Below are positions 1 to 64,000 of a stretch of 64,000 nt of DNA, in pieces; the first letter of the stretch is position 1, and every line of letters starts with the position of its first letter. The position numbers and the translations under genes were made by a program. The stretch covers positions 62,001-126,000 of the forward strand of contig NZ_SLZF01000012.1 of NCBI RefSeq assembly GCF_004341515.1. The letters are read 5' to 3'. The notes under the pieces were generated by a model. That model was not told the origin of the DNA. It made no database searches and was given only the letters and a program-made list of their open reading frames with translations. Origin of the DNA: Allobosea sp. BK604. GTDB taxonomy: Bacteria > Pseudomonadota > Alphaproteobacteria > Rhizobiales > Beijerinckiaceae.

Positions 1-132
1 GGCGAAACGCCGGTAACAGTTACAGCCTTAAGCAGGGCGGTGCCGCGTGCGACCCTCCGGCTGCACGCCCCGGGGTCGACGCGTCCATGCCCCGTACGAC
101 CCCGAGCGGCGATCCGGAACCGGGAGTGTTTC

Positions 133-1725
133 ATGGGACGCCATAAATTCCTGGCCGCGGCAGCCTTGGCAGCTGTCATGAGCCTTTCCGCGCCTCTCAA
201 GGCCCAGCAAGCTGCGCCCGCCCAACCACAGGCGCCCACGAGGCCCAATATCCTGGTGATCTTCGGCGACGACATCGGCCAGTCGAATATCAGCGCGTAT
301 TCGCACGGTCTGGTCGGCTACAAGACACCGAATATCGATCGGATCGCCAAAGAAGGCATGATGTTCACCGATTATTATGCGGAGAACAGCTGCACGGCCG
401 GGCGCTCGACCTTCATCACCGGCCAGGTCTGCCTGCGCACCGGCCTGTGCAAGGTCGGCATTCCCGGCGCTGCGGTCGGCCTGCAGGACCGCGACATCAC
501 AATCGCCCAGGCGCTGAAGTCGCTCGGCTACGCGACCGGGCAGTTCGGCAAGAACCACCTCGGCGACCGCGACGAATACCTGCCGGTCCGGCACGGCTTC
601 GACGAGTTCTTCGGCAATCTCTACCATCTCAACGCCGAGGAGGAGCCCGAGCGTCCCTATTACCCGAAGAACGATGCCGCCTTCGTCAAGTCGAACTCGC
701 CCCGCGGCGTGCTGAAGGCGTCGGCCGACGGCAAGATCGAGGATACCGGCCCGCTGACCAGGAAGCGGATGGAAACCGTCGACGACGAGACCACAGCCGC
801 TGCGATCGACTTCATGCAGCGCCAGGCGCGGGCCAACAAGCCGTTCTTCACCTGGATGAACACGACCCGCATGCACGCCTTCACGCATGTGCGCGAGGCG
901 ATGAAGGGCCAGAGCGGCATGCCCGGCAATGACTATGCCGATGGCATGATCGAGCACGACGGCGACGTGGGCAAGCTTCTGAAGGCGATCGACGATCTTG
1001 GCATCGCCAACAACACCATCGTCGTCTACACGACCGATAATGGCCCGAACCAATGGTCTTGGCCTGACGCGGCGACGACGCAGTTCCGCTCGGAGAAGGA
1101 CACCAACTGGGAAGGCGCCTTCCGCGTGCCGGCGATGATCCGCTGGCCCGGGCGGGTGAAGGCGGGCGAGGTCTCGAACGAGATGATCTCGGGCCTCGAC
1201 TGGTTCCCGACACTCGTCGCAGCCGGCGGCGATTCCGAGATCAAGGACAAGCTCGCCAAGGGCACGACGCTCGACGGCAAGCCGGCAAAGGTCCATCTCG
1301 ACGGCTATAACCAGCTTCCCTACCTGACCGGCCAGCAGCCGAAATCGGCCCGCAACGAGTTCTTCTACTTCAACGACGATGGCGAGATGGTCGCCTATCG
1401 GTACAATGACTGGAAGATCGTCTTCTGCGAGCAGCGCCAGCCGGGCGGCTTCCAGGTCTGGGCCAATCCCTTCACCTGCCTGCGCGCGCCAAAGATCTTC
1501 AACTTGCGCATGGATCCGATGGAGCGGGCCGATACAGTCTCCGACCAGTATTACGATTGGCTCGCCAAGAACGCTTATCTGATCCAGTACGGCGTCTGGA
1601 AGGTCGCGCCCTTCCTGCAGACCTTCAAGGAGTATCCGCCGAGCCAACGGCCGGCGAGCTTCAGCGTCGACCAGATGGTCGAGGCGCTGATGCGCAACCT
1701 CGAGCAGACAACCCGGTCGAAATAG
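133..1725 (+). CDS. Arylsulfatase, periplasmic, type I (formylglycine-dependent)
   Basis: Hydrolyses sulfate esters after export to the periplasm; the natural substrate cannot be read from the sequence. The ATG at 133 is chosen over an in-frame start at 40 because it begins a clean signal peptide (Arg/His/Lys, then an Ala/Leu core, ending near ...LKAQQ). The early FGDDIGQSN stretch supplies metal-binding aspartates. Cys87 lies in CTAGR, which fits the sulfatase C-x-P/A-x-R signature converted to formylglycine. A sulfatase-typical SGLDWFPTL segment follows further on. The 530-residue length is normal. A formylglycine-generating enzyme lies about 4.5 kb downstream in the same run of genes, which supports dependence on that maturation step. 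First gene of a co-directional series; family assignment is strong. Confidence 0.93.
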   Translation: MGRHKFLAAAALAAVMSLSAPLKAQQAAPAQPQAPTRPNILVIFGDDIGQSNISAYSHGLVGYKTPNIDRIAKEGMMFTDYYAENSCTAGRSTFITGQVCLRTGLCKVGIPGAAVGLQDRDITIAQALKSLGYATGQFGKNHLGDRDEYLPVRHGFDEFFGNLYHLNAEEEPERPYYPKNDAAFVKSNSPRGVLKASADGKIEDTGPLTRKRMETVDDETTAAAIDFMQRQARANKPFFTWMNTTRMHAFTHVREAMKGQSGMPGNDYADGMIEHDGDVGKLLKAIDDLGIANNTIVVYTTDNGPNQWSWPDAATTQFRSEKDTNWEGAFRVPAMIRWPGRVKAGEVSNEMISGLDWFPTLVAAGGDSEIKDKLAKGTTLDGKPAKVHLDGYNQLPYLTGQQPKSARNEFFYFNDDGEMVAYRYNDWKIVFCEQRQPGGFQVWANPFTCLRAPKIFNLRMDPMERADTVSDQYYDWLAKNAYLIQYGVWKVAPFLQTFKEYPPSQRPASFSVDQMVEALMRNLEQTTRSK

Positions 1726-1739
1726 GCCCTCGCAAATGT

Positions 1740-1766
1740 GCCGGCCGCCGCCTTTGCGCGGCCGGC
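1740..1766 (+). terminator. GC-rich hairpin between sulfatase and DUF1254 genes
   Basis: Perfect inverted repeat GCCGGCCGC (1740-1748) and GCGGCCGGC (1758-1766) with a 9-base loop, starting 15 bases after the sulfatase stop. No T-run follows, so it may attenuate or stabilise the transcript rather than end it. Confidence 0.45.
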
Positions 1767-1789
1767 AAATCCGGATGATGAGGGCGGAG

Positions 1790-3247
1790 ATGACCAGACA
1801 GCTCAGGATTGCGTGCCATGCGACACCGGTGCTGAATCGGCGGCAGGTCGTGGCGGGAACGGCGGTGACGCTCGCGGCCGCAACTTTCAGCACCGCGCCT
1901 GTGCTCGCACAGACGGTGACGGCGAAAGAGGCGCGCGCCATCGCCAAGGAGGCCACGATCTACGGCTTTCCGCTGGTCGATACCTATCGCGTCCAGCATT
2001 CCTATTTCGTCGACCGTGACAGTCCCGAGTTCAAGGCGGGCTGGAACACGCTGGTCAACAACGACCGGGTCTATACGCCCGCGGACAAGGCGATCCAGAC
2101 TCCGAATTCCGACACGCCCTATTCCTATGTCGGGGCCGACCTGCGGAGCGAACCGCTCGTCCTCACCGTGCCGGCGGTCGAGAAGGGGCGCTACTACTCG
2201 CTGCAATTCATCGACATGTACACGTTCAACTTCGCCTATGTCGGCAGCCGTGCCACCGGCAACGGCGCCGGCAATTACCTGCTGGCCGGGCCGAAATGGA
2301 AGGGCGAGAAGCCCGGCGGCATCAAGGCGGTGATCCCCTGCGAGACGGATTTCGCCTTCGTCCTCTACCGCACTCAGCTCTTCAATCCGGCCGATATCGA
2401 CAAGGTCAAGGCGATCCAGGCCGGCTACAAGGTCCAGCCGCTGTCGCAATTCCTCCATCAGACCGCGCCGGTCGCCGCCGCGCCGGTCAATTTCGCAAAA
2501 CCGCTGACGCCCGAGCAGGAGCGCAGTTCGCTCGGGTTCTTCGGCCTGCTGAACTTCATCCTGCAATTCTGCCCGACCAATCCTCCCGAGCGAGCGCTGA
2601 TGGCGCGCTTCGGACGGATCGGCATCGCTGCCGGCAAGCCATTCGATCCCGGCTCGCTCTCCCCCGACATGCGCCAGGCCCTGGAGGGCGGCATGGCCGA
2701 TGCGTGGGCTGCTTTCAAGGAGTTCAAGGACACCCAGATCGATACCGGCAAGCGGAGCAGCGCCGATAGCTTCGGCACCCGCGCCTACCTGAACGGGAGA
2801 TATCTCGACCGTATGTCAGGCGCCGTGCTCGGCATCTACGGCAACTCGAAGCAGGAGGCGATGTATCCGGCCTATTTCACCGACAGCGAGAAGAAGCCGC
2901 TCACCGGGGCAAGCCGCTACACCTTGCGCTTCGCTCCCGGCCAGTTGCCCCCGGTCAACGCCTTCTGGTCGGTCACCATGTATGAGCTGCCGGCAAGTCT
3001 GCTCTATGCGAACCCGCTCAACCGCTACCTGATCAACTCGGCGATGCTGCCGGACCTGAAGCGCGATCCCGACGGCGGCATCACGCTCTACCTCCAGAAC
3101 GAGTCACCGGGGCAGGACAAGGAGGCCAACTGGCTGCCGGCGCCCAAGGGACCATTCTTCACGGCGATGCGGCTCTACTGGCCGAAACAGGCCGCACTCA
3201 GCGGCAAATGGAAGGCGCCGCCGCTCCAGCGCGCAGCCTCGGGTTGA
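1790..3247 (+). CDS. DUF1254/DUF1214 domain protein, exported (Tat-like signal)
   Basis: Function unknown. The protein carries an N-terminal DUF1254 region (with PNSDTPYSY and KGRYYSLQFIDMYTFNF) and a C-terminal DUF1214 region (PPVNAFWSVTMYELP, then MRLYWPK near the end). The chosen ATG is preceded by AGGGCGG; an earlier in-frame ATG at 1736 would add 18 unlikely residues. The N-terminus NRRQVVAGTAV followed by an Ala-rich core and APVLAQ looks like a twin-arginine-type export signal, so a periplasmic location is inferred. At about 485 residues it is the two-domain form. It lies just downstream of the sulfatase and is followed by a shorter relative, which suggests a shared role in periplasmic substrate handling, but no enzymatic activity is established. 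Confidence 0.88.
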   Translation: MTRQLRIACHATPVLNRRQVVAGTAVTLAAATFSTAPVLAQTVTAKEARAIAKEATIYGFPLVDTYRVQHSYFVDRDSPEFKAGWNTLVNNDRVYTPADKAIQTPNSDTPYSYVGADLRSEPLVLTVPAVEKGRYYSLQFIDMYTFNFAYVGSRATGNGAGNYLLAGPKWKGEKPGGIKAVIPCETDFAFVLYRTQLFNPADIDKVKAIQAGYKVQPLSQFLHQTAPVAAAPVNFAKPLTPEQERSSLGFFGLLNFILQFCPTNPPERALMARFGRIGIAAGKPFDPGSLSPDMRQALEGGMADAWAAFKEFKDTQIDTGKRSSADSFGTRAYLNGRYLDRMSGAVLGIYGNSKQEAMYPAYFTDSEKKPLTGASRYTLRFAPGQLPPVNAFWSVTMYELPASLLYANPLNRYLINSAMLPDLKRDPDGGITLYLQNESPGQDKEANWLPAPKGPFFTAMRLYWPKQAALSGKWKAPPLQRAASG

Positions 3248-3257
3248 GGAGGAATTG

Positions 3258-4274
3258 ATGCCGGCAACACGTCTCTACCTCGCCGCCGCCGCGATACTGA
3301 CCTGCGCCGGGGCCGCGGCGCAGACGCCGCTCCCCGTAACGGCGGACAATTTCATTCGTGCCGAGTCGGATCTCTATATCGGCAATCTCGTCAAGGAAGG
3401 CGGCATCGGCAAATTCCTGCATCGGCGTGAGCCCGCCTCGCTCGATAATCAGGCCGTCATCCGCCTCAACCGCGACACGCTCTATTCGAGCGCGGTCTTC
3501 GATCTCGACGCCGGGCCGGTGACGGTCACAATGCCCGATCCCGGCACGCGCTTCATGTCGATGCAGGTGATCAACCAGGATCACTATGTGCCCGTCGTCG
3601 CCTATGGCGCGGGCAGTCATGTGATCGATCGGCGCAAGGCGGGGACACGCTATGTCGTGGTCGGCATCCGCACGCTCGTCGACCCCTCCGATCCGAAGGA
3701 CGTGCAGCAGGTCCACGCATTGCAGGATGCGATCAAGGTCTCACAGAAGGCGGCCGGGACTTTCACGGTGCCGGCCTGGGATCCGGCCAGCCAGAAGAAG
3801 GTGCGCGACGCGCTGCTGGTGCTCGGCTCGACGATTCCCGACTTCAAGAAAGCATTCGGGACCAAGGCCGAGGTCGATCCGATCCGACACCTGATCGGGA
3901 CGGCGTTGGGCTGGGGCGGCAATCCCGATAAGGACGCCATCTATCTCAACGTCACGCCGCCGAAGAATGACGGCACGACCGTCTACAAGCTCAACGTCAA
4001 GAACGTGCCGGTCAACGGCTTCTGGTCGGTCAGCCTCTATAATGCCGACGGCTACTACCAGAAAAACTCCTACAACGCCTACACGCTCAACAACATCACC
4101 GCGAAGAAGAACGACGACGACTCGATCGCCATTCAGTTCGGCGGCTGCGACGGCAAGATTCCGAACTGTCTTCCGACCATGCCAGGCTGGAACTATACGG
4201 TTCGACTCTACCGACCGAAGAGCGAAATCCTCAGCGGCAAGTGGACCTTCCCGCAACCGCAGCCGGCAACCTGA
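3258..4274 (+). CDS. DUF1254 domain protein, exported, shorter paralogue
   Basis: A 338-residue relative of the preceding gene. It begins with a Sec signal peptide (ending near AAAQTPLP). It carries the family segments LNRDTLYSSAVFDLDAGPV and VPVNGFWSVSLYNADGYYQ, and ends with YTVRLYRPK...GKWTFP, matching the end of the upstream protein. The ATG at 3258 follows AGGAGGA and is preferred over a TTG three bases earlier. Only 10 bases separate it from the upstream gene, so they are almost certainly co-transcribed. The last third contains two cysteines (CDGKIPNC) that could form a periplasmic disulfide. Function is unknown. Confidence 0.87.
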   Translation: MPATRLYLAAAAILTCAGAAAQTPLPVTADNFIRAESDLYIGNLVKEGGIGKFLHRREPASLDNQAVIRLNRDTLYSSAVFDLDAGPVTVTMPDPGTRFMSMQVINQDHYVPVVAYGAGSHVIDRRKAGTRYVVVGIRTLVDPSDPKDVQQVHALQDAIKVSQKAAGTFTVPAWDPASQKKVRDALLVLGSTIPDFKKAFGTKAEVDPIRHLIGTALGWGGNPDKDAIYLNVTPPKNDGTTVYKLNVKNVPVNGFWSVSLYNADGYYQKNSYNAYTLNNITAKKNDDDSIAIQFGGCDGKIPNCLPTMPGWNYTVRLYRPKSEILSGKWTFPQPQPAT

Positions 4275-4310
4275 TGGTGTAAGGGAGTTGTTCCCACGGA
4301 GGAGGCGAGA

Positions 4311-5315
4311 ATGCCAATGGTCAAACTTCGCGCGGCGTCGGCCCCTCTCCTCATCGCCGCACTCTGCGTCTGGAGCGCGGCAGCCTTGGCCCAGGCCGAT
4401 CCGCTTCCCTCGTGGAATGACGGCAAGTCCAAGCACGTCATCCTCGATTTCGTGCGCAAGGTGACGCAGGAGGGCGGACGCGATTTCGTGCCGCTGGACC
4501 AGCGCATCGCCGCCTTCGACAATGACGGCACGCTCTGGGCCGAGCAGCCGGTCTATTTCCAGCTCCAGTTCGCCTTGGACGAGATCAAGCGCCTGGCCGC
4601 ACAGAATCCGGCGCTGAAGGGCAAGGAGCCCTACCGCTCGGTGCTCGCCCGCGATCTCAAGGGGCTTTCGGCGAACGGCAACAAAGGCCTGATGCAGGCC
4701 ATGGCGGTGACCCATTCCGGCATCACCACCGATGAGTTCGCGGTTCTGGTACGCAACTGGCTTGCGTCCGCGCGCCATCCGACGAAGCGAGCCTATGATG
4801 AGATGGTCTATCAGCCGCAACTCGAGCTGCTGGCCTTTTTGCGCGCCAACGGCTTCAAGACCTTCATCGTCTCAGGCGGCGGCGTCGAGTTCATGCGGGT
4901 CTTCGCCGAAAAGGCCTATGGTATTCCGCCGGAGCAGGTGGTCGGCTCTTCCGGCTCGGTCAAGTACCGGCTCAGTGCCACCGGCAAGCCGGAACTCTAC
5001 AAGGAAGCAAAGGTCGAATTCATCGATGACGGCCCGGGCAAGCCGGTCGGTATCAACCGCTTCATCGGCAGGCGCCCGATTCTCGCCTTCGGCAATTCCG
5101 ACGGAGATCTGCAGATGCTGCAATACACCACGGGCGGGGAAGGCGCGCGCCTTGCGCTCATCATCCATCATACCGACGCCGCGCGCGAATGGGCGTATGA
5201 CCGCAAATCGCAGATCGGCAAGCTCGACAAGGCGCTTGACGAAGCGGCAACGAAAGGCTGGACAATCGTCGACATGAAGACCGATTGGAAGACGATCTTC
5301 CCGCCAGGACGCTAG
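4311..5315 (+). CDS. HAD-superfamily phosphatase, periplasmic
   Basis: Predicted haloacid-dehalogenase-type phosphohydrolase. A signal peptide occupies about residues 1-26 (LLIAALCVWSAAALAQA). Motif I is FDNDGTLW near residue 66 (nucleophile and acid/base aspartates), motif II is the serine in IVSGGG near residue 187, and motif IV is FGNSDGDLQML near residue 262. A strong ribosome site (GGAGGAGG) precedes the ATG. It sits in the sulfatase/DUF1254 run with a 36-base gap, and its stop lies just before the PPK2 start. Substrate unknown; a phosphoserine-phosphatase-like fold is expected. Exported HAD phosphatases with this layout are found in many proteobacteria. Confidence 0.88.
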   Translation: MPMVKLRAASAPLLIAALCVWSAAALAQADPLPSWNDGKSKHVILDFVRKVTQEGGRDFVPLDQRIAAFDNDGTLWAEQPVYFQLQFALDEIKRLAAQNPALKGKEPYRSVLARDLKGLSANGNKGLMQAMAVTHSGITTDEFAVLVRNWLASARHPTKRAYDEMVYQPQLELLAFLRANGFKTFIVSGGGVEFMRVFAEKAYGIPPEQVVGSSGSVKYRLSATGKPELYKEAKVEFIDDGPGKPVGINRFIGRRPILAFGNSDGDLQMLQYTTGGEGARLALIIHHTDAAREWAYDRKSQIGKLDKALDEAATKGWTIVDMKTDWKTIFPPGR

Positions 5316-5317
5316 GG

Positions 5318-6214
5318 ATGCAGGCAGACGAACTGGCCAAGCGCTTCAGGGTGACGGATGGCGACGATTTCCGCCTGAAGCATTTCGACCCCGGCGAGAC
5401 CTGCGGGCTCGATATCGCCAAGGACGAGGCGCGGGAATTGCTGCGTGCGGGGGTCGAGCGCCTGCGCGACCTGCAGGAGCGACTCTATGCCGAGAAGCGC
5501 TGGTCCCTGCTCATCGTGCTGCAGGCGATCGATACCGCCGGCAAGGACGGCACGATCGAGCATGTCATGTCCGGCATCAATCCGCAGGGCTGCGAGGTCA
5601 CCTCGTTCAAGGCGCCGAACTCGCTCGAACTGCGCCATGACTTCCTCTGGCGCACGACCTGCGCGCTGCCCGAGCGCGGCGAGATCGGCATCTTCAATCG
5701 CTCCTATTACGAGGAAGTCCTGGTCGTTCGCGTTCACGAGGGATTGCTGCAGAAGCAGGGTCTGCCACCCAAGCTGATCGGCAAGGACATCTGGCAGGAG
5801 CGCTTCGAGAGCATCCGCGATTTCGAGCGCCATCTCAGCCGCAACGGCACGGTGATCCTCAAATTCTTCCTCAACCTGTCCAAGGACGAACAGCGCCGCC
5901 GCCTCCTCGCGCGCATCGACGAGCCCGACAAGAACTGGAAGTTCGACGCTGCCGATCTCACCGAGCGCGGCTATTGGAACGAGTATCAGGCGGCCTACGA
6001 AGACGCGATCGCCCACACGGCGACGAAGCAGGCGCCCTGGCACGTGATCCCCGCTGACAACAAATGGTTCACCCGCCTCGTCGTCGCGGCGACCGTCGTC
6101 GACTGCCTCGAACGGCTCGACCCGAAATTCCCCAGAGTCGATGACGAGGCGCGCAGCGTCATGGCCAAGGCGCGCAAGCAATTGCTGGCCGAAGACGACA
6201 ATCGCAAGGGCTGA
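5318..6214 (+). CDS. Polyphosphate kinase 2 family (polyP:nucleotide phosphotransferase)
   Basis: Transfers phosphate between polyphosphate and nucleotides in the cytoplasm. The 298-residue protein has the PPK2 Walker A segment IDTAGKDGT (about residue 70) and the Walker B/lid region FNRSYYEEVLVVRVH. It ends with the usual WHVIPADNKWFTRL segment. The ATG at 5318 starts two bases after the HAD stop, preceded by a weak GCTAGGG site; an in-frame upstream start at 5285 would overlap that gene. It most resembles the nucleotide-phosphotransferase subgroup often annotated PPK2_rel_1. Why a polyphosphate enzyme sits between a phosphatase and a sulfatase activator is not evident. Confidence 0.92.
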   Translation: MQADELAKRFRVTDGDDFRLKHFDPGETCGLDIAKDEARELLRAGVERLRDLQERLYAEKRWSLLIVLQAIDTAGKDGTIEHVMSGINPQGCEVTSFKAPNSLELRHDFLWRTTCALPERGEIGIFNRSYYEEVLVVRVHEGLLQKQGLPPKLIGKDIWQERFESIRDFERHLSRNGTVILKFFLNLSKDEQRRRLLARIDEPDKNWKFDAADLTERGYWNEYQAAYEDAIAHTATKQAPWHVIPADNKWFTRLVVAATVVDCLERLDPKFPRVDDEARSVMAKARKQLLAEDDNRKG

Positions 6215-6231
6215 AACCGGAGGGTGGACGC

Positions 6232-7188
6232 ATGACGGATGGCGCGACACTGGACGCCCCGCTGCAGACCAAGGGCATGGTCCGCATTGCCGGCGGCACG
6301 TTCCGCATGGGCTCCGACCGGCATTACGCCGAGGAGGCGCCGAGCCACCAGGTCGGCGTCGATGCCTTCTGGATCGATGAGACGCCCGTCACGAACCGGC
6401 AGTTCCGCGCCTTCGTCGAGGCCACAGGCCATGTCACATTCGCCGAGATCACGCCCGATCCGAAGGATTATCCCGGCGCGTTGCCACATATGCTGCGAGC
6501 CGGCTCGCTGATGTTCGATCCGCCGATGCATCCGGTCGACCTGCGCGAGTGGTCGCAATGGTGGACCTTCAAGTTCGGCGCGACCTGGCGCAAGCCCTAT
6601 GGTTCAGGCTCCTCGATCAAGGGCCTGGACGACCATCCCGTCGTGCATGTCGCCTATCGCGACGCGGAGGCCTATGCCGCCTGGGCGGGAAAATCGCTGC
6701 CGACCGAAGCCGAGTGGGAATTTGCCGCCTGGGGCGGACGGGAAGGGGCCGAGTTCGCCTGGGGCGACGAGCTGATGCCGGAAGGCCGCCACATGGCCAA
6801 TATCTGGCAGGGCAATTTTCCGAACGAGAACACCAAGGATGACGGCTGGGCCCGCACGTCGCCGGTCAGAACCTATCCGCCGAACGGCTATGGTCTGTAC
6901 GACATGATCGGCAATGTCTGGGAATGGACCTCGGATTTCTGGTCGACGCGCCATCAGGGCGATGCGCCAAAAGCGTGCTGCGTGCCGCAGAATCCGCGCG
7001 GTGGGCCGGAAGCCGAGAGCTACGATCCGCGCCAGCCGACGATCCGCATTCCCCGCAGGGTGCTGAAGGGCGGCTCGCATCTATGCGCGCCGAGCTATTG
7101 CCGGCGCTATCGCCCGGCGGCGCGCCATGCCGAAGACGTCGACACCTCGACCAGCCATGTCGGCTTCCGTTGCGTGGTGCGCGGTTAG
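6232..7188 (+). CDS. Formylglycine-generating enzyme (sulfatase-modifying factor family)
   Basis: Oxidises the active-site cysteine of sulfatases to formylglycine before export. The protein has the FGE-sulfatase fold signatures GGTFRMGSD near the start, DETPVTNRQF, LPTEAEWEFAAWGG, and NVWEWTSDFW. The C-terminal LCAPSYCRRYRPAARH contains the two cysteines expected for copper binding and catalysis in true FGEs, followed by STSHVGFRCV. Retention of both cysteines makes it a genuine activating enzyme rather than a generic SUMF1-fold protein. A GGAGG site precedes the ATG by about 8 bases. Its likely client is the sulfatase at the head of the same gene run. Confidence 0.93.
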   Translation: MTDGATLDAPLQTKGMVRIAGGTFRMGSDRHYAEEAPSHQVGVDAFWIDETPVTNRQFRAFVEATGHVTFAEITPDPKDYPGALPHMLRAGSLMFDPPMHPVDLREWSQWWTFKFGATWRKPYGSGSSIKGLDDHPVVHVAYRDAEAYAAWAGKSLPTEAEWEFAAWGGREGAEFAWGDELMPEGRHMANIWQGNFPNENTKDDGWARTSPVRTYPPNGYGLYDMIGNVWEWTSDFWSTRHQGDAPKACCVPQNPRGGPEAESYDPRQPTIRIPRRVLKGGSHLCAPSYCRRYRPAARHAEDVDTSTSHVGFRCVVRG

Positions 7189-7521
7189 CGCATCGGCCCG
7201 AAAAGTGGAATGCGGTTTTCGGAAAAGCCGATGCGAAGCAATGAGTTAGATCATCTGAGCGGATACGGTATCCGATGATCTAAAGCATTTTCGAGCGACG
7301 TGGAGACCGGTTCGCGTGAAGAAAATGCGTCAAAACAAATAGATAGAGAATTCTCGCGAATCGGGGAAACGCAGGAAGTCTCGAATGTGCTGAGCAGCAG
7401 GGAGAGCGACTGCTCCATCCCATAAGAAGCATGTACCAGCCAGGGGGGCTTGCGGCAATCCCCCGGCCTGGGCGTATGAGCCCTGCCCTTCACCTGATTT
7501 TGGGGAGAAGGGAGCTGCGGA
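7189..7521. other. Gene-free gap with palindromic repeats and GT promoter region
   Basis: 333 bases without a convincing gene. The first 140 bases are occupied by three adjacent inverted repeats described separately. The remainder is ordinary sequence leading to a GGGAGAAGGGAG ribosome site before the glycosyltransferase. The promoter of that gene probably lies here, but no clear -35/-10 pair was identified. Confidence 0.6.
7191..7328. repeat. Compound palindromic intergenic repeat (modules A, B, C)
   Basis: Module A (7191-7233): CATCGGC and CCGAAAA pair with TTTTCGG and GCCGATG. Module B (7247-7282): TAGATCATC pairs with GATGATCTA, with GGATA/TATCC inside. Module C (7284-7328): GCATTTTC pairs with GAAAATGC. 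Modules A and B recur nearly identically at 63026-63120, and a relative of C lies at 26027-26122, so this is a dispersed family rather than a local accident. Module A could form a transcription-stopping stem at the end of the sulfatase operon. Confidence 0.75.
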
Positions 7522-8736
7522 ATGCGTTTATTGTTATCGACCTATGGCTCGCGCGGCGACGTCCAGCCCTTGGTGGGATTGGCCGTTGAACTGCAACGCC
7601 TCGGCGCCGACGTGCGGGTGAGCGCGCCGGCGGACAAGGAATTCGAAGAGTTGCTGTCGGCTTTCGGCGTCCCCTCGGCGCCGGCATTCTTGTCCGTGCG
7701 CGAGTGGATCGCCGAGGCGAGACGTTCGGGAGAGGCCCTGCCCGCACTTGCGGCCCGCATGGTCCGTGCGCAATTCGGTGCACTCTCAGCTGCGGCCGAA
7801 GGATGTGACGCGATATTGTCGACGGGACTGTTTCCGTCGAGCGCCGCAGCCTGCTCCGTGAGTGAGATATTCGGCATCCCGCATCTGCACGCGAGCTTCT
7901 GCCCGCTCTCCCTGCAATCCCCGCATCACCCGCCTTACGAGTACCCGGGCTGGCCGCATCCACCGGAGATGACCGATAACCGCGCGCTCTGGGATCGGAA
8001 CGCGCAGGTCATGAACGCGCTGTTCGGCGAGGCATTCAACAGCCAGCGCGCAACGATCGGGTTGCCCTTGATCGATGACGTGCGCGACCACGTCTTCACC
8101 GATCGCCCCTGGCTGGCATCGGATCCGGTTCTCAGCCCTTGGGTACCGGCCGATCTCGATGTCGTGCAGACCGGCGCGTGGCTGCTGCCCGACCGGCACC
8201 CGCTTCCAGACGCCTTGATCGCCTTTCTCGAAGCCGGGACGCCGCCTGTTTATGTCGGGTTCGGGAGCATGACGATGGCTGCTGCAAAGGACGCAGCGCG
8301 AGTGGCTGTTGCGGCAATTCGATCACAAGGCCGTCGCGTGGTGTTGTTCCGTGGCTGGGCTGAGCTGGCATCGAATCATCAGGAGGACGACGATTGCTTC
8401 CCGGTGGGCGAGCTCAACCAGCTGGCCCTGTTCCGCCGGGTCGCCGCCGTCGTGCATCATGGCGGCGCGGGGACGACGACAACGGCAGCCCTCGCCGGTG
8501 CGCCTCAGGTGGTGGTGCCGCAGATCGCCGACCAGCCCTATTGGGCCGGGCGCGTGGCCGCGCTGGGTATCGGCGCGGCGCATGATGGCCCGGTCCCGAC
8601 CGACGAGTCTTTCGCGACAGCACTCGGGATTGCCCTCGCACCGGAAACCCGCGCACGCGCCATCGCGGTTGCCGCTACGATCCGCACCGATGGCGCGGCC
8701 AGGGCCGCGAAAATGCTGCTGGAGACGATCAGGTGA
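7522..8736 (+). CDS. GT1-family glycosyltransferase (UDP-glucosyltransferase/MGT-like)
   Basis: Transfers a sugar from an activated nucleotide donor to an unknown small acceptor. The N-terminal STYGSRGDVQPLVGLAVEL is typical of GT-B enzymes of the sterol-glucosyltransferase, rhamnosyltransferase and macrolide glycosyltransferase group. The C-terminal donor site VHHGGAGTTTTAALAGAPQ and the following PQIADQPYWAGRV are the family signature. At 404 residues it is full length with no signal peptide or membrane helix. It stands alone between a repeat-bearing gap and a convergent gene, so its partners are not visible. The acceptor (lipid, flavonoid or antibiotic-like) cannot be deduced. Confidence 0.88.
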   Translation: MRLLLSTYGSRGDVQPLVGLAVELQRLGADVRVSAPADKEFEELLSAFGVPSAPAFLSVREWIAEARRSGEALPALAARMVRAQFGALSAAAEGCDAILSTGLFPSSAAACSVSEIFGIPHLHASFCPLSLQSPHHPPYEYPGWPHPPEMTDNRALWDRNAQVMNALFGEAFNSQRATIGLPLIDDVRDHVFTDRPWLASDPVLSPWVPADLDVVQTGAWLLPDRHPLPDALIAFLEAGTPPVYVGFGSMTMAAAKDAARVAVAAIRSQGRRVVLFRGWAELASNHQEDDDCFPVGELNQLALFRRVAAVVHHGGAGTTTTAALAGAPQVVVPQIADQPYWAGRVAALGIGAAHDGPVPTDESFATALGIALAPETRARAIAVAATIRTDGAARAAKMLLETIR

Positions 8737-8767
8737 GGCTGGACGCCGGCAGGCGCGTGCTACGCCC

Positions 8768-10063
8768 CTATCCGGCCGAGGCTGCGCGTCTTTCTCGCAG
8801 CCAGTCCCTCGCCTGATGGTGCCAATAGGTCAGCTGCACTGCGGCGGTGCCGGCAGGCCCGCCGTTCCAGACCAGCCCGAACGGCTCGAACTGGCGGATG
8901 CGGTCGGACCGCCCGGTGATCGCCTCCGCCACCACCCGGCCGCCGATCGCGGTGGTGTTGAGGCCATGGCCGCCGAAGCCGAGGCAATGCCAGACCTTGG
9001 GCTGGAGTTGGCCGATCTGCGGCATGAGATGGCGGGCATAGGACATCAGCCCGGTCCAGGCCGCGTCGATCGCGATGCCCTTCAGCTGCGGATAGGTGTC
9101 GGTGATGCTCCGGCGCAGCATCTCGGCGAGCTCGCGCGGTTCCGAGGTCCGCGTGGTGATGCGACCGCCCCAAAGCAGCCGCCGGCCATCGTCGACCAGC
9201 CTGTAGTAATCGCTGGCGCGCCGGTCATCGAGCGCGGCGGCACGGGTGCGGATCGCGCCCGCGAGCCGGTCCGGCGCCGCCTCGGTGACCAGCACATAGG
9301 TCGCGATCGGTAGCTGGCTGCCGCGCAGCTTCGGCACGAGCCGGTCGGTATAACCGCCACCGGTGAAGACGACATGCTCGGCCCGCACCTCGCCGGCAGT
9401 GGTGCGAATGATCTTCTCCGGCTTGTCGAGATCGACCGAGACCGCGCGCGAGTTCTCGAATATCCGCCCCCCGGCTGCCTCGATCGCCGCCGCCAGGGCG
9501 CGGGCATAGTTCAGCGGATGGATGTGGAAGGCCTGCGGATCGAGCAGCGCCTGGAAATATTTCGTCGAGACCAGCTTCTCGCGGACCTTGTCCGTCTCCC
9601 AGAAATCGAGCGGATAATTATGGCGCTCCCGGAGCCGCTGGCGGAAGCGCTGCAGGCCGTCGGCATCCTCATAGCGGATGACGCGGAAGATGCCGTCGAC
9701 GCGCTGGGCATCGGTGATCCCGAGGTCGCGAATGTTCTGGGCGACGATGTTCATGCCTTCGATCGAGAGATCGTAGAGCCTGCGCGCCGGCTCCTCGCCA
9801 ATCGCGCCTTCGAGCGAGGCGAGGCCGCGTGAATAGCCCGGGCTGACGAAGCCACCATTACGGCCCGACGCGCCCCAGCCGACAGCCTCGGCCTCGAGCA
9901 GGATGACCGAGCGCCCTGCCCGCTGCAGCTCGAGCCCGGTCGTGAGACCGGCGAGCCCCGCGCCGACGATGCAGACATCCGCCTTCTGCGTGCCGGCGAG
10001 CGCCGGCCTCCCCCGGCGATCGGCGAGCGTGCGGGTGTAATAGCTATCGATGTAGGGCGTCAT
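8768..10063 (-). CDS. FAD-dependent oxidoreductase, DadA/PuuB type
   Basis: Predicted amine or amino-acid oxidoreductase. The N-terminus carries the dinucleotide-binding motif VGAGLAGLTTGLELQ near residue 33, followed by LLEAEAVGWGASGRNGG, typical of the DAO family that includes gamma-glutamylputrescine oxidoreductase and D-amino-acid dehydrogenase. A C-terminal GFGGHGLNTTAIGG segment closes the FAD site. It begins 33 bases after the gamma-glutamyltransferase stop on the same strand, so the two are probably one operon. That pairing makes a gamma-glutamyl amine or the released amino acid a plausible substrate, but this is inference. Confidence 0.87.
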   Translation of the reverse strand: MTPYIDSYYTRTLADRRGRPALAGTQKADVCIVGAGLAGLTTGLELQRAGRSVILLEAEAVGWGASGRNGGFVSPGYSRGLASLEGAIGEEPARRLYDLSIEGMNIVAQNIRDLGITDAQRVDGIFRVIRYEDADGLQRFRQRLRERHNYPLDFWETDKVREKLVSTKYFQALLDPQAFHIHPLNYARALAAAIEAAGGRIFENSRAVSVDLDKPEKIIRTTAGEVRAEHVVFTGGGYTDRLVPKLRGSQLPIATYVLVTEAAPDRLAGAIRTRAAALDDRRASDYYRLVDDGRRLLWGGRITTRTSEPRELAEMLRRSITDTYPQLKGIAIDAAWTGLMSYARHLMPQIGQLQPKVWHCLGFGGHGLNTTAIGGRVVAEAITGRSDRIRQFEPFGLVWNGGPAGTAAVQLTYWHHQARDWLRERRAASAG

Positions 10064-10096
10064 TCGCGGGTCCAGGCAGCTTCGGAATGCAGGCTG

Positions 10097-11863
10097 TCAC
10101 CAGCCGACGGCATAGGAGGTGCGGCGCGGATCGGCAGCGCCTGCCTTCACTCCGCTGGCATGGTCGTGCTGGATGGCGCAGACGGCGCCGGCACGCAAAG
10201 TCCAGTCCGGCCAGGGATGGACATCATGGCCGAGCGTGCCGAGCTGGCGCGCGGTGTCGGCGGCAATCCGGCTTTCCAGCGCCAGCCGGCCCGGAAAATA
10301 CTCGTGCGGCTGGAACGCACCGGGGAAGCTGTAGCTCGCGAAGCGCGGCGCTTCGACGGCGAGCTGGAGATCCATGCCGAAAACCAGCCGGTTGAGCAGG
10401 ACCTGAACCATCGCCTGGCATTGCACGTCACCGCCCGGCGTGCCGAATGGCATGGTCCAGGCGCCCGGCTTGATCGCCAATGCCGGATTGCAGGTCAGGC
10501 GCGGCCGGACACCCGGCGCGACCTGCGCCGGATGGCCGGGCGAGGTGAAGCTCTGCGTGCCACGCGAGGACGGGCACAGGCCCGTGCCGGGCACGAGCAC
10601 CGAATCGTAGGAGGTGTCGCTCGGCGTCGCTGCGAAGGCGTTGCCATGCCTGTCGACGACGCAGACGAAGGACGTATCGCCCGGCAATGCGGGCGAGCCT
10701 TCCGAACCGGACAGGCCTGCGGACGCTGCCTCGGCAAAGGAGTGCGGCGGCATTTCCGTCCAGGCCCTGTCGTCGCGCAGCAAAGCGCGGCGGGCGGCGA
10801 GATTGTCCTCCGCCAGCAACGCGTCCAGCGGCACATCGGTCACGCGCGGGTCGCCATAGAAGCGCTCGCGATCGGCGAAGGCGAGCTTCAACGCCTCGGT
10901 AATCCGGTGGATATAGGCCGGTGAGTTATGGCCGAGCGCTTTCAGCGCCGCGGGATCGAGCAACGCCAGCGTCTGCTGGATCACCGGTCCTTGCGTCCAG
11001 GGCCCGCAGGTATGGATTTCCGCCTCGCCGAAGCGGCGCATCACGGCAGGCTCCAAAGCGGCCTCGAAGGAGGCGAAATCTCCGAAGCGCAGCCAGCCGC
11101 CCTCGGCCTCGTGGAACGCGCTGATCGTCCGGGCGATATCGCCGCGATAGAACGCGTCGTGCACCGCCTGGAGCCCGGCTTCGCGCCCTGCCCCGGACGC
11201 CGCACTTTCCTCGTCGGCGAGATATTGCAGGGTCCTTGCGAGATCGGATTGGATGAAGATTTCGCCGACCTGCGGCAGACGCCCACCCGGCAGGAACACC
11301 GCGGCGTTCGACGGCCACTTGCGATAGTCCGCCTCATGCTCGGCCAGGGCATCGGCGAGCAGCGGGTACATCACGAAGCCGTCGCGCGCGAAGCGGATCG
11401 CGGCCTGCGCGACCTCGCCGAACGACATCGTGCCGAAATGGCGGAGGGCCTTGATCCAGGCCGACGGGGCGCCGGGCACGACAGTGCGCAGCAGGCCCGG
11501 CGGAATCAGGCCGCCATGCTCGCGCAGGAAGATCTCGTTATCGGCCAGGGCCGGCCAGGGACCGAGACCGCTGATCGTCTGGGTCCGACCGGATTTGGCA
11601 TCATGGACCATGATCGGCGCGATGCCGGCGACGTTGACGAGGTCGCATTGGACGACGCCCAGCACGATCCCGGCCGCGACACCGGCGTCGGTCGCGTTGC
11701 CGCCGGCCTCCAGGATGGCGAAGGCGGCATGCGAGGCCAGATAATGCCCGGCGACGGCCATGTGCTGCGTACCGTAGAGCGTCGGCCGATGGGCACCGGT
11801 CGTGCCTAGTGTCAGCCCTGATTCAACTGGCCTGGTATTCACGGAGGCAACGCCTTTCCACAT
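10097..11863 (-). CDS. Gamma-glutamyltransferase family protein
   Basis: Member of the Ntn-hydrolase gamma-glutamyltranspeptidase family, which cleaves gamma-glutamyl bonds of glutathione and related compounds. The sequence starts the family core at HMAVAGHYLASHAAFAILEAG and contains GGNATDAG. The autoprocessing and nucleophile region is GDTSFVCVVDRHGNAF, where the threonine after the aspartate is the expected nucleophile. The C-terminal part includes MPFGTPGGDVQCQAMVQVL. The 588-residue length is normal. No obvious signal peptide is seen, so the protein may be cytoplasmic, unlike classical periplasmic GGT. First gene of a probable two-gene operon with the FAD oxidoreductase, divergent from the alanine-dehydrogenase-like gene. 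Confidence 0.88.
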   Translation of the reverse strand: MWKGVASVNTRPVESGLTLGTTGAHRPTLYGTQHMAVAGHYLASHAAFAILEAGGNATDAGVAAGIVLGVVQCDLVNVAGIAPIMVHDAKSGRTQTISGLGPWPALADNEIFLREHGGLIPPGLLRTVVPGAPSAWIKALRHFGTMSFGEVAQAAIRFARDGFVMYPLLADALAEHEADYRKWPSNAAVFLPGGRLPQVGEIFIQSDLARTLQYLADEESAASGAGREAGLQAVHDAFYRGDIARTISAFHEAEGGWLRFGDFASFEAALEPAVMRRFGEAEIHTCGPWTQGPVIQQTLALLDPAALKALGHNSPAYIHRITEALKLAFADRERFYGDPRVTDVPLDALLAEDNLAARRALLRDDRAWTEMPPHSFAEAASAGLSGSEGSPALPGDTSFVCVVDRHGNAFAATPSDTSYDSVLVPGTGLCPSSRGTQSFTSPGHPAQVAPGVRPRLTCNPALAIKPGAWTMPFGTPGGDVQCQAMVQVLLNRLVFGMDLQLAVEAPRFASYSFPGAFQPHEYFPGRLALESRIAADTARQLGTLGHDVHPWPDWTLRAGAVCAIQHDHASGVKAGAADPRRTSYAVGW

Positions 11864-11903
11864 AAGGGGCCAAAACCGAAATTTATCTTTTATTTATAAA
11901 GAC

Positions 11904-11931
11904 TTGCACGAAATCTCAAATCGCCTAGATT
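11904..11931 (+). promoter_or_regulatory. Candidate sigma-70-type promoter for alanine-dehydrogenase-like gene
   Basis: TTGCAC (11904-11909) and TAGATT (11926-11931) are separated by 16 bases, 29 bases ahead of the start codon. The surrounding 97-base divergent gap is AT-rich compared with its neighbours. Judged by eye only. Confidence 0.35.
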
Positions 11932-11960
11932 GGCCGAAATCCCCGGATGGAGCGTCCTAG

Positions 11961-13049
11961 ATGATCATTGGCCTGCCGCGCGAACTCAAGCCGGACGAGC
12001 GGCGTGTAGCGTTGCGGCCTGTCGAGGTCGGGCGGCTGGTCGAAGCCGGGCACGAGGTCGTCGTCGAAACCCGGAGCGGGGCAGATGCCGGCTTCAGCGA
12101 CACTCTCTACGAAGCGTCCGGCGCGCGGATCGCGGCGAGCGCGGAGGCGGTCTTCGAGCAGGCAAGGCTGATCGTGAAGGTGCATGAGCTCCAGCAGAAC
12201 GAGCCCTCGCTGCTGCGCCCGGAGCATATCCTGCTCGCCAGCCTGTATTGCGAGGCCAACCGCGGCCGGCTCGACACGCTGCTCCATGCGGGCATCACCG
12301 CCTTCGCGGTCGAGCATGTCGTCAGGCCGCTCTCGGCGAGCAGCGTGCTCGGCGGCGAGATTGGCGCGCTCGAAGGCGTTCGCCTGCTGCTCGCCCCGCA
12401 TGGCGGCACGGGCAGGCATTTCGCCGGACATTTCGGCCTGGAACCGGCGCGCGCACTTGTCGTCGGGCTCGGCACGGCCGGGCGCGGCGCCCTGCGCGTG
12501 CTGCTCGGGCTCGGCATGTCGGTGGCGGGCTTCGACATCGACCCGCTGGCGCTTGAACAGGCGCGCCTCGACTGGCCGGGGCGCGACTTCACCGCGAGGC
12601 CGGTCGAGGACTTGCCGGAGCACCTTCCCGGCGCCGATCTCGTGCTGAACTGCGTGCTCTGGGACAAGATGCGGCGCGACCATCTGATCACGCGTGCGAT
12701 GCTGGGCCGGATGAAGCGCGGCGCCGTCATTGTCGATGTCGCGGCCGACCGGGCCGGAGCGGTCGAGACCAGCGTGCCGACGACCTGGCTGAGCCCGATC
12801 TACCAAGTGCAGGGCATCACGCATTTCTGCGTCGAGAACCTGCCGAGCGCCAGCCCGGAAGCCGCCTCGACCGGCTATTCCCGCATGATCTACGACACCG
12901 TAGCGGCGATCGCCGAGCACGGCGCGATCGATGCCGCGCGGCGCGATGCCGCGTTGGGGCGCGGGTTGATCTGCGCCGGCGGCAAGCTCGTCCATGCCGG
13001 GGCGGCGCAGGTGCAGGGCTTGTCCTTCACTCCGCTCGCCGCCCTCTAG
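11961..13049 (+). CDS. Alanine dehydrogenase/PNT-domain NAD(P)-dependent dehydrogenase
   Basis: Cytoplasmic oxidoreductase of the AlaDH/transhydrogenase-alpha family. The N-terminal IGLPRELKPDERRVALRP matches the family start with its substrate-binding Arg and Lys-type pattern. A nucleotide-binding glycine motif VVGLGTAGRGAL lies near residue 168, and IVDVAADRAGAVETS follows as in alanine dehydrogenases. At 362 residues it is close to the usual size. It is divergent from the GGT/FAD oxidoreductase pair, so it may act on the amino acid they release. The family also includes saccharopine, lysine-ketoglutarate and ornithine-type enzymes; the exact substrate is uncertain. Confidence 0.82.
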   Translation: MIIGLPRELKPDERRVALRPVEVGRLVEAGHEVVVETRSGADAGFSDTLYEASGARIAASAEAVFEQARLIVKVHELQQNEPSLLRPEHILLASLYCEANRGRLDTLLHAGITAFAVEHVVRPLSASSVLGGEIGALEGVRLLLAPHGGTGRHFAGHFGLEPARALVVGLGTAGRGALRVLLGLGMSVAGFDIDPLALEQARLDWPGRDFTARPVEDLPEHLPGADLVLNCVLWDKMRRDHLITRAMLGRMKRGAVIVDVAADRAGAVETSVPTTWLSPIYQVQGITHFCVENLPSASPEAASTGYSRMIYDTVAAIAEHGAIDAARRDAALGRGLICAGGKLVHAGAAQVQGLSFTPLAAL

Positions 13050-13057
13050 CGCCTTGC

Positions 13058-14653
13058 TCATTTTGCGTTGGCGCGCGGCGAGGTCTCGTCGATCCAGAGA
13101 TATTCCGGGTACTGGTTGGTCAGCTCGACCGCGTTCTTCTGGATGCCCTTGAGCCAGGGCTGATGCACCAGCACGGCCTTGTTGTAATTGAAGAACCACA
13201 TCGCGGCGTCGTCGACGAGCAAGGCGTCGGCCTTCTTCAGGATCGTGGCCTGCTCGGTCTTGTCCTTGGCGGCGCTGGCGGCGTCGATCAGCGCGTCCAT
13301 GTCCTTGTTGGCGTAGCCGAAGATGTTGCCGGCCGGACGGCTCGTGGTCGAATGGAAGCGCTTCATCGCGGCGAGCGGGTCGGGTCCGGAGGCGAGCGAC
13401 CAGATCGCCGCGTCGAAATCGCCCTTCTGGAAGAGCAGGTCCTGGCCGACCGCGTTCTCGACCACCTTCGGCTTCACGATGATGCCGACCTTCGCGAGGA
13501 AGGGGATCGTCGCCTCGACGATGGTGTTGCCGAAGGACTCGTTATTGGTCGTGACCAGCTCGACCTCGAAACCCTTCTCGTAGCCGGCCTCCTTGAGGAG
13601 CTGCTTCGCCTTCTCGGGATCGAAGGGGAAGGCCTTGATCTCAGGGTTGTAGGCGACGGAGGTCGTCGGCAGCCAGCCGGTGGCGCGATAGGCCTTGTCC
13701 TTGACCAGGCGATTGATGATCAGATCCGAATTGATGGCGTAGTTGATCGCCTGGCGGACGCGCTTGTCCTGGAACGGCTTGAAGCGCGGATTCAGCGCGA
13801 AGAAGCGGGTGCGGTATTCGGCGACCTCGACGAGGTTCTTCGAGAAGACCGGGTCCGCCTTGTAGACCGGGTACTGCGCCGAGCCGAGCAGGTTGACGTC
13901 GATATCCTTGGAGCGGAAGGCGACGTCGCGCGCCGGCGCCTCGCCCATGATGTTGTAGACGATCTTATCGAGATGCGGCTTGCCCTTGTAGAAATCGTCG
14001 AAGCGCTCGACGACGATGCGGCTGCCGGAGGTCATGCTCACGAACTTGTAGGGGCCGAGACCGATCGGCGCCGTGGCGAAGCCGGGACCGAGGCGCTCGA
14101 CCTCCTCGCGCGGCAGCACCGAGACTTCCGGCCAGAACAGGTACTGCGCCGGGTCGACGCGGTCCTTGAGCGTGATCTTCAGCGTGTTGTCGTCGACGGC
14201 CTCGAGGCCCGAGATCGACGTCGCCTTGCCGGCCTCGAACTCCTCCGCCCCCGCGATGATGCGCAGGTAGCGCGCGCCGGCGAAGGCGCCCTTGGGATCG
14301 AGGATGCGCTGATAGCTCCAGATGATGTCCGCGGCGGTCAGCTTGCGGCCATTATGAAAGCGGGCGTTGTCGCGCAGCTTGTAGGTGTAGACCATGCCGT
14401 CCGGGGAAACCTCGACGGCCTTGGCCAGCTCCGGCACCGGCTCGTTCTTGTCGCTGTCCCAGCTATAGAGGCCGCGATGGATGGCGAGCGAGATGATGCC
14501 GTCCTGTGCACGCGCCGAGGAATGGATGTCGAGCGTGGTGATGCTCGCGCCATAGGGCAGGACGAGGGAAGCCGTGCCCCCGTCGCGCTGGGCATAGGCC
14601 GGCGCTATGGATGCCAGAAGCGCCAGCGCGCCCAGAAATGCCTTGATCCGCAT
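13058..14653 (-). CDS. ABC transporter substrate-binding protein, family 5 (peptide type)
   Basis: Periplasmic solute receptor of the DppA/OppA group. The ATG at 14653 begins a good signal peptide (MRIKAFLGALALLASIAPAYA); upstream in-frame starts add unlikely residues. Typical segments are YTYKLRDNARFHNGRKLTA and DKRVRQAINYAINSD, followed by FDPEKAKQLLKEAGY. The 531-residue length is normal. No permease or ATPase gene is adjacent, so it either serves a transporter encoded elsewhere or is an orphan receptor. It is divergent from a LysR regulator with a palindrome between them, which suggests control by that regulator. Confidence 0.9.
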   Translation of the reverse strand: MRIKAFLGALALLASIAPAYAQRDGGTASLVLPYGASITTLDIHSSARAQDGIISLAIHRGLYSWDSDKNEPVPELAKAVEVSPDGMVYTYKLRDNARFHNGRKLTAADIIWSYQRILDPKGAFAGARYLRIIAGAEEFEAGKATSISGLEAVDDNTLKITLKDRVDPAQYLFWPEVSVLPREEVERLGPGFATAPIGLGPYKFVSMTSGSRIVVERFDDFYKGKPHLDKIVYNIMGEAPARDVAFRSKDIDVNLLGSAQYPVYKADPVFSKNLVEVAEYRTRFFALNPRFKPFQDKRVRQAINYAINSDLIINRLVKDKAYRATGWLPTTSVAYNPEIKAFPFDPEKAKQLLKEAGYEKGFEVELVTTNNESFGNTIVEATIPFLAKVGIIVKPKVVENAVGQDLLFQKGDFDAAIWSLASGPDPLAAMKRFHSTTSRPAGNIFGYANKDMDALIDAASAAKDKTEQATILKKADALLVDDAAMWFFNYNKAVLVHQPWLKGIQKNAVELTNQYPEYLWIDETSPRANAK

Positions 14654-14781
14654 CGTCTTGTTCCTGTCCCTGGCTGGTTCCGGCTGGCCCGAAATCCTGT
14701 TCACGCAATCCGCTGAGACGATATACGCACAGCCTATGTAGCGTAGGGTGAAACCGCTACTGACGCCCCAAACCGCCGTCA

Positions 14782-14798
14782 ATCAATTTATAATTGAT
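14782..14798. promoter_or_regulatory. Palindrome in divergent SBP/LysR gap, operator candidate
   Basis: ATCAATT (14782-14788), TAT, AATTGAT (14792-14798): a perfect inverted repeat 20 bases before the LysR start. LysR proteins commonly bind such dyads and repress themselves while controlling the divergent gene. Confidence 0.5.
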
Positions 14799-14818
14799 CG
14801 CAGGCATAGAGAAAAACT

Positions 14819-15658
14819 ATGGATGTTCGGTCCCTCACGTATTTCGTCGCCGTCTACGAGGAGCAGAGCTTCAGCCTGGCGGCGCGCCGCTGCGCCGTCT
14901 CCCAACCCTCGATCTCGGCTGCGATCAGGCAGCTGGAAGAGCATCTCGACTGCCAGCTCTTCGTCCGCAATGCGCGCGGGGTCAGCCCGACCGCGGCGAG
15001 CGACCAGATCTTCCCCACCGCGGTGAGGCTCATCGCCGAGTTCGGAGCGCTCAAGACGATCGTGCGGCGGCCGGTCGCCACCAGGCCAGTCCGCTGCGCC
15101 GTGATGCCGGGATTGTCCGGCGAGCGTGTCTCTGGCTTCCTGAAGGAGGCGGCTATCGCCTCGCCCGAACTTTATTTCGAGCTGCAGCGTGAAAGCAGCG
15201 CGGCGGACATCATGATCGTCTCGGAAGCGGCGCTCCCCGAAGACCAGATCTTCCACCCACTCTGGCGCGACAGCTACCGCGCCATAGCACCCGTCGGTCA
15301 CCCGCTGACGATGCGCGAAGAGGTCACGATAGCAGGCTTCGCCGATGATCCGGTGATCGTGGCTCATTGGACGGACGCGCCCGGCTCACCGCGCCGGGCC
15401 TTCCACGACAGAGGCGTGCAGTTGGCCCGCATGTCGATCGCCCATTCGCATCAGGACGCGCTTGCCATGGCGGCGGCCGGTTTTGGCATCGCGATCGCAC
15501 CGAGTTCGGAGCCGCTCAGGTCCGGGCTGGTCTCGCGCGAGATCGAGGACATCAGCGTGGAGCGCAATGTCGGGCTGAGCTGCGCCCGCTCCTACCAGCT
15601 GCCCAGCGGTCTCTCGATCGCGGTGAACATTTGCCGCCTGCGCTGGCAGAGCCGCTAG
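14819..15658 (+). CDS. LysR-family transcriptional regulator
   Basis: DNA-binding regulator with an N-terminal winged helix-turn-helix (SLTYFVAVYEEQSFSLAARR, then VSQPSISAAIRQLE, residues about 5-45) and a periplasmic-binding-like effector domain. At 279 residues it is slightly short for the family but appears complete. It is divergent from the family 5 solute-binding gene with 165 bases between, and a perfect palindrome lies just upstream of its start, the classical LysR arrangement. The effector could be the ligand of that receptor or its metabolite; this is inferred only from position. Confidence 0.9.
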   Translation: MDVRSLTYFVAVYEEQSFSLAARRCAVSQPSISAAIRQLEEHLDCQLFVRNARGVSPTAASDQIFPTAVRLIAEFGALKTIVRRPVATRPVRCAVMPGLSGERVSGFLKEAAIASPELYFELQRESSAADIMIVSEAALPEDQIFHPLWRDSYRAIAPVGHPLTMREEVTIAGFADDPVIVAHWTDAPGSPRRAFHDRGVQLARMSIAHSHQDALAMAAAGFGIAIAPSSEPLRSGLVSREIEDISVERNVGLSCARSYQLPSGLSIAVNICRLRWQSR

Positions 15659-15687
15659 AGTACGCGGCGATCTGATCGGCTCCGGCT

Positions 15688-16182
15688 CTAAGCCAGGCCC
15701 GGGCTCGCCTTGAGGACGATCGCGGCGATCGCCTCGATCCCGGCCTGATCCTCGGCATCGAAGCGGGCCGGAACCGGGCTGTCGAGATCGATCACGCCGA
15801 GCACCTTGCCCTCGCGGATCAGCGGTACGACCAGCTCCGAACGCGAATCCGCGTCGCAGGCGATATGGCCGGGAAAGGCATGCACATCCTCGACCAGGAC
15901 CGATTGCTTGCGCGCGACCGCAGCGCCGCAGACGCCGCGCCCGACCGGAATGCGGACGCAAGCCGGCTTGCCCTGGAACGGCCCGAGCACGAGCTCCTCG
16001 CCGCGCATCAGATAGAACCCCGCCCAATTGAGCTGCGGCAGCATCTGGAACAGCAGGGCCGAGGTGTTGGCCGCATTGGCGATCGGGTCGCTCTCGCCCT
16101 CGAGCAGACCCGTGAGCTGCGAGGCGAGGTCGCGATAAAGTTCCGCCTTGCCGACACCTTCGATGACACGCGCCTGAAACAT
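15688..16182 (-). CDS. msrC: Free methionine-R-sulfoxide reductase, GAF domain
   Basis: Reduces free methionine-R-sulfoxide, part of oxidative damage repair in the cytoplasm. The single GAF domain keeps the three cysteines typical of the fRMsr group, in ACVRIPVGRG, GVCGAAV and HIACDADSRSE, plus the segment ELVVPLIREGKVLGVIDLDS. The ATG at 16182 has GGAAAC upstream; a longer in-frame start at 16227 is less likely. At 164 residues it matches the family. It appears to be a single-gene unit, convergent with the LysR gene. Confidence 0.88.
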   Translation of the reverse strand: MFQARVIEGVGKAELYRDLASQLTGLLEGESDPIANAANTSALLFQMLPQLNWAGFYLMRGEELVLGPFQGKPACVRIPVGRGVCGAAVARKQSVLVEDVHAFPGHIACDADSRSELVVPLIREGKVLGVIDLDSPVPARFDAEDQAGIEAIAAIVLKASPGLA

Positions 16183-16257
16183 CGCCGTTTCCTTGCCGAA
16201 CCGTTCGATAGGCCGCCCTTCTAGCACCGGGGCCGGCTTGGGGCTATCGGCGTCGCC

Positions 16258-17088
16258 TCAAGCACTCGTCAGCGACAACAAGCTGCGCGCCTCCGCAACC
16301 GAGGCGACATGGCGCCCATACTCGCCAGCCAGATCGGCCACACGCTTCACCAGGGCGGCGTTGGACGGCGCTAGCGTATCGCGGTCGAGCCTGACATTGT
16401 CCTCGAGCCCCGTGCGACAATGGCCGCCGAGCTCAAGCGACCAGCGGTTCAGCGTGATCTGGTCGCGGCCGATGCCGGCGCCTGTCCAGGTCGCATCCGG
16501 CGCGAGCCGCTTCAGCGTCGCGACGAAGAACTCGAAAGCGCCGCGGTCGACCGGCATGGCGTTCTTCACGCCCATGACGAACTGCACATGCAGCGGCCCC
16601 TTGATCTGTCCGGTTCTTTCCATCTCGACCGCCTTGAAGATCATCGACAGGTCGAAGGCCTCGATCTCCGGCTTGACGGCATGCTGGAGCATCTCGCTCG
16701 CCAGCCAATCGACGAGGTCGGGACTGTTCTCGTAGACGCGCGTCGGGAAGTTGCAGGAACCGGTCGAGAGCGAGCACATCTCCGGCCTGAGCGGGATCAT
16801 GCCGCCGCGTTCGCGGCCGGCGCCCGAGCGACCGCCGGTCGAAAACTGCACGATCAGGCCGGGACAATGCCGGCGCAGGCCTTCCAGCAGCCGCGCGAAG
16901 CGTTCGGGATCCGAGGTCGGCATGCCGTCATCGTTGCGGACATGGCAATGCGCCAGCGTCGCTCCGGCCTCGAACGCCGCCTGCGTCGACTCGATCTGCT
17001 CGGCAATCGAGATCGGCACTGCCGGATTGTCGCGCTTGGTCGGCAGCGAGCCGGTGATCGCGACGGTGATGATGCAGGGAGTGGTCAT
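16258..17088 (-). CDS. BKACE family (DUF849) beta-keto acid cleavage enzyme
   Basis: Zinc enzymes of this family condense a beta-keto acid with acetyl-CoA and cleave it to acetoacetate and a CoA ester, as the lysine-fermentation enzyme Kce does. The protein opens with CIITVAITGSLPTK, then ATLAHCHVRNDDG, whose histidines bind the metal, and has the conserved SLSTGSCNFPTRVYENSP segment. Length 276 residues is standard. It is the last gene of the ABC-transporter operon, 15 bases after the shikimate-dehydrogenase homologue. The family acts on many different keto acids, so the substrate here is unknown. Confidence 0.9.
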   Translation of the reverse strand: MTTPCIITVAITGSLPTKRDNPAVPISIAEQIESTQAAFEAGATLAHCHVRNDDGMPTSDPERFARLLEGLRRHCPGLIVQFSTGGRSGAGRERGGMIPLRPEMCSLSTGSCNFPTRVYENSPDLVDWLASEMLQHAVKPEIEAFDLSMIFKAVEMERTGQIKGPLHVQFVMGVKNAMPVDRGAFEFFVATLKRLAPDATWTGAGIGRDQITLNRWSLELGGHCRTGLEDNVRLDRDTLAPSNAALVKRVADLAGEYGRHVASVAEARSLLSLTSA

Positions 17089-17103
17089 GGGTACTGCCCT
17101 CTC

Positions 17104-17937
17104 CTAGTAGCTGACCTGCGCAACCGCGCGGAGCTCGTCGGACGTGGTCGTCGGGAAGCCGAAAAATTCGAGATAGGCCGGGATCTGCTCGAACAGCATG
17201 TCGGTGCCGACCTGGAACGCGCAGCCACGGGCGCGGACCGCCTCCAGGAACGGCGTGACCTCCTGCTTCATCACCACCTCGCCGACGAATGTCGTTGGCG
17301 CGATCCGGCTCACATCCATCGGCAGCGGATCGCCCGGCTTCATGCCCAGCGGCGTCGCGTTGACGACGATATCGAAGCCGGCCGGGTCGGCAGAGCCGGT
17401 CGCGACCTGCAGCAGCGGGTAGTGCAGCCGCAAGCGCTCGGCGAGGCCGATGGCGAGCGGAGCATAGGCGTCGAACAGGGCAAGTTCGGCGACGGCCGCC
17501 TTGGCCAGCGAGGCGGCAATGGCGGAGCCGACACCGCCGCAGCCGACGACCAGAGCCCGCGCGCCTGCGAGACCGCGGCCCTTGCGCAGGACACCGCGCA
17601 CGAAACCTTCACCGTCGAACATATCGCCGACCAGCCTGCCGTCGGGCCGCAGGCGCACGGCATTGCAGGAGCCCGCGACCTGTGCCGTCGTCAGCACCTC
17701 GTCGAGCAGGGATATGGTCGTCACCTTGTGCGGCATGGTGACCAGAGCGCCGTGGATATTGGAGAGCTTGAAGACCAGCTTCAGGAAGCGGGCATAGTCC
17801 TCCGTCTTGCAGCCCATCGGCACCACGACGGCATCGATGCCGTGCTTCTCGAAATACGGGTTGTAGATCATCGGAGCCTTGAACGACTCCGTCGGATAGC
17901 CGAGATGGGCGATGAGCTTGGTCGTGCCGCGGATCAT
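17104..17937 (-). CDS. Shikimate dehydrogenase family protein (AroE/YdiB-like)
   Basis: NAD(P)-dependent dehydrogenase of the shikimate/quinate family. The catalytic lysine is in VTMPHK (near residue 70) and the catalytic aspartate in DMFDGEGF (near residue 109), where most AroE proteins read NTDG. The dinucleotide site is VVGCGGVGSAIA near residue 131, and SCNAVR replaces the more usual AVNT. The altered substrate-site residues and the operon position between an oxidoreductase and a BKACE gene argue for a catabolic paralogue, not the housekeeping enzyme. Substrate may be shikimate, quinate or an analogue. Confidence 0.87.
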   Translation of the reverse strand: MIRGTTKLIAHLGYPTESFKAPMIYNPYFEKHGIDAVVVPMGCKTEDYARFLKLVFKLSNIHGALVTMPHKVTTISLLDEVLTTAQVAGSCNAVRLRPDGRLVGDMFDGEGFVRGVLRKGRGLAGARALVVGCGGVGSAIAASLAKAAVAELALFDAYAPLAIGLAERLRLHYPLLQVATGSADPAGFDIVVNATPLGMKPGDPLPMDVSRIAPTTFVGEVVMKQEVTPFLEAVRARGCAFQVGTDMLFEQIPAYLEFFGFPTTTSDELRAVAQVSY

Positions 17938-17955
17938 TGCGAGAAGCTTTCGACC

Positions 17956-18978
17956 CTAGCCGGCCACGCGCACGGCCGCGCCGGAGCGGGCGCTTTCGAG
18001 GATCGCGTCGAGCGTCAGCGCAATGTCGATGGATTCCTCGGGCGTCGCGCCGGTCCAGTGTTCGGGGCCGTGGCGCAGGAGCCGCTCGAAGGCTTCCGCC
18101 TCGGCCCGGAAGCCGTTGCCCGGAGCGACTTCGACGATATCAGGCTCGACCGTGTTCAAGGTGCCGCGACGCACCGTCAGGATCGGCGGCCCGCCGACCG
18201 GCGGATGGTTGAGATAGGTGGTCTCGATCGTGCCCGCATCACCCGCGATCAGCGCGTGACGATGGAAGGCCGTGGCGAAGCTGCAGGAGATCTGCGCCAG
18301 CGCGCCGCCGGGAAATTCCAGCGTAGCCACCGTGCTCAGATCGACACCGGTCTCGCTCCAGCGCGCGCTCGCGCTGACCCGCTCCGGCCGCTCGCCGGCG
18401 GCGAGCAGCGCGAGGCTGACCGCATAGCTGCCGGCATCGAGCAGCGCGCCGCCGCCGACCTCGGGCCTGAGGCGGATATTGTTTGGATCAGTGAAGGTGA
18501 TGCCGAAGCTGGAGTGGATCAGCTGCACCTTGCCGATCACGCCCGTGGCCAGCAATTCGCGCAGCTTCAGCGTCTGCGGCTGGGCGCGATAAGGATAGGC
18601 CTCGACGAGATGGCGGCCGAGGCGCTTCGCCGCCGCGAACATGGCGCGCGCATCCACCGCGCTGGTCGCCAGCGGCTTCTCGCAAAGCACGTGCTTGCCC
18701 GCCTCCATGGCGCGAACAGACCATTCGGCGTGGAGCGAGTTCGGCAGCGGATTATAGATGGCCTCGATTGCCGGATCGGCCAGAAGGGCCTCATAAGAGC
18801 CGTGGAAACGCGGGATGCCGCATTCCCCCGCGAAGCTCTCCGCCTTCGCCGCATCGCGGCTTGCGACCGCCGCGACGGTCACGGTCTTCGACGCTGCGAC
18901 GCCGCTGCTGAAGGCCCTCGCGATATTCGCCGCGCCGAGGATGCCGAGCTGCAACGGCCTTGTTCCCACGTCACCCAT
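17956..18978 (-). CDS. Gfo/Idh/MocA family oxidoreductase
   Basis: NAD(P)-dependent sugar or cyclitol dehydrogenase. The start at 18978 follows GAGGAGA and gives the Rossmann segment LGILGAANIARAF at the N-terminus; the open frame extends further upstream without support. The catalytic EKP-type motif is present as CEKPLATSAVDARAMF. A second-domain segment IHSSFGITF is followed by DAGSYAVSLALLAAGERP. The 340-residue size is typical. It sits between the ABC ATPase gene and the shikimate-dehydrogenase homologue, so it probably acts on the imported compound or its first product. Confidence 0.9.
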   Translation of the reverse strand: MGDVGTRPLQLGILGAANIARAFSSGVAASKTVTVAAVASRDAAKAESFAGECGIPRFHGSYEALLADPAIEAIYNPLPNSLHAEWSVRAMEAGKHVLCEKPLATSAVDARAMFAAAKRLGRHLVEAYPYRAQPQTLKLRELLATGVIGKVQLIHSSFGITFTDPNNIRLRPEVGGGALLDAGSYAVSLALLAAGERPERVSASARWSETGVDLSTVATLEFPGGALAQISCSFATAFHRHALIAGDAGTIETTYLNHPPVGGPPILTVRRGTLNTVEPDIVEVAPGNGFRAEAEAFERLLRHGPEHWTGATPEESIDIALTLDAILESARSGAAVRVAG

Positions 18979-19057
18979 TTGACTCTCCTCGACGGCTTCG
19001 CCTGACGGACTTTTGCAGTGTGGCTGCACCTCGCCGCAAGCGCTGCCAGGCGGCCGA

Positions 19058-19828
19058 TCAATGCGTGCGCAGGATCTCGCCCAGGAATGCCCGGGTGCGC
19101 TCGTGTCGCGGCCTGGTGAAGAACTCGGCCGGTGGCGCCTCCTCGACGATCGCGCCACTCGCCATGAAGATCACCCGATCGGCGACCTGCCGGGCGAAGC
19201 CCATTTCATGGGTCACGCAGATCATGGTCATGCCTTCCTCGGCCAGGCCGATCATGGTGTCGAGCACCTCCTTGACCATCTCGGGATCGAGCGCCGAGGT
19301 CGGCTCGTCGAACAGCATGACCTTGGGCTGCATGCACAGGGCGCGGGCGATCGCGACGCGCTGCTGCTGTCCGCCCGAAAGCTGCGCCGGATATTTGTCC
19401 GCCTGCTCCAGAATCTTGACGCGGGCGAGCAGCTTGCGGGCCGTCGCCTCGGCCTCCGCCTTGCTGGCGCGCAAGGAGCGCATCGGCGCCAGCATGCAAT
19501 TCTCCAGCACGGTCATGTGCGGGAACAGGTTGAACTGCTGGAACACCATGCCGACCTCGCGGCGGATGGCGTCGATCGTCCTGGCGCTGTCGCCGAGCAG
19601 GATACCGTCGACCCTGATCTCGCCCTTCTGATAGGCTTCGAGATGGTTGATGCAGCGGATCAGCGTCGATTTGCCCGAGCCTGACGGCCCGCACAGGACG
19701 ATTTTCTCGCCCGTGCGGACCGACAGGTCGATATCGGTCAGAGCCTTGAAGTCGCCATACCATTTCTCGACGCCGACCATGCTGATCATGGCCGCGGCCG
19801 TGGCCGCAGGCGAGGATTGGCCTGTCAT
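19058..19828 (-). CDS. ABC transporter ATP-binding protein, polar amino acid type
   Basis: ATPase of a GlnQ/HisP-type importer. Walker A is [10 protein letters not shown], the signature is [15 protein letters not shown], and Walker B is [14 protein letters not shown]. The H-loop CVTHEMGFA completes the set. ATG at 19828 is preferred because GGAGCC stands about 6 bases before it; a GTG at 19849 is an alternative. It follows the solute-binding gene by about 30 bases and completes a four-gene importer with the two permeases upstream. Confidence 0.92.
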
Positions 19829-19857
19829 GTCAGGGCTCCGATCCGTCACTGTTTCGC

Positions 19858-20700
19858 TCAGCTGGCGGTGAAGGTGATGCCTTCGAGACTGTCCGGGAAC
19901 TTATGGACCGGCACCTTCATCCACTTGTCGTAGACCTTCTGCAGCTCGCCATTGGCCTTGATCTTGTCGATGAAAGTATTGATCGCGGCGTTGATCTCCT
20001 TCTCGCCGAGGCGGGTGCAGGCCCCGTTATAGAGGTTCTGGAATTCGAGCTTGTTCTCGAACTCGCCCGGACGGGCCTGCTCGATGCGCTGCAGGTAGAA
20101 GATGTTGCCGCCGAGCGCCTGGACCTGGCCCGAGACCAGCGCCTGGATGCTCGGCGCATCGCCGTCATAGCGCCGGATCGTGGTGCTGGCCGGCGCGTTC
20201 TTGGTCACCTGGGTGTCCTGCGCAGCGCCCTTGGCGACACCGATGCTGAACTTGCCCATGTCCTCGTTGGTCTTGATCGTGTCGCTCTTCTTGCCGACCA
20301 GCACGATCGTGTTGGCGACATAGGGCTTGGAGAACTGAACGGCCTTGGCCCGCTCGGGCAGCATCGCCATGGTCGCGAACAGCACGTCGACGCGCCCGGT
20401 GGTCAGGGCGGGAATACGATTATTGACCTCGAGCGGCACGAACTCGACGGGCACGCCGAGCTCCTTGCCGAACAGCGTCGCGATATCGGCGTCGAGCCCG
20501 TCCTGCTTGCCGCCGCTGGTCACGAAGCCCCAGGGCGGATTGTCGCCCTGGATGCCGACGACGAGCTTGCCCTTGGCCTTGATCTCGGCCGGCGTGATCG
20601 CGAAGGCCGGCAGCGAGATCAGCGCCGGCGCAGCGAGCGCGAGCGTCCCCCCGAGCAGCAGGTGGCGGCGACTGGGCAATCCCCTGGATAGTTTCTTCAT
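19858..20700 (-). CDS. ABC transporter substrate-binding protein, family 3
   Basis: Periplasmic receptor of the polar amino acid type. The ATG at 20700 begins a signal with [19 protein letters not shown], possibly Tat-dependent. The mature domain opens with [18 protein letters not shown] and contains [20 protein letters not shown], both typical of family 3 receptors. A run upstream to 21354 in the same frame belongs to the permease gene in another frame and is not coding here. The 280-residue length fits. Ligand unknown; such receptors bind amino acids but also opines and related acids. Confidence 0.92.
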
Positions 20701-20753
20701 GACGTCTCTCCCTCGGTTGAAATGGCCTTGAGGCCTTGGTGATCGATTGAGTG

Positions 20754-21395
20754 CTAGCGCGAGGCGGCAGCGAACTGGCGCTCCAGCCGGGCGCCATAGA
20801 GCGACAGCGGCCAGCACATGATGAAATAGAGGACGCCGACGATCCCGAAGACGAGGAGCGGCGCGAAGATCTGGTTGGAGATGATGTTTCCGGCCCGCGT
20901 CAGCTCGGTGAAGCCGACGATGGCCGCGAGCGACGTGCCCTTGATCAGCTGGACGAGGAAACCGATCGTCGCCGGCAGAGAGATGCGGATCGCCTGCGGC
21001 AGGATGACGTCCTTCATCCGCGAGACGTAGTTGAGGCTCAGCGCCTTGGCGGCTTCGGTCTGGCCCTTCGGCACGGCCTCGATCGAGCCTCGCCAGATCT
21101 CTCCGAGATAGGCGCTGGCATGCAGGGTGAAGCCGATCGAGACCGCGACCCAGGCATCCAGCTTCAGCCCGATCAGCGCCAGCCCGTAATAGACTACGAA
21201 GAGCTGCATCAGCAGCGGAGTGCCCTGGAACAGCGCGATATAGCTCGCGGTCACGCGTTCCAGCAGCGGATATTCCGATGTCCGTGCCAGCGCGACCGCG
21301 AGGCCCGCGATGCCGCCGCCGATAAAGCCGACGGCCGACAGGGCCACGGTCCATTTCAAGCCGGCGAGGAGGAAGAGGAATTCGTCGGAGCCCAT
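20754..21395 (-). CDS. ABC transporter permease, HisM/GlnP type
   Basis: Inner-membrane permease subunit of the amino-acid-type importer. Several hydrophobic helices are evident (WTVALSAVGFIGGGIAGLAV, ASYIALFQGTPLLMQLFVVY). The ATPase-contact EAA loop reads EAAKALSLNYVSRMKDVILPQA. At 213 residues it is full length. It starts 10 bases after the other permease stop, so the two are translated from one message and probably form a heterodimer. Confidence 0.92.
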   Translation of the reverse strand: MGSDEFLFLLAGLKWTVALSAVGFIGGGIAGLAVALARTSEYPLLERVTASYIALFQGTPLLMQLFVVYYGLALIGLKLDAWVAVSIGFTLHASAYLGEIWRGSIEAVPKGQTEAAKALSLNYVSRMKDVILPQAIRISLPATIGFLVQLIKGTSLAAIVGFTELTRAGNIISNQIFAPLLVFGIVGVLYFIMCWPLSLYGARLERQFAAASR

Positions 21396-21405
21396 GACGC
21401 GCTCC

Positions 21406-22074
21406 TCACTTGACCGGGTAGCTGAAATAGCGCGTCGAGATCATCCCGAAGGCGCGCATCATCAGCCATGAGATGACGAGGTAGAACACCGTCACGACGC
21501 CGTAGACCTCGAAACTACGAAAGCTCGAGGTTTCGATCTGCTGCGCCACCGAGGTCAGCTCATAGGCCGAGATCGCCGAGGCGATGCTGGTCGTCAGCGT
21601 GAGCAGGACGAACTGGCTGGTCAGCGACGGGAAGATCGCCCGCAGTGCCGGCTTCAGCACGATCAGCCGGAAGACCTGCGTCTTGTGCAGGCCGAGCGCG
21701 AGACCCGCCTCGATCTGGCCGCGGCTGATCGACTGGACGCCGCCACGGATGATCTCGATCGCATAGGCGCCGCCATTGATGCCGAGCGCGATGATCGCCG
21801 TCGGTGTCGGGTCGAGCCTGAGCCCCGCCAGCGGCAGCGCGAAATAGATGAAGTAGATCTGCACCAGGAAGGGCGTGTTCCTGATCACCTCGACGAAGGA
21901 TTTGATGAACCAGCGGATCGGCGCGATCTTGGAATCGCGCAGCATCACGCCGCCGATGCCGATGATGATCGCGAGGATCATGCCGCCGATCGCCAGTGCG
22001 AACGTGCCGAGACAGGCCGTCAGCAGGCTCGGCAGCCCATCCAGTACCGGCGTGAAATCGAGCTTGTAGTTCAT
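21406..22074 (-). CDS. ABC transporter permease, HisQ/GlnP type
   Basis: First gene of the importer operon. Membrane helices include LLTACLGTFALAIGGMILAI and VEVIRNTPFLVQIYFIYFAL; the EAA loop is EAGLALGLHKTQVFRLIVL. The protein has 222 residues. It is divergent from the TetR-family gene, and the shared 225-base gap contains a good palindrome, so the whole operon is probably under that regulator. Confidence 0.92.
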   Translation of the reverse strand: MNYKLDFTPVLDGLPSLLTACLGTFALAIGGMILAIIIGIGGVMLRDSKIAPIRWFIKSFVEVIRNTPFLVQIYFIYFALPLAGLRLDPTPTAIIALGINGGAYAIEIIRGGVQSISRGQIEAGLALGLHKTQVFRLIVLKPALRAIFPSLTSQFVLLTLTTSIASAISAYELTSVAQQIETSSFRSFEVYGVVTVFYLVISWLMMRAFGMISTRYFSYPVK

Positions 22075-22200
22075 GGCGTTTCCCTGAACGGCCGACCTTC
22101 TGGCTGGGTCGGTCCAAGTCCCGTCATTTGCGTCGGCGCCTCGTCCCGGGCGCCTTGATCTCGGCCGGCGGAAGAGGTTGCGCGGCCCGCGATCGGTGTT

Positions 22201-22222
22201 AATTGTACTAACTAGTTCAATT
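22201..22222. promoter_or_regulatory. Palindrome in TetR/ABC divergent gap, operator candidate
   Basis: AATTGTAC (22201-22208), six bases, GTTCAATT (22215-22222): 7 of 8 positions pair. It stands out as AT-rich in a GC-rich context and lies between the divergent TetR and permease genes, where a TetR repressor would be expected to bind. Confidence 0.6.
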
Positions 22223-22299
22223 GGTCAAGCGAAATTAACTGCATGGTCCATTTCCCCTCGTTCGCGTTGGGCGATAGACCCGCGACCGGAAGCTTCGAG

Positions 22300-22974
22300 A
22301 TGGAAGAGATGGCTCAGACCAAGCCTCGGCGGGCAGATAACGGCAGGAAGGCCTCGAGCTGGACGCAGGACCCGGAGGGCGTCCGCCGCGACATCCTCGC
22401 GGTCGCGCGCGCAGAGTTCGTCGAGAACGGCCTGAGCGGCGCCAGGGTCGACGAGATCGCGGCCAAGACCTCGACCAGCAAGCGGATGATCTACTATTAT
22501 TTCGGCGACAAGGAGGGGCTTTACCGCGCCGTCCTCGAGGAGATGTACGCCCGCATCCGCAATTTCGAGCGCAGCCTCGATCTCGCGGCGCTGCCGCCGC
22601 GGGAGGCGATCGCGACGCTGGCGGGCTTCACCTTCGACTACCACGCCGACAATCCGGATTTCGTCCGGCTGGTCATGGTCGAGAACATCCACCATGCCCG
22701 GCACCTCGAGGACTCCGCCAAGATCGGCGAGCTCAACCTGTCGGCGATCGACATGATCCGGGAGGTCTATGAGCGCGGCCTGCGCGAGGGCCTGTTTCGC
22801 GAGGGGCTCGACCCGATCGATATCCACCTGACGATCAGCGCGCTCAGCTTCTACAATGTCTCGAACCGGGCCACGATCCGACAGGTCTTCGGGCACGATA
22901 TGGGCGCGCCCGATGCCCGCGAGCGTCGGCGCGCGAGCACGATCGATACGGTGCTGCGCATGCTTTCCCGCTGA
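22300..22974 (+). CDS. TetR-family transcriptional regulator
   Basis: Repressor with an N-terminal helix-turn-helix (RRDILAVARAEFVENGLSG, then VDEIAAKTSTSKRMIYYYFG) and an all-helical ligand domain. The ATG at 22300 follows GGAAG; an upstream ATG at 22243 lacks a ribosome site and would place the operator almost on the start codon. It is divergent from the ABC-importer operon and convergent with aroQ. The ligand is probably the imported compound or a CoA or acid intermediate, by position only. Confidence 0.88.
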   Translation: MEEMAQTKPRRADNGRKASSWTQDPEGVRRDILAVARAEFVENGLSGARVDEIAAKTSTSKRMIYYYFGDKEGLYRAVLEEMYARIRNFERSLDLAALPPREAIATLAGFTFDYHADNPDFVRLVMVENIHHARHLEDSAKIGELNLSAIDMIREVYERGLREGLFREGLDPIDIHLTISALSFYNVSNRATIRQVFGHDMGAPDARERRRASTIDTVLRMLSR

Positions 22975-23025
22975 TCTCGTTCCTATCGGGGTGATGAGCG
23001 GTTCCATGGCTCGCACGCGCCGGCT

Positions 23026-23469
23026 TCAGCTTCGCCCGACCAAGCCAGCCATGGCCTGAAGGGCCAATTCGTACCCCGCGGCGCCGAGACCGATGATGAT
23101 GCCGGTCGCGGTCCGCGAGATCAGCGAGTTGTGGTAGATGCTCTCGCGCGCATGGACGTTCGAGATGTGCAGCTCGATCTTGGGTCCATCGAACATCTTC
23201 AGCGCATCGAGCAGCGCGACCGAGGTGAAGGTGTAGCCCGCCGGGTTGATGATGATGCCGCAGGCCTCGACGCGCGCCTGATGCACGCTCTCGACCAACT
23301 CCCCCTCGAAATTCGTCTGGCGAAAATCGACCTCGAAGCCGAGCGCGCCGGCCTTGTCCACGCAGCGCTGGCGGATCTCGTCGAGCGTGGTCGTGCCGTA
23401 GACGGCCGGCTCGCGCTGACCCAGCAGGTTCAGGTTCGGGCCGTTGAGAACGTAGATGCGGTTGTCCAT
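23026..23469 (-). CDS. aroQ: 3-dehydroquinate dehydratase, type II
   Basis: Interconverts 3-dehydroquinate and 3-dehydroshikimate. The short protein (147 residues) has IYVLNGPNLNLLGQREPAVYG at its start, with the active-site tyrosine in PAVYG, then INPAGYTFTSVALLDAL and HISNVHARESIYHNS. A GGAGTTC ribosome site precedes the ATG at 23469. It is next to the operon that holds a shikimate-dehydrogenase homologue, and divergent from a GntR regulator, so it may serve quinate/shikimate catabolism rather than aromatic amino acid synthesis. Confidence 0.95.
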   Translation of the reverse strand: MDNRIYVLNGPNLNLLGQREPAVYGTTTLDEIRQRCVDKAGALGFEVDFRQTNFEGELVESVHQARVEACGIIINPAGYTFTSVALLDALKMFDGPKIELHISNVHARESIYHNSLISRTATGIIIGLGAAGYELALQAMAGLVGRS

Positions 23470-23541
23470 GCCCGAACTCCTGCGGCCCCGACGAGGCCGT
23501 TGTCGCATCGGCTCAAGCGAATATCAACCGACAAAATCAGA

Positions 23542-23570
23542 ATCATCTGATGATATAATTTTTATCAGAT
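23542..23570. promoter_or_regulatory. Overlapping palindromes upstream of GntR gene and aroQ
   Basis: ATCATC-T-GATGAT (23542-23554) is a perfect dyad. It overlaps ATCTGAT (23545-23551) paired with ATCAGAT (23564-23570) across 12 bases. Both lie in the aroQ/GntR divergent gap and are candidate binding sites of the GntR protein. Confidence 0.55.
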
Positions 23571-23637
23571 ATAGAGCGATCCGACTTTGCGGTCGCCTCC
23601 TGCCGTAGTATCGGTCCGGAAAGATGCGAGCAGCGGC

Positions 23638-24327
23638 ATGGTGGATGTAACGACGGACATGGTGGGCGAGGAGGTCGCGCCCGTCTCGACGGGCGAGCAG
23701 GCCTATGAGCGCATCCGCACGGACATCGTCTTCGGGAAGCTGCGCCCGGGCCAGCGCCTCACCCTGGAGAAGCTGCGACCTGCCTATGGCGTCGGCATCA
23801 GCACATTGCGCGAAATCCTGAGCCGCCTCACCCCCGAGGGGCTGGTCACGGCGGAAGGGCAGCGCGGCTTCCAGGTCGCCCCCTGCTCGGCAGAGGATCT
23901 GAAGGAGATTGCCGCCTTACGACTGCTGATCGAGAAGGACGCCTTGGCGAAGTCGTTCCTGGCCGGCGACATGGAATGGGAGGGCCGCGTCGTCGCGGCG
24001 CATCACAAGCTGGCGCGAATGGAGTCCGGCCTGCTCGCCGGGGACGATTCCATGACCCAGCAATGGAAGCGCTACGACTGGGAATTCCATCAGGCACTCG
24101 TCTCAGCCTGCGGCTCCAGGGCCTTGCTCGAGCTTCACTCCGGCATCTATGACCGCTACCTGCGCTACCAGATGGTCTTCGTGATCTTCCGCGGCCAGGT
24201 CGCGGCCGAGGAGCACAGGGCCCTGCTGGACTGCGCCCTCAACCGGGATGCCCCTCAGGCCGAAGCGCTCCTGGAGCGGCACATCCAGGGCTGCCTCGAC
24301 TTCGCCTTCCAGCACCGGCTCATCTGA
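23638..24327 (+). CDS. GntR-family transcriptional regulator, FCD type
   Basis: Metabolite-responsive regulator. The winged helix-turn-helix spans AYERIRTDIVFGKLRPGQRL to YGVGISTLREILSRLTPEGL, and the FadR-type C-terminal domain includes EDLKEIAALRLLIEKDAL, the family helix 4 region, and metal-binding-type histidines (EFHQALVSACGS, EEHRALLD). The ATG at 23638 gives 229 residues; an upstream TTG at 23587 is less likely. It is divergent from aroQ with dyad sites between. FCD proteins often sense organic acids, which suits control of an aromatic or hydroaromatic acid pathway. Confidence 0.88.
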   Translation: MVDVTTDMVGEEVAPVSTGEQAYERIRTDIVFGKLRPGQRLTLEKLRPAYGVGISTLREILSRLTPEGLVTAEGQRGFQVAPCSAEDLKEIAALRLLIEKDALAKSFLAGDMEWEGRVVAAHHKLARMESGLLAGDDSMTQQWKRYDWEFHQALVSACGSRALLELHSGIYDRYLRYQMVFVIFRGQVAAEEHRALLDCALNRDAPQAEALLERHIQGCLDFAFQHRLI

Positions 24328-24468
24328 GCGGGAGAGCAGTACCGGGACCACTCCCGGCCTCGATAGCTGCGCGGGTTCACAGACCGCAACCTCGAAATCC
24401 TCGACGGCAGTCATCGATCGATGCCGCCTGGCGCGCCGGTGAGCGCGCGACACGCTCCGATTCCGTTA

Positions 24469-24482
24469 TTGTCCTGAATCAA
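24469..24482 (+). promoter_or_regulatory. FNR/FixK-type box upstream of hemN
   Basis: TTGTC-CTGA-ATCAA matches the TTGAT-N4-ATCAA consensus at nine of ten positions, centred about 73 bases before the hemN start. Confidence 0.65.
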
Positions 24483-24548
24483 ACGTCCGCCCCGCGAACG
24501 AGCCTAGGTTGCGCCCTCCGGAGCCATCGGCGAAGCGGAGGATGCGAT

Positions 24549-25898
24549 TTGCCTAGGGAAGCAAGACTCGATCTGGACGAGCGCCTGCCGCGCTATACCA
24601 GCTATCCGACGGCGCCGCATTTCTCGGGCACCGTCGATTCGCGCGATTATGGCGAATGGCTCGCTGCGCTCGCTCCGGGAACGACGGCCTCGCTCTATCT
24701 TCACATCCCCTTCTGTCGCTCGATGTGCTGGTATTGTGGCTGTCATACGACCGTGGCCCTGCGCGATCAGCCGATCATCGACTACCTCGGCGCGCTCCGG
24801 CATGAGATCGAACGCGTGGCGGAACGGCTCGCCGCCCCGCTCGACGTGCGGCACGTCCATTTCGGCGGCGGGACCCCGACCATCCTCGAACCGAAGGATT
24901 TCCTCGCCCTGGCCGAGCTGCTCCGGAGCCGCTTCGTGATCGCGCCTGGCGCGGAGGTCGCGGTCGAAATCGATCCCCGCAGGCTGACGCGGGCGATGGC
25001 GGAGGCACTCGGTGCGGCCGGCGTCAGCCGCGCAAGCCTTGGCGTCCAGAGCTTCGACCCGCAGGTGCAGAAGGCGATCAACCGCATCCAGAGCCTCGAG
25101 CAGACGGCTTCCGTCGTCACGGGCCTGCGCGAAGCCGGCATCGGCCGCTTCAACTTCGACCTGATCTACGGCCTCCCCGAGCAGACCGTCCGCTCCTGCA
25201 TCGACACCATCGAGCAATGCCTGCCGCTCCGGCCAGACCGCTTCTCCGTCTTCGGCTACGCGCATGTGCCGGGATTCAAGAAGCACCAGCGCCGGATCCA
25301 GGAGGCCGACCTCCCCGGCGGTACCGCGCGGCACGAGCAGGCCGAGGCGATGGCGGCGGCCCTGATGTCCGCCGGCTATGTCCGCATCGGCCTCGACCAT
25401 TTCGCCCGCCCGGACGATGCCATGGCCAGGGCGAGCCTGGACGGGACCCTCCACCGCAACTTCCAGGGCTATACGACCGACGCTTGCGAGGCCCTGCTCG
25501 GCTTCGGCGCCTCGGCGATCGGCCGGCTCCCGCAGGGCTACGTCCAGAACGAGGTGGTGATCGGGCGCTATGGCGACAGCCTCGCTCAGGGTGCGCTGCC
25601 AACGGCGAAAGGCTACAGGCTCAGCGCCGACGACCGCCTCCGTGCCGAGTTGATCGAGCGCCTGATGTGCGACTTCACGGTCGATATCGCGGCAGTCTGC
25701 GCCAGGCACGGCACGAGCGCACACGCGCTCGCGGCGTCCGTCCCCCGCCTGCGTGCGCTCGCTGATGAAAGTGTCATCCGCTTTGACGGCTGCCGGGTTG
25801 TCATCCCGGAAGGGGTGCACCTATTCGTGCGCAAGGTCGCCTCGGCCTTTGACGCCTATCTCGACAGCTCGTCACGCCAGTTCAGCCGCGCCGTGTGA
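24549..25898 (+). CDS. hemN: Oxygen-independent coproporphyrinogen III oxidase
   Basis: Radical-SAM enzyme that makes protoporphyrinogen IX for haem when oxygen is scarce. The iron-sulfur motif is PFCRSMCWYCGCH (CX3CX2C), followed by HFGGGTPTIL and LGVQSFDPQVQKAINR. The start is TTG at 24549, with GGAGG seven bases before it. The 449-residue length is that of true HemN proteins. An FNR/FixK-type box lies upstream and the cco operon follows downstream, which fits haem supply for the cbb3 oxidase under low oxygen. Confidence 0.95.
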   Translation: MPREARLDLDERLPRYTSYPTAPHFSGTVDSRDYGEWLAALAPGTTASLYLHIPFCRSMCWYCGCHTTVALRDQPIIDYLGALRHEIERVAERLAAPLDVRHVHFGGGTPTILEPKDFLALAELLRSRFVIAPGAEVAVEIDPRRLTRAMAEALGAAGVSRASLGVQSFDPQVQKAINRIQSLEQTASVVTGLREAGIGRFNFDLIYGLPEQTVRSCIDTIEQCLPLRPDRFSVFGYAHVPGFKKHQRRIQEADLPGGTARHEQAEAMAAALMSAGYVRIGLDHFARPDDAMARASLDGTLHRNFQGYTTDACEALLGFGASAIGRLPQGYVQNEVVIGRYGDSLAQGALPTAKGYRLSADDRLRAELIERLMCDFTVDIAAVCARHGTSAHALAASVPRLRALADESVIRFDGCRVVIPEGVHLFVRKVASAFDAYLDSSSRQFSRAV

Positions 25899-26026
25899 CG
25901 ACCGCAGGGCATCGCCCATGTCCTGTCCGACCTGAGACGCATCGACTGAAGAGCCATACACTTTCTCAGCTTCATCCAACTCGCCGCCGCTTTGCTCCGG
26001 AGGCGGTGAATGTCGGTTCTGCCTAC

Positions 26027-26122
26027 AGCATTCTCGAGCGAAGCGGGCTTCAGCTCGCGTGAAGAAATCCGATAGAACAAAAACTTAGTGCGTTCTTGCG
26101 TTTCGAAGAAACGCGGAATGCT
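26027..26122. repeat. Dispersed palindromic repeat, module C type
   Basis: Ends AGCATTC (26027-26033) and GAATGCT (26116-26122) are inverted. Internal sequence TCGAGCGA...CGCGTGAAGAAA resembles module C at 7284-7328, which suggests a shared repeat family. Confidence 0.55.
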
Positions 26123-26346
26123 CTAGTGGGAGATGATCTCCCGCAGCAGGCTGAGAAGCCCGCGCAGGCGCAGCCAGAGCGTCAGGAAGACGCTTCGATC
26201 GAGATCATCAACTGGCGAATCCGATCGGCCGGCTCCTTGCCAGCGCCGCCGAAGTCGGTTCGTCCAGGCAGCTGGGATCTTCTCCGACATGACCGCAGCT
26301 CTCGGTTGGGATCGCCGAGCTTGCGCCAAACGTCAGGCGGCCGTCC

Positions 26347-26360
26347 TTGATCGGGATCAA
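26347..26360 (+). promoter_or_regulatory. FNR/FixK box, distal, ccoN
   Basis: TTGAT-CGGG-ATCAA, a perfect match to the consensus, 51 bases upstream of a second perfect box. Confidence 0.75.
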
Positions 26361-26397
26361 ATGCCGGCACAGTCGCGCCAGGGCGGCGCAGCGCCGG

Positions 26398-26411
26398 TTG
26401 ATCTGAATCAA
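26398..26411 (+). promoter_or_regulatory. FNR/FixK box, proximal, ccoN
   Basis: TTGAT-CTGA-ATCAA, a perfect consensus match, centred 80 bases before the ccoN start codon. Confidence 0.85.
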
Positions 26412-26484
26412 AGTCATTCCAATCGGGTCTCGGTACCGCTCGCATCGAAGCGCCATGGGGCGCGGCGAGCAGAAGAGGTGTCGC

Positions 26485-28152
26485 ATGGCGGCGACTGGCT
26501 ATCCGATCCGGCGAGCGACGCCAGGAGAAATGGGCGGCATGTTGCTGGCGGCGGCCGCGGTGCTGCCCCTGCTGATGATCGCGGGGATGACCTCCGATTC
26601 CGGCTACGCCTTCCATGCCAGCCTGTCGGCGGCCGCGGCGACGGCGAGCATCTTCCTGATCGCCAACCGCTGCTTCCGCCCCGGGCAGGTTCCGGCCCCG
26701 CTCGAGATCGATGGCCGGCCGAACTACAACATGGAGCCCGTCAAATTCGCGACCGTCGCCGCGATGGTCTGGGGCATCGCCGGCTTCGCGATCGGCGTGA
26801 TCATCGCGTCGCAGCTCGCATTTCCCGATCTGAATTTCGATCTGCCCTGGGTCAATTTCGGCCGCCTGCGGCCGCTGCATACCTCGGCGGTGATCTTCGC
26901 CTTCGGCGGCAACGTGCTGATCGGCACCTCCTTCTACGTGGTGCAGCGTACCTGCCGGGCCCGGCTCGCCGGCGACCTTTCGCCCTGGTTCGTCATCCTC
27001 GGCTACAATTTCTTCATCGTCATCGCCGGCACGGGCTACCTGCTCGGCATCACCGATGGGAAGGAATACGCCGAGCCGGAATGGTATGCCGACCTCTGGC
27101 TGACCCTCGTCTGGGTCGTCTACCTGCTCGTCTTCCTCGGCACGCTGGCACGCCGCAAGGAGCCGCACATCTATGTGGCGAACTGGTTCTATCTCGGCTT
27201 CATCCTGACCATCGCCGTCCTGCATGTCGGCAACAACCTCGCCGTGCCGGTCTCGGTCCTGTCGCCGAAATCCTACGGGCTCTGGTCGGGCGTGCAGGAT
27301 GCGATGTTCCAGTGGTGGTACGGCCATAACGCCGTCGGCTTCTTCCTTACCGCCGGCTTCCTCGCGATCATGTACTATTTCGTGCCGAAGCGGGCGGAGC
27401 GGCCGATCTACAGCTACCGGCTCTCGATCATCCACTTCTGGGCGCTGATCTTCCTCTATATCTGGGCCGGCCCACACCACCTACACTACACCGCCCTGCC
27501 CGACTGGGCGCAGACCCTGGGCATGACCTTCTCGATCATGCTCTGGATGCCCTCCTGGGGCGGCATGATCAACGGGATGATGACCCTCTCGGGCGCCTGG
27601 GACAAGCTGCGCACCGATCCGGTGCTGCGGATGATGGTCGTCTCACTCGCCTTCTACGGCATGTCGACCTTCGAGGGCCCGCTGATGTCGATCAAGGCGG
27701 TCAACTCGCTCTCGCACTATACCGACTGGACCATCGGCCATGTCCATTCCGGCGCGCTCGGCTGGGTAGCCTATATCTCCTTCGGCGCGATCTACTGCCT
27801 GGTGCCCTGGCTCTGGAACCGCAAGGGCCTGTATTCGCTCAAGCTGGTCAACTGGCACTTCTGGGTCTCGACGCTCGGCATCGTGCTCTACATCTCGGCG
27901 ATGTGGGTGTCCGGCATCATGCAGGGCCTGATGTGGCGGGCCTATACCTCGCTCGGCTTCCTCGAATACTCGTTCATCGAGACGGTTGCGGCGATGAAGC
28001 CCTACTACGTCATCCGCGCGATGGGCGGCGTGCTCTTCCTGACCGGCGCGCTGATCATGGCCTTCAATCTCTGGATGACGGTGCGGCGCGGGGCGGAGGA
28101 CGTCCCGCAGCGCGATCTCACGCCCCAGCCGCAGCTCGTCCCCGCGGAGTAA
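26485..28152 (+). CDS. ccoN: Cytochrome cbb3 oxidase subunit I
   Basis: Catalytic subunit of the high-affinity terminal oxidase in the inner membrane; reduces oxygen at a haem b3-CuB centre. Haem and copper ligands are visible in [31 protein letters not shown] and [14 protein letters not shown], spread over about 12 hydrophobic helices. The ATG at 26485 has GAGG nearby; an in-frame ATG at 26455 is weaker. At 555 residues it is complete. It heads ccoNOQP-ccoGHIS, preceded by two perfect FNR/FixK boxes, as expected for induction in low oxygen. Confidence 0.98.
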
Positions 28153-28162
28153 GGAACGCCCC

Positions 28163-28933
28163 ATGTCGAGCCTCGACACCAACGCGCCCGAGCCGCGCAA
28201 GTCGCTCTGGTCAAAGCACAAGATCTTCGAGACGAACTCGATCATCCTGGTCATCGGCGTCCTGCTGGTCGTCTCAATCGGCGGCCTGGTCGAGATCGCG
28301 CCCCTCTTCTACCTGCGCAACACGATCGAGACGGTCGAGGGCATGCGGCCCTACACGCCGCTCGAGCTCGCCGGCCGGGCGATCTATGTCCGCGAGGGCT
28401 GCTATAACTGCCACAGCCAGATGATCCGGCCGCTGCGCGACGAGATCGAGCGCTACGGGCACTACTCGCTCGCCGCCGAGAGCATGTACGACAAGCCCTT
28501 CCAATGGGGCTCCAAGCGCACCGGCCCGGACCTCGCCCGCGTCGGCGGCAAATATTCCGACGAATGGCAGCTCGCCCATCTTAACCGGCCACGCGATCTC
28601 GTGCCGCAGTCGATCATGCCGGGCTATCCGTTCCTGGCTGCGACCCGGCTGAATTACGGCGATATCGCCGACCACCTGCGCGCCAACCGCGCCGGCGGCG
28701 TGCCCTATAGCGACGAGATGATCGCCCAGGCGGAGACCGACCTGAAGGCCCAGGCGACGCCGGACCATCCCCGCGCCGCCGAGCTCGAGGCCCGCCATCC
28801 CAAGGTCCAGATCCGCGACTTCGACGGCGACGCTCAGCGCATCAGCGAGGCCGACGCCCTGATCGCCTACCTCCAGACCCTCGGCACGCTCGTCGACTTC
28901 AAGATCTACGACGACAAGGCCAACATCCGGTGA
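28163..28933 (+). CDS. ccoO: Cytochrome cbb3 oxidase subunit II (monohaem cytochrome c)
   Basis: Membrane-anchored cytochrome c that passes electrons to CcoN. One N-terminal helix ([19 protein letters not shown]) is followed by the haem site [14 protein letters not shown] and the later axial methionine region SIMPGYPFL. The 256-residue protein starts 10 bases after ccoN and is part of the same operon. Confidence 0.97.
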
Positions 28934-28938
28934 CCGCC

Positions 28939-29097
28939 ATGACGACATCGACCTATGCCTGGCTCGCCCATTTCGCGCAGTCGACCGGCGTCCTCTACTT
29001 CATGGGCATCTTCCTCGCCGTCTGCATCTACGCCTTCTGGCCCTCCAACCGCGCGCGCTTCGAGGAAGCCGCCCGCACGCCATTGCGGGAGGACTGA
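28939..29097 (+). CDS. ccoQ: Cytochrome cbb3 oxidase subunit IV, small
   Basis: A 52-residue single-helix membrane protein that stabilises the oxidase complex. The sequence begins MTTSTYAWLAHFAQSTG, then a hydrophobic stretch VLYFMGIFLAVCIYAFWP, then a charged tail. It starts five bases after the ccoO stop and ends two bases before ccoP. Confidence 0.92.
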   Translation: MTTSTYAWLAHFAQSTGVLYFMGIFLAVCIYAFWPSNRARFEEAARTPLRED

Positions 29098-29099
29098 GC

Positions 29100-29984
29100 A
29101 TGGACGGGCATCACGACAGGGACAATTTCGACTCCGTCACCGGCCACTCGACCACCGGCCATGAATGGGACGGCATCCGCGAGCTCAACACGCCGCTGCC
29201 GCGCTGGTGGCTCGGCGTCTTCTACGCCACGATCATCTGGTCCGTCGGCTACTGGGTCGTCTATCCCGCCTGGCCGCTGCTGACGGACGCGACGCGCGGC
29301 GTCATCGGCTACGCGACCCGGCTCTCGATCGAGCAGGACCTCGCGACGCTGCGCGACTTCCGGGCAGCGCAGTCGAAGGGGCTCGCCGAGGCCTCGCTCG
29401 TGCAGATCAAGGCCGATCCCGACCTGTTCCGGGTCGCGATGGCGCAGGGCAAGGCTGCCTTCGGCGACAATTGCGCCGCCTGCCACGGCGTCGGCGGCGC
29501 GGGCGCCAAGGGCTTCCCCAACCTGAACGACGACGACTGGCTCTGGGGCGGCTCGCTCGACACGATCCGCACGACGATCCAGCACGGCATCCGCTTCGCC
29601 GGAGACGCCGACACGCGGGTGAGCCAGATGCCGGCCTTCGGCCGCGACAAGATGTTGACGCCCGGGCAGATCAACGATGTCGCCAACCATGTCCGCGCGA
29701 TCGCCGGCCTGCCGACCCAGCCCAGGGCCGATCTCGCCGCCGGCGGCAAGCTCTTCGCCGAGAACTGCGCCGCCTGCCACGGCGAGGCGGGCAAGGGCAA
29801 CCGCGAGATGGGCGCGCCGAACCTCACCGACGCGATCACGCTCTACGGCATGGACGTGGCCTCGCTCACCGAGACGATCACCAACAGCCGCAACGGCGTG
29901 ATGCCCGCCTGGGGCGGGCGGCTCGATCCGACCACGGTCAAGGCGCTGACCATCTATGTCCATTCGCTCGGTGGGGGTGAGTGA
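29100..29984 (+). CDS. ccoP: Cytochrome cbb3 oxidase subunit III (dihaem cytochrome c)
   Basis: Entry point for electrons from periplasmic cytochromes. The N-terminal helix is WLGVFYATIIWSVGYWVVYP, preceded by the family segment HEWDGIRELNTPLPRWW. Two haem c sites, NCAACHGVGG and NCAACHGEAG, mark two cytochrome domains. The 294 residues are normal. Its start lies two bases after the ccoQ stop, and its stop is just before ccoG. Confidence 0.97.
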   Translation: MDGHHDRDNFDSVTGHSTTGHEWDGIRELNTPLPRWWLGVFYATIIWSVGYWVVYPAWPLLTDATRGVIGYATRLSIEQDLATLRDFRAAQSKGLAEASLVQIKADPDLFRVAMAQGKAAFGDNCAACHGVGGAGAKGFPNLNDDDWLWGGSLDTIRTTIQHGIRFAGDADTRVSQMPAFGRDKMLTPGQINDVANHVRAIAGLPTQPRADLAAGGKLFAENCAACHGEAGKGNREMGAPNLTDAITLYGMDVASLTETITNSRNGVMPAWGGRLDPTTVKALTIYVHSLGGGE

Positions 29985-29985
29985 G

Positions 29986-31422
29986 ATGGCCGTCATCGAC
30001 GCGGATGATCTGCCCCTCTTCGCACCGTCGAAGAAGGTCTATCCCCAGAGCGTGGCCGGCCCCTATCGCCGGGCCAAGTGGATCATCCTCGTCCTCTGCC
30101 TCGGCATCTATTACCTGCTGCCCTTCCTGCGCTGGGACCGCGGCCCCAACCTGCCCGATCAGGCGGTGCTGGCCGATCTCGCCAATAACCGCTTCTATTT
30201 CTTCTTCATCGAGATCTGGCCGCAGGAGATCTATTATTTCACTGGCCTGCTGATCATCGCCGCCCTCGTCCTCTTCCTGATGAATGCCGTCGCCGGCCGG
30301 GTCTGGTGCGGCTATCTCTGCCCGCAGACGGTCTGGACCGACCTCTTCCTCGCGGTCGAGCGCGCCTTCGAAGGCGACCGGCGCGAGCGGATCAGGCGCG
30401 ACGAGAGCCCCTGGTCGCTCGACAAGGCCTGGCGCAAGACCGGCAAGCACGCGGTCTGGCTCGTCATCGCCTGGTGGACCGGCGGCGCCTGGGTGCTCTA
30501 TTTCGCCGACGCGCCGACCCTGGTGCGGGAGCTCGCGACCTTCACCGCCCCGGTCTCGGCCTATGTCTGGATCGCGATCCTGACCTTCACCACCTATTCG
30601 CTCGCGGGCATCATGCGCGAGCAGGTCTGCACCTATATGTGCCCCTGGCCGCGTATCCAGGCCGCACTGACCGACGACGACGCGCTCAACGTCACCTATC
30701 GCTATGACCGCGGCGAACCGCGCGTCTCCGTGAAGCAGGCCCAGCGCCTGCGCGCCGAGGGCGTGCCGGCCGGCGACTGCATCGACTGCAACCAATGCGT
30801 CGCGGTCTGCCCGACCGGCGTCGACATCCGCGACGGCGCACAGGTCGGCTGCATCCAGTGCGGGCTGTGCATCGATGCCTGCAACACGGTGATGGCGAAG
30901 ATCGCCTATCCGACCGGGCTGATCGCCTATGACACCGACGATAACGTCAAGCGCCGCATCGCCGGGCACAGGCCGGTCTACCGGCTGCTGCGGCTGCGCA
31001 CGGCGATCTATGCCGCGCTCATCCTCGTCGTCGGCGGCGCGATGATCTACCAGCTCGCCACCAGGCAGACGGCCGGGATCTCCGTCCTGCATGAGCGCAC
31101 GCCGCTCTTCGTCAAGCTGAGCGACGGCTCGATCCGCAACAGCTACACCATCCGCCTGCTCAACAAGCGACCGGAAGAGCGGCCCTTCGCCCTGACGGTG
31201 TCCGGCCTGCCCGGCGTCCGGATCGAGACCATCGGCCCTCAGGCGACGGCGGATCTGCGCCCGGTCGTGACGGTCGAGCCCGACTCGTCGCGCGAAATCC
31301 GCGCGCTCGTCACCGTGCCGGCCGACGTCCATCTCGAAAAGTCCCAGCCGCTCACCTTCACCGCCTCGGACCTGTTCGCCGGCGAGATCGTGCGCGCCGA
31401 GGATCATTTCATCGCACCTTAA
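29986..31422 (+). CDS. ccoG: Cytochrome c oxidase accessory protein CcoG (FixG)
   Basis: Membrane iron-sulfur protein that supplies copper for the cbb3 oxidase, thought to reduce Cu(II). The two 4Fe-4S motifs are CIDCNQCVAVCP and CIQCGLCIDAC near residues 265-300. Several N-terminal helices include WIILVLCLGIYYLLPFLRW, and GYLCPQTVWTDLF is a family hallmark. The ATG at 29986 directly follows the ccoP stop; a start at 29956 would overlap it. The C-terminal immunoglobulin-like periplasmic domain (NSYTIRLLNKRPEE) is present. Confidence 0.96.
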   Translation: MAVIDADDLPLFAPSKKVYPQSVAGPYRRAKWIILVLCLGIYYLLPFLRWDRGPNLPDQAVLADLANNRFYFFFIEIWPQEIYYFTGLLIIAALVLFLMNAVAGRVWCGYLCPQTVWTDLFLAVERAFEGDRRERIRRDESPWSLDKAWRKTGKHAVWLVIAWWTGGAWVLYFADAPTLVRELATFTAPVSAYVWIAILTFTTYSLAGIMREQVCTYMCPWPRIQAALTDDDALNVTYRYDRGEPRVSVKQAQRLRAEGVPAGDCIDCNQCVAVCPTGVDIRDGAQVGCIQCGLCIDACNTVMAKIAYPTGLIAYDTDDNVKRRIAGHRPVYRLLRLRTAIYAALILVVGGAMIYQLATRQTAGISVLHERTPLFVKLSDGSIRNSYTIRLLNKRPEERPFALTVSGLPGVRIETIGPQATADLRPVVTVEPDSSREIRALVTVPADVHLEKSQPLTFTASDLFAGEIVRAEDHFIAP

Positions 31423-31432
31423 CGAGGGCTCC

Positions 31433-31981
31433 ATGTCCTGCTGCGGAGGCTTCATCATGCCGATCGAATTACCGGCTTCACCGCCGCCCCGACCGCGGGC
31501 GCCTTTCAGGCTCGGCGGCCGCTTCGTCCTCGTCACGATGATCGGCTTCTTCGCCGTGGTCGCCGGCGCCAATGCCGTGATGATGACCGTCGCGATCCGG
31601 ACCATGCCCGGCGTCGACGTCAAGAGCGCCTACGAGACGAGCCAGCGCTTCAACCAGGAGATCGAGCGGATGCGGGCGCAGGCCGCACGCGGCTGGCAGG
31701 TCGACGCCGATCTCAGGGATGACGGCACCGAGAGCGTGGTCGAGATCGCCTTCCTCGACAAGCGGGGCGTCCCCGTCCGCGGCCTCGATGTCGAGGCCAG
31801 GCTCGAACACCCGGCGACGCGCAGCCAGGACCGCGACGAGCACCTGACCGAAGCGGCGCCCGGGCGCTACCTCGCCCGCATGCGAGCGCTCCATGCCGGC
31901 GGTTGGACGCTCGCCATCACCGCCCGCCGCGACGGCGCAGCTGTCTTCGACACCCGCAGCCGTATCGTGCTGAGGGACTAG
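31433..31981 (+). CDS. ccoH: Cbb3 oxidase maturation protein FixH
   Basis: Membrane-anchored assembly factor for the cbb3 oxidase. A helix LVTMIGFFAVVAGANAVMMTVAIRT (here split by family conservation) is followed by a periplasmic domain opening with SAYETSQRFNQEIERM and containing LEHPATRSQDRDEHLTEAAPG. Length 182 residues is typical of FixH. It lies between ccoG and ccoI with short gaps. Confidence 0.93.
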   Translation: MSCCGGFIMPIELPASPPPRPRAPFRLGGRFVLVTMIGFFAVVAGANAVMMTVAIRTMPGVDVKSAYETSQRFNQEIERMRAQAARGWQVDADLRDDGTESVVEIAFLDKRGVPVRGLDVEARLEHPATRSQDRDEHLTEAAPGRYLARMRALHAGGWTLAITARRDGAAVFDTRSRIVLRD

Positions 31982-31985
31982 CACC

Positions 31986-34190
31986 ATGGCCGCCACCCAC
32001 GACCTCTCGATCTTCGTCCGCCATGGCGAGGGCGGCGTCGCCGGCATGGAACTCGCCGTCGACGGCATCCACTGCGCCGGCTGCATGCACAAGATCGAGC
32101 GTGGCCTCTCCCGCCAGTCCGGCGTGCTGAGCGCCCGCGTCAACCTGGCGCTGAAGCGCGTCACCGTCGAGTGGACCGAGGGAGCGCTGCGGCCGGAGGC
32201 GGTCATTGCCGGCCTCCAGAGCCTGGGCTTCAAGGCCTATCCCTTCCTGCCCGCCGAGGCGCGGGACGCCGACGCTCAGGAGGACAAGCGGCTGCTGCGC
32301 TGCCTCGGCGTCGCCGGCTTCGCCTCGATGAACATCATGCTGCTCTCGGTCTCGGTCTGGTCCGGCAATGGCGGCGAGATCAGCCCGGTCACGCGCGACT
32401 TCTTCCACTGGCTCTCGGCGCTGATCGCCCTGCCGACCGCGGCCTATGCCGGGCGGCCCTTCTTCGAGAGCGCGATCCGCGCCCTCAGGGCCGGCGGCGT
32501 CAACATGGACGTGCCGATCACGCTCGGCATCGTGCTGACGCTCGGCATGTCCGTGGTGGAGACCTGGAACCATGCCGAGAACGCCTATTTCGACGGCGTC
32601 GCGATGCTGCTCTTCTTCCTGCTGATCGGCCGCTATCTCGATCAGCTGATGCGCCGGCGCACCCGCGACCTCGCCGGCAATCTCGCCGCGCTCAAGGCAG
32701 AGACGGCGACCAGGCTCGGCGTTGACGGCGCGACGGTGGTGGTGCCGATCGCAGCGATCGCGCCCGGCGAGCTCGTGCTGGTCAGGCCGGGCGAGCGGGT
32801 CAGCGTCGACGGCATCGTCGAGGGCGGTTCCTCGGAGATCGACCAGAGCCTGGTGACGGGTGAGACTGCACCGGTCGCGATCTCTGCCAAGGGCCGCGTC
32901 CATGCCGGAACGATGAACCTTTCCGGCATGCTCACGGTCCGTGTCGAGGCGGCAGGCTCCGGCACGCTGCTCGACGAGATCGACCGGCTGATGGCGCAGG
33001 CGGTCGAGAGCCGCTCGCGCTATGTCAAGCTTTCCGACCGCGCCGCCCGGCTCTATGCGCCGCTGGTCCATGCCACCGCGCTCGCCACCTTCCTCGGCTG
33101 GGTCGCCTTCGGCCTCGCCTGGCAGCAGGCGCTGATCATCGCCATCACCGTGCTGATCATCACCTGCCCCTGCGCGCTCGGCCTTGCGATCCCGGCCGTG
33201 CAGGTCGTCGCAGCTTCGGCCTTGTTCCGGCGCAAGGTCATGTTGAAGCAGGGCGACGCGCTCGAGCGCCTCGCCGAGATCGACACGGTCGTCTTCGACA
33301 AGACCGGGACGTTGACCCTGCCCGAGCCCAGCCTCGCCAATCGCGAGGCGATCGATCCGGCAATCCTCGAGGCGGCAGGCAGGCTCGCCGCCGCCAGCCG
33401 CCATCCGCTGGCGCGCCCGCTCGCCTTCGGCGCCGGCGAGCCGCGCCCGCCCGAGGGCGTGCAGGAGCATCACGGCCTCGGCCTCAGCGCCATCGTCGAC
33501 GGCACTGAGATGCGGCTCGGAAGCGTCGCCTTCTGTGGCGCGGAGCGCGAGGCGCGGGCCGTCGCCGCCGCCTATCCGACTGCCTCGCTGATCGCCTGGC
33601 GGCACGGCGAGCGCTGCGCCGTCTTCGCCGTCGACCAGGAGCTCCGGCCGGATGCGCGGGCGAGCATGCGGGAGCTGCGCGCGCTCGGGCTCGACATCGT
33701 CATCCTCTCGGGTGACAGGGAGAGCGCCGTCGCGCCTCTGGCGCGCGAACTCGGCATCGAAGTCTACAAGGCCGGGCAGCGTCCCGACGAGAAGCTCGCC
33801 GAGCTCGATCGGCTCGCCACGTCCGGCCGCAAGGTGCTGATGGTCGGCGACGGGCTCAACGACGCGCCCGCGCTGGCCAAGGCGTATGTCTCGATCTCGC
33901 CGATCAGCGCGACGCATCTGGCGCAGGCTTCGGCCGACATCGTCTTCCTCGGCGACGAGCTGGCCCCCGTCGCCGCCAGCATCCGCATCGCGCGAAAGGC
34001 ACGCGGCCTGATGGTGGAGAACCTCTGGTTCGCGGTGCTTTACAATGCCGTTGCCGTACCGATTGCGATCGCCGGCTTCGCTACGCCGCTGGTAGCGGCC
34101 GTCGCCATGTCCGGCTCGTCGATCGTCGTCACGCTGAATGCGCTGCGCGCCTCCCGGCCCGCAGCCACTCCCTCGGAGCAGGCGCCATGA
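31986..34190 (+). CDS. ccoI: Copper-transporting P1B-type ATPase for cbb3 assembly
   Basis: Exports copper for insertion into the oxidase. An N-terminal heavy-metal domain has GIHCAGCMHKIE. The membrane metal site is TCPCALGLAIP. The phosphorylation motif is FDKTGTLTLP, preceded by SLVTGETAPV and followed by MVGDGLNDAPALA. The 734-residue size matches FixI/CcoI. It starts four bases after ccoH and overlaps ccoS by four bases. Position in the fixGHIS set identifies it as CcoI rather than a detoxifying CopA. Confidence 0.96.
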   Translation: MAATHDLSIFVRHGEGGVAGMELAVDGIHCAGCMHKIERGLSRQSGVLSARVNLALKRVTVEWTEGALRPEAVIAGLQSLGFKAYPFLPAEARDADAQEDKRLLRCLGVAGFASMNIMLLSVSVWSGNGGEISPVTRDFFHWLSALIALPTAAYAGRPFFESAIRALRAGGVNMDVPITLGIVLTLGMSVVETWNHAENAYFDGVAMLLFFLLIGRYLDQLMRRRTRDLAGNLAALKAETATRLGVDGATVVVPIAAIAPGELVLVRPGERVSVDGIVEGGSSEIDQSLVTGETAPVAISAKGRVHAGTMNLSGMLTVRVEAAGSGTLLDEIDRLMAQAVESRSRYVKLSDRAARLYAPLVHATALATFLGWVAFGLAWQQALIIAITVLIITCPCALGLAIPAVQVVAASALFRRKVMLKQGDALERLAEIDTVVFDKTGTLTLPEPSLANREAIDPAILEAAGRLAAASRHPLARPLAFGAGEPRPPEGVQEHHGLGLSAIVDGTEMRLGSVAFCGAEREARAVAAAYPTASLIAWRHGERCAVFAVDQELRPDARASMRELRALGLDIVILSGDRESAVAPLARELGIEVYKAGQRPDEKLAELDRLATSGRKVLMVGDGLNDAPALAKAYVSISPISATHLAQASADIVFLGDELAPVAASIRIARKARGLMVENLWFAVLYNAVAVPIAIAGFATPLVAAVAMSGSSIVVTLNALRASRPAATPSEQAP

Positions 34191-34384
34191 ACATCCTGGT
34201 CCTGCTGATGCCGCTCGCACTCGGTCTCGGCCTCACCGGCCTCGCCGCCTTCTTCTGGTGCATGCGCACCGGCCAGTTCAGCGACATGGACGGGCCGGGC
34301 TGGCGCATCCTCGAAGATGACGATGTCGGCAGGGAGGGCGTGCTCGTCGAGGCGGCCGGAGCACAGCACCAGGATCGGTTATAG
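34187..34384 (+). CDS. ccoS: Cbb3 oxidase maturation protein CcoS
   Basis: Short membrane protein needed for cofactor insertion into CcoN. One helix, LLMPLALGLGLTGLAAFFWC, is followed by the family segment TGQFSDMDGPGWRIL. The 65 residues are usual. Its ATG overlaps the ccoI stop (ATGA), so the two are translationally coupled. It closes the operon. Confidence 0.94.
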   Translation: MNILVLLMPLALGLGLTGLAAFFWCMRTGQFSDMDGPGWRILEDDDVGREGVLVEAAGAQHQDRL

Positions 34385-34416
34385 AGCTCACGCTTCTTGC
34401 TCGCGCTTGTGGCGAG

Positions 34417-34479
34417 CATCCACGTCTCGAACACCGCACGTCACCGGCGAAGACGTGGATGGTCGGGACAGGCCCGACC
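34417..34479. repeat. Palindromic intergenic repeat after cco operon
   Basis: CATCCACGTCT (34417-34427) pairs with AGACGTGGATG (34451-34461), and GGTCGGG (34461-34467) pairs with CCCGACC (34473-34479). The second stem resembles repeat units often seen between genes in Rhizobiales. It could end transcription from both converging genes. Confidence 0.6.
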
Positions 34480-34513
34480 ATGACGAAGAAGGCCCGCCCC
34501 GGCCGGCATTGCT

Positions 34514-37252
34514 TCAAGCGCTCGCGCGCTGTCGCTTGCGTCCCTTGCGCTGCGAGGGAGGAGCCGGCTCCAACGCCTGCAGCGCCAGGACCGCACGCAT
34601 CGTCTCCAGATCGTCAGGGTCGGGGGTGATCGTGAAGCCCAGATCGGCGGCCATGTGCAGCATGCCGCGATTCTCGCGCAGGATATGGCCGAACACGGTC
34701 CGATAGCCCGTCTCGCGCGCATGGGCGATGATCTCGCTCATCAGCCGGTAACCGAGGCCGCGCCCCTTCATGTCAGTGCGCACCAGGATGGCATATTCGG
34801 CCGTCTCGCGCTCGGGATCGCCCATGATCCTGACGACGCCGAGGATCGGACCGCCGCCGAACGCGGTTCCCGGCTCGACCACGATGAAGGCCATCTCGCG
34901 GTCGTAGTCGATCTGCGACAGCCGCGCCGCCATCTCGTGCGGAAAACCCTTCAGCGGCCCGAAGAACCGCATGCGGATATCCTCCGGCGCGCAGAGCCCC
35001 ACCATCTCGGCGAGTGGCGTCTCGTCCTCCGGTCGGATCGGGCGCAGATGGAGGGCCGTGCCATCCTCGAGCCTGATCTCGCGTTCGAGTTCGCGCGGAT
35101 AGGGGCTAACGGAGAGGCCGGGACTTGCTGGCTGCGGCTCGCAGATCACCACCCGTGCGTCGAGCGCGATCACACCCTCGGCGTTGGCGAGCAGCGGATT
35201 GATGTCGAGCTCGCGGATCTCCGGCAGCAGCACCGACAGTTCCGACAGGCGCAGCAACACGTCGACCACCGGTTCGAGCGGCGTCGCCGGCACGTCGCGG
35301 AAACCGGCGAGCAACCTGGCGATCCGCGTGCCGCCGATCATGTCGCGAGCGAGCACCGAATTCAGCGGCGGCAGGCCGATCGCACGATCGCCGACGATCT
35401 CGGTCGCCTTGCCGCCGGCTCCAAACAGGATCACCGGGCCGAAGGTGGGGTCCTGCGCGATGCCGGCGATGAGCTCCTGGGCATTGCGGCGCACGATCAT
35501 CGGCTGCAGCGTGAAGCCGGCGATACGGGCATCCGGCCGGGCCACGGCCACGGCGGCGAGCATGGCCTGCCCGGCGGCCTCGACCTCCTCGGCTGAGCCG
35601 AGATCGAGCGCGACGCCATTGACGTCCGACTTATGCATGATGTCCGGGGAGAGGATCTTGAGAACCGCCCTGCCCGTCATGGCGACGAAGGAACGCGCCG
35701 CCTCCGCGGGCGAGGCCACCGTCGCTGTCGGCACGGTCGGGATGCCGAACCAGCTCAGCATTTCCTTTGACTCGGCTTCCGTCAGCGACGCACGTCCGTC
35801 ACTCCTGACAGCGGCGAAGAGTTGTCGCGCCTGCTCGATCACGCCTTGCCCGATCATCACGCCGGCGGCCGGCGTCTCCATCAGCAGCGCCTGGTTGCGG
35901 CGAAAATCGGCGAGGTAGCTGAAGGCGCGTACAGCCTCCTCGGGGCTCTTGAACGTCGGCAGCTTGCTTTGTGCCAGGACGGCCCGCGCGTCCTGGGTAC
36001 TGCGCCCGCCAAGCCAGCTCGTCAGGATCGGCACGCCGCGATGGCGCCCTGCCACGGTCGCGACAGCCCGGGCAGTGTCGACTCCGTCGGCGACGGCCGT
36101 CGGGCAGTTGATGACGAGCACGGCGTCGCTGTCGCGTTCCTCGAGCAGGGCGTCGAGCGCGCCGGCATAGCGCTCTCCTGTCGCATCGCCGAGCAGATCG
36201 ACCGGGTTCGCGCGCGACCAGCCGGCAGGCAGGATCTTGTCCAGCCGCGCGATCGTGCCGGGGGCGAGCATCGCGACGGTACCTCCGCGCGCTCCCGCTG
36301 CATCGACTGCGAGAATGCCCGCTCCGCCGCTATTGGTCAGGATCGCCATGCGCTCGCCGGAGACGCGGATGCCGGTCGCGAGGATCGCGGCCGCGGCGAA
36401 GAGCTCGTCGAGCTCGGCCACGCGCAACAGCCCGGCGCGCCTGAAGGCCGCGTCATAGACGATGTCCGAGCCCGCGAGCGCTCCTGTATGCGACAGGGCT
36501 GCTCTGGCGCCGACTGCGCTGCGCCCTGCCTTGACCACGATGATCGGCTTTGTGCGAGCCGCCGCCCGTGCAGCGGACATGAATTTGCGGGCATGGGTGA
36601 TGTTCTCGACATAGAGCAGGATCGAGCGCGTCGCGGCATCGGCACAAAGATGGTCGAGCATGTCGCCGATATCGGCGTCACTCATGTCGCCGAGCGAGAC
36701 GACATGGGAAAAGCCGATGCCACGCTCGTCGGCCCAGTCGAGCAGCGCCTCAATGATCGCGCCGGACTGGCTGATCAGGGCGATATTGCCGGGATGGGGC
36801 GTCAGCCGCGCGAAGCTGGCATTGATCCGGCGCGGCGAGGAGATGAGGCCGAGGCAGTTCGGCCCGACGATGCGCAGCAAATGCGGCCTGGCGGCGTCGA
36901 GCAGTTGCTGGCGTAGTCCCGCCGGCTCGCCGGCCGCGCCGAAGCCGGCGCTGATCACGATCGCGGCGCGGCAGCCCCGCCTGCCGAGATCGGCGATCAG
37001 GCCGGGCACGGTCGCGGCCGGCGTCGCCAGCACCGCCAGATCCGGCGTCACTGGCAGCTCGGCGACCGAGTGATAGCTCAGCGCCGAGCGGATCGCCGTG
37101 GCATGCGGGTTCACGGCCATGATCGGCCCCGCATAGCCCGCGCCATAGAGGTTTTCGGCCAGCACGGCCCCGACCGAGCCCGGCGCAGTGCTGGCGCCGA
37201 TCAGTGCGATCGCGCCGGGATCGAAGAGCGCGTCGAAATTGCGTATGCTCAT
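34514..37252 (-). CDS. Bifunctional ADP-forming acyl-CoA synthetase/GNAT acetyltransferase
   Basis: Resembles protein acetyltransferases of the Pat/PatZ type, which fuse an NDP-forming acyl-CoA synthetase to a GNAT domain. The N-terminal CoA-binding part starts FDALFDPGAIALIGASTAPG, an ATP-grasp region contains LKILSPDIMHKSDVNGVAL, and the GNAT domain near residue 850 has LVRTDMKGRGLGYRLMSEII. The order (synthetase first, GNAT last) and 912-residue length fit PatZ-like proteins. It is convergent with the cco operon. It may acetylate acyl-CoA synthetases or other proteins; targets are unknown. Confidence 0.9.
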   Translation of the reverse strand: MSIRNFDALFDPGAIALIGASTAPGSVGAVLAENLYGAGYAGPIMAVNPHATAIRSALSYHSVAELPVTPDLAVLATPAATVPGLIADLGRRGCRAAIVISAGFGAAGEPAGLRQQLLDAARPHLLRIVGPNCLGLISSPRRINASFARLTPHPGNIALISQSGAIIEALLDWADERGIGFSHVVSLGDMSDADIGDMLDHLCADAATRSILLYVENITHARKFMSAARAAARTKPIIVVKAGRSAVGARAALSHTGALAGSDIVYDAAFRRAGLLRVAELDELFAAAAILATGIRVSGERMAILTNSGGAGILAVDAAGARGGTVAMLAPGTIARLDKILPAGWSRANPVDLLGDATGERYAGALDALLEERDSDAVLVINCPTAVADGVDTARAVATVAGRHRGVPILTSWLGGRSTQDARAVLAQSKLPTFKSPEEAVRAFSYLADFRRNQALLMETPAAGVMIGQGVIEQARQLFAAVRSDGRASLTEAESKEMLSWFGIPTVPTATVASPAEAARSFVAMTGRAVLKILSPDIMHKSDVNGVALDLGSAEEVEAAGQAMLAAVAVARPDARIAGFTLQPMIVRRNAQELIAGIAQDPTFGPVILFGAGGKATEIVGDRAIGLPPLNSVLARDMIGGTRIARLLAGFRDVPATPLEPVVDVLLRLSELSVLLPEIRELDINPLLANAEGVIALDARVVICEPQPASPGLSVSPYPRELEREIRLEDGTALHLRPIRPEDETPLAEMVGLCAPEDIRMRFFGPLKGFPHEMAARLSQIDYDREMAFIVVEPGTAFGGGPILGVVRIMGDPERETAEYAILVRTDMKGRGLGYRLMSEIIAHARETGYRTVFGHILRENRGMLHMAADLGFTITPDPDDLETMRAVLALQALEPAPPSQRKGRKRQRASA

Positions 37253-37337
37253 CAGCGGCCACCGGGTTGGCTGCGCATGATCATGCGGCGGCGGCGCCGA
37301 TTTGGCGATAGCTGCCCTTGGCAGCTATCGCGGCTCG

Positions 37338-38180
37338 TCAGTGGCTCATCAGCAGCGGCACGCGGCTGGCCTTGAGCAGGGATTGGGTGACCCCGCCGAG
37401 CAGCCATTGACGCAGGCGCGAGTGCCTGTAGGCGCCGGTGACGATGAGGCCAGCCCGGAAAGCCACCGCCTCGCGCTGCAGCGCGCTGGCGGCGTCCTCC
37501 TTCGCGCCCAGCGCCGTCGTGGTGACGCTGACATCGATGCCGTGCCGGGCGAGATGCGGCGCGAGATCAGCCCCTGGCACGGAGCTCGAGAGATCCTTCT
37601 CGCCGACAACCGAGACGATCTCCACCGCCTCCGCCGCGCGCAGGAAGGGCATGGCCCCGGCGACGGCGCGGGCTGCGCTGGCGCTGCCATCCCAGGCGAT
37701 GACGATGCGCCGGCCGGCGAAGCTGTGATGCTCCGGCGGCACGATCAGCACCGGCCTGCCGCTCTCGAACAGCGCGCTCTCGATCAGGCCGCGATCGCCG
37801 TCGATGGTCGAGCTCTCGGCGTCGAGGATCGACAGGTCATGGACGCGGGCATGGCCGAGGAACCGATCGATCAGGTCGTTATAGTGCAGCTGCGGGCTCT
37901 CGACCGTGCAGACCACGCCGGCGAAATCGGCCTCGCCCTTGGCCTTGCCGGCAAAGCGATCGGCCAGCGCCGCGATCCGCCTGTTCTCTGAGGAGATCAG
38001 GTCCCGGCTGAAGTCATCGATCATCGAATAAGGGATGTGGAAGCGACTGGCGGCCGCCTGGAGGGTCAAATGGGCGTTGGTCTGCCGCGCCAGCGAAAGT
38101 CCGTAGCTCAGGGCGAAGGTCTCTTCCTTGCGCCCCTCCTCGGTGACGGCGACCAATACGCTCTTGATGCCTTCGATCAT
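37338..38180 (-). CDS. Universal stress protein, tandem UspA domains
   Basis: Cytoplasmic stress protein of unknown biochemical role. Two UspA halves are evident: the first opens with IKSVLVAVTEEGRKEETFALSYG (here abbreviated) and the second has RIVIAWDGSASAARAVAGAM and ends with TGAYRHSRLRQWLLGGVTQS, the usual nucleotide-contact glycine pattern. The ATG at 38180 has GGAGG upstream; longer in-frame starts are unlikely. An FNR/FixK-type box lies about 61 bases upstream, so expression probably rises in low oxygen. Confidence 0.92.
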   Translation of the reverse strand: MIEGIKSVLVAVTEEGRKEETFALSYGLSLARQTNAHLTLQAAASRFHIPYSMIDDFSRDLISSENRRIAALADRFAGKAKGEADFAGVVCTVESPQLHYNDLIDRFLGHARVHDLSILDAESSTIDGDRGLIESALFESGRPVLIVPPEHHSFAGRRIVIAWDGSASAARAVAGAMPFLRAAEAVEIVSVVGEKDLSSSVPGADLAPHLARHGIDVSVTTTALGAKEDAASALQREAVAFRAGLIVTGAYRHSRLRQWLLGGVTQSLLKASRVPLLMSH

Positions 38181-38234
38181 ACGAGCCTCCTGTTTGGGAT
38201 GGAACGGATCATCGCCGGCGGGGCGAAAACGTCT

Positions 38235-38248
38235 TTGCGGCAGATCAA
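38235..38248. promoter_or_regulatory. FNR/FixK-type box between uspA and 133-residue gene
   Basis: TTGCG-GCAG-ATCAA keeps the TTG-N8-CAA core. It lies 61 bases from the minus-strand UspA start and 67 from the plus-strand gene at 38309, so it could serve both. Confidence 0.55.
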
Positions 38249-38308
38249 TTCTGCCGTCGCCTCGCCAGTCGATAGTTATGGCGTCAATCGCCCGGGAGAG
38301 CCACACTC

Positions 38309-38710
38309 ATGCCGCACGTCATCACCCTTCATCTCGCCCGCACGCCCGGCCATCCCGATGGCAGCACCCGGCATGGTTACGAGATCCACGCCCCGCTCGA
38401 TACGAGCGGCCATATCGATGCCGAAGCCTGGCGGGCGAGCCGCAAGCTCTGCCGCGTGCGCCGCTTCTGGGCCGGCGAGCCCGACCGGCACGGCTGGCTG
38501 GTGCATCGGGCCGGAGGCGCCGGCGGGTCGACCTGGTGCATCGACTACGACGACGCCAGGAGCGAGGATGACGAGTTCGGCTATCGGCTCGACAGCCACC
38601 GCTTCGTCGCCGGCGACTATGTCTCGATCCGAGACCACGACGGCGAGATGCTGCCGTTCCGCATCGCGGCAGTGAAGGAGAAGGCTGGGCGGACGCCTTC
38701 GGCCGCCTGA
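38309..38710 (+). CDS. Uncharacterised 133-residue protein in the microaerobic island
   Basis: Not recognised. No signal peptide or membrane helix is visible. The composition is rich in His, Arg, Asp and Trp, with the segments LARTPGHPDGSTRHGYEIHAP, RKLCRVRRFWAGEPDRHGW and WCIDYDDARSEDDEFGYRLD (each given in part). The end, VSIRDHDGEMLPFRIAAV, looks like a small beta domain. It is divergent from one UspA gene and followed by another, and shares the FNR/FixK-type box, so it is probably part of the same response. Reading frame and codon use look genuine. Confidence 0.75.
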   Translation: MPHVITLHLARTPGHPDGSTRHGYEIHAPLDTSGHIDAEAWRASRKLCRVRRFWAGEPDRHGWLVHRAGGAGGSTWCIDYDDARSEDDEFGYRLDSHRFVAGDYVSIRDHDGEMLPFRIAAVKEKAGRTPSAA

Positions 38711-38721
38711 ACGCAGCGGCT

Positions 38722-38735
38722 TTGCGCTGGATCAA
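38722..38735 (+). promoter_or_regulatory. FNR/FixK-type box upstream of second uspA
   Basis: TTGCG-CTGG-ATCAA with the TTG-N8-CAA core, centred 68 bases before the UspA start at 38797. Confidence 0.6.
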
Positions 38736-38796
38736 TGCAACCGGTCCGGGCGAAAGCGAGCATGCTCCGGCAAGCCTTGAACGCAGGAGATTTGCG

Positions 38797-39645
38797 ATGA
38801 CGTCCGCAGCGATAACCGCCGTCCAGACCGGCTATGCCAGCATCATGGTGCCGCTCAATCTCGGCGAAGGCGCCGAGGACCGGGTCAGGCTGGCCGCCTC
38901 GCTGGCCAGGGATTTCGGCAGCCGCCTGATCGGGATCGCGGCAGAGGAGCTGGTGCTGCCCTATATGGGCGACGGCATGTCCGGCGTCGACGCCACGCTG
39001 ATCGAGGATGCCAGGCGCACCGCAACCGAAAACCTCGCCAAGGCGGAGACGATCTTCCACCGGGCCGCCGATCCGCTCAACGATATCGATTGGCGCTGCG
39101 CCATCGACACACCCCGCCACTTCATCGCGAACCAGGCCCGCGCCGCCGACATCGTCGTGATGGCGCGGCAAGCCTCGAACGACCCGGTCCAGAAGAACAT
39201 GGGGCTGTCCCCCGGCGACCTCGTCATGGATGTGGGACGCCCCGTCATCGTCGTGCCGCCGCGCATCACCCATCTCGCCGCCAGGCACATCGTCATCGCC
39301 TGGAAGGATACGCGCGAGGCACGCCGTGCAGTCTGGGACGCCCTGCCCCTGCTCCGGCGTGCCGAGACGGTGACCGTGCTCGCCATCGGCGCAGATGCGC
39401 CGGACCAGGGCGCCCAGGATGTCGGCAACTATCTCGCGCTGCACGGCATCACCAGCCGGACGGTGCTTCGGACAGACAGTATCAAGCACACCAGCGACGA
39501 GCTGATCGATTTCGCGCTCGAAACTGGTTCCGACCTGATCGTGGCCGGTGCCTATGGCCATAGCCGGATGCAGGAATGGTTCTTCGGCGGCGTGACGCGT
39601 GATCTGCTGGAAGGCGCGCCCGTCTGCTGCCTGATGTCCCACTAG
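38797..39645 (+). CDS. Universal stress protein, tandem UspA domains
   Basis: Second UspA-type protein of the island, 282 residues. The N-terminal half includes YASIMVPLNLGEGAEDRVRL; the C-terminal half has HIVIAWKDTREARRAVWDAL and closes with AGAYGHSRMQEWFFGGVTRD. That C-terminal part is strikingly like the UspA at 40262, which suggests tandem duplication. AGGAGA precedes the ATG. An FNR/FixK-type box lies upstream. Confidence 0.93.
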   Translation: MTSAAITAVQTGYASIMVPLNLGEGAEDRVRLAASLARDFGSRLIGIAAEELVLPYMGDGMSGVDATLIEDARRTATENLAKAETIFHRAADPLNDIDWRCAIDTPRHFIANQARAADIVVMARQASNDPVQKNMGLSPGDLVMDVGRPVIVVPPRITHLAARHIVIAWKDTREARRAVWDALPLLRRAETVTVLAIGADAPDQGAQDVGNYLALHGITSRTVLRTDSIKHTSDELIDFALETGSDLIVAGAYGHSRMQEWFFGGVTRDLLEGAPVCCLMSH

Positions 39646-39780
39646 ACCTGACGGCGCGTTGGCCCGCGCAGGTCCCCGCAGCCTTCGCCATGGGGCCGCG
39701 GGCCACGTGGCTGAACACTCAGCCCTCCGACATCCACGGCTCGCAGCCCGGAATGGCAAGCTCGCTCTCGATGCCGCGCG

Positions 39781-39987
39781 TCATGTCTGATTGCGCGCCT
39801 GCGTGGCCTTTTCCCAGATGCGGACGGCATCCTTGAGCGCCATGATCTCGCGATGGCTGCTCCCGTCCTGAACGGAGAGCGCCTTGATGCGCCGTGTCGC
39901 CAGGGCGTAGTCCTCGATTGTCTCGATCGTGAAGATTGGCGGATCGGACCTGCAGGAGTCCGGGCCATGCTTGACTGTCGTTTTCAT
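39781..39987 (-). CDS. Small uncharacterised protein, 68 residues
   Basis: Not recognised with confidence. The sequence starts MKTTVKHGPDSC and continues with IETIEDYALATRRIKAL, then a probable second helix IMALKDAVRIWEKATQ. The two-helix pattern recalls the N-terminus of HigA-type antitoxins, but no DNA-binding helix-turn-helix follows. A strong GGAGG stands five bases before the ATG, and an FNR/FixK-type box lies about 80 bases upstream on the same gap, which supports a real gene. It lies between two UspA genes on the opposite strand. Confidence 0.6.
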   Translation of the reverse strand: MKTTVKHGPDSCRSDPPIFTIETIEDYALATRRIKALSVQDGSSHREIMALKDAVRIWEKATQARNQT

Positions 39988-40060
39988 CGACAACCTCCGT
40001 GGTTTAAGTGTCGGATACGCGACGCCTGACTGATCGTAGGACGGATAGGGCGGTCCAGAT

Positions 40061-40074
40061 TTGCGCCACATCAA
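40061..40074 (-). promoter_or_regulatory. FNR/FixK-type box upstream of 68-residue gene
   Basis: TTGCG-CCAC-ATCAA with the TTG-N8-CAA core, centred 80 bases before the minus-strand start at 39987. Confidence 0.5.
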
Positions 40075-40192
40075 ACTCCCCATCGGCGCTTCGGGCGGGC
40101 GGCCATGCGGCGGAGGGCGGCAGCGTTTCGGGCGGGCCATGCAGGCAAAGCTCGCGTCGCGGGGCCGGCCGGCTGATCAATTCTAGCCGCTT

Positions 40193-40206
40193 TTGACCCA
40201 GGTCAA
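40193..40206 (+). promoter_or_regulatory. FNR/FixK-type box upstream of third uspA
   Basis: TTGAC-CCAG-GTCAA, a symmetric FixK-like site, centred 62 bases before the UspA start at 40262. Confidence 0.65.
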
Positions 40207-40261
40207 AGCAATCTGCTCAGGCACAGGTGGCATTGCGACATTCGACCCCATGGAGCTTGTC

Positions 40262-41083
40262 ATGTCGTCCTATGCGAGCTTGATCGTGAATCTCGATCTT
40301 GGCCCGGATGCTGCCAGCCGCGTTGCGCTCGCCGCCCGCCTGGCAGAGCGCTTCGGTGCGCGCCTGATCGGCTCGGCCTCGCGCAGCATCATTCCCGCCC
40401 TCCCTCTGGAGGCGGGTTTTGCCGCACAGACGCTGATTGAGCAGTGGCGCGAGATCGCTGCCGAAGAGCTGCAAGAGATCGAAGCCGGCCTCATCAAGCT
40501 CGCCGGGCCCGCCGCAGGCACCGCGCTGCGGACCGGGATGGACGAACCGACACCGTTTCTCGTCGAGCAGGCCCACGCTGCCGATCTCCTCATCATCGGC
40601 CGGCAAGGACGCAGCGATCACCGTGACTGGCGCTTCGCCGTCGATCCCGGATCGATCCTGCTCGAAGCCGGGCGCCCCGTCCTGGTCGTGCCGCCCGCCA
40701 CGGATCGCCTGTCTGCGCAACGCATCGTCATCGCCTGGAAGGACACGCGCGAGGCGCGCCGCGCGGTCTGGGACGCGCTGCCTTTTCTGAAGGCCGCCGA
40801 AGAGGTCTTCGTCTTCACCGCTGGCGAAAGCCCCGAGACTTCGGGCGCGCGCGGCCTGCAGGATTATTTGCGCCAGCATGGAGTCAACGCCCGCATCCTC
40901 CCGGATGCCACGATCCGGGAAGCGTGCATCGCCGACGAACTGGTCGAGCGCGCCCGGCAGGAAGGCGCGGATCTCCTGGTGTCCGGCGCGTATGGCCACA
41001 GCCGGACGCGTGAGTGGATCCTCGGCGGCGTCACGCGTGATCTGCTCGATCACGCATCGATCTGTTGTCTGATGAGCCATTGA
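40262..41083 (+). CDS. Universal stress protein, tandem UspA domains
   Basis: Third UspA-type protein, 273 residues. The ATG at 40262 follows GGAG by six bases; a longer start at 40193 would lie inside the FNR/FixK-type box and is rejected. The first half contains ASLIVNLDLGPDAASRVALA; the second has RIVIAWKDTREARRAVWDAL and ends SGAYGHSRTREWILGGVTRD. The last half is close to that of the previous UspA gene. Confidence 0.93.
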   Translation: MSSYASLIVNLDLGPDAASRVALAARLAERFGARLIGSASRSIIPALPLEAGFAAQTLIEQWREIAAEELQEIEAGLIKLAGPAAGTALRTGMDEPTPFLVEQAHAADLLIIGRQGRSDHRDWRFAVDPGSILLEAGRPVLVVPPATDRLSAQRIVIAWKDTREARRAVWDALPFLKAAEEVFVFTAGESPETSGARGLQDYLRQHGVNARILPDATIREACIADELVERARQEGADLLVSGAYGHSRTREWILGGVTRDLLDHASICCLMSH

Positions 41084-41166
41084 TCGCATGACGGCGTGAT
41101 CAGGCGGAAGACGGCGAGCGGAAGGAGCAGGATAGCCGATCTGCATCCAGGCCGAATTCGGCGTGC

Positions 41167-41180
41167 TTGACCGAAATCAA
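41167..41180 (+). promoter_or_regulatory. FNR/FixK-type box upstream of APH/AAA fusion gene
   Basis: TTGAC-CGAA-ATCAA, nine of ten consensus positions, centred 69 bases before the start at 41243. Confidence 0.65.
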
Positions 41181-41242
41181 AGCCTGCGGGTGAACCACCG
41201 GGCCATGATCGGAATTATTCAGGGGAGGCGGAGTGCACGCAG

Positions 41243-42841
41243 ATGCAGGCCTGCAATCAGAACGAGACGATCTGCTTTCTCGGCTCGCCGCGAGCCTTCG
41301 GCGATTGCGCGGGGCGGGCGCGGACGGTCTCGACCCATATCTCGGTGGTGCTGCTGCTCGGCTCGCGCGCGCTCAAGCTGAAACGGCCGGTCGCCCTGCC
41401 CTATCTCGACCTGTCGACGCCCGAGCGCCGGCTGGCCATGTGCGAGCGCGAGCTGATGCTCAACCGTCGCACCGCGCCGGAGCTCTACCGCGCCGTCCAC
41501 CGCATCACGCGCGAGGGCGACGGCAGCCTGACACTGAACGGCCAGGGCAAGCTCGTCGACGCCGTGCTGGAGATGAAGCGCTTCGACGACAGTCTCCTGT
41601 TCGACAGACTTGCGCAGGAGCGACAGCTGACGTCGTCCGACATGGCGGCGCTGGCAACGAGCATCGCCGAATTCCACCGCTCGGCCGCGATTGCGGAGGG
41701 CGGCGACGGGGCGGCGCGCATGGGGCGCGTGCTCTCCGTCAACGAACGCGCCTTCGCCGCCACGTCTCTCCTCGCACCAGCTGAGGTCGCCCAGGTCAAC
41801 GCCGCCTGCCGCACCGCCCTCACCCGTCATGCCGGCCTGCTCGACCAGCGGGCGCGCGACGGCAAGGTCCGGCGCTGCCATGGCGACCTGCACCTGCGCA
41901 ATATCTGCATGGTCGATGGCAAGCCGCTGCTTTTCGACTGCCTTGAGTTCGACGAGGATCTCGCCACGACCGACGTCCTCTACGACCTCGCCTTCGTCCT
42001 GATGGACCTGTGGTACCGCCGGCGCGAGACGCTCGCGAACGCCCTGTTCAACCGCTATCTCGACGCCACCGGCGACGAGGCGGGATTGCGCCTGCTGCCC
42101 TTCTTCATGGCCGTGCGCGCCGCGGTGCGCGCCCATGTCACCGCGGCCAGTGCCACCGGCAACGAGCCGTCCTCCGCCTGGAAGCTGGCGGAAGCACAGG
42201 CCTATCTCGAGCTTTGCCTCACCTTGCTGGAGCGCAGGCCGCCCATTCTCGTCGCCATCGGTGGCTATTCGGGCTCGGGCAAGTCGACGGTCGCGGCCGC
42301 GGTCGCGCCGAAGCTCGGCCCTGCCCCGGGGGCCCGGATCGCCGCGAGCGACCGCCTCAGGAAGCGCCTGTTCGGCGTCTCGCCCGAGACGCGGCTGCCC
42401 GAGGCGGCCTATTCCGAAGAGGCTTCAGCCCGCACCTACCAGGCCATGGCGGAGGCGGCCGCGAACGCGCTGTCGCAAGACCATGCGGCGATCGCGGACG
42501 CGGTCTTCGACCGGCGGATCGAGCGCGACCGGATCTGCGAGGTTGCGAGGCATGCCGGAGTGCCGTTCCGGGGCCTCTGGCTCGACGCGCCGGAGGAGAT
42601 GCTGATACGGCGCGTGGCCGAGCGGCTGGGTGATCCGTCCGACGCGACCTCCGAGGTGATCAGGGCCCAGCTCGCCCGGAAGGGCGCGGCGACCGATTGG
42701 ACGCGGCTTGCCGCACAGGCGGACGGCAGGACGGTCGCAGATGCTGCCATCGCGGCTATCGGAGCGGGAACCACGGTGCAGGCCGCATGGCCCGCTCCGG
42801 CGCCGGCTTCGGGCACGCTTTCGTCATCGGCGATCCTTTGA
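41243..42841 (+). CDS. Aminoglycoside-phosphotransferase-like/AAA ATP-binding fusion protein
   Basis: Two-domain protein of unknown physiological substrate. The N-terminal APH-like kinase region (about residues 1-310) contains RRCHGDLHLRNICMVDGKPL with its catalytic aspartate, then FDCLEFDEDLATTDVLYDL. The C-terminal part is a P-loop kinase domain with AIGGYSGSGKSTVAAAVA near residue 336. This fusion is widespread in proteobacteria and often sits near cbb3 or stress genes. ATG at 41243 is preceded by GGGGAGGCGGAG. It ends 45 bases before the convergent sensor kinase gene, and an FNR/FixK-type box lies upstream. No evidence for antibiotic resistance. Confidence 0.88.
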   Translation: MQACNQNETICFLGSPRAFGDCAGRARTVSTHISVVLLLGSRALKLKRPVALPYLDLSTPERRLAMCERELMLNRRTAPELYRAVHRITREGDGSLTLNGQGKLVDAVLEMKRFDDSLLFDRLAQERQLTSSDMAALATSIAEFHRSAAIAEGGDGAARMGRVLSVNERAFAATSLLAPAEVAQVNAACRTALTRHAGLLDQRARDGKVRRCHGDLHLRNICMVDGKPLLFDCLEFDEDLATTDVLYDLAFVLMDLWYRRRETLANALFNRYLDATGDEAGLRLLPFFMAVRAAVRAHVTAASATGNEPSSAWKLAEAQAYLELCLTLLERRPPILVAIGGYSGSGKSTVAAAVAPKLGPAPGARIAASDRLRKRLFGVSPETRLPEAAYSEEASARTYQAMAEAAANALSQDHAAIADAVFDRRIERDRICEVARHAGVPFRGLWLDAPEEMLIRRVAERLGDPSDATSEVIRAQLARKGAATDWTRLAAQADGRTVADAAIAAIGAGTTVQAAWPAPAPASGTLSSSAIL

Positions 42842-42886
42842 CGGAAGGGTTCGGGGCGCGGGAGACGTCTCTGGCCAGCGGCTGAA

Positions 42887-44803
42887 TCAGTCCAGCAGCA
42901 GACGCAGCCGCGTCGCCAGCTCCCGCGCCGTATAGGGCTTCTTGAGCCAGCTGCCTTCGTCGAGCTCGCGGCCGGCAAGGCTGGGCTCGGCATAGCCCGA
43001 GGTGAAAAGGACCTTGAGATCGGGGCGCAGCGCCCGGGCCTCCTTGGCGAGCTCGTCGCCGAGCATGCCGCCGGGCATCACGATATCCGTGAAGAGCAGC
43101 TCGATCTCCGGATGCTCGGCCAGCGCCGTGAGCGCCTGCGCGCCGTTGCCGGCCTCGATCACGCGATAGCCCTCGTCCTCCAGCCGTGCGACGGCGACGC
43201 GGCGGACGCGCGCATCATCCTCCACGACCAGAATGCATTCATGGCCGCGCGGACCTGCCGGCGCATCCGCCTCCCCTCCGGGCTCGCCCACCCCTCCGCG
43301 CAGGCCGGCGGCAGCCGGCAGGAAGAGCCGCACCGTCGTGCCCCGGCCGAGCTCGCTGTAGAGCTGCACATGCCCGCCCGATTGCCTGGCGAAGCCATAG
43401 ACCATGCTCAGGCCGAGCCCGGTGCCTGAGCCGACCCCCTTAGTCGTGAAGAACGGCTCGAAGGCGCGTTGCTGGACCTCCGCGCTCATGCCCTCGCCGG
43501 TATCGGAGATGCTGACGAGGACATAGTCGCCGGTGCGCACCTGCGGGTACATCTGGGCATAGTCCGCGTCGAGATGAGCGCGCGCGATCTCGACCGTCAG
43601 CCGCCCGCCGCGCGGCATCGCGTCGCGCGCGTTGAGCGCGAGGTTGAGCAGCGCGTTCTGGAGCTGGGCGGTATCGACCAGGGCCGACAGCGCTGCTCCG
43701 GTGATCACCGTGCGCAGCTCGATCGCCTCACCGAGCGTCCGCCGCAGCAGGTCGGCGAAATTCGAGACGAGCTGGCCGATATCGGCGAGCTTGGCGTTGA
43801 GCGCCTGGCGCCGACCGAAGGCGAGCAGTTGCCCGGTCAGCTTGGCGCCGTCATCGGCGGCGCCCTGCGCCTCGCGCAGCAGGGCGAGCAGCCTTTCGTT
43901 ATCGAGCCGCCGCTCGATCATCTCGAGATTGCCGCTGATGACCGTCAGCAGGTTGTTGAAGTCATGGGCGATGCCGCCGGTCAGCTGGCCGATCGCCTCC
44001 ATTTTCTGCGACTGGCGCAACTCCTCTTCCATCTTGTGGCGGCTGGTCAGGTCGCGGATGAAGCCGGTGAAAATCCGCTTGCCGCTGGTCGCAGCCTCAC
44101 CGACCGCAAGCTCCATCGGAAAGGTGGTGCCGTCCTTGCGCTGCCCTGTGACGACGCGGCCGAAACCGATGATGCGGCGTTCGCCGGTGGTCAGGTAGCG
44201 CGAGATATAGTCGTCATGCCGATCACGGTCGGGATTCGGCATCAGCATCTTGACGTTGCGCCCGCAGACCTCCTCCGCCGCGAAGCCGAAGAGGCGCTCC
44301 GCCGCCTTGCTGAAGGACAGCGTGATGCCGGCCTCGTCGATCACCACCATCGCTTCCGGCACGGTCTCGAGGATCGAAAGCAAGTGGGATTCGCGCGCGG
44401 CGAGGTCGTCCTGCGCGTATTTCAGGTCGCTGATATCGGAATTCGTCACCACGATGACGAAGTCGGAAGGCCGATCGCAGGCCACGGCGACCCAGCGGCT
44501 GGCTACGAAGATCGGCCGTCCGTCGCGGTGCCGCTGCGTCAGCTCGCCCTTCCAGGTGCCGTGCCGGCGGAGCTCGGCGAGAATCTCGTCGAGCGGGCGC
44601 GGAAAGACCGTCTTCAGGAGGTCGTGAACGCTCCTCCCGATCGCCTCCGCGGCGGTCCAGCCGTAGAGCTCCTCGCAGCCGCTCGTCCAGCGGCTGATCA
44701 CGCCGTCGAAGCCGTGAACGATGAAGTTGCCGTCGTCGAGGATCGCAGCGATCTCGTCCAGGCCGCTCTGCGTGATGACTTTCCGTTCGCTGGTCTTCGT
44801 CAC
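42887..44803 (-). CDS. FixL-like haem-PAS hybrid histidine kinase with receiver
   Basis: Predicted cytoplasmic oxygen sensor. Two PAS domains (about residues 14-125 and 140-255) precede a HisKA/HATPase kinase (GGIAHDFNNLLTVISG, phospho-acceptor His280) and a receiver domain with LLFTDIVMPGG (Asp573). The second PAS reads RHDDYISRYLTTGERRIIG then GFGRVVTGQRKDGTTFPMEL, matching FixL: His196 corresponds to the haem ligand and Arg216, exactly 20 residues on, to the distal arginine. No membrane helix is seen. The GTG at 44803 with AGGA upstream avoids overlap with the Crp/Fnr gene; an earlier frame start at 44899 would overlap it. The domain order matches hybrid FixL (hFixL) of Rhizobium etli. Confidence 0.9.
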   Translation of the reverse strand: MTKTSERKVITQSGLDEIAAILDDGNFIVHGFDGVISRWTSGCEELYGWTAAEAIGRSVHDLLKTVFPRPLDEILAELRRHGTWKGELTQRHRDGRPIFVASRWVAVACDRPSDFVIVVTNSDISDLKYAQDDLAARESHLLSILETVPEAMVVIDEAGITLSFSKAAERLFGFAAEEVCGRNVKMLMPNPDRDRHDDYISRYLTTGERRIIGFGRVVTGQRKDGTTFPMELAVGEAATSGKRIFTGFIRDLTSRHKMEEELRQSQKMEAIGQLTGGIAHDFNNLLTVISGNLEMIERRLDNERLLALLREAQGAADDGAKLTGQLLAFGRRQALNAKLADIGQLVSNFADLLRRTLGEAIELRTVITGAALSALVDTAQLQNALLNLALNARDAMPRGGRLTVEIARAHLDADYAQMYPQVRTGDYVLVSISDTGEGMSAEVQQRAFEPFFTTKGVGSGTGLGLSMVYGFARQSGGHVQLYSELGRGTTVRLFLPAAAGLRGGVGEPGGEADAPAGPRGHECILVVEDDARVRRVAVARLEDEGYRVIEAGNGAQALTALAEHPEIELLFTDIVMPGGMLGDELAKEARALRPDLKVLFTSGYAEPSLAGRELDEGSWLKKPYTARELATRLRLLLD

Positions 44804-44822
44804 CCGGCCGGTCCTGCGCTCG

Positions 44823-45575
44823 TCAATGAGGCCGAGATGCCTGCTGCGCCATCCCGGCATCAGCCAGAGCGTTATCGCCCTCCTCGACCTCACCAGCAAG
44901 GCAGGCCAGGTTCGATAGCTGGCGAATCTCGAAGGCGTAGCGGCTGCTCGGCGTGATCACGCCGCGATGGGTCAGGCTCGTCACCGTTCGTGACACGGTC
45001 TCGATGGTCAGGCCGAGATAGTCGGCCATGTCGAGGCGGTTCATCGGCAACTCGACGACGATCGGCCCTGGGCGGCGCGGCGCGCGGCGTGCCAGTTCGA
45101 GCAGGAGGCTGCACACGCGCTCCTCGGCGCTCTTGCGGGCAAGCAGCACCATCCGGTTCTGCGCAGAGGCCATTTCCTCGCAGATCCTGGCGACGAAGAG
45201 TGGCCGCAGCTCGGCCGATTCATCGATCGCCTCGCGGAACCGGTTGAGGCCGAGCCGCCGCAGCTTGACCTCGTTCACCGCCTCGGCGGTGTAGAGGTAG
45301 CGCTCGTCGAGCGAGATGCCGAGAATCTCGCCGGGATAGATGAAGCCGGTGATGATGCGGCGGCCATCGGCCAGGATCTTGAAGATGCGAAGCACACCCT
45401 CGACGACCTTGAAGACATGCGTCGCGGCGTCGCCTTCCCAGAAGATCGCGCTGCCGCTCTCATGGGTCTCCAGCGGCTGGCGGCTGAATAGGCCGAGCAG
45501 GCCGGGTTTCACCGCGTTGAGCGCGAGACCCGGAAACTGGCCGGGCGCCCGGGACACCGCATTCGCAACGATCAT
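44823..45575 (-). CDS. Crp/Fnr-family regulator, FixK-like
   Basis: DNA-binding regulator expected to recognise TTGAT-N4-ATCAA sites. The cyclic-nucleotide-type sensor domain includes SGSAIFWEGDAATHVFKVVE; the C-terminal helix-turn-helix is LDMADYLGLTIETVSRTVTSL, with the Glu and Ser-Arg that read the FNR/FixK half-site. No N-terminal cluster-binding cysteines are seen, so it is FixK-like rather than a direct oxygen sensor like FNR. ATG at 45575 follows GGAGAC. It stops 19 bases before the FixL-like kinase and is divergent from an OmpR-type regulator. The eight nearby boxes are plausible targets. Confidence 0.9.
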   Translation of the reverse strand: MIVANAVSRAPGQFPGLALNAVKPGLLGLFSRQPLETHESGSAIFWEGDAATHVFKVVEGVLRIFKILADGRRIITGFIYPGEILGISLDERYLYTAEAVNEVKLRRLGLNRFREAIDESAELRPLFVARICEEMASAQNRMVLLARKSAEERVCSLLLELARRAPRRPGPIVVELPMNRLDMADYLGLTIETVSRTVTSLTHRGVITPSSRYAFEIRQLSNLACLAGEVEEGDNALADAGMAQQASRPH

Positions 45576-45646
45576 GACCACCGTCTCCGCATCGGAATTG
45601 ATGACACGAGTTGAGTGCCCTTGCGTGACTGCGGAACGATCGGCGT

Positions 45647-45683
45647 GTTACCGATAGTGCTGATTTGTAACGAACTGTGACAA
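45647..45683. promoter_or_regulatory. Repeated GTTAC/GTAAC elements in fixK-like/OmpR-type divergent gap
   Basis: GTTAC (45647-45651) and GTAAC (45667-45671) are inverted copies, and TTGTAAC (45665-45671) pairs with GTGACAA (45677-45683) at six of seven positions. Candidate binding site for the OmpR-type regulator, placed as an FxkR site upstream of fixK would be. Site identity is inferred. Confidence 0.4.
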
Positions 45684-45712
45684 GCTCCCCGCCCCGCTCC
45701 TTCCAAGTGCAG

Positions 45713-46438
45713 ATGGCCGATCCGCAGACACGCAGCGAACACATCCTCGTCGTCGACGACGATGCGCGCATCCGGCAAATGCTGATCAGCTATTTCGAGG
45801 ATGAGGGTTATCGCGTCAGCGCCGTCCCGGACGGGCGCGGCATGCGTGAGGTATTGCAGAATTCCCCGATCGACATCGTCCTGCTCGATCTCATCCTTCC
45901 CGGCGGCGAAGATGGCCTGGTACTGGCGCGCGAGATCCGCTCGCGTTCGGACCTGCCGATCATCATGCTGACCGGGCGCGACGACGTCGTCGACCGCATC
46001 GTCGGGCTCGAGGTCGGGGCCGACGACTATATCGCCAAGCCGTTCCATCTCCGCGAGGTCCTGGCCCGATTGCGGACGGTGCTGCGCCGCCGTCAGCGCT
46101 CACCCGAAGCGGCGAAGACCGAGACGGGCATCATCCGCTTCGACGGCTGGGAACTGGATCCGGAGCGGCGGCGGCTGACGATGCCGGACGGCCAGGAGGT
46201 CGCGCTCACCACCGGAGAGTTCGATATCCTCACCGTGTTCGCGCGCCATCCGGGGCGCGTCTTCTCGCGGGAGACGCTGATGGACCTGACGCGCGGGCGC
46301 CGCCAGGAAGCCTTCGACCGGACGATCGACGCCCAGATCGCGCGACTGCGCAAGAAGATCGAGCCGGAACCCGGCGCCCCGACGCTGATCAAATCCGTCC
46401 GCGGCGTGGGCTATGTCTTCACCGGCAAGCGCTCCTAG
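45713..46438 (+). CDS. OmpR/PhoB-family response regulator (FxkR-like by context)
   Basis: Receiver plus winged-helix regulator. The receiver has ILVVDDDARIRQMLISYFED and the phosphorylation site IVLLDLILPGGEDG, with MLTGRDD and ADDYIAKPF completing the pocket. The C-terminal winged helix includes LTTGEFDILTVFARHPGRVF and IDAQIARLRKKIEPEPGAP, ending in VRGVGYVF. ATG at 45713 is chosen; a GTG at 45677 is possible. No classical kinase partner is adjacent; the only nearby kinase is the FixL-like hybrid. This matches the hFixL-FxkR pairing of Rhizobium etli, in which FxkR, also OmpR-type, activates fixK. Assignment as FxkR is by context. Confidence 0.88.
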   Translation: MADPQTRSEHILVVDDDARIRQMLISYFEDEGYRVSAVPDGRGMREVLQNSPIDIVLLDLILPGGEDGLVLAREIRSRSDLPIIMLTGRDDVVDRIVGLEVGADDYIAKPFHLREVLARLRTVLRRRQRSPEAAKTETGIIRFDGWELDPERRRLTMPDGQEVALTTGEFDILTVFARHPGRVFSRETLMDLTRGRRQEAFDRTIDAQIARLRKKIEPEPGAPTLIKSVRGVGYVFTGKRS

Positions 46439-46471
46439 CGGCGACGCGTTGGAGGCCCCCGCGCTACCGGG

Positions 46472-47206
46472 TCAATTTTCGGTGTCGACCCTGGCCGTCG
46501 CACCGGCACCTGTACCGGCGAAGCGATGCGGGTTCAGCCGTTGCGCGGCAATGACCACCTCCAGCCTGTTCCGCGCGCGGAGCTTGCCCATGAGGTTGGT
46601 CATGTAGCCTTTGACCGTCTTCTCGCTCAGCGCCAGCGTGCGCGCGATTTCGCTGTTGCGCTTGCCACAGAGCAGCAGATGCACGATCTGCTCCTCCCGC
46701 AAGCTGAGCTTCGTGCTTTCCGCTACGCGTTTTTGCAGCGCCTTGCTCTGCAGCGCGCCGATGACCTTGGTCGCGAAGGATGGCGTGACATACATCTCGC
46801 CGCGCCGCGTCATGTCGATCGCCTCGAACAGTTCCCCCGCCTGGCTGTTCTTCAGCACATAGGCGTCAGCGCCGGAATCCAGGGCGCGCATCGCATGCTC
46901 TGCGCTGGCAGAGGCGGCAAAGGCGATGATCTTCGTGTCCGGGTATTCCCGGCGGAGGCTCGCCATCGCCTGGAACGCATCCCCCGGCACGTTGAGGTCG
47001 ATGATCATCACGTCGATCTCATGACGTGACGCAATCGCGATGATGTCGCCCGCGCGCGAGCCCGTTGCCGAGATGGCAAAGCCGGTCCTGCCCCGGAGAA
47101 CGGACGCAATCCCCTCCATCATGAGGGGATGGTCATCGACAATGCCAACCGAGATCACCAGAGTCTCCGCCCCACCCTTACTTTTGTCGTAGGTCGCAAG
47201 AGCCAT
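46472..47206 (-). CDS. NarL/LuxR-family response regulator, orphan
   Basis: Receiver (VGIVDDHPLMMEGIASVL, phospho-acceptor in VMIIDLNVPGDAF) joined to a LuxR-type helix-turn-helix (LSLREEQIVHLLLCGKRNSE, then IARTLALSEKTVKGYMTNL). The 244-residue length is standard. No kinase gene is directly attached; its partner could be the kinase at 48199-49626 or one elsewhere. It is convergent with the OmpR-type regulator and followed upstream by an unusually AT-rich gap. Confidence 0.9.
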   Translation of the reverse strand: MALATYDKSKGGAETLVISVGIVDDHPLMMEGIASVLRGRTGFAISATGSRAGDIIAIASRHEIDVMIIDLNVPGDAFQAMASLRREYPDTKIIAFAASASAEHAMRALDSGADAYVLKNSQAGELFEAIDMTRRGEMYVTPSFATKVIGALQSKALQKRVAESTKLSLREEQIVHLLLCGKRNSEIARTLALSEKTVKGYMTNLMGKLRARNRLEVVIAAQRLNPHRFAGTGAGATARVDTEN

Positions 47207-47549
47207 CGCCTAAGTTGGAATCGATGTAAATACCCTAGTTAACGGAGGGTTAATTGCGCATCCGCCGTTATCTAGGCGCTCCCATTTGGGAGTTGCCGAG
47301 CTTCCCGATCTTGAAAAAGCATCAAAGCACAGATATATCGCCTACATTCCGAAAAAACGAACAAAAATCGAACATTAATTCAACAATAGAATACTATACA
47401 TCTCAACGACGGCCGATAAACGCGGTAGTATATAGAAAATTTTTCTTACCAACAATTTGTATTGGGGGCCACCCACACGCCCCGATATGATCAGCATTAG
47501 AGGTGCATCACCTCGCATCTCCAGAGACACGACTATGATTGCCGTTACG
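47207..47549. other. AT-rich gene-free gap between two NarL-type regulators
   Basis: 343 bases with far more A and T than the surrounding DNA. The only notable structure is a perfect hairpin CTCCCA-TT-TGGGAG at 47279-47292. A 78-codon plus-strand frame here has no ribosome site or recognisable domain and is not called. The gap must hold the promoter of the upstream-facing NarL gene. Confidence 0.55.
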
Positions 47550-48209
47550 TCACTCGTCGGACGCCGGGACATAACGCTGGGCTGCAATGGCAGCCTCGGT
47601 GCGGTTCTTGAATTCCCCTTTCGCGAGAATGTTCGAGACGTGAAACTTCACCGTCTTGACCTGCACGCCTGTCGCCTCCGCGATCTCGCGGTTGCTCAGG
47701 CCATGGCCGAGAAGCCGAAGGACGCGCTCCTCGGCGCGGGACAGGAGTGCAAGCCTGGCCTGGATCGGGTCGACCGGTTGCGGCTTGCGCATTGCCGCCA
47801 GGAGTTGGACCGCCATGCCGGGTGGGACATAGCGCTCGCCATCGGCAATCGAGCGCACGATACTGACCAGGTCCGGCGCGGACACGCCTTTGAGCACGTA
47901 TCCGACCGAACCGGCATCAAGCGCTTTCAGGACGGTCTCCTGGTCTTCGGACACCGTCAGCATGATGACCTTCACCCGGGGCCAGCGCTTGCAGATTTTC
48001 TGCGCGGCTCCCAGGCCGCCGCCGGGCATCGAGACATCCGTCAGCGCAATGTCGGGCGTGAGACGTTCGACCAGGTTGATGGCATCTTCGGCGGTCGCCC
48101 CCTCGCCGACAACGTCGAAATCGTCGACGTCACGAAAGGCCTGGACCACGCCGCTCCGAAAGAGCGAATGGTCGTCGACGACGACAATCGAGCGCCTGTC
48201 AGTGTTCAA
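47550..48209 (-). CDS. NarL/LuxR-family response regulator paired with adjacent kinase
   Basis: Receiver domain (IVVVDDHSLFRSGVVQAF, with IALTDVSMPGGGLG as phosphorylation site) followed by the LuxR-type helix-turn-helix LLGHGLSNREIAEATGVQVK and VKFHVSNILAKG. The most likely start is TTG at 48209, four bases after GGAGGG; a TTG at 48224 is an alternative. Either way the start overlaps the end of the sensor kinase gene, so the two are translationally coupled and form a two-component pair. Confidence 0.88.
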   Translation of the reverse strand: MNTDRRSIVVVDDHSLFRSGVVQAFRDVDDFDVVGEGATAEDAINLVERLTPDIALTDVSMPGGGLGAAQKICKRWPRVKVIMLTVSEDQETVLKALDAGSVGYVLKGVSAPDLVSIVRSIADGERYVPPGMAVQLLAAMRKPQPVDPIQARLALLSRAEERVLRLLGHGLSNREIAEATGVQVKTVKFHVSNILAKGEFKNRTEAAIAAQRYVPASDE

Positions 48210-49626
48210 GCAGCCCTCCAACAAGCTCCAGGTTCATCGAAATCCGGGTCTCTCCCGATTGCCGGATCTCGGCGGCGAATGTTCCGCCGAGGCTTTCGAC
48301 GCGATTGCGCAGCCCTTGCAGGCCGAGTCGCTCTCCGTCAGCGGCGTCCCGCTCGACGATAACGGCTGCCCCGTCATTTGCGACCACGACTGAAAGCGTC
48401 GTGCCATAGAGCGCGCAGCTGACGGATTGCCGGGCGCCGGCCGCGTGGCGGAAAGCGTTGTTCAGGCATTCCTGAACGAAGCGGAACACGCAAGCCCTCA
48501 CGGCATCCGAAATCTCGATGCCGACGGCTTCGGTCGCGAGTTGCACCTCGGTATGCGTCCGTCTCTCGTGAGCGCGCGCAGCGCGCGCAATGACGTCCTG
48601 CAAGGGCAGGCCTGCAAGATCGGGCAGGAGCAGCCCCTTCGCGATCGTCCGGATTTCGTGCAGGGCTTCAGACAGGACCGTGCCCAGATGCTGGACGAGC
48701 CGGCCGCGCGCAGCAGGGTCGGAGGCGGCCGCGATCTCGTCGAGCTTGAGCTTGGAGAAGCCGACGAGCTGGGCCGGGCCATCATGCAGTTCGGCCCCGA
48801 CCGTGCGGATGAACTGCTCGTTGAGCTCGGCGACGCGGGCGGATGCGCGCTGCAGGCGATCTCTCAGGTTCTGGTTCAACAATGCCAGCCTCTCGGCTTC
48901 GGCGATACGCGCCTCCAGGGCAGCGTGCTGCGCCTCGATGGTCCGACTTCCGCGACGGACGATACCGTAAAGGCCGAGCATGATCGCCAGCGTGCTTCCG
49001 GCCACGACCAGCCAGCTGCCCCAGCGCAGATTGGCGAGGTCCCCTTGCAGAGGCTGCGTGAATTCGTGGATCTCCGCGACGCCCAGGACATGTCCCTCCA
49101 CGCCCGAGCGTATCGGGCTGTAGATTTCGAGGAACGGCGTCTTGATGTCACGGACGCGGTGCTCGCCGGCGCGCAGGTCCGTGTAGTCGGCGACGACTTC
49201 GCCGCTCAGCGCGCGCGACAGCCCGGCAGAATGCGGAAAGCGCTGGCCGATGATCTGGGTAGAATTCGAATAGGCGACGGTTCCGTCGGGCTTCCAGATC
49301 TCGAAATAGGGGAACCGATCCTTGAACTGCTCCTTCGACAGGAGCATGTCGAGCCTGGCGGATGAGTCCGGCGACAGGCGCCCCGTGCTGGCGAGCTCAT
49401 CAGCAAAGGGCGCAACCAGGCTCTGCATGAACAGCGCCGTGGCTGCCGCCTTGTGATTGATCGTGCTGCGCGCGACGAGGGCGCTGATCGCGTAGCCGGC
49501 GAACAGCATCGCGATCAACAGCAGCAGACCGCCCGCGACCAGGAACTGGGCCGACAAGCTGCCGAAAGGCCGCTTTGCCAGGGCCTGCTGGCCGTGGCCA
49601 AGCCAGCCACGAAGACCCGACTTCAC
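48199..49626 (-). CDS. Sensor histidine kinase, NarX/DegS type, membrane-bound
   Basis: Two transmembrane helices (FLVAGGLLLLIAMLFAGYAI and WLVVAGSTLAIMLGLYGIV) enclose a periplasmic sensor of about 150 residues. The HisKA_3 dimerisation site is GAELHDGPAQLVGFSKL, with the phospho-acceptor histidine. The ATPase domain has ECLNNAFRHAAGARQ and GLQGLRNRVESLGG. GTG at 49626 is preceded by GGAGG and is preferred over a TTG at 49680. It overlaps the response regulator downstream and is divergent from the giant peroxidase gene, a possible target. Signal unknown. Confidence 0.88.
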   Translation of the reverse strand: MKSGLRGWLGHGQQALAKRPFGSLSAQFLVAGGLLLLIAMLFAGYAISALVARSTINHKAAATALFMQSLVAPFADELASTGRLSPDSSARLDMLLSKEQFKDRFPYFEIWKPDGTVAYSNSTQIIGQRFPHSAGLSRALSGEVVADYTDLRAGEHRVRDIKTPFLEIYSPIRSGVEGHVLGVAEIHEFTQPLQGDLANLRWGSWLVVAGSTLAIMLGLYGIVRRGSRTIEAQHAALEARIAEAERLALLNQNLRDRLQRASARVAELNEQFIRTVGAELHDGPAQLVGFSKLKLDEIAAASDPAARGRLVQHLGTVLSEALHEIRTIAKGLLLPDLAGLPLQDVIARAARAHERRTHTEVQLATEAVGIEISDAVRACVFRFVQECLNNAFRHAAGARQSVSCALYGTTLSVVVANDGAAVIVERDAADGERLGLQGLRNRVESLGGTFAAEIRQSGETRISMNLELVGGLLEH

Positions 49627-49898
49627 CCCATCCTCCACATCGCGACCGGGCCCGGAGCGCGTCTCGCAGAACTGGACCAAAGACCAGAAAAACCCCTAGT
49701 CCCCGGGCCAGTTTTTGCAGTGTTCTTAAGTCGTTTTCTTACCCCAGGATTTAGTCCTGAAAATAATCGGACCAATTTCTCTCACGACCATTGTTTAGTT
49801 ACGGCATTATCTCATTAACGAAAGGTTAATTTGCCGTCGTCGCACCGGCGCCGGCTGCCTTAGTCCGTGATCGATTTGATTTCAAAAGTGAGGGTGTG

Positions 49899-52800
49899 AT
49901 GAAGCTCAATACGCACGATCTGCAATTCATCCTGAAGCAGATTAAGATCGCGGAGGCGCACACCGACGGGACGCCGCTCACAGAACTCGTCGACAATCCG
50001 CTGGTGCCCTATGGATTGCGCACGGTCGATGGCTCGTGGAACAACCTCACTCCCGGGCGCGAATGGGTCGGATCATCCGATCAGATCATGCCCCGGCTGC
50101 TCGATCCTGTCTTCCATGACGCTGAAACGGCACCGGCTGGCCTCCATGGCCCGACATCTCCCGCAGGGACCACGCAGACGAGCTACGAGCAGACCTCCGG
50201 CAATGTCTACGATTCCCAGCCGCGCCTGATCTCGAACCTGATTTCCGACCAGACCCTGGGCAATCCGGCGACGATCATCTCCGCGCTGACGAATCTCGGC
50301 CACGAGGACCCTTACGCGTTCCTCGCGATCACCGCGAACAAGGCGGTCTATGAGGGCGCGGTCTCGGCCTACGAGACCTATGTGCAGGCCGAGAAGGGCG
50401 TGGCGACGGCGAAGCAGGCGCTGGCGAACCTCTATTATGGTCCGCCGCCGGCCGGATCCGCGGTCGCCGCGATGCAGGCCGTGATCAACGCTGCCCAGCT
50501 CGTGCTCGATGCCGCGACCGAGGCCAAGGACGACGCATATGCGGCACTCGAGGAGACCCTCGGCGTGACCATGGAAGGCGACTCGGTCCTGATCCCGAAC
50601 GTCGCGCCTGATCTCGGCGATACCGCGCCCTTCAACGGCTTCTTCACGCTGTTCGGCCAGTTCTTCGATCACGGCCTCGACCTCGTCAGCAAGGGCGGGG
50701 CAGGCACGGTCTATATCCCGCTTCAACCCGACGATCCGCTCTATGTGCCGGGCAGCCCGACCAACTTCATGGTCCTGACCCGCGCGACACCGGTCATCGG
50801 CGCCGGCGCAGACGGTGAGCTGGGGACGGCGGACGACACGCGCGACCACAATAACGAGACGACGCCGTGGATCGACCTGAACCAGGTCTATACCTCGAAC
50901 CCGTCGCACCAGGTCTTCCTGCGCGAATATGAATTGGTCGACGGCAAGCCGGTCGCGACGGGCCGCATGCTCGAGGGCGCCAGCGGCGGCCCGGCGACCT
51001 GGGCCGACGTCAAGAAGCAGGCGGCCGATATGCTGGGCATCCAGCTGACGGACATGGATGTCCTGCGTGTCCCAGCCGTACTGACCGACCTCTATGGCGA
51101 GTTCATCCGTGGAGCGAATGGCTTCCCGCAGCTCGTGACGGCTTCCGGCCCGCTCGAGGGCGATCTCGACGCTCCGGTCCTGGCCTCGCAGGCCTATTCG
51201 GCCGGGCGGGCCTTCCTGAACGACATCGCACATAGCGCGGTCCCGTCAGGCCCGGTCGACCATGACCGCAGGCCCGATACGGCGCCTGTCGAGGTTCTGC
51301 CGGATAGCGACGACGTCGCCGGCAACACCATCACCCCGAACGCCTACGGCATCGCCACCACCTATGACGACGAACTGCTCGATGCGCATTTCATCGTCGG
51401 CGACGGGCGCGGCAACGAGAATATCGGCCTGACCTCCGTCCATCAGGTTTTCCATGCCGAGCACAATCTGCGCGTTGAGCAGATCAAGGAGCAGCTTCTG
51501 ACCGGCGAAGGCGCCAGCCTGGCCTTCCTGAACGAGTGGCTGCTGACCGACGTCACCCAGATCCCGACCGATCCGGCGGTCATCGCGGCCCTGAACTGGG
51601 ATGGCGAGCGCCTGTTCCAGGCCGCCCGCTTCTCGACCGAGATGGTCTATCAGCATCTCGTCTTCGAGGAGTTCGCCCGGGCGGTCGCGCCGGATGTCGA
51701 TCCGTTCCTGTTCTCGAACACCACCACGGTCGACGGCGCCATCGTCGCCGAGTTCGCCCATGTGGTCTACCGCTTCGGCCATTCGATGCTGACCGACACG
51801 GTCGACATCCTCTCGGCTGGCCCGGGCGGCGCTCCCATCGCCTCGGAGATCGGGCTGATCGAGGCCTTCCTCAACCCGATTGCGTTCAACGCGGCGGGAA
51901 CCAACGCGGAGGACGCCTCCGCCGCGATCCTGCGCGGCATGATGCGCCAGACCGGCAACGAGATCGACGAGCACATCACCGATGCGCTGCGCAACAATCT
52001 CGTTGGTCTCCCGCTCGATCTCGGCACGATCAACATCGCCCGTGCCCGCGAGACGGGCGTGCCCTCGCTGAACGAAGCGCGCCGGCAGTTCTACGAGGAT
52101 AGCCAGGACAGCCGGGTGAAGCCCTATGAGAGCTGGTTCGACTTCGCCCTGTCGATGAAGAACCCGGCCTCGCTGATCAATTTCATTGCGGCTTACGGCA
52201 CCCATTCGACCATCACCTCGGCGACGACGCTTGAGGCCAAGCGCGACGCCGCGACCCTCCTCGTCATGGGCGGACCGGGTGCGCCGGCGGACCGGCTCGC
52301 CTTCCTCAACGGCAGCGGCGCCTGGGCCAATGACGCGGATGGCGTCACCATCACCGGCCTCGACAGGGTCGATTTCTGGATCGGCGGCCTGGCCGAGAAG
52401 AAGATGACCTTCGGCGCGATGCTGGGCTCCAGCTTCACCTATGTCTTCGAATTCCAGATGGAGCAGCTCCAGGCTGGCGACCGGTTCTACTATCTTAGCC
52501 GCACCCAGGGCCTGAACCTGCTGAACGAGCTCGAGGGCGATTCCTTCGCGCAGCTGATCATGCGCAACACCACGGCCGGCGACGAGGACGCACCGCATAT
52601 CAACGGCGCCGCCTTCCAGACCGCGTCCTTTATTCTCGAAGTCGACCAGAACAAGCAGGTCACGGGCCTCGGCGCAGACGGCAAGGCCGATCCGCTCCAC
52701 ACCAACCCGGTCCTGCAGGCGATGAGCCCGCTCGTCGTGCGCGACAATCCGGCCACGGCCGAGATCGACACCAACTACCTGCGCTATACCGGTCTCGAGC

Positions 52801-55800
52801 ATGTCGTTCTCGGCGGCACCGCCGGGAATGACACCCTGATCGGCGGCGAGGGCGACGACACGCTCTGGGGCGGAGCTGGCGACGATCGCCTCGAGGGTGG
52901 CTATGGCGTCGACCACCTCCATGGCGGCGCCGGCAACGACATCATCACCGATAGCGGAACCGATATCGGCGCGGCCGACGTCATCCATGGCGATGACGGG
53001 CATGATGTCATCACGCCCGGCAACGGCCTCGACCTGATCTTCGGCGGCCGCGGCAACGACTTCATCTACGGGGGAACCGAGGCGAAGACCGTCTCGGGCG
53101 GCGAAGGCAACGACTTCATCCGTGGCGGCACCGGCATCAGCATGCTGGCCGGCAACGAGGGCGACGACTGGATCGAGGGCGGCGAGAGCTTCGACACGCT
53201 CGCCGGCGAGAACTCGGAACTCTTCTTCAACTCCTCGATCATCGGCCACGACGTGCTCAACGGCCGCGGCAACGACAATGACTATGATGCCGAGTCCGGC
53301 GACGACATCATGTTCCAGGGCGAGGGCATCGAGCGCAACAACGGCATGGCCGGGTTCGACTGGGCGATCCACAAGGGCCATGAGCAGGCCGCCGACTCCG
53401 ACATGACGGTGTCGATCTTCCAGAACCAGCAGAACAACATCCTGCGCGACCGCTTCGACCTGGTCGAAGGCCTCTCGGGCTGGAAATATGACGACAAGCT
53501 GGTCGGCCGCGAGGTCGTGATCGGCTCCTACGATGCCGACGGCAACGCGGCGGAGATCGATCCGGACGCGCCGCTGGAATCCTATTCGAACGCGCTCCTC
53601 GAAAAGAACCTGCACCTGATCGACGGGCTGGACGCGCTCGTCGCCCATCTCGAGCGCAGGACGGTGACCGTCGCGGGCCAGACCGAGACCATCGTCATGG
53701 ATACGGCCGATGCCTCGGACATCATCCTCGGCGGCGGCGGCAGCGACCTGATCGAGGGCAAGGCCGGCAACGACATCATCGATGGCGACCAATGGCTGAA
53801 CGTCCGCATCAGCATCCGTGATGAGGACGGGCTCGAGTTGGCGACGGTCGACACGCTCGACCAGGTCGTCACCGGCGCGCTGATCCCGACCTGGAACGGC
53901 AAGACCCTGCCCGAGCTGATGCTCTCCCGCCAGATCGTCCCAACCCAGCTGAACATCGTCCGCGAGATCCTGGACGGCGGCGAGGAGGACGATATCGACA
54001 CTGCCGTCTACTGGGACGTCAGGGAGAACTATGCCATCACCCGCAATGCCGATGGCAGCGTCACGGTCGAGCATGTCGAGCAGACGCTCGAGACCGATCC
54101 CGTCACCGGCCGGAACCGGATTTCCGACGGGACGGACCGCCTGTTCAACATCGAGCGCCTGCGTTTCGCCGATGGCGACATCATGCTCTCGCCCCCCGAG
54201 CTGAGGCTCCATGCCTTCGATGCGGGCGGCACCTATGTCGACAGCTTCAACAGCGCCAATTACGGCAACAGCAACGGCTCGCTGAACTGGGGCCCGGACT
54301 GGAGCGAGACCGGCGACGACGGCAGCGCGACCGCGGCGAGCGGCCAGATCCGGATCACCAACGGTGATCTGCAGTTCGACGCCGGCAACGGCGCCACGAT
54401 CCAGCGCAGCGTCAATCTCTCCGCCGCAACCACGGCCCGGCTGACCTATTCGGTCGAGGAGAGCGGCTTCGACGATGGCGAGACCGTCCTCGTCGAGTTC
54501 GCTGCCGACGGCGTCAACTTCGTCACGGTCGATACGATCGACGACCAGACCGGCAACGCGGACCGCGCGATCGACCTCACCGGCCCGTTCGGCACCAATG
54601 CGATCATTCGGTTCACGGTCTCGAACGTCAGCGCCAACAACGAAACGGTGAATATCGACAATCTCGCGTTCGAGCTCTCGGTCCCGGCGGCCGCGCCGAC
54701 CACGAACTACGAGACCAACTTTACGGAAGACGGCAATGCGGTCGCGATCGCCTCGCGGCCCGGCATCGCTGACGACGCGACCGAGATGGTCTCGGCCCGC
54801 ATCGTCCTGACCAATGCCCAGGCCAGCGACGTGCTCACTATCGGCAACCTGGCCGGCACGGGCATCACCGGCGCGGTCGACACCTCGGTCCCTGGCCAGA
54901 TCACCGTCACGCTCACCGGAACCGCATCGCTCGTCGCATATCAGCGTGCGATCCAGGCGGTGTCCTTCAACAACACCTCCGAGAATCCGAGCACGGTCGA
55001 CCGCATCATCCACGTCACCGTCAATGACGGGATCATGGACAGCAATGTCGCCGTCACGACGGTCAATGTCGCGGCGACGAACGATCCGACCAATGCCCAG
55101 GACGACACGATCATCACCAATGTGACGACCGCGCCGATCGTCGTTCCCGAATGGGTCCTGCTCGCCAATGACACCGATGCCGATGGCGTGCTCGACATCA
55201 CCGCGGTCGGAACCCTCAACAGCCTCGCTTCGGTCTCGCTGACGACGAATCCGGGTTCCGTCACGATCACCGACGGCACCACCGGCGGCGCCGGGGGCTC
55301 GTTCCGCTACACGGCGGGTGACGGCGCCGGCAGCGACACGGCCGGCGTCACCGTGACCCGGGTCGGCGGACAGACGATCAACGGCAACACCGCCAACAAC
55401 ATCCTCGTCGGCGACGCCGGCAACGGCACCTTCGACGCCGGCACGGGCAACGACGTCGTCCTGGCCGGCGGCGGCAACGACATGATCATCTGGAACGCCA
55501 ACAACAATGGCGACACGGATGGCCGCGACTTCGTCGATGGCGGTTCCGGCACCGACACCTTCGACGTGAACACACGCAACGGCACGACGGAGATCTACCG
55601 CGTCTATACGCTCGAAGCAGCTGCCACTGCCGGCCTGACCGGCTTCAGGCCCGGCACCGAGATCGTGATCACCCGCACCGTCGGGACAACAACCTCGATC
55701 ATCGCCGAGCTCGACAATATCGAGGAGATCCGCATCGGCAGCCAGCCGGGCGATCCGGTCAACGGCTCGGCCGGCAACGGCGACACCGTCCAGATCTTCG

Positions 55801-57152
55801 GTGACTTCTCCACCACCAGCCTGGCGCTCAACACGATCACCATCGACGGGACCGGCGGCGACGACACGGTCGACATCTCCGCCCTGGCCTCGGCGCACCG
55901 CATCGTGTTCCGCTCCAATGGCGGCAACGACACGATCGTCGGCACCTTGCGGCCGCAGGACGTGATCGAGCTGCCCGACGGCGCAGTGCCGGAGGATTAC
56001 GAGGTCACGACCGACGAGAACGGCGTGACCACGATGACGAGCGGCACGCACAGCATCTGCTTCACCGCGGGCGACGGGATGCCGCAATTCGGCTCCGGCG
56101 ATCACGGCGACGATGATGACGACGATGACGACCATCACGGCCATGATGACGATGACGATGATGACGACGATCATCACCAGGGCGGTAATGACGACGATGA
56201 TGACGATGACTGCGGTTGCGACGATGACGACGCCGAGCCGGCGCCGTCGGTTAGCGGGCCGCGGGTCGGCACCACCGGCAGCGACGTCCTGATCGGCACC
56301 GCGGGCGATGACAACATCGTCGGCTTCGCCGGGGACGACGTCCTGATCGGCGAAGCGGGCGAGGATGCGATCTCCGCCGCCGAGGGCGCCGATTTCGTCG
56401 ATGCCGGAGCGGGTGACGACGTGGTCTTCGCCGGCTCGGGCGACGACCAGGTCTTCGGCGGAGCCGGCAACGACCTCCTCCATGGCGAGGCCGGCAACGA
56501 CCGGATCTTCGGCGAGGCGGGCAATGACCGGATCGCGGCCGGCGCGGGTGACGACACGGTGGTGGCCGGCAGCGGCGACGACGTGATCGTCGGCGAGCAG
56601 GGTGACGGCAACGACACCTATTTCGGCGACGATATCGGCGGCGGCTCGGGCAATGATACGCTCGACCTCTCGGCGATCACCGCGAACCTGACCGTCGATC
56701 TCGGCAACGGCCTGCTCGGACGCGGCAACGTCTCCAGCTCGCAAAGCGGCAACGACGTGCTCTGGAATATCGAGAACGTCGCGACCGGCTCGGGCAACGA
56801 CACGATCACCGCGAGCAACGCCGTCAACGTGATCGAGGGCGGCACCGGCAACGACACGTTCCGCTTCCTCAGCACCGCGGCCGCCGATGGCGACACGATC
56901 CTCGACTTCGAACCGGGCGACCGGCTCGATCTCAGCGGCATCGACGCCAACGCGACGCAGGCCGGCAACCAGAGCTTCACGCTGGTGAACGGCCCGCTCA
57001 CAGGCGCAGCCCAGGTGGCCGTGACCTACGAGATCCGCCAGGACGGTGACTACACCATCGTCAGCGGCAGCATCGATGCGAACTCCGACGCGGAGTTCCG
57101 CATCGAGCTGAAGGGCAGCCACAACCTGACCGGCGGGAACTTCTCGCTCTGA
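49899..57152 (+). CDS. Giant haem peroxidase with RTX calcium-binding repeats
   Basis: A 2,417-residue protein. The first third (about residues 200-830) is an animal-type haem peroxidase domain: FGQFFDHGLDLV (His258, distal-type), HQVFHAEHNLRVEQI near residue 515, and YRFGHSMLTD (His628, proximal-type). RTX repeats of the GGxGxDx type occupy about residues 971-1104 and 2126-2261, separated by beta-rich cadherin-like segments and an Asp/His-rich linker at about 2068-2111. No Sec signal is present, and RTX repeats near the C-terminus point to export by a type I secretion system, encoded next. Probably acts outside the cell or at its surface. The GTG at 49896 is an alternative start. Confidence 0.9.
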   Translation: MKLNTHDLQFILKQIKIAEAHTDGTPLTELVDNPLVPYGLRTVDGSWNNLTPGREWVGSSDQIMPRLLDPVFHDAETAPAGLHGPTSPAGTTQTSYEQTSGNVYDSQPRLISNLISDQTLGNPATIISALTNLGHEDPYAFLAITANKAVYEGAVSAYETYVQAEKGVATAKQALANLYYGPPPAGSAVAAMQAVINAAQLVLDAATEAKDDAYAALEETLGVTMEGDSVLIPNVAPDLGDTAPFNGFFTLFGQFFDHGLDLVSKGGAGTVYIPLQPDDPLYVPGSPTNFMVLTRATPVIGAGADGELGTADDTRDHNNETTPWIDLNQVYTSNPSHQVFLREYELVDGKPVATGRMLEGASGGPATWADVKKQAADMLGIQLTDMDVLRVPAVLTDLYGEFIRGANGFPQLVTASGPLEGDLDAPVLASQAYSAGRAFLNDIAHSAVPSGPVDHDRRPDTAPVEVLPDSDDVAGNTITPNAYGIATTYDDELLDAHFIVGDGRGNENIGLTSVHQVFHAEHNLRVEQIKEQLLTGEGASLAFLNEWLLTDVTQIPTDPAVIAALNWDGERLFQAARFSTEMVYQHLVFEEFARAVAPDVDPFLFSNTTTVDGAIVAEFAHVVYRFGHSMLTDTVDILSAGPGGAPIASEIGLIEAFLNPIAFNAAGTNAEDASAAILRGMMRQTGNEIDEHITDALRNNLVGLPLDLGTINIARARETGVPSLNEARRQFYEDSQDSRVKPYESWFDFALSMKNPASLINFIAAYGTHSTITSATTLEAKRDAATLLVMGGPGAPADRLAFLNGSGAWANDADGVTITGLDRVDFWIGGLAEKKMTFGAMLGSSFTYVFEFQMEQLQAGDRFYYLSRTQGLNLLNELEGDSFAQLIMRNTTAGDEDAPHINGAAFQTASFILEVDQNKQVTGLGADGKADPLHTNPVLQAMSPLVVRDNPATAEIDTNYLRYTGLEHVVLGGTAGNDTLIGGEGDDTLWGGAGDDRLEGGYGVDHLHGGAGNDIITDSGTDIGAADVIHGDDGHDVITPGNGLDLIFGGRGNDFIYGGTEAKTVSGGEGNDFIRGGTGISMLAGNEGDDWIEGGESFDTLAGENSELFFNSSIIGHDVLNGRGNDNDYDAESGDDIMFQGEGIERNNGMAGFDWAIHKGHEQAADSDMTVSIFQNQQNNILRDRFDLVEGLSGWKYDDKLVGREVVIGSYDADGNAAEIDPDAPLESYSNALLEKNLHLIDGLDALVAHLERRTVTVAGQTETIVMDTADASDIILGGGGSDLIEGKAGNDIIDGDQWLNVRISIRDEDGLELATVDTLDQVVTGALIPTWNGKTLPELMLSRQIVPTQLNIVREILDGGEEDDIDTAVYWDVRENYAITRNADGSVTVEHVEQTLETDPVTGRNRISDGTDRLFNIERLRFADGDIMLSPPELRLHAFDAGGTYVDSFNSANYGNSNGSLNWGPDWSETGDDGSATAASGQIRITNGDLQFDAGNGATIQRSVNLSAATTARLTYSVEESGFDDGETVLVEFAADGVNFVTVDTIDDQTGNADRAIDLTGPFGTNAIIRFTVSNVSANNETVNIDNLAFELSVPAAAPTTNYETNFTEDGNAVAIASRPGIADDATEMVSARIVLTNAQASDVLTIGNLAGTGITGAVDTSVPGQITVTLTGTASLVAYQRAIQAVSFNNTSENPSTVDRIIHVTVNDGIMDSNVAVTTVNVAATNDPTNAQDDTIITNVTTAPIVVPEWVLLANDTDADGVLDITAVGTLNSLASVSLTTNPGSVTITDGTTGGAGGSFRYTAGDGAGSDTAGVTVTRVGGQTINGNTANNILVGDAGNGTFDAGTGNDVVLAGGGNDMIIWNANNNGDTDGRDFVDGGSGTDTFDVNTRNGTTEIYRVYTLEAAATAGLTGFRPGTEIVITRTVGTTTSIIAELDNIEEIRIGSQPGDPVNGSAGNGDTVQIFGDFSTTSLALNTITIDGTGGDDTVDISALASAHRIVFRSNGGNDTIVGTLRPQDVIELPDGAVPEDYEVTTDENGVTTMTSGTHSICFTAGDGMPQFGSGDHGDDDDDDDDHHGHDDDDDDDDDHHQGGNDDDDDDDCGCDDDDAEPAPSVSGPRVGTTGSDVLIGTAGDDNIVGFAGDDVLIGEAGEDAISAAEGADFVDAGAGDDVVFAGSGDDQVFGGAGNDLLHGEAGNDRIFGEAGNDRIAAGAGDDTVVAGSGDDVIVGEQGDGNDTYFGDDIGGGSGNDTLDLSAITANLTVDLGNGLLGRGNVSSSQSGNDVLWNIENVATGSGNDTITASNAVNVIEGGTGNDTFRFLSTAAADGDTILDFEPGDRLDLSGIDANATQAGNQSFTLVNGPLTGAAQVAVTYEIRQDGDYTIVSGSIDANSDAEFRIELKGSHNLTGGNFSL

Positions 57153-57167
57153 CCGGCAAGGCATCCC

Positions 57168-57196
57168 AGGCAGGCGGGTGAAAACCCCGCCTGCCT
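57168..57196 (+). terminator. Strong hairpin between peroxidase and exporter genes
   Basis: AGGCAGGCGGG (57168-57178) pairs perfectly with CCCGCCTGCCT (57186-57196) around a 7-base loop, 16 bases after the peroxidase stop. There is no long T-run after it, so partial termination or protection of the upstream message end is plausible. Confidence 0.6.
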
Positions 57197-57238
57197 CCAC
57201 CGCATTTCCTCGTCATTTCGAACTCACGGTCCGCCGCC

Positions 57239-59047
57239 ATGGCAATGTCCAAAGGCCTCGCCAGCGCCCGCAAGCGCGATGTCGCGAAGCTGACGGAAGG
57301 TTTCCGCAGCGCCTTCCTCTTCCTGTTCCTGGTCTCCGGCATCATCAACATCCTGGCCCTGACCGGATCCTTCTACATGCTGCAGGTCTACGACCGGGCG
57401 CTCACCAGCGGCTCCGTCCAGACCCTGGCGGCGCTCTCGATCCTGGCGATCGGGCTCTATCTCTTCCAGGGCGCCTTCGACGTCATCCGCTCGCAGGTAC
57501 TGGTGCGCCTCGGCGCGAGGCTCGACCGCAACATCGCGCCGATCGCCCATCGCGTCGCCATCGACATGCCCCGCTTCGGCTTCTCCAGCGCCGAGGCCCT
57601 GGAGCGCGGCCGCGACGTCGACACGGTGCGCGGCTTCCTCGGCAGCCAGGGTCCCGGCGCCCTGTTCGACCTGCCCTGGATCCCGCTCTATCTGGTCTTC
57701 GTCTATTTCCTCCATCCCTGGCTCGGCGCCCTCACCTTCGGCGGCGCTTTCGTGCTCGCCCTGCTGACGGTGCTGAGCGAACTGGCAACGCGCCGGATCA
57801 ACGGCACGACGCGCCAGGCCGCGATCGCCCGCAACACGATCGCCGATTCCAATGCGCGCAATGCCGAGGTGCTCAAGGCGATGGGCTTCGCCGGCCGCGC
57901 GGTCGAGCGCTTCAACCAGGCCAATCGCGAGCATCTCGTGCTGCAGACGAAGTCGAACGATTTCGGCGGCACGTTCGGCGCGATCTCGCGCGTGCTGCGC
58001 ATGATCCTGCAATCGGCGACGCTGGGGCTTGGCGCCTATCTGACGATCAAGGGCGAACTCTCGGCCGGCGCGATCATCGCCGCCTCCGTCGCCTCCTCCC
58101 GCGCCCTCGCCCCGGTCGACCAGGCGATCGCCAACTGGAAGCCCTTCGTCGCGGCGCGTGCCGCCTTCCAGCGCCTGCGCGAGACCGTGGTGGCCCTCAG
58201 CCAGGCGACCGAGCCGATGGAGCTGCCCGCTCCGACGAAATATCTCAAGCTCGACAAGATCACGGTCGCAGCCCCCGGCTCGGGCCAGGTTCTGCTCAGC
58301 GATGTCAGCTTCGAGCTTACAGCCGGCAAGGCGCTCGGGATCATCGGCCCAAGCGGCGGCGGCAAGACGACCCTGGTCAAGGCGCTGACCGGCATCTGGC
58401 CGGCCCTGCGCGGCGCGGTCCGCCTCGATGGCGCCGAGCTGGCGCAGTGGCCGGAAGAGAGCCTCGGACGCCATGTCGGCTACCTGCCGCAGGAGGTCAG
58501 CCTCCTCGATGGCAGCGTCGAGGAGAACATCTCGCGCCTGCAGCCGGATCCGGATGCGTTCGGCATCATCGCGGCGGCCACGGCGGCGGGCATCCACGAG
58601 ATGATCCTGCGCCTGCCTGACGGCTACAAGACCCAGCTCGGACCGCAGGGCGCCGCGCTCTCGGCGGGCCAGCGCCAGCGCATCGGCCTGGCGCGGGCGC
58701 TCTATGGCGACCCGTTCCTGGTCGTCATGGACGAGCCCAACTCCAATCTCGACGGCGAGGGCGAGGCTGCGCTGAAGACGGCGATCGAAACGGTCAAGGC
58801 GCGCGGCGGCATCGTCGTCATCGTCGCGCATCGGCCAAGCGCCCTGACGGCGGTCGATCTGGTCGGCGTCATCCAGAACGGCAAGCTCGCCGGCTTCGGC
58901 CCGAGGAACGAGATTCTCGCTCCCGCCGCGAACCAGTCGGCGCCGATCCAGCAGCCGGTCCAGGCGCCGGCCGCGTCTCCCGCCCCCGTCAGGCTGCCGC
59001 GGGCGGCCGAGCATCTCAAAGCCTTGCACGAGCGGGTGTCGGCATGA
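57239..59047 (+). CDS. Type I secretion ABC transporter, PrtD/HlyB family
   Basis: Inner-membrane exporter of RTX proteins. The N-terminal membrane domain includes FLFLFLVSGIINILALTGSF and a family segment FYMLQVYDRALTSGSVQTL. The ATPase domain has Walker A IIGPSGGGKTTLVKAL (about residue 370), signature LSAGQRQRIGLARAL and Walker B VVMDEPNSNLDGEGE. The 602-residue length fits exporters without a peptidase domain. It follows the peroxidase gene and overlaps the next RTX gene by four bases, with an HlyD adaptor downstream. No TolC-like gene is in the window. Confidence 0.95.
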   Translation: MAMSKGLASARKRDVAKLTEGFRSAFLFLFLVSGIINILALTGSFYMLQVYDRALTSGSVQTLAALSILAIGLYLFQGAFDVIRSQVLVRLGARLDRNIAPIAHRVAIDMPRFGFSSAEALERGRDVDTVRGFLGSQGPGALFDLPWIPLYLVFVYFLHPWLGALTFGGAFVLALLTVLSELATRRINGTTRQAAIARNTIADSNARNAEVLKAMGFAGRAVERFNQANREHLVLQTKSNDFGGTFGAISRVLRMILQSATLGLGAYLTIKGELSAGAIIAASVASSRALAPVDQAIANWKPFVAARAAFQRLRETVVALSQATEPMELPAPTKYLKLDKITVAAPGSGQVLLSDVSFELTAGKALGIIGPSGGGKTTLVKALTGIWPALRGAVRLDGAELAQWPEESLGRHVGYLPQEVSLLDGSVEENISRLQPDPDAFGIIAAATAAGIHEMILRLPDGYKTQLGPQGAALSAGQRQRIGLARALYGDPFLVVMDEPNSNLDGEGEAALKTAIETVKARGGIVVIVAHRPSALTAVDLVGVIQNGKLAGFGPRNEILAPAANQSAPIQQPVQAPAASPAPVRLPRAAEHLKALHERVSA

Positions 59048-61641
59048 CGATCCAGGTCAAATCCCTCAGGTCCGAGGCGTCGCAACTTCCCTCGACGCAG
59101 GAGCTCTATCGTGGTCCGGCGACCGAGCCCGCTCCCTCGCGCTGGCCGGCGGTGTTCGTGCTCGCTCTCACCTCCATCGCCATCTACCTGAAAAGCATCT
59201 TCCCCGGCCTTTCCAAATCCGACCTCGGTCCGCCCACCGAGCACCCGGAGGCGGAGGAGGCTGGGGAAGGCCGGGTGCGGCAAGCCCGCACCGACGCCGA
59301 ACCGACGGATGCGGAGAAGCAGCCCGAGGACGAGACCGGTGCGCTCGGCGACAAGCCGGTCGATCCCGACCAGGCGATCGGTTCCGGTGGGCCGGGCCCC
59401 AGTGTCGGCGGCATCGCCGATTTCCTGGGCATCGATTCCCCCGCGATCGACTACGCACAACTGCCGCTGCCAGCACGCCAGCTGGCTGGCGAGATCAAGA
59501 TGGACTATGGCCGCGAGCGCGCCGGCAACGACAATATCGGCGCGGTATCCTTCGGCGGCTCCCCTGCCCCGAGCGGCTCGCCTGGTCTGGATGATATCGC
59601 CGATCGCGATACCGGCGCGCGGCCGAACCTGCCGGTCGTCGTCGGTCCATTCTCGCCGGTGATCGTCACGCCCGAGCCTGAGCCCTGGCCGGACGATGAT
59701 GGCAATACCGACATCGACATCCCGCAGCCGCCGGATCCGCCGGCGTTGCGCAACCGCGCGCCGCGCGTCGGTGCGCCGGTCCTCCTCGGCGATATCGGCA
59801 TTTGCCAGAGCTTCCTGATCACGGCGGTCGCGCTGCTGGCGGGCGCATCCGACGCCGACGCCGACCCGCTCACCATCGTCAACCTCACGGCTTCGTCAGG
59901 CGAGATCGTCGCTGTCGACGGCGGCTGGGAGTTCAGGCCGGCGGATGGCTACTACGGCCCGGTCACGTTCAGCTACGCGATCAGCGACGGCGAGGAGAGC
60001 GTGGTCCAGACCGCCTCGGTCAGCGTCGTCGAGTTCGTCGAATTGATCGGCACGGATGGCGACGACGATCTCGTCGGCACCGAATGCGCCGACCTGATCG
60101 ACGGGCGCGACGGCAATGACACGATCGACGCACGCGGCGGCAACGACATCGTCTTCGGCAGCGGCGGCGCAGACATCATCCACGGCGGAGCCGGCCATGA
60201 CCTGATCTATGCCGGCCGCGGCGACGACATCGTCCATGGCGGCAGCGGCAACGACACGATCCATGGCGGCGCCGGCAACGACCAGCTCTTCGGCGATGAT
60301 GGCGACGACATCATCCATGGCGACGAGGGCGATGATCTGATCGTCGGGGGGGCCGGCAACGACCAGCTCTCGGGCGGGGCGGGCAATGATCACCTCATCG
60401 GCGGCACCGGCGACGACGTCATCGACGGCGGCGAGGGTGACGATATCATCGACGGTGGCGATGGCGACGACGAGATCCATGGCGGCCCCGGCGACAACGT
60501 GATCTCGACCGGCTCCGGCACGAACAGCGTCACCGTCACCGGCAGCGGCAGCAACCTGGTCATCGGCGGCAGCGGAGCGGACACGGTCCAGCTCGCGGCG
60601 GGCGCCGATACCGCCAGGCTCGGCGGGGGCGACGATGCCGCCTCCGGTGCCGATGGCGACGACCGCCTGTTCGGCGAGGACGGCAACGACACCTTGCGCG
60701 GCGACGATGGCGACGATGTCCTCGACGGCGGGAGCGGAAACGACAACCTCTCCGGCGGCGCCGGCCAGGACAGGCTCTATGGCGGCGACGGCACGGACCT
60801 GATCGATGCCGGCTCGGGCAACGACTATGCCGAGGGTGGCGACGGCAACGACGTGATGCTGCTCGCCGCCGGCGACGACGAGGCCAAGGGTGGCGCCGGC
60901 GACGACAGCATGTTCGGCGGCGACGGCAATGACGATCTCGACGGCGGAGACGGGAACGACGTCGTCGATGGCGGCAATGGCGATGATCGCCTTCGGGGCG
61001 GCGCCGGCAACGACACGCTCCGCGACGGCGCCGGCCGCGACGAGGTTCGCGGCGGCGATGGCGACGACCACATCGTCGCCGCGCTCGACGGCGACGACGA
61101 TTGCTACGATGGCGGCGACGGCTACGACACGCTCGATCTGTCGCAGGCGCGGCGCAGCGTCGATATCGACCTTGTCGACGGCACCGCGATCGGCATCGAG
61201 ATCGGCCGCAACCAGATCTTCGACCTCGAGGAGATCATCGGCGGCGGCGGCGACGACCACTTCACCGTCGGCGCCACGGCGATGACGCTGAGCGGTGGCG
61301 AAGGCTGCGACACCTTCAATTTCGATGTCAGCCTCGATGACGACGACCGCGCCCTCGTTCACGACATCCTCGATTTCGAGGCGGGCGACCGCATCGTCAT
61401 CAAGCAATACCAGATCCGCTCCGACTGGGACGATGACGACGACGATCGCAAGCGTGACGATGACGATGACCGCTTCGAGCGCAATTACGGCGACAATGAC
61501 GATGACGGCCAGCCGTTCAGGTTCCGCATCGAGAAGATCGGCGACCACGAATGGACCTTCGTCGATGTCTTCGTCGAACAGCAGGACGAGAAGGATTTCT
61601 CCATCGAAATCCTCGGCAGCCACCGGCTCTATTACTACTGA
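59044..61641 (+). CDS. RTX-repeat protein with N-terminal membrane helix
   Basis: An 865-residue protein. A single hydrophobic helix (WPAVFVLALTSIAIYL, about residues 34-49) follows a short cytoplasmic tail, which is unusual for RTX exports. Next is an acidic, proline-containing stretch, a cadherin-like domain (FRPADGYYGPVTFSYAISDG, about residues 299-318), and then a long series of GGxGxDx repeats at about 340-690. The end is rich in Asp and Arg (DDDDDRKRDDDDDRFER). Its ATG overlaps the exporter stop (ATGA), so the two are translationally coupled. It may anchor or regulate the secretion system, or be a cell-surface calcium-binding protein; function unknown. Confidence 0.85.
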   Translation: MTIQVKSLRSEASQLPSTQELYRGPATEPAPSRWPAVFVLALTSIAIYLKSIFPGLSKSDLGPPTEHPEAEEAGEGRVRQARTDAEPTDAEKQPEDETGALGDKPVDPDQAIGSGGPGPSVGGIADFLGIDSPAIDYAQLPLPARQLAGEIKMDYGRERAGNDNIGAVSFGGSPAPSGSPGLDDIADRDTGARPNLPVVVGPFSPVIVTPEPEPWPDDDGNTDIDIPQPPDPPALRNRAPRVGAPVLLGDIGICQSFLITAVALLAGASDADADPLTIVNLTASSGEIVAVDGGWEFRPADGYYGPVTFSYAISDGEESVVQTASVSVVEFVELIGTDGDDDLVGTECADLIDGRDGNDTIDARGGNDIVFGSGGADIIHGGAGHDLIYAGRGDDIVHGGSGNDTIHGGAGNDQLFGDDGDDIIHGDEGDDLIVGGAGNDQLSGGAGNDHLIGGTGDDVIDGGEGDDIIDGGDGDDEIHGGPGDNVISTGSGTNSVTVTGSGSNLVIGGSGADTVQLAAGADTARLGGGDDAASGADGDDRLFGEDGNDTLRGDDGDDVLDGGSGNDNLSGGAGQDRLYGGDGTDLIDAGSGNDYAEGGDGNDVMLLAAGDDEAKGGAGDDSMFGGDGNDDLDGGDGNDVVDGGNGDDRLRGGAGNDTLRDGAGRDEVRGGDGDDHIVAALDGDDDCYDGGDGYDTLDLSQARRSVDIDLVDGTAIGIEIGRNQIFDLEEIIGGGGDDHFTVGATAMTLSGGEGCDTFNFDVSLDDDDRALVHDILDFEAGDRIVIKQYQIRSDWDDDDDDRKRDDDDDRFERNYGDNDDDGQPFRFRIEKIGDHEWTFVDVFVEQQDEKDFSIEILGSHRLYYY

Positions 61642-61694
61642 GCCGGCAGCATTGACGAAAATACTGGCGCTGCGGCGCGGAGAGGGAGAGTAGC

Positions 61695-63014
61695 GTGACA
61701 GCCCATCAGGTCGATGCAGCCGCCGAAGACGATCGGAAGACGAGCTTCCGCCTCGGTCCCCATGTCATGGCCGGCTCCGCGCTCATGCTCATGCTCGTGC
61801 TGGGCTGCGGTGGCTGGGCCGCGACGGCCAACCTCAACGGCGCCGTGATCGCGCAGGGCGCGGTCAAGGTCGACCAGAACCTGAAGGAGGTGCAGCACCG
61901 TGACGGCGGCATCATCCAGGCGCTCATGGTGCGCCAGGGCGATCATGTCGAGGCCGGACAGGTGCTGTTCAGGCTCGACGATGTCCAGATGCGGGCCGAG
62001 CTCTCGATCATCCACTCCCAGCTCAGCGAGAATCTCGGGCGCAAGGCCAGGCTGGCGGCCGAGCGCGACAACCTGTCGGCGATCCAGTTCCCGGCTGAGC
62101 TGGCACAGGTCGCCGAGGATGCCACCCCGATCGTCGAGGGTGAGACGCGGCTCTTCGACGGCAACAAGGTCAACCGCGAGAGCCGCAAGGAACAGCTCGA
62201 GATCGGCATCGTCCAGTCCGGCGAGGAGATCAAGGGACTGGAGGCGCGCCGCGTCGCCAAGATGGAGGAACTCAGGCTTGTCGAGCTCGAGAAACAGAAA
62301 TACACCGGCCTCTTCGCCAAGGGCCTGATCGACGGCACGCGCGTCTACACCGTCAATCGCGAATGGGCCCGCCTGCTCGGCGAGCGGGGCGAGATCGATG
62401 CCGCGCTCGCCCGCTCGAAACTGCGCATCAGCGAGGCCCGCCTGCAGATCATCGCTGTCGACGAGACGGCGCGCACCGAGGCCCAGCGCGAGCTGCGCCA
62501 GGTCGAGGCCAAGATCTCGGAGCTCGGCGACCGGCGCCTTGCGACCGAGGACCGGCTCGCGCGCACCGAGATCCGCGCGCCGATCGCGGGCACGGTCAAC
62601 GAATTGACCGTCTTCACGGTGGGCGGCGTCATCACGCCGGCGGCACGGCTCGCCACGATCGTGCCGCGGCAGGCCAAGCTGACGGTCGACGTGAAGATCG
62701 CGCCGGCCGATATCGACCAGATCAAGCCCGGGCAGCCGGCGCGGCTGCGCTTCTCGGCCTTCGCAAAGAACACCACGCCTGAATTCCCCGGCAAGGTGAT
62801 CCATGTCTCGCCGGCGACCTCGCGCGACCCGAGCAACGGCACGACCTTCTATTCCGGCGACATCGAGCTGGAGGACGCCGCGGCGCTCGACGGCCAGCGG
62901 CTGCTGCCGGGCATGCCTGTCGAAGTCTTCATCCAGACGGAAGAGCGCACCGCCCTCTCCTATCTCGTCAAGCCGTTCGCCGATCACGCCAGCCGGATCT
63001 TCAGGGAACGGTGA
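61695..63014 (+). CDS. HlyD-family periplasmic adaptor of type I secretion
   Basis: Membrane fusion protein that links the ABC exporter to an outer-membrane channel. A single N-terminal helix (ALMLMLVLGCGGWAATA) is followed by the beginning of the barrel VKVDQNLKEVQHRDGGIIQ, a long coiled-coil region (about residues 95-290) and the returning segment RTEIRAPIAGTVNELTVFTV. The start is GTG at 61695 with AGAGGGAGAG just before it. At 439 residues it is typical of PrtE/HlyD proteins. It closes the RTX export locus. Confidence 0.94.
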   Translation: MTAHQVDAAAEDDRKTSFRLGPHVMAGSALMLMLVLGCGGWAATANLNGAVIAQGAVKVDQNLKEVQHRDGGIIQALMVRQGDHVEAGQVLFRLDDVQMRAELSIIHSQLSENLGRKARLAAERDNLSAIQFPAELAQVAEDATPIVEGETRLFDGNKVNRESRKEQLEIGIVQSGEEIKGLEARRVAKMEELRLVELEKQKYTGLFAKGLIDGTRVYTVNREWARLLGERGEIDAALARSKLRISEARLQIIAVDETARTEAQRELRQVEAKISELGDRRLATEDRLARTEIRAPIAGTVNELTVFTVGGVITPAARLATIVPRQAKLTVDVKIAPADIDQIKPGQPARLRFSAFAKNTTPEFPGKVIHVSPATSRDPSNGTTFYSGDIELEDAAALDGQRLLPGMPVEVFIQTEERTALSYLVKPFADHASRIFRER

Positions 63015-63025
63015 TTGGCTGGAAC

Positions 63026-63120
63026 ATCGGCCCGAAAAGTGGATTGCGATTTTCGGAAAAGCCGATGATAAATCAAGAAGTTAGATCATCGGGCCGGACG
63101 ATATCCGATCCGATGATCTA
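63026..63120. repeat. Compound palindromic intergenic repeat (modules A and B)
   Basis: CATCGGCCCGAAAA (63026-63039) pairs with TTTTCGG (63051-63057) and GCCGATG (63061-63067), and TAGATCATC (63082-63090) pairs with GATGATCTA (63112-63120). Nearly identical to 7191-7282, including spacing. It separates convergent genes and may act as a bidirectional terminator. Confidence 0.75.
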
Positions 63121-63133
63121 GAGCTCGGCTTCG

Positions 63134-64000
63134 CTAGGCCGCGAGGGTCGCCGCCCAGGGATGGGCCGGGTGGACCATTCCCGCAAAGCCTTGATCCCCA
63201 TCGCGTTGCACGGCGGAGGGGATCGAAAAATGCACCGGGTAGAGCGCGTCCTCGACAATCTCGATCGGGAACTCGCGCCCGACCGTAGCGGCCGTATCGG
63301 CTTCGGCCCTGGCATCGATCTTGATGACCGGTGTCGAGGCGTCGATGCGGGGGCGGTGGAAGACCTCCTCCAGCGTCAGGCCGAAATCGACCATGCCTGA
63401 CACCATCTGGAGCACGGTCGGAAAGATCGTCCGGCCGCCGGCAGCACCGATCGCAAGACAGGGCTTTCCGTCTCGGCTGAGGATGAGCGGGCACATGTTC
63501 GCGAGCGGCTGCGCCCCGGCGGCGATGCTGTTCGGGTTGCCCGGGCGTGGATCGAACCACATCATGCCGTTATTCATCAGCAGCTGGACGGAAGGCAGCA
63601 TCACCAGCGCTCCGAAGCGGGAGAGCAGCGTATTGGTCAGCGCGACCATGGTTCCGCTCCGATCGACGACGCTGACATGGGACGTGCAACTCGCGCCCGT
63701 GGCATGCCCCATCGTCGTCAAGCGCTCGGCATAGGCGTCCCGGATCGCACGCGCATAAAGCAATGCGGCTTCGGCTTCAGGTGTCGCGGCCCCAAGAGGC
63801 GCGCCCTCGAGGCGCTGCGCCGCTGCGAGCCAGGTCGGCCCGGCGGAGAGGCCCGGCACGAGTGCGACATCGAAATCGCGATAGCGCCCCTTCAAGGGAG
63901 CGCGCCATGCCGCTTGATAGCTAGCGAGGTCGGACGCGCGGATCGGCGACCCTCCGGCCTCCAGATCGGCTGTGATGCGCCGCGCGGTCTCGCCTTCGTA
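63134..64000 (-). CDS. Gamma-glutamyltransferase family protein, incomplete in window
   Basis: Second member of the Ntn-hydrolase GGT family; its N-terminal part lies beyond the window edge. The visible part includes DLASYQAAWRAPLKGRYRDF, the region around the nucleophile threonine in GASCTSHVSVVDRSGTMVAL, and the C-terminal AIGAAGGRTIFPTVLQMVSG. It differs clearly from the GGT at 10097, so the two are not a recent duplication. It ends near a palindromic repeat and is convergent with the secretion adaptor gene. Substrate unknown. Confidence 0.9.
   Translation of the reverse strand, partial: YEGETARRITADLEAGGSPIRASDLASYQAAWRAPLKGRYRDFDVALVPGLSAGPTWLAAAQRLEGAPLGAATPEAEAALLYARAIRDAYAERLTTMGHATGASCTSHVSVVDRSGTMVALTNTLLSRFGALVMLPSVQLLMNNGMMWFDPRPGNPNSIAAGAQPLANMCPLILSRDGKPCLAIGAAGGRTIFPTVLQMVSGMVDFGLTLEEVFHRPRIDASTPVIKIDARAEADTAATVGREFPIEIVEDALYPVHFSIPSAVQRDGDQGFAGMVHPAHPWAATLAA

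Follow-up and report, generated by a model that had tools for sequence, protein, structure and literature searches.

The locus examined here very probably represents, in a Bosea species, the hFixL-FxkR-FixK oxygen relay. It lies in a window of 64,000 nucleotides (the whole stretch of DNA analysed) from Allobosea sp. BK604. RpoB identifies the host as a Bosea; the longest-frame step of that comparison yielded no usable protein for three rows (G001, G008 and a Devosia), and DNA identities were obtained as well. A search for 16S, which scored in 9 of 14 controls, gave none in the host. The system itself is known from nodule rhizobia, and what is new is mainly the taxonomic range in which the relay occurs. 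The assignment is built on observed domain content, haem residues, orthology, gene order, a conserved operator and anaeroboxes; oxygen sensing, phosphotransfer, operator binding and the direction of regulation would follow the rhizobial systems, whose function is treated in PMC7888657 and PMC4999443. The original prediction of such a cascade proved largely right as regards orthology, the FxkR clade (support 95/91) and the operator, with function taken over from rhizobia; its kinase, Crp/Fnr gene and divergent OmpR-type gene were all found at the positions and on the strands given.

The hybrid kinase

The hfixL gene (42887..44899, minus strand) encodes a hybrid FixL-type kinase composed of a PAS, a haem PAS, HisKA, HATPase_c and a receiver. 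The longest open reading frame starts with TTG at 44899; the start is likely the GTG at 44803 (638 aa), immediately past the fixK stop. Numbered on the longest frame, the Pfam domains are PAS (two stretches), HisKA (304-366), HATPase_c (409-530) and Response_reg (556-665), the last with its phospho-acceptor Asp605, in agreement with the predicted C-terminal receiver. The haem PAS aligns over its full length with solved FixL domains (E-values of 1.3e-46 to 1dp6 and 2.4e-48 to 8js5) and contains His228 and Arg248, spaced exactly 20, which we take to be the proximal His and Arg of FixL; the same pair had been predicted as His196 and Arg216, and these numbers are correct when counting starts from GTG 44803. 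Among 41 loci examined, 6 gave no match and 35 hFixL proteins could be aligned: His228, Arg248, His312 and the receiver Asp605 are kept in all 35, while the third haem-pocket Arg position (234) is Arg in 26, including the window protein, His in 5 and Asn in 4. Among the best 7 of 49 kinase matches in the genome, the haem motif is found in the window kinase only. hFixL would be expected to switch its kinase activity with oxygen, by analogy with the rhizobial sensors.

The system resembles FixLJ-FixK in having a haem PAS sensor that leads to FixK, but differs from it in the receiver carried by the kinase and in the regulator, which is of the OmpR type instead of FixJ. A classical FixLJ pair was ruled out, since no FixJ over the cut-off is present in the host genome (best match 199.6 bits versus 255) and the kinase is far under the cut-off of the NCBIfam FixL model (284.7 bits versus 850); the proposal that hFixL, FxkR and FixK stand in place of FixLJ fits this genome.

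FxkR and FixK

The regulator gene, fxkR (45677..46438, plus strand), encodes an OmpR-type protein with Response_reg and Trans_reg_C domains, orthologous to Rhizobium etli FxkR. Its translation likely starts at ATG 45713, the point at which alignments with FxkR proteins begin. Phylogeny, named beforehand as the refuting test for the FxkR-like assignment, groups the window protein with known FxkR, inside a clade of 37 rows (support 95/91) that includes the proteins of R. etli, R. leguminosarum and Sinorhizobium meliloti. The 40 rows preselected as FxkR candidates (at least 56% identity) do not form one clade (4 changes); two Devosia rows and one Microvirga terricola row fall outside. Among the references, FxkR9 of pRL9 was identified by the coordinates that PMC7888657 gives for it; for the R. 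etli and SM11a proteins the identification is by place and clade.

The third partner, fixK (44823..45581, minus strand), forms an apparent operon with hfixL and codes for a Crp/Fnr regulator of the FixK kind, with cNMP_binding and HTH_Crp_2 domains. It is the least conserved of the three, with 39-47% identity to four rhizobial references and 44-51% to the proteins encoded by fixK at eight named loci of rhizobia. No curated cut-off for FixK or FnrL is reached (139.5 and 120.4 bits versus 300), and the NCBIfam FixK equivalog, NF050806, which gives the 139.5 bits, is a Caulobacter-type model. The protein can thus be regarded as FixK-like by its context and by the 44-51% identity, and not by NF050806; with its domains, these features agree with the predicted nature of the gene that follows the kinase. 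An oxygen-sensing FNR-type protein was ruled out, since the N-terminal cysteine cluster of FNR is missing from the translation, as read by eye. A FixK profile run over the genome gave 395 bits for the window protein and 73 for the next one, which suggests that it is the sole member of the FixK/FNR branch in this genome, on the basis of a profile that contains the window FixK itself.

Distribution among genomes

FxkR orthologues (E-value of 1.4e-115 or lower; next best 2.9e-85) are present in 11 of 41 genomes, at 12 places, host included; hFixL orthologues (at least 1075 bits; next 603) occur in exactly the same 11 genomes and 12 places, beside FxkR. Two of the search profiles (A1 and A2) include the window proteins themselves. 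In a wider search 15 of 397 genomes were FxkR-positive, 9 of them outside the Rhizobiaceae group. FxkR orthologues without hFixL or fixK alongside were also found (L009; L016, which is the same as L188; and L199).

The K-box between fixK and fxkR

The consensus of the FxkR operator, or K-box, is given in PMC4999443 and PMC7888657 as GTTACA-N4-GTTACA. A putative operator, of which the original prediction made no mention, was found between the divergent fixK and fxkR (45666..45681, minus strand); it reads GTCACA-N4-GTTACA towards fixK, with one mismatch to the published consensus. Of 36 loci surveyed, 33 have a divergent fixK, and all 33 have a K-box with at most two mismatches in that interval (24 of them with at most one); at most 3 of 200 shuffled controls were as good. 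A genome scan with GTYACA-N4-GTTACA, allowing one mismatch, returned 5 places versus 9 for the reversed control, so that a genome-wide K-box regulon was dropped and only the site in the locus was put to use. This site is the one exact match of the scan, an exactness that is partly circular, since the Y was added after the site had been seen.

The cbb3 oxidase operon

The same window contains, on the plus strand, a cbb3 oxidase operon preceded by two putative FixK/FNR sites, anaeroboxes at 26347..26360 and 26398..26411 (plus strand), both exact matches to TTGAT-N4-ATCAA located upstream of ccoN; in simulated sequences the mean was 0.017 exact boxes per window, and two were never obtained in 60 simulations. 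The operon comprises ccoN (26455..28152, subunit I), ccoO (28163..28933, subunit II), probable ccoQ and ccoP (28955..29980, by position only, with no NCBIfam match at 1e-10), ccoG (29956..31422) and probable ccoH, ccoI and ccoS (31433..34384), where H and S are assigned by position and ccoI (31986-34190) was matched as a Cu P-type ATPase. The three regulatory genes had been placed beside this operon; they do share the window with it, but are separated from it by 8.5 kb holding an acetate-CoA ligase/GNAT-like gene, universal stress proteins and an APH/AAA gene. Among 34 related clusters, ccoN was found in the vicinity of just 3, and no Bosea is among these, so that closeness to cco is not a general feature.

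Proposed mechanism and alternatives

By analogy with rhizobia, the second PAS domain would have its haem unliganded when oxygen is low, and the soluble hybrid kinase hFixL would be active. The kinase would then phosphorylate FxkR; as hFixL has a receiver, the phosphate may pass either straight to FxkR or by way of this receiver and an unlinked carrier. Once bound to the K-box between the divergent genes, FxkR would turn on fixK-hfixL, and probably would adjust its own gene too, while FixK, devoid of an iron-sulphur cluster, would act at the two anaeroboxes to activate the cbb3 operon. In this genome it seems to be microaerobic respiration, rather than nitrogen fixation, that the relay serves. 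The predicted location outside the usual nodule symbiont setting is borne out as far as nifH is concerned, which was not found above the curated cut-off in the host genome; the NodA search gave no match there or in the control genomes.

In an alternative scheme FxkR would be served by another kinase, and hFixL would use its own receiver to signal to an unlinked partner, for which a ChpT-like carrier is suggested because the hFixL kinase core resembles CckA (335 bits, far under the cut-off of 1000 of the CckA models). Contrary to the original prediction, another kinase does lie nearby: a NarX/UhpB-like protein (48199-49680, minus strand) of the membrane type (strongest hydrophobic stretch 2.48), 1.8 kb downstream of fxkR. 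However, this gene adjoins a LuxR-type regulator of its own (47550-48224) and accompanies 0 of 34 related loci, so that it was rejected as the FxkR partner, whereas hFixL stands beside FxkR in all 11 positive genomes, host included. The FxkR receiver is also nearer to that of hFixL (37% identity) than those of two LuxR-type regulators (28% each); a receiver elsewhere in the genome (C1:1110151, 63.9 bits) is slightly closer to the hFixL receiver than FxkR is (58.7 bits), and none of the genes of the locus was identified as an HPt. On balance this scheme appears improbable. Slightly less credit still is given to a FixL paralogue sensing NO, CO or redox and controlling genes unrelated to oxygen: haem PAS domains can indeed bind other gases, but the FixL proximal His and Arg are kept in all 35 aligned proteins, and a cbb3 operon preceded by anaeroboxes lies within the same window.

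Comparison with rhizobial loci and evolution

The compact arrangement of the three genes has a precedent in S. meliloti pSmeSM11a, a plasmid carried by an alfalfa nodule strain. There, the three genes have identical order and strands, an exact K-box occupies the matching position, and acetate-CoA ligase/GNAT and universal stress genes adjoin as in the window; unlike the window protein, its hFixL is devoid of the first PAS domain. A RepC search, which bears on whether contig C12 is a plasmid, gave no match in the host, and the sole match among the controls was weak and under the cut-off. On p42f of R. etli CFN42 an exact K-box precedes fixKf and cco genes adjoin fixK-hfixL, but fxkR is about 20 kb away and is not divergent; the window FxkR shares 67.8% identity with its R. 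etli counterpart, and the window kinase 64.6% over 91% with R. etli hFixL.

The origin of the cascade is placed by PMC4999443 in the ancestor of Rhizobiaceae, a proposal on which the present finding bears. One might tentatively consider hFixL-FxkR-FixK an old, general switch to low-oxygen respiration of the Hyphomicrobiales, instead of an invention of Rhizobiaceae, that nodule rhizobia later tied to nitrogen fixation; we regard this as possible, with the odds somewhat against it. This Bosea would then keep a minimal form, with a single sensor, regulator and FixK and one clear operator, in a genome where no FixJ over the cut-off, second FixK/FNR-branch protein or nifH was found. The finding places a regulatory cascade known from work on legume symbionts in bacteria where no nifH was found.

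In R. leguminosarum (johnstonii) 3841, the pRL9 proteins hFixL9 and FxkR9 are 63.6% and 65.8% identical to those of the window, and their genes, unlike those described here, are split over two clusters. According to PMC7888657, the same three genes also stand together in the chromosomal cluster of that strain, fxkRc/fixKc/hfixLc, in which the authors found no K-box. In the seemingly single-copy version of the window, the passage of phosphate from hFixL to FxkR could be tested free of the paralogues of strain 3841.

Gene content and identity of the regulators

The hFixL-FxkR-FixK system at this locus is real and of an already known type; the original prediction had interpreted it correctly, and what is new is mainly the less expected host. 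Its three genes are present as ORFs where they had been placed, within 42887-46438: the hybrid FixL-type kinase hFixL (42887-44899, minus strand), the Crp/Fnr protein FixK (44823-45581, minus strand) and, divergent from the Crp/Fnr gene, the OmpR-type regulator FxkR (45677-46438, plus strand). Pfam analysis of the kinase revealed PAS domains, HisKA, HATPase_c and the C-terminal receiver that had been claimed for this FixL-like protein; it has no clear membrane segment (top 19-residue hydropathy 1.15). Solved FixL domains align with the second PAS domain along its entire length, and the residues that, from FixL, we take to be the His carrying the haem and its conserved Arg partner are 228 and 248 on the longest ORF; the previously indicated His196 and Arg216 are these same residues, renumbered if the kinase starts at the GTG at 44803, its likely start. 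The protein shares 64.6% identity, over 91%, with the Rhizobium etli p42f kinase, whose gene adjoins a fixK. No FNR-type cysteine cluster was seen by eye in the N-terminal part of the translated Crp/Fnr protein, which scores 395 bits against a profile containing itself, versus 73 for the next Crp protein of the host genome.

In a plasmid comparison the OmpR-type protein is 67.8% identical to RHE_RS29195 of R. etli CFN42 p42f and 67.2% to the regulator of Sinorhizobium meliloti pSmeSM11a, and it also matches the regulator on pRL9 of R. johnstonii 3841, whose gene is fxkR9 by published coordinates (PMC7888657). From place and clade, RHE_RS29195 is read as the fxkR published for R. etli, and its pSmeSM11a counterpart as that of S. 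meliloti. The proposed phylogenetic check, a tree of 118 rows, places the protein within a 37-row FxkR clade (support 95/91) that includes all three plasmid regulators and in which two copies of one genome (loci L016 and L153) are both counted. Of 40 rows marked beforehand as FxkR candidates, three are not in this clade (Microvirga terricola and two Devosia); beyond Rhizobiaceae, the clade has as named members a Bosea MAG and Microvirga flocculans.

The system and its compact three-gene form are already known: S. meliloti pSmeSM11a has the same arrangement, which is also reported for the R. leguminosarum chromosome (PMC7888657).

Operator sequences

The published FxkR operator, or K-box, is GTTACA-N4-GTTACA (PMC4999443, PMC7888657), and a candidate with one mismatch is found at 45666-45681 in the fixK-fxkR intergenic region, 84 bases upstream of the start codon used for fixK and 31 upstream of the fxkR ATG. 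This placement fits the geometry in R. leguminosarum, where the reported positions of the box are -62 relative to the transcript start of fixK9b and +6 relative to the fxkR9 start (PMC7888657). Among 36 loci compared, 33 have a divergent fixK beside fxkR (not L153, L156 and L164); every one of the 33 intergenic regions contains a K-box within two mismatches of the consensus, 24 of them within one, although, since many loci are close kin, these are not 33 independent events. The box lies 75-90 bases upstream of the inferred fixK start in 25 of the 33, the best match is in reverse orientation at six, and an equally good one occurred in 0 to 3 of 200 dinucleotide shuffles. The site in the window is the sole exact occurrence of GTYACA-N4-GTTACA in the host genome, Y having been chosen after the site was seen; with one mismatch allowed, the pattern has five matches there versus nine for a control pattern.

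As for the cbb3 oxidase (cco) operon, ccoN, ccoO and ccoG were detected (NCBIfam), with a Cu P-type ATPase occupying the ccoI position. Two exact anaeroboxes, TTGAT-N4-ATCAA, lie upstream of ccoN at 26347 and 26398; simulated windows of the same dinucleotide make-up contained a mean of 0.017, and none of 60 contained two. When two mismatches are allowed, 21 matches are found versus 10.4 expected. ccoN was found near only three of 34 related clusters (L010, L011 and L031), thus the proximity to cco is shared with some rhizobia but, within the stretches retrieved, not with the other Bosea loci.

Proposed signal transduction

Most likely, at low oxygen the haem of hFixL would be freed and the kinase activated; active hFixL would then phosphorylate FxkR, which would bind the K-box and turn on fixK-hfixL, and FixK would in turn activate the cbb3 oxidase operon. 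Both DNA-binding steps, FxkR on the K-box and FixK on the anaeroboxes, have support at the sequence level, while oxygen sensing and phosphotransfer are proposed from the rhizobial work. The hFixL receiver probably matters, since its Asp is kept in all 35 aligned proteins; the locus revealed no phosphotransfer protein. The FxkR receiver is 37% identical to that of hFixL, versus 28% for the neighbouring LuxR-type regulators, while by score another receiver of the host, C1:1110151, matches the hFixL receiver slightly better, at 63.9 bits versus 58.7 for FxkR.

Host and distribution

The host genome (7.63 Mb) is taken to be a Bosea because its RpoB identities are highest to this genus: 97.1% with Bosea thiooxidans, 96.5% and 95.3% with two further genomes of Bosea, against 86-87% with two Microvirga. 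Among the papers listed by literature searches, judged by titles and the abstracts shown, none describes hFixL-FxkR-FixK in Bosea. nifH above the curated cut-off is absent from all 25 genomes of the genus, host included, and present in two of 41 overall. Bosea strains have been obtained from nodules without nodulating, as reported in PMC10223793; therefore, the suggested position outside the usual nodule symbiont setting holds for nitrogen fixation and not necessarily for nodules. Four of the 25 genus genomes (G004, G009, G011 and G018) carry paired nifH-like genes that score far below the cut-off and are probably the photosynthesis genes bchL and bchX.

Among the 41 genomes, FxkR orthologues (E<=1.4e-115; next match 2.9e-85) occur in 11, at 12 places, and hFixL orthologues (at least 1075 bits; next 603) in the same 11, also at 12 places, both scores showing a clean gap between orthologues and the rest; hFixL adjoins FxkR at every one of the 12. 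Ten of these 11 genomes belong to the genus. FixJ scores above its cut-off in 13 of the 41 genomes and 11 of the 25; it does so in five of the ten positive genus genomes, and in the other five, host among them, no FixJ passes the cut-off. Across the order, FxkR was found in 15 of 397 genomes (seven candidates scored per genome; threshold E<=1e-95, fixed after the gap was seen), six in family group f24 and nine in five other family groups, that of the host included. Group f24 is taken as Rhizobiaceae because its member G055 carries the FxkR and the contig of R. ecuadorense. The study in PMC4999443 covered 50 genomes, R. etli and R. leguminosarum among those named, and its placing of the origin in the ancestor of Rhizobiaceae is compatible with this spread only given later transfer.

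An hFixL match is absent at six of 41 loci (L009; L016 and L188, which are the same; L199; L021; and L019); L009 is R. etli, whose hfixL sits elsewhere on p42f, and L019 is near a contig end. At L013, L022, L023 and L031 (S. meliloti SM11a, M. flocculans and two Devosia) the match spans only the haem PAS onward, therefore the first PAS, on alignment, seems dispensable. In M. flocculans and Devosia the kinase is on the opposite side of fxkR.

Neighbouring genes

Beside fxkR, on the minus strand (46472-49680), are two response regulators of the LuxR type, at 46472-47206 and 47550-48224, together with a membrane kinase resembling NarX/UhpB (48199-49680); none of the three was found at 34 related loci. 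Between cco and hfixL (34514-42841) are an acetate-CoA ligase/GNAT-like gene, several universal stress proteins and an APH/AAA kinase-like gene; in S. meliloti pSmeSM11a an acetate-CoA ligase and a stress protein share this setting, and the APH/AAA gene recurs at nine of 34 related loci. About 60 bases upstream of this APH/AAA gene lies an anaerobox-like site with one mismatch (41167-41180), so that the gene may be part of the FixK regulon. Finally, 49896-57152 (plus strand) encodes a 2418-residue protein with many RTX-like glycine/aspartate repeats, whose N-terminal part resembles, by eye, the haem-peroxidase type.
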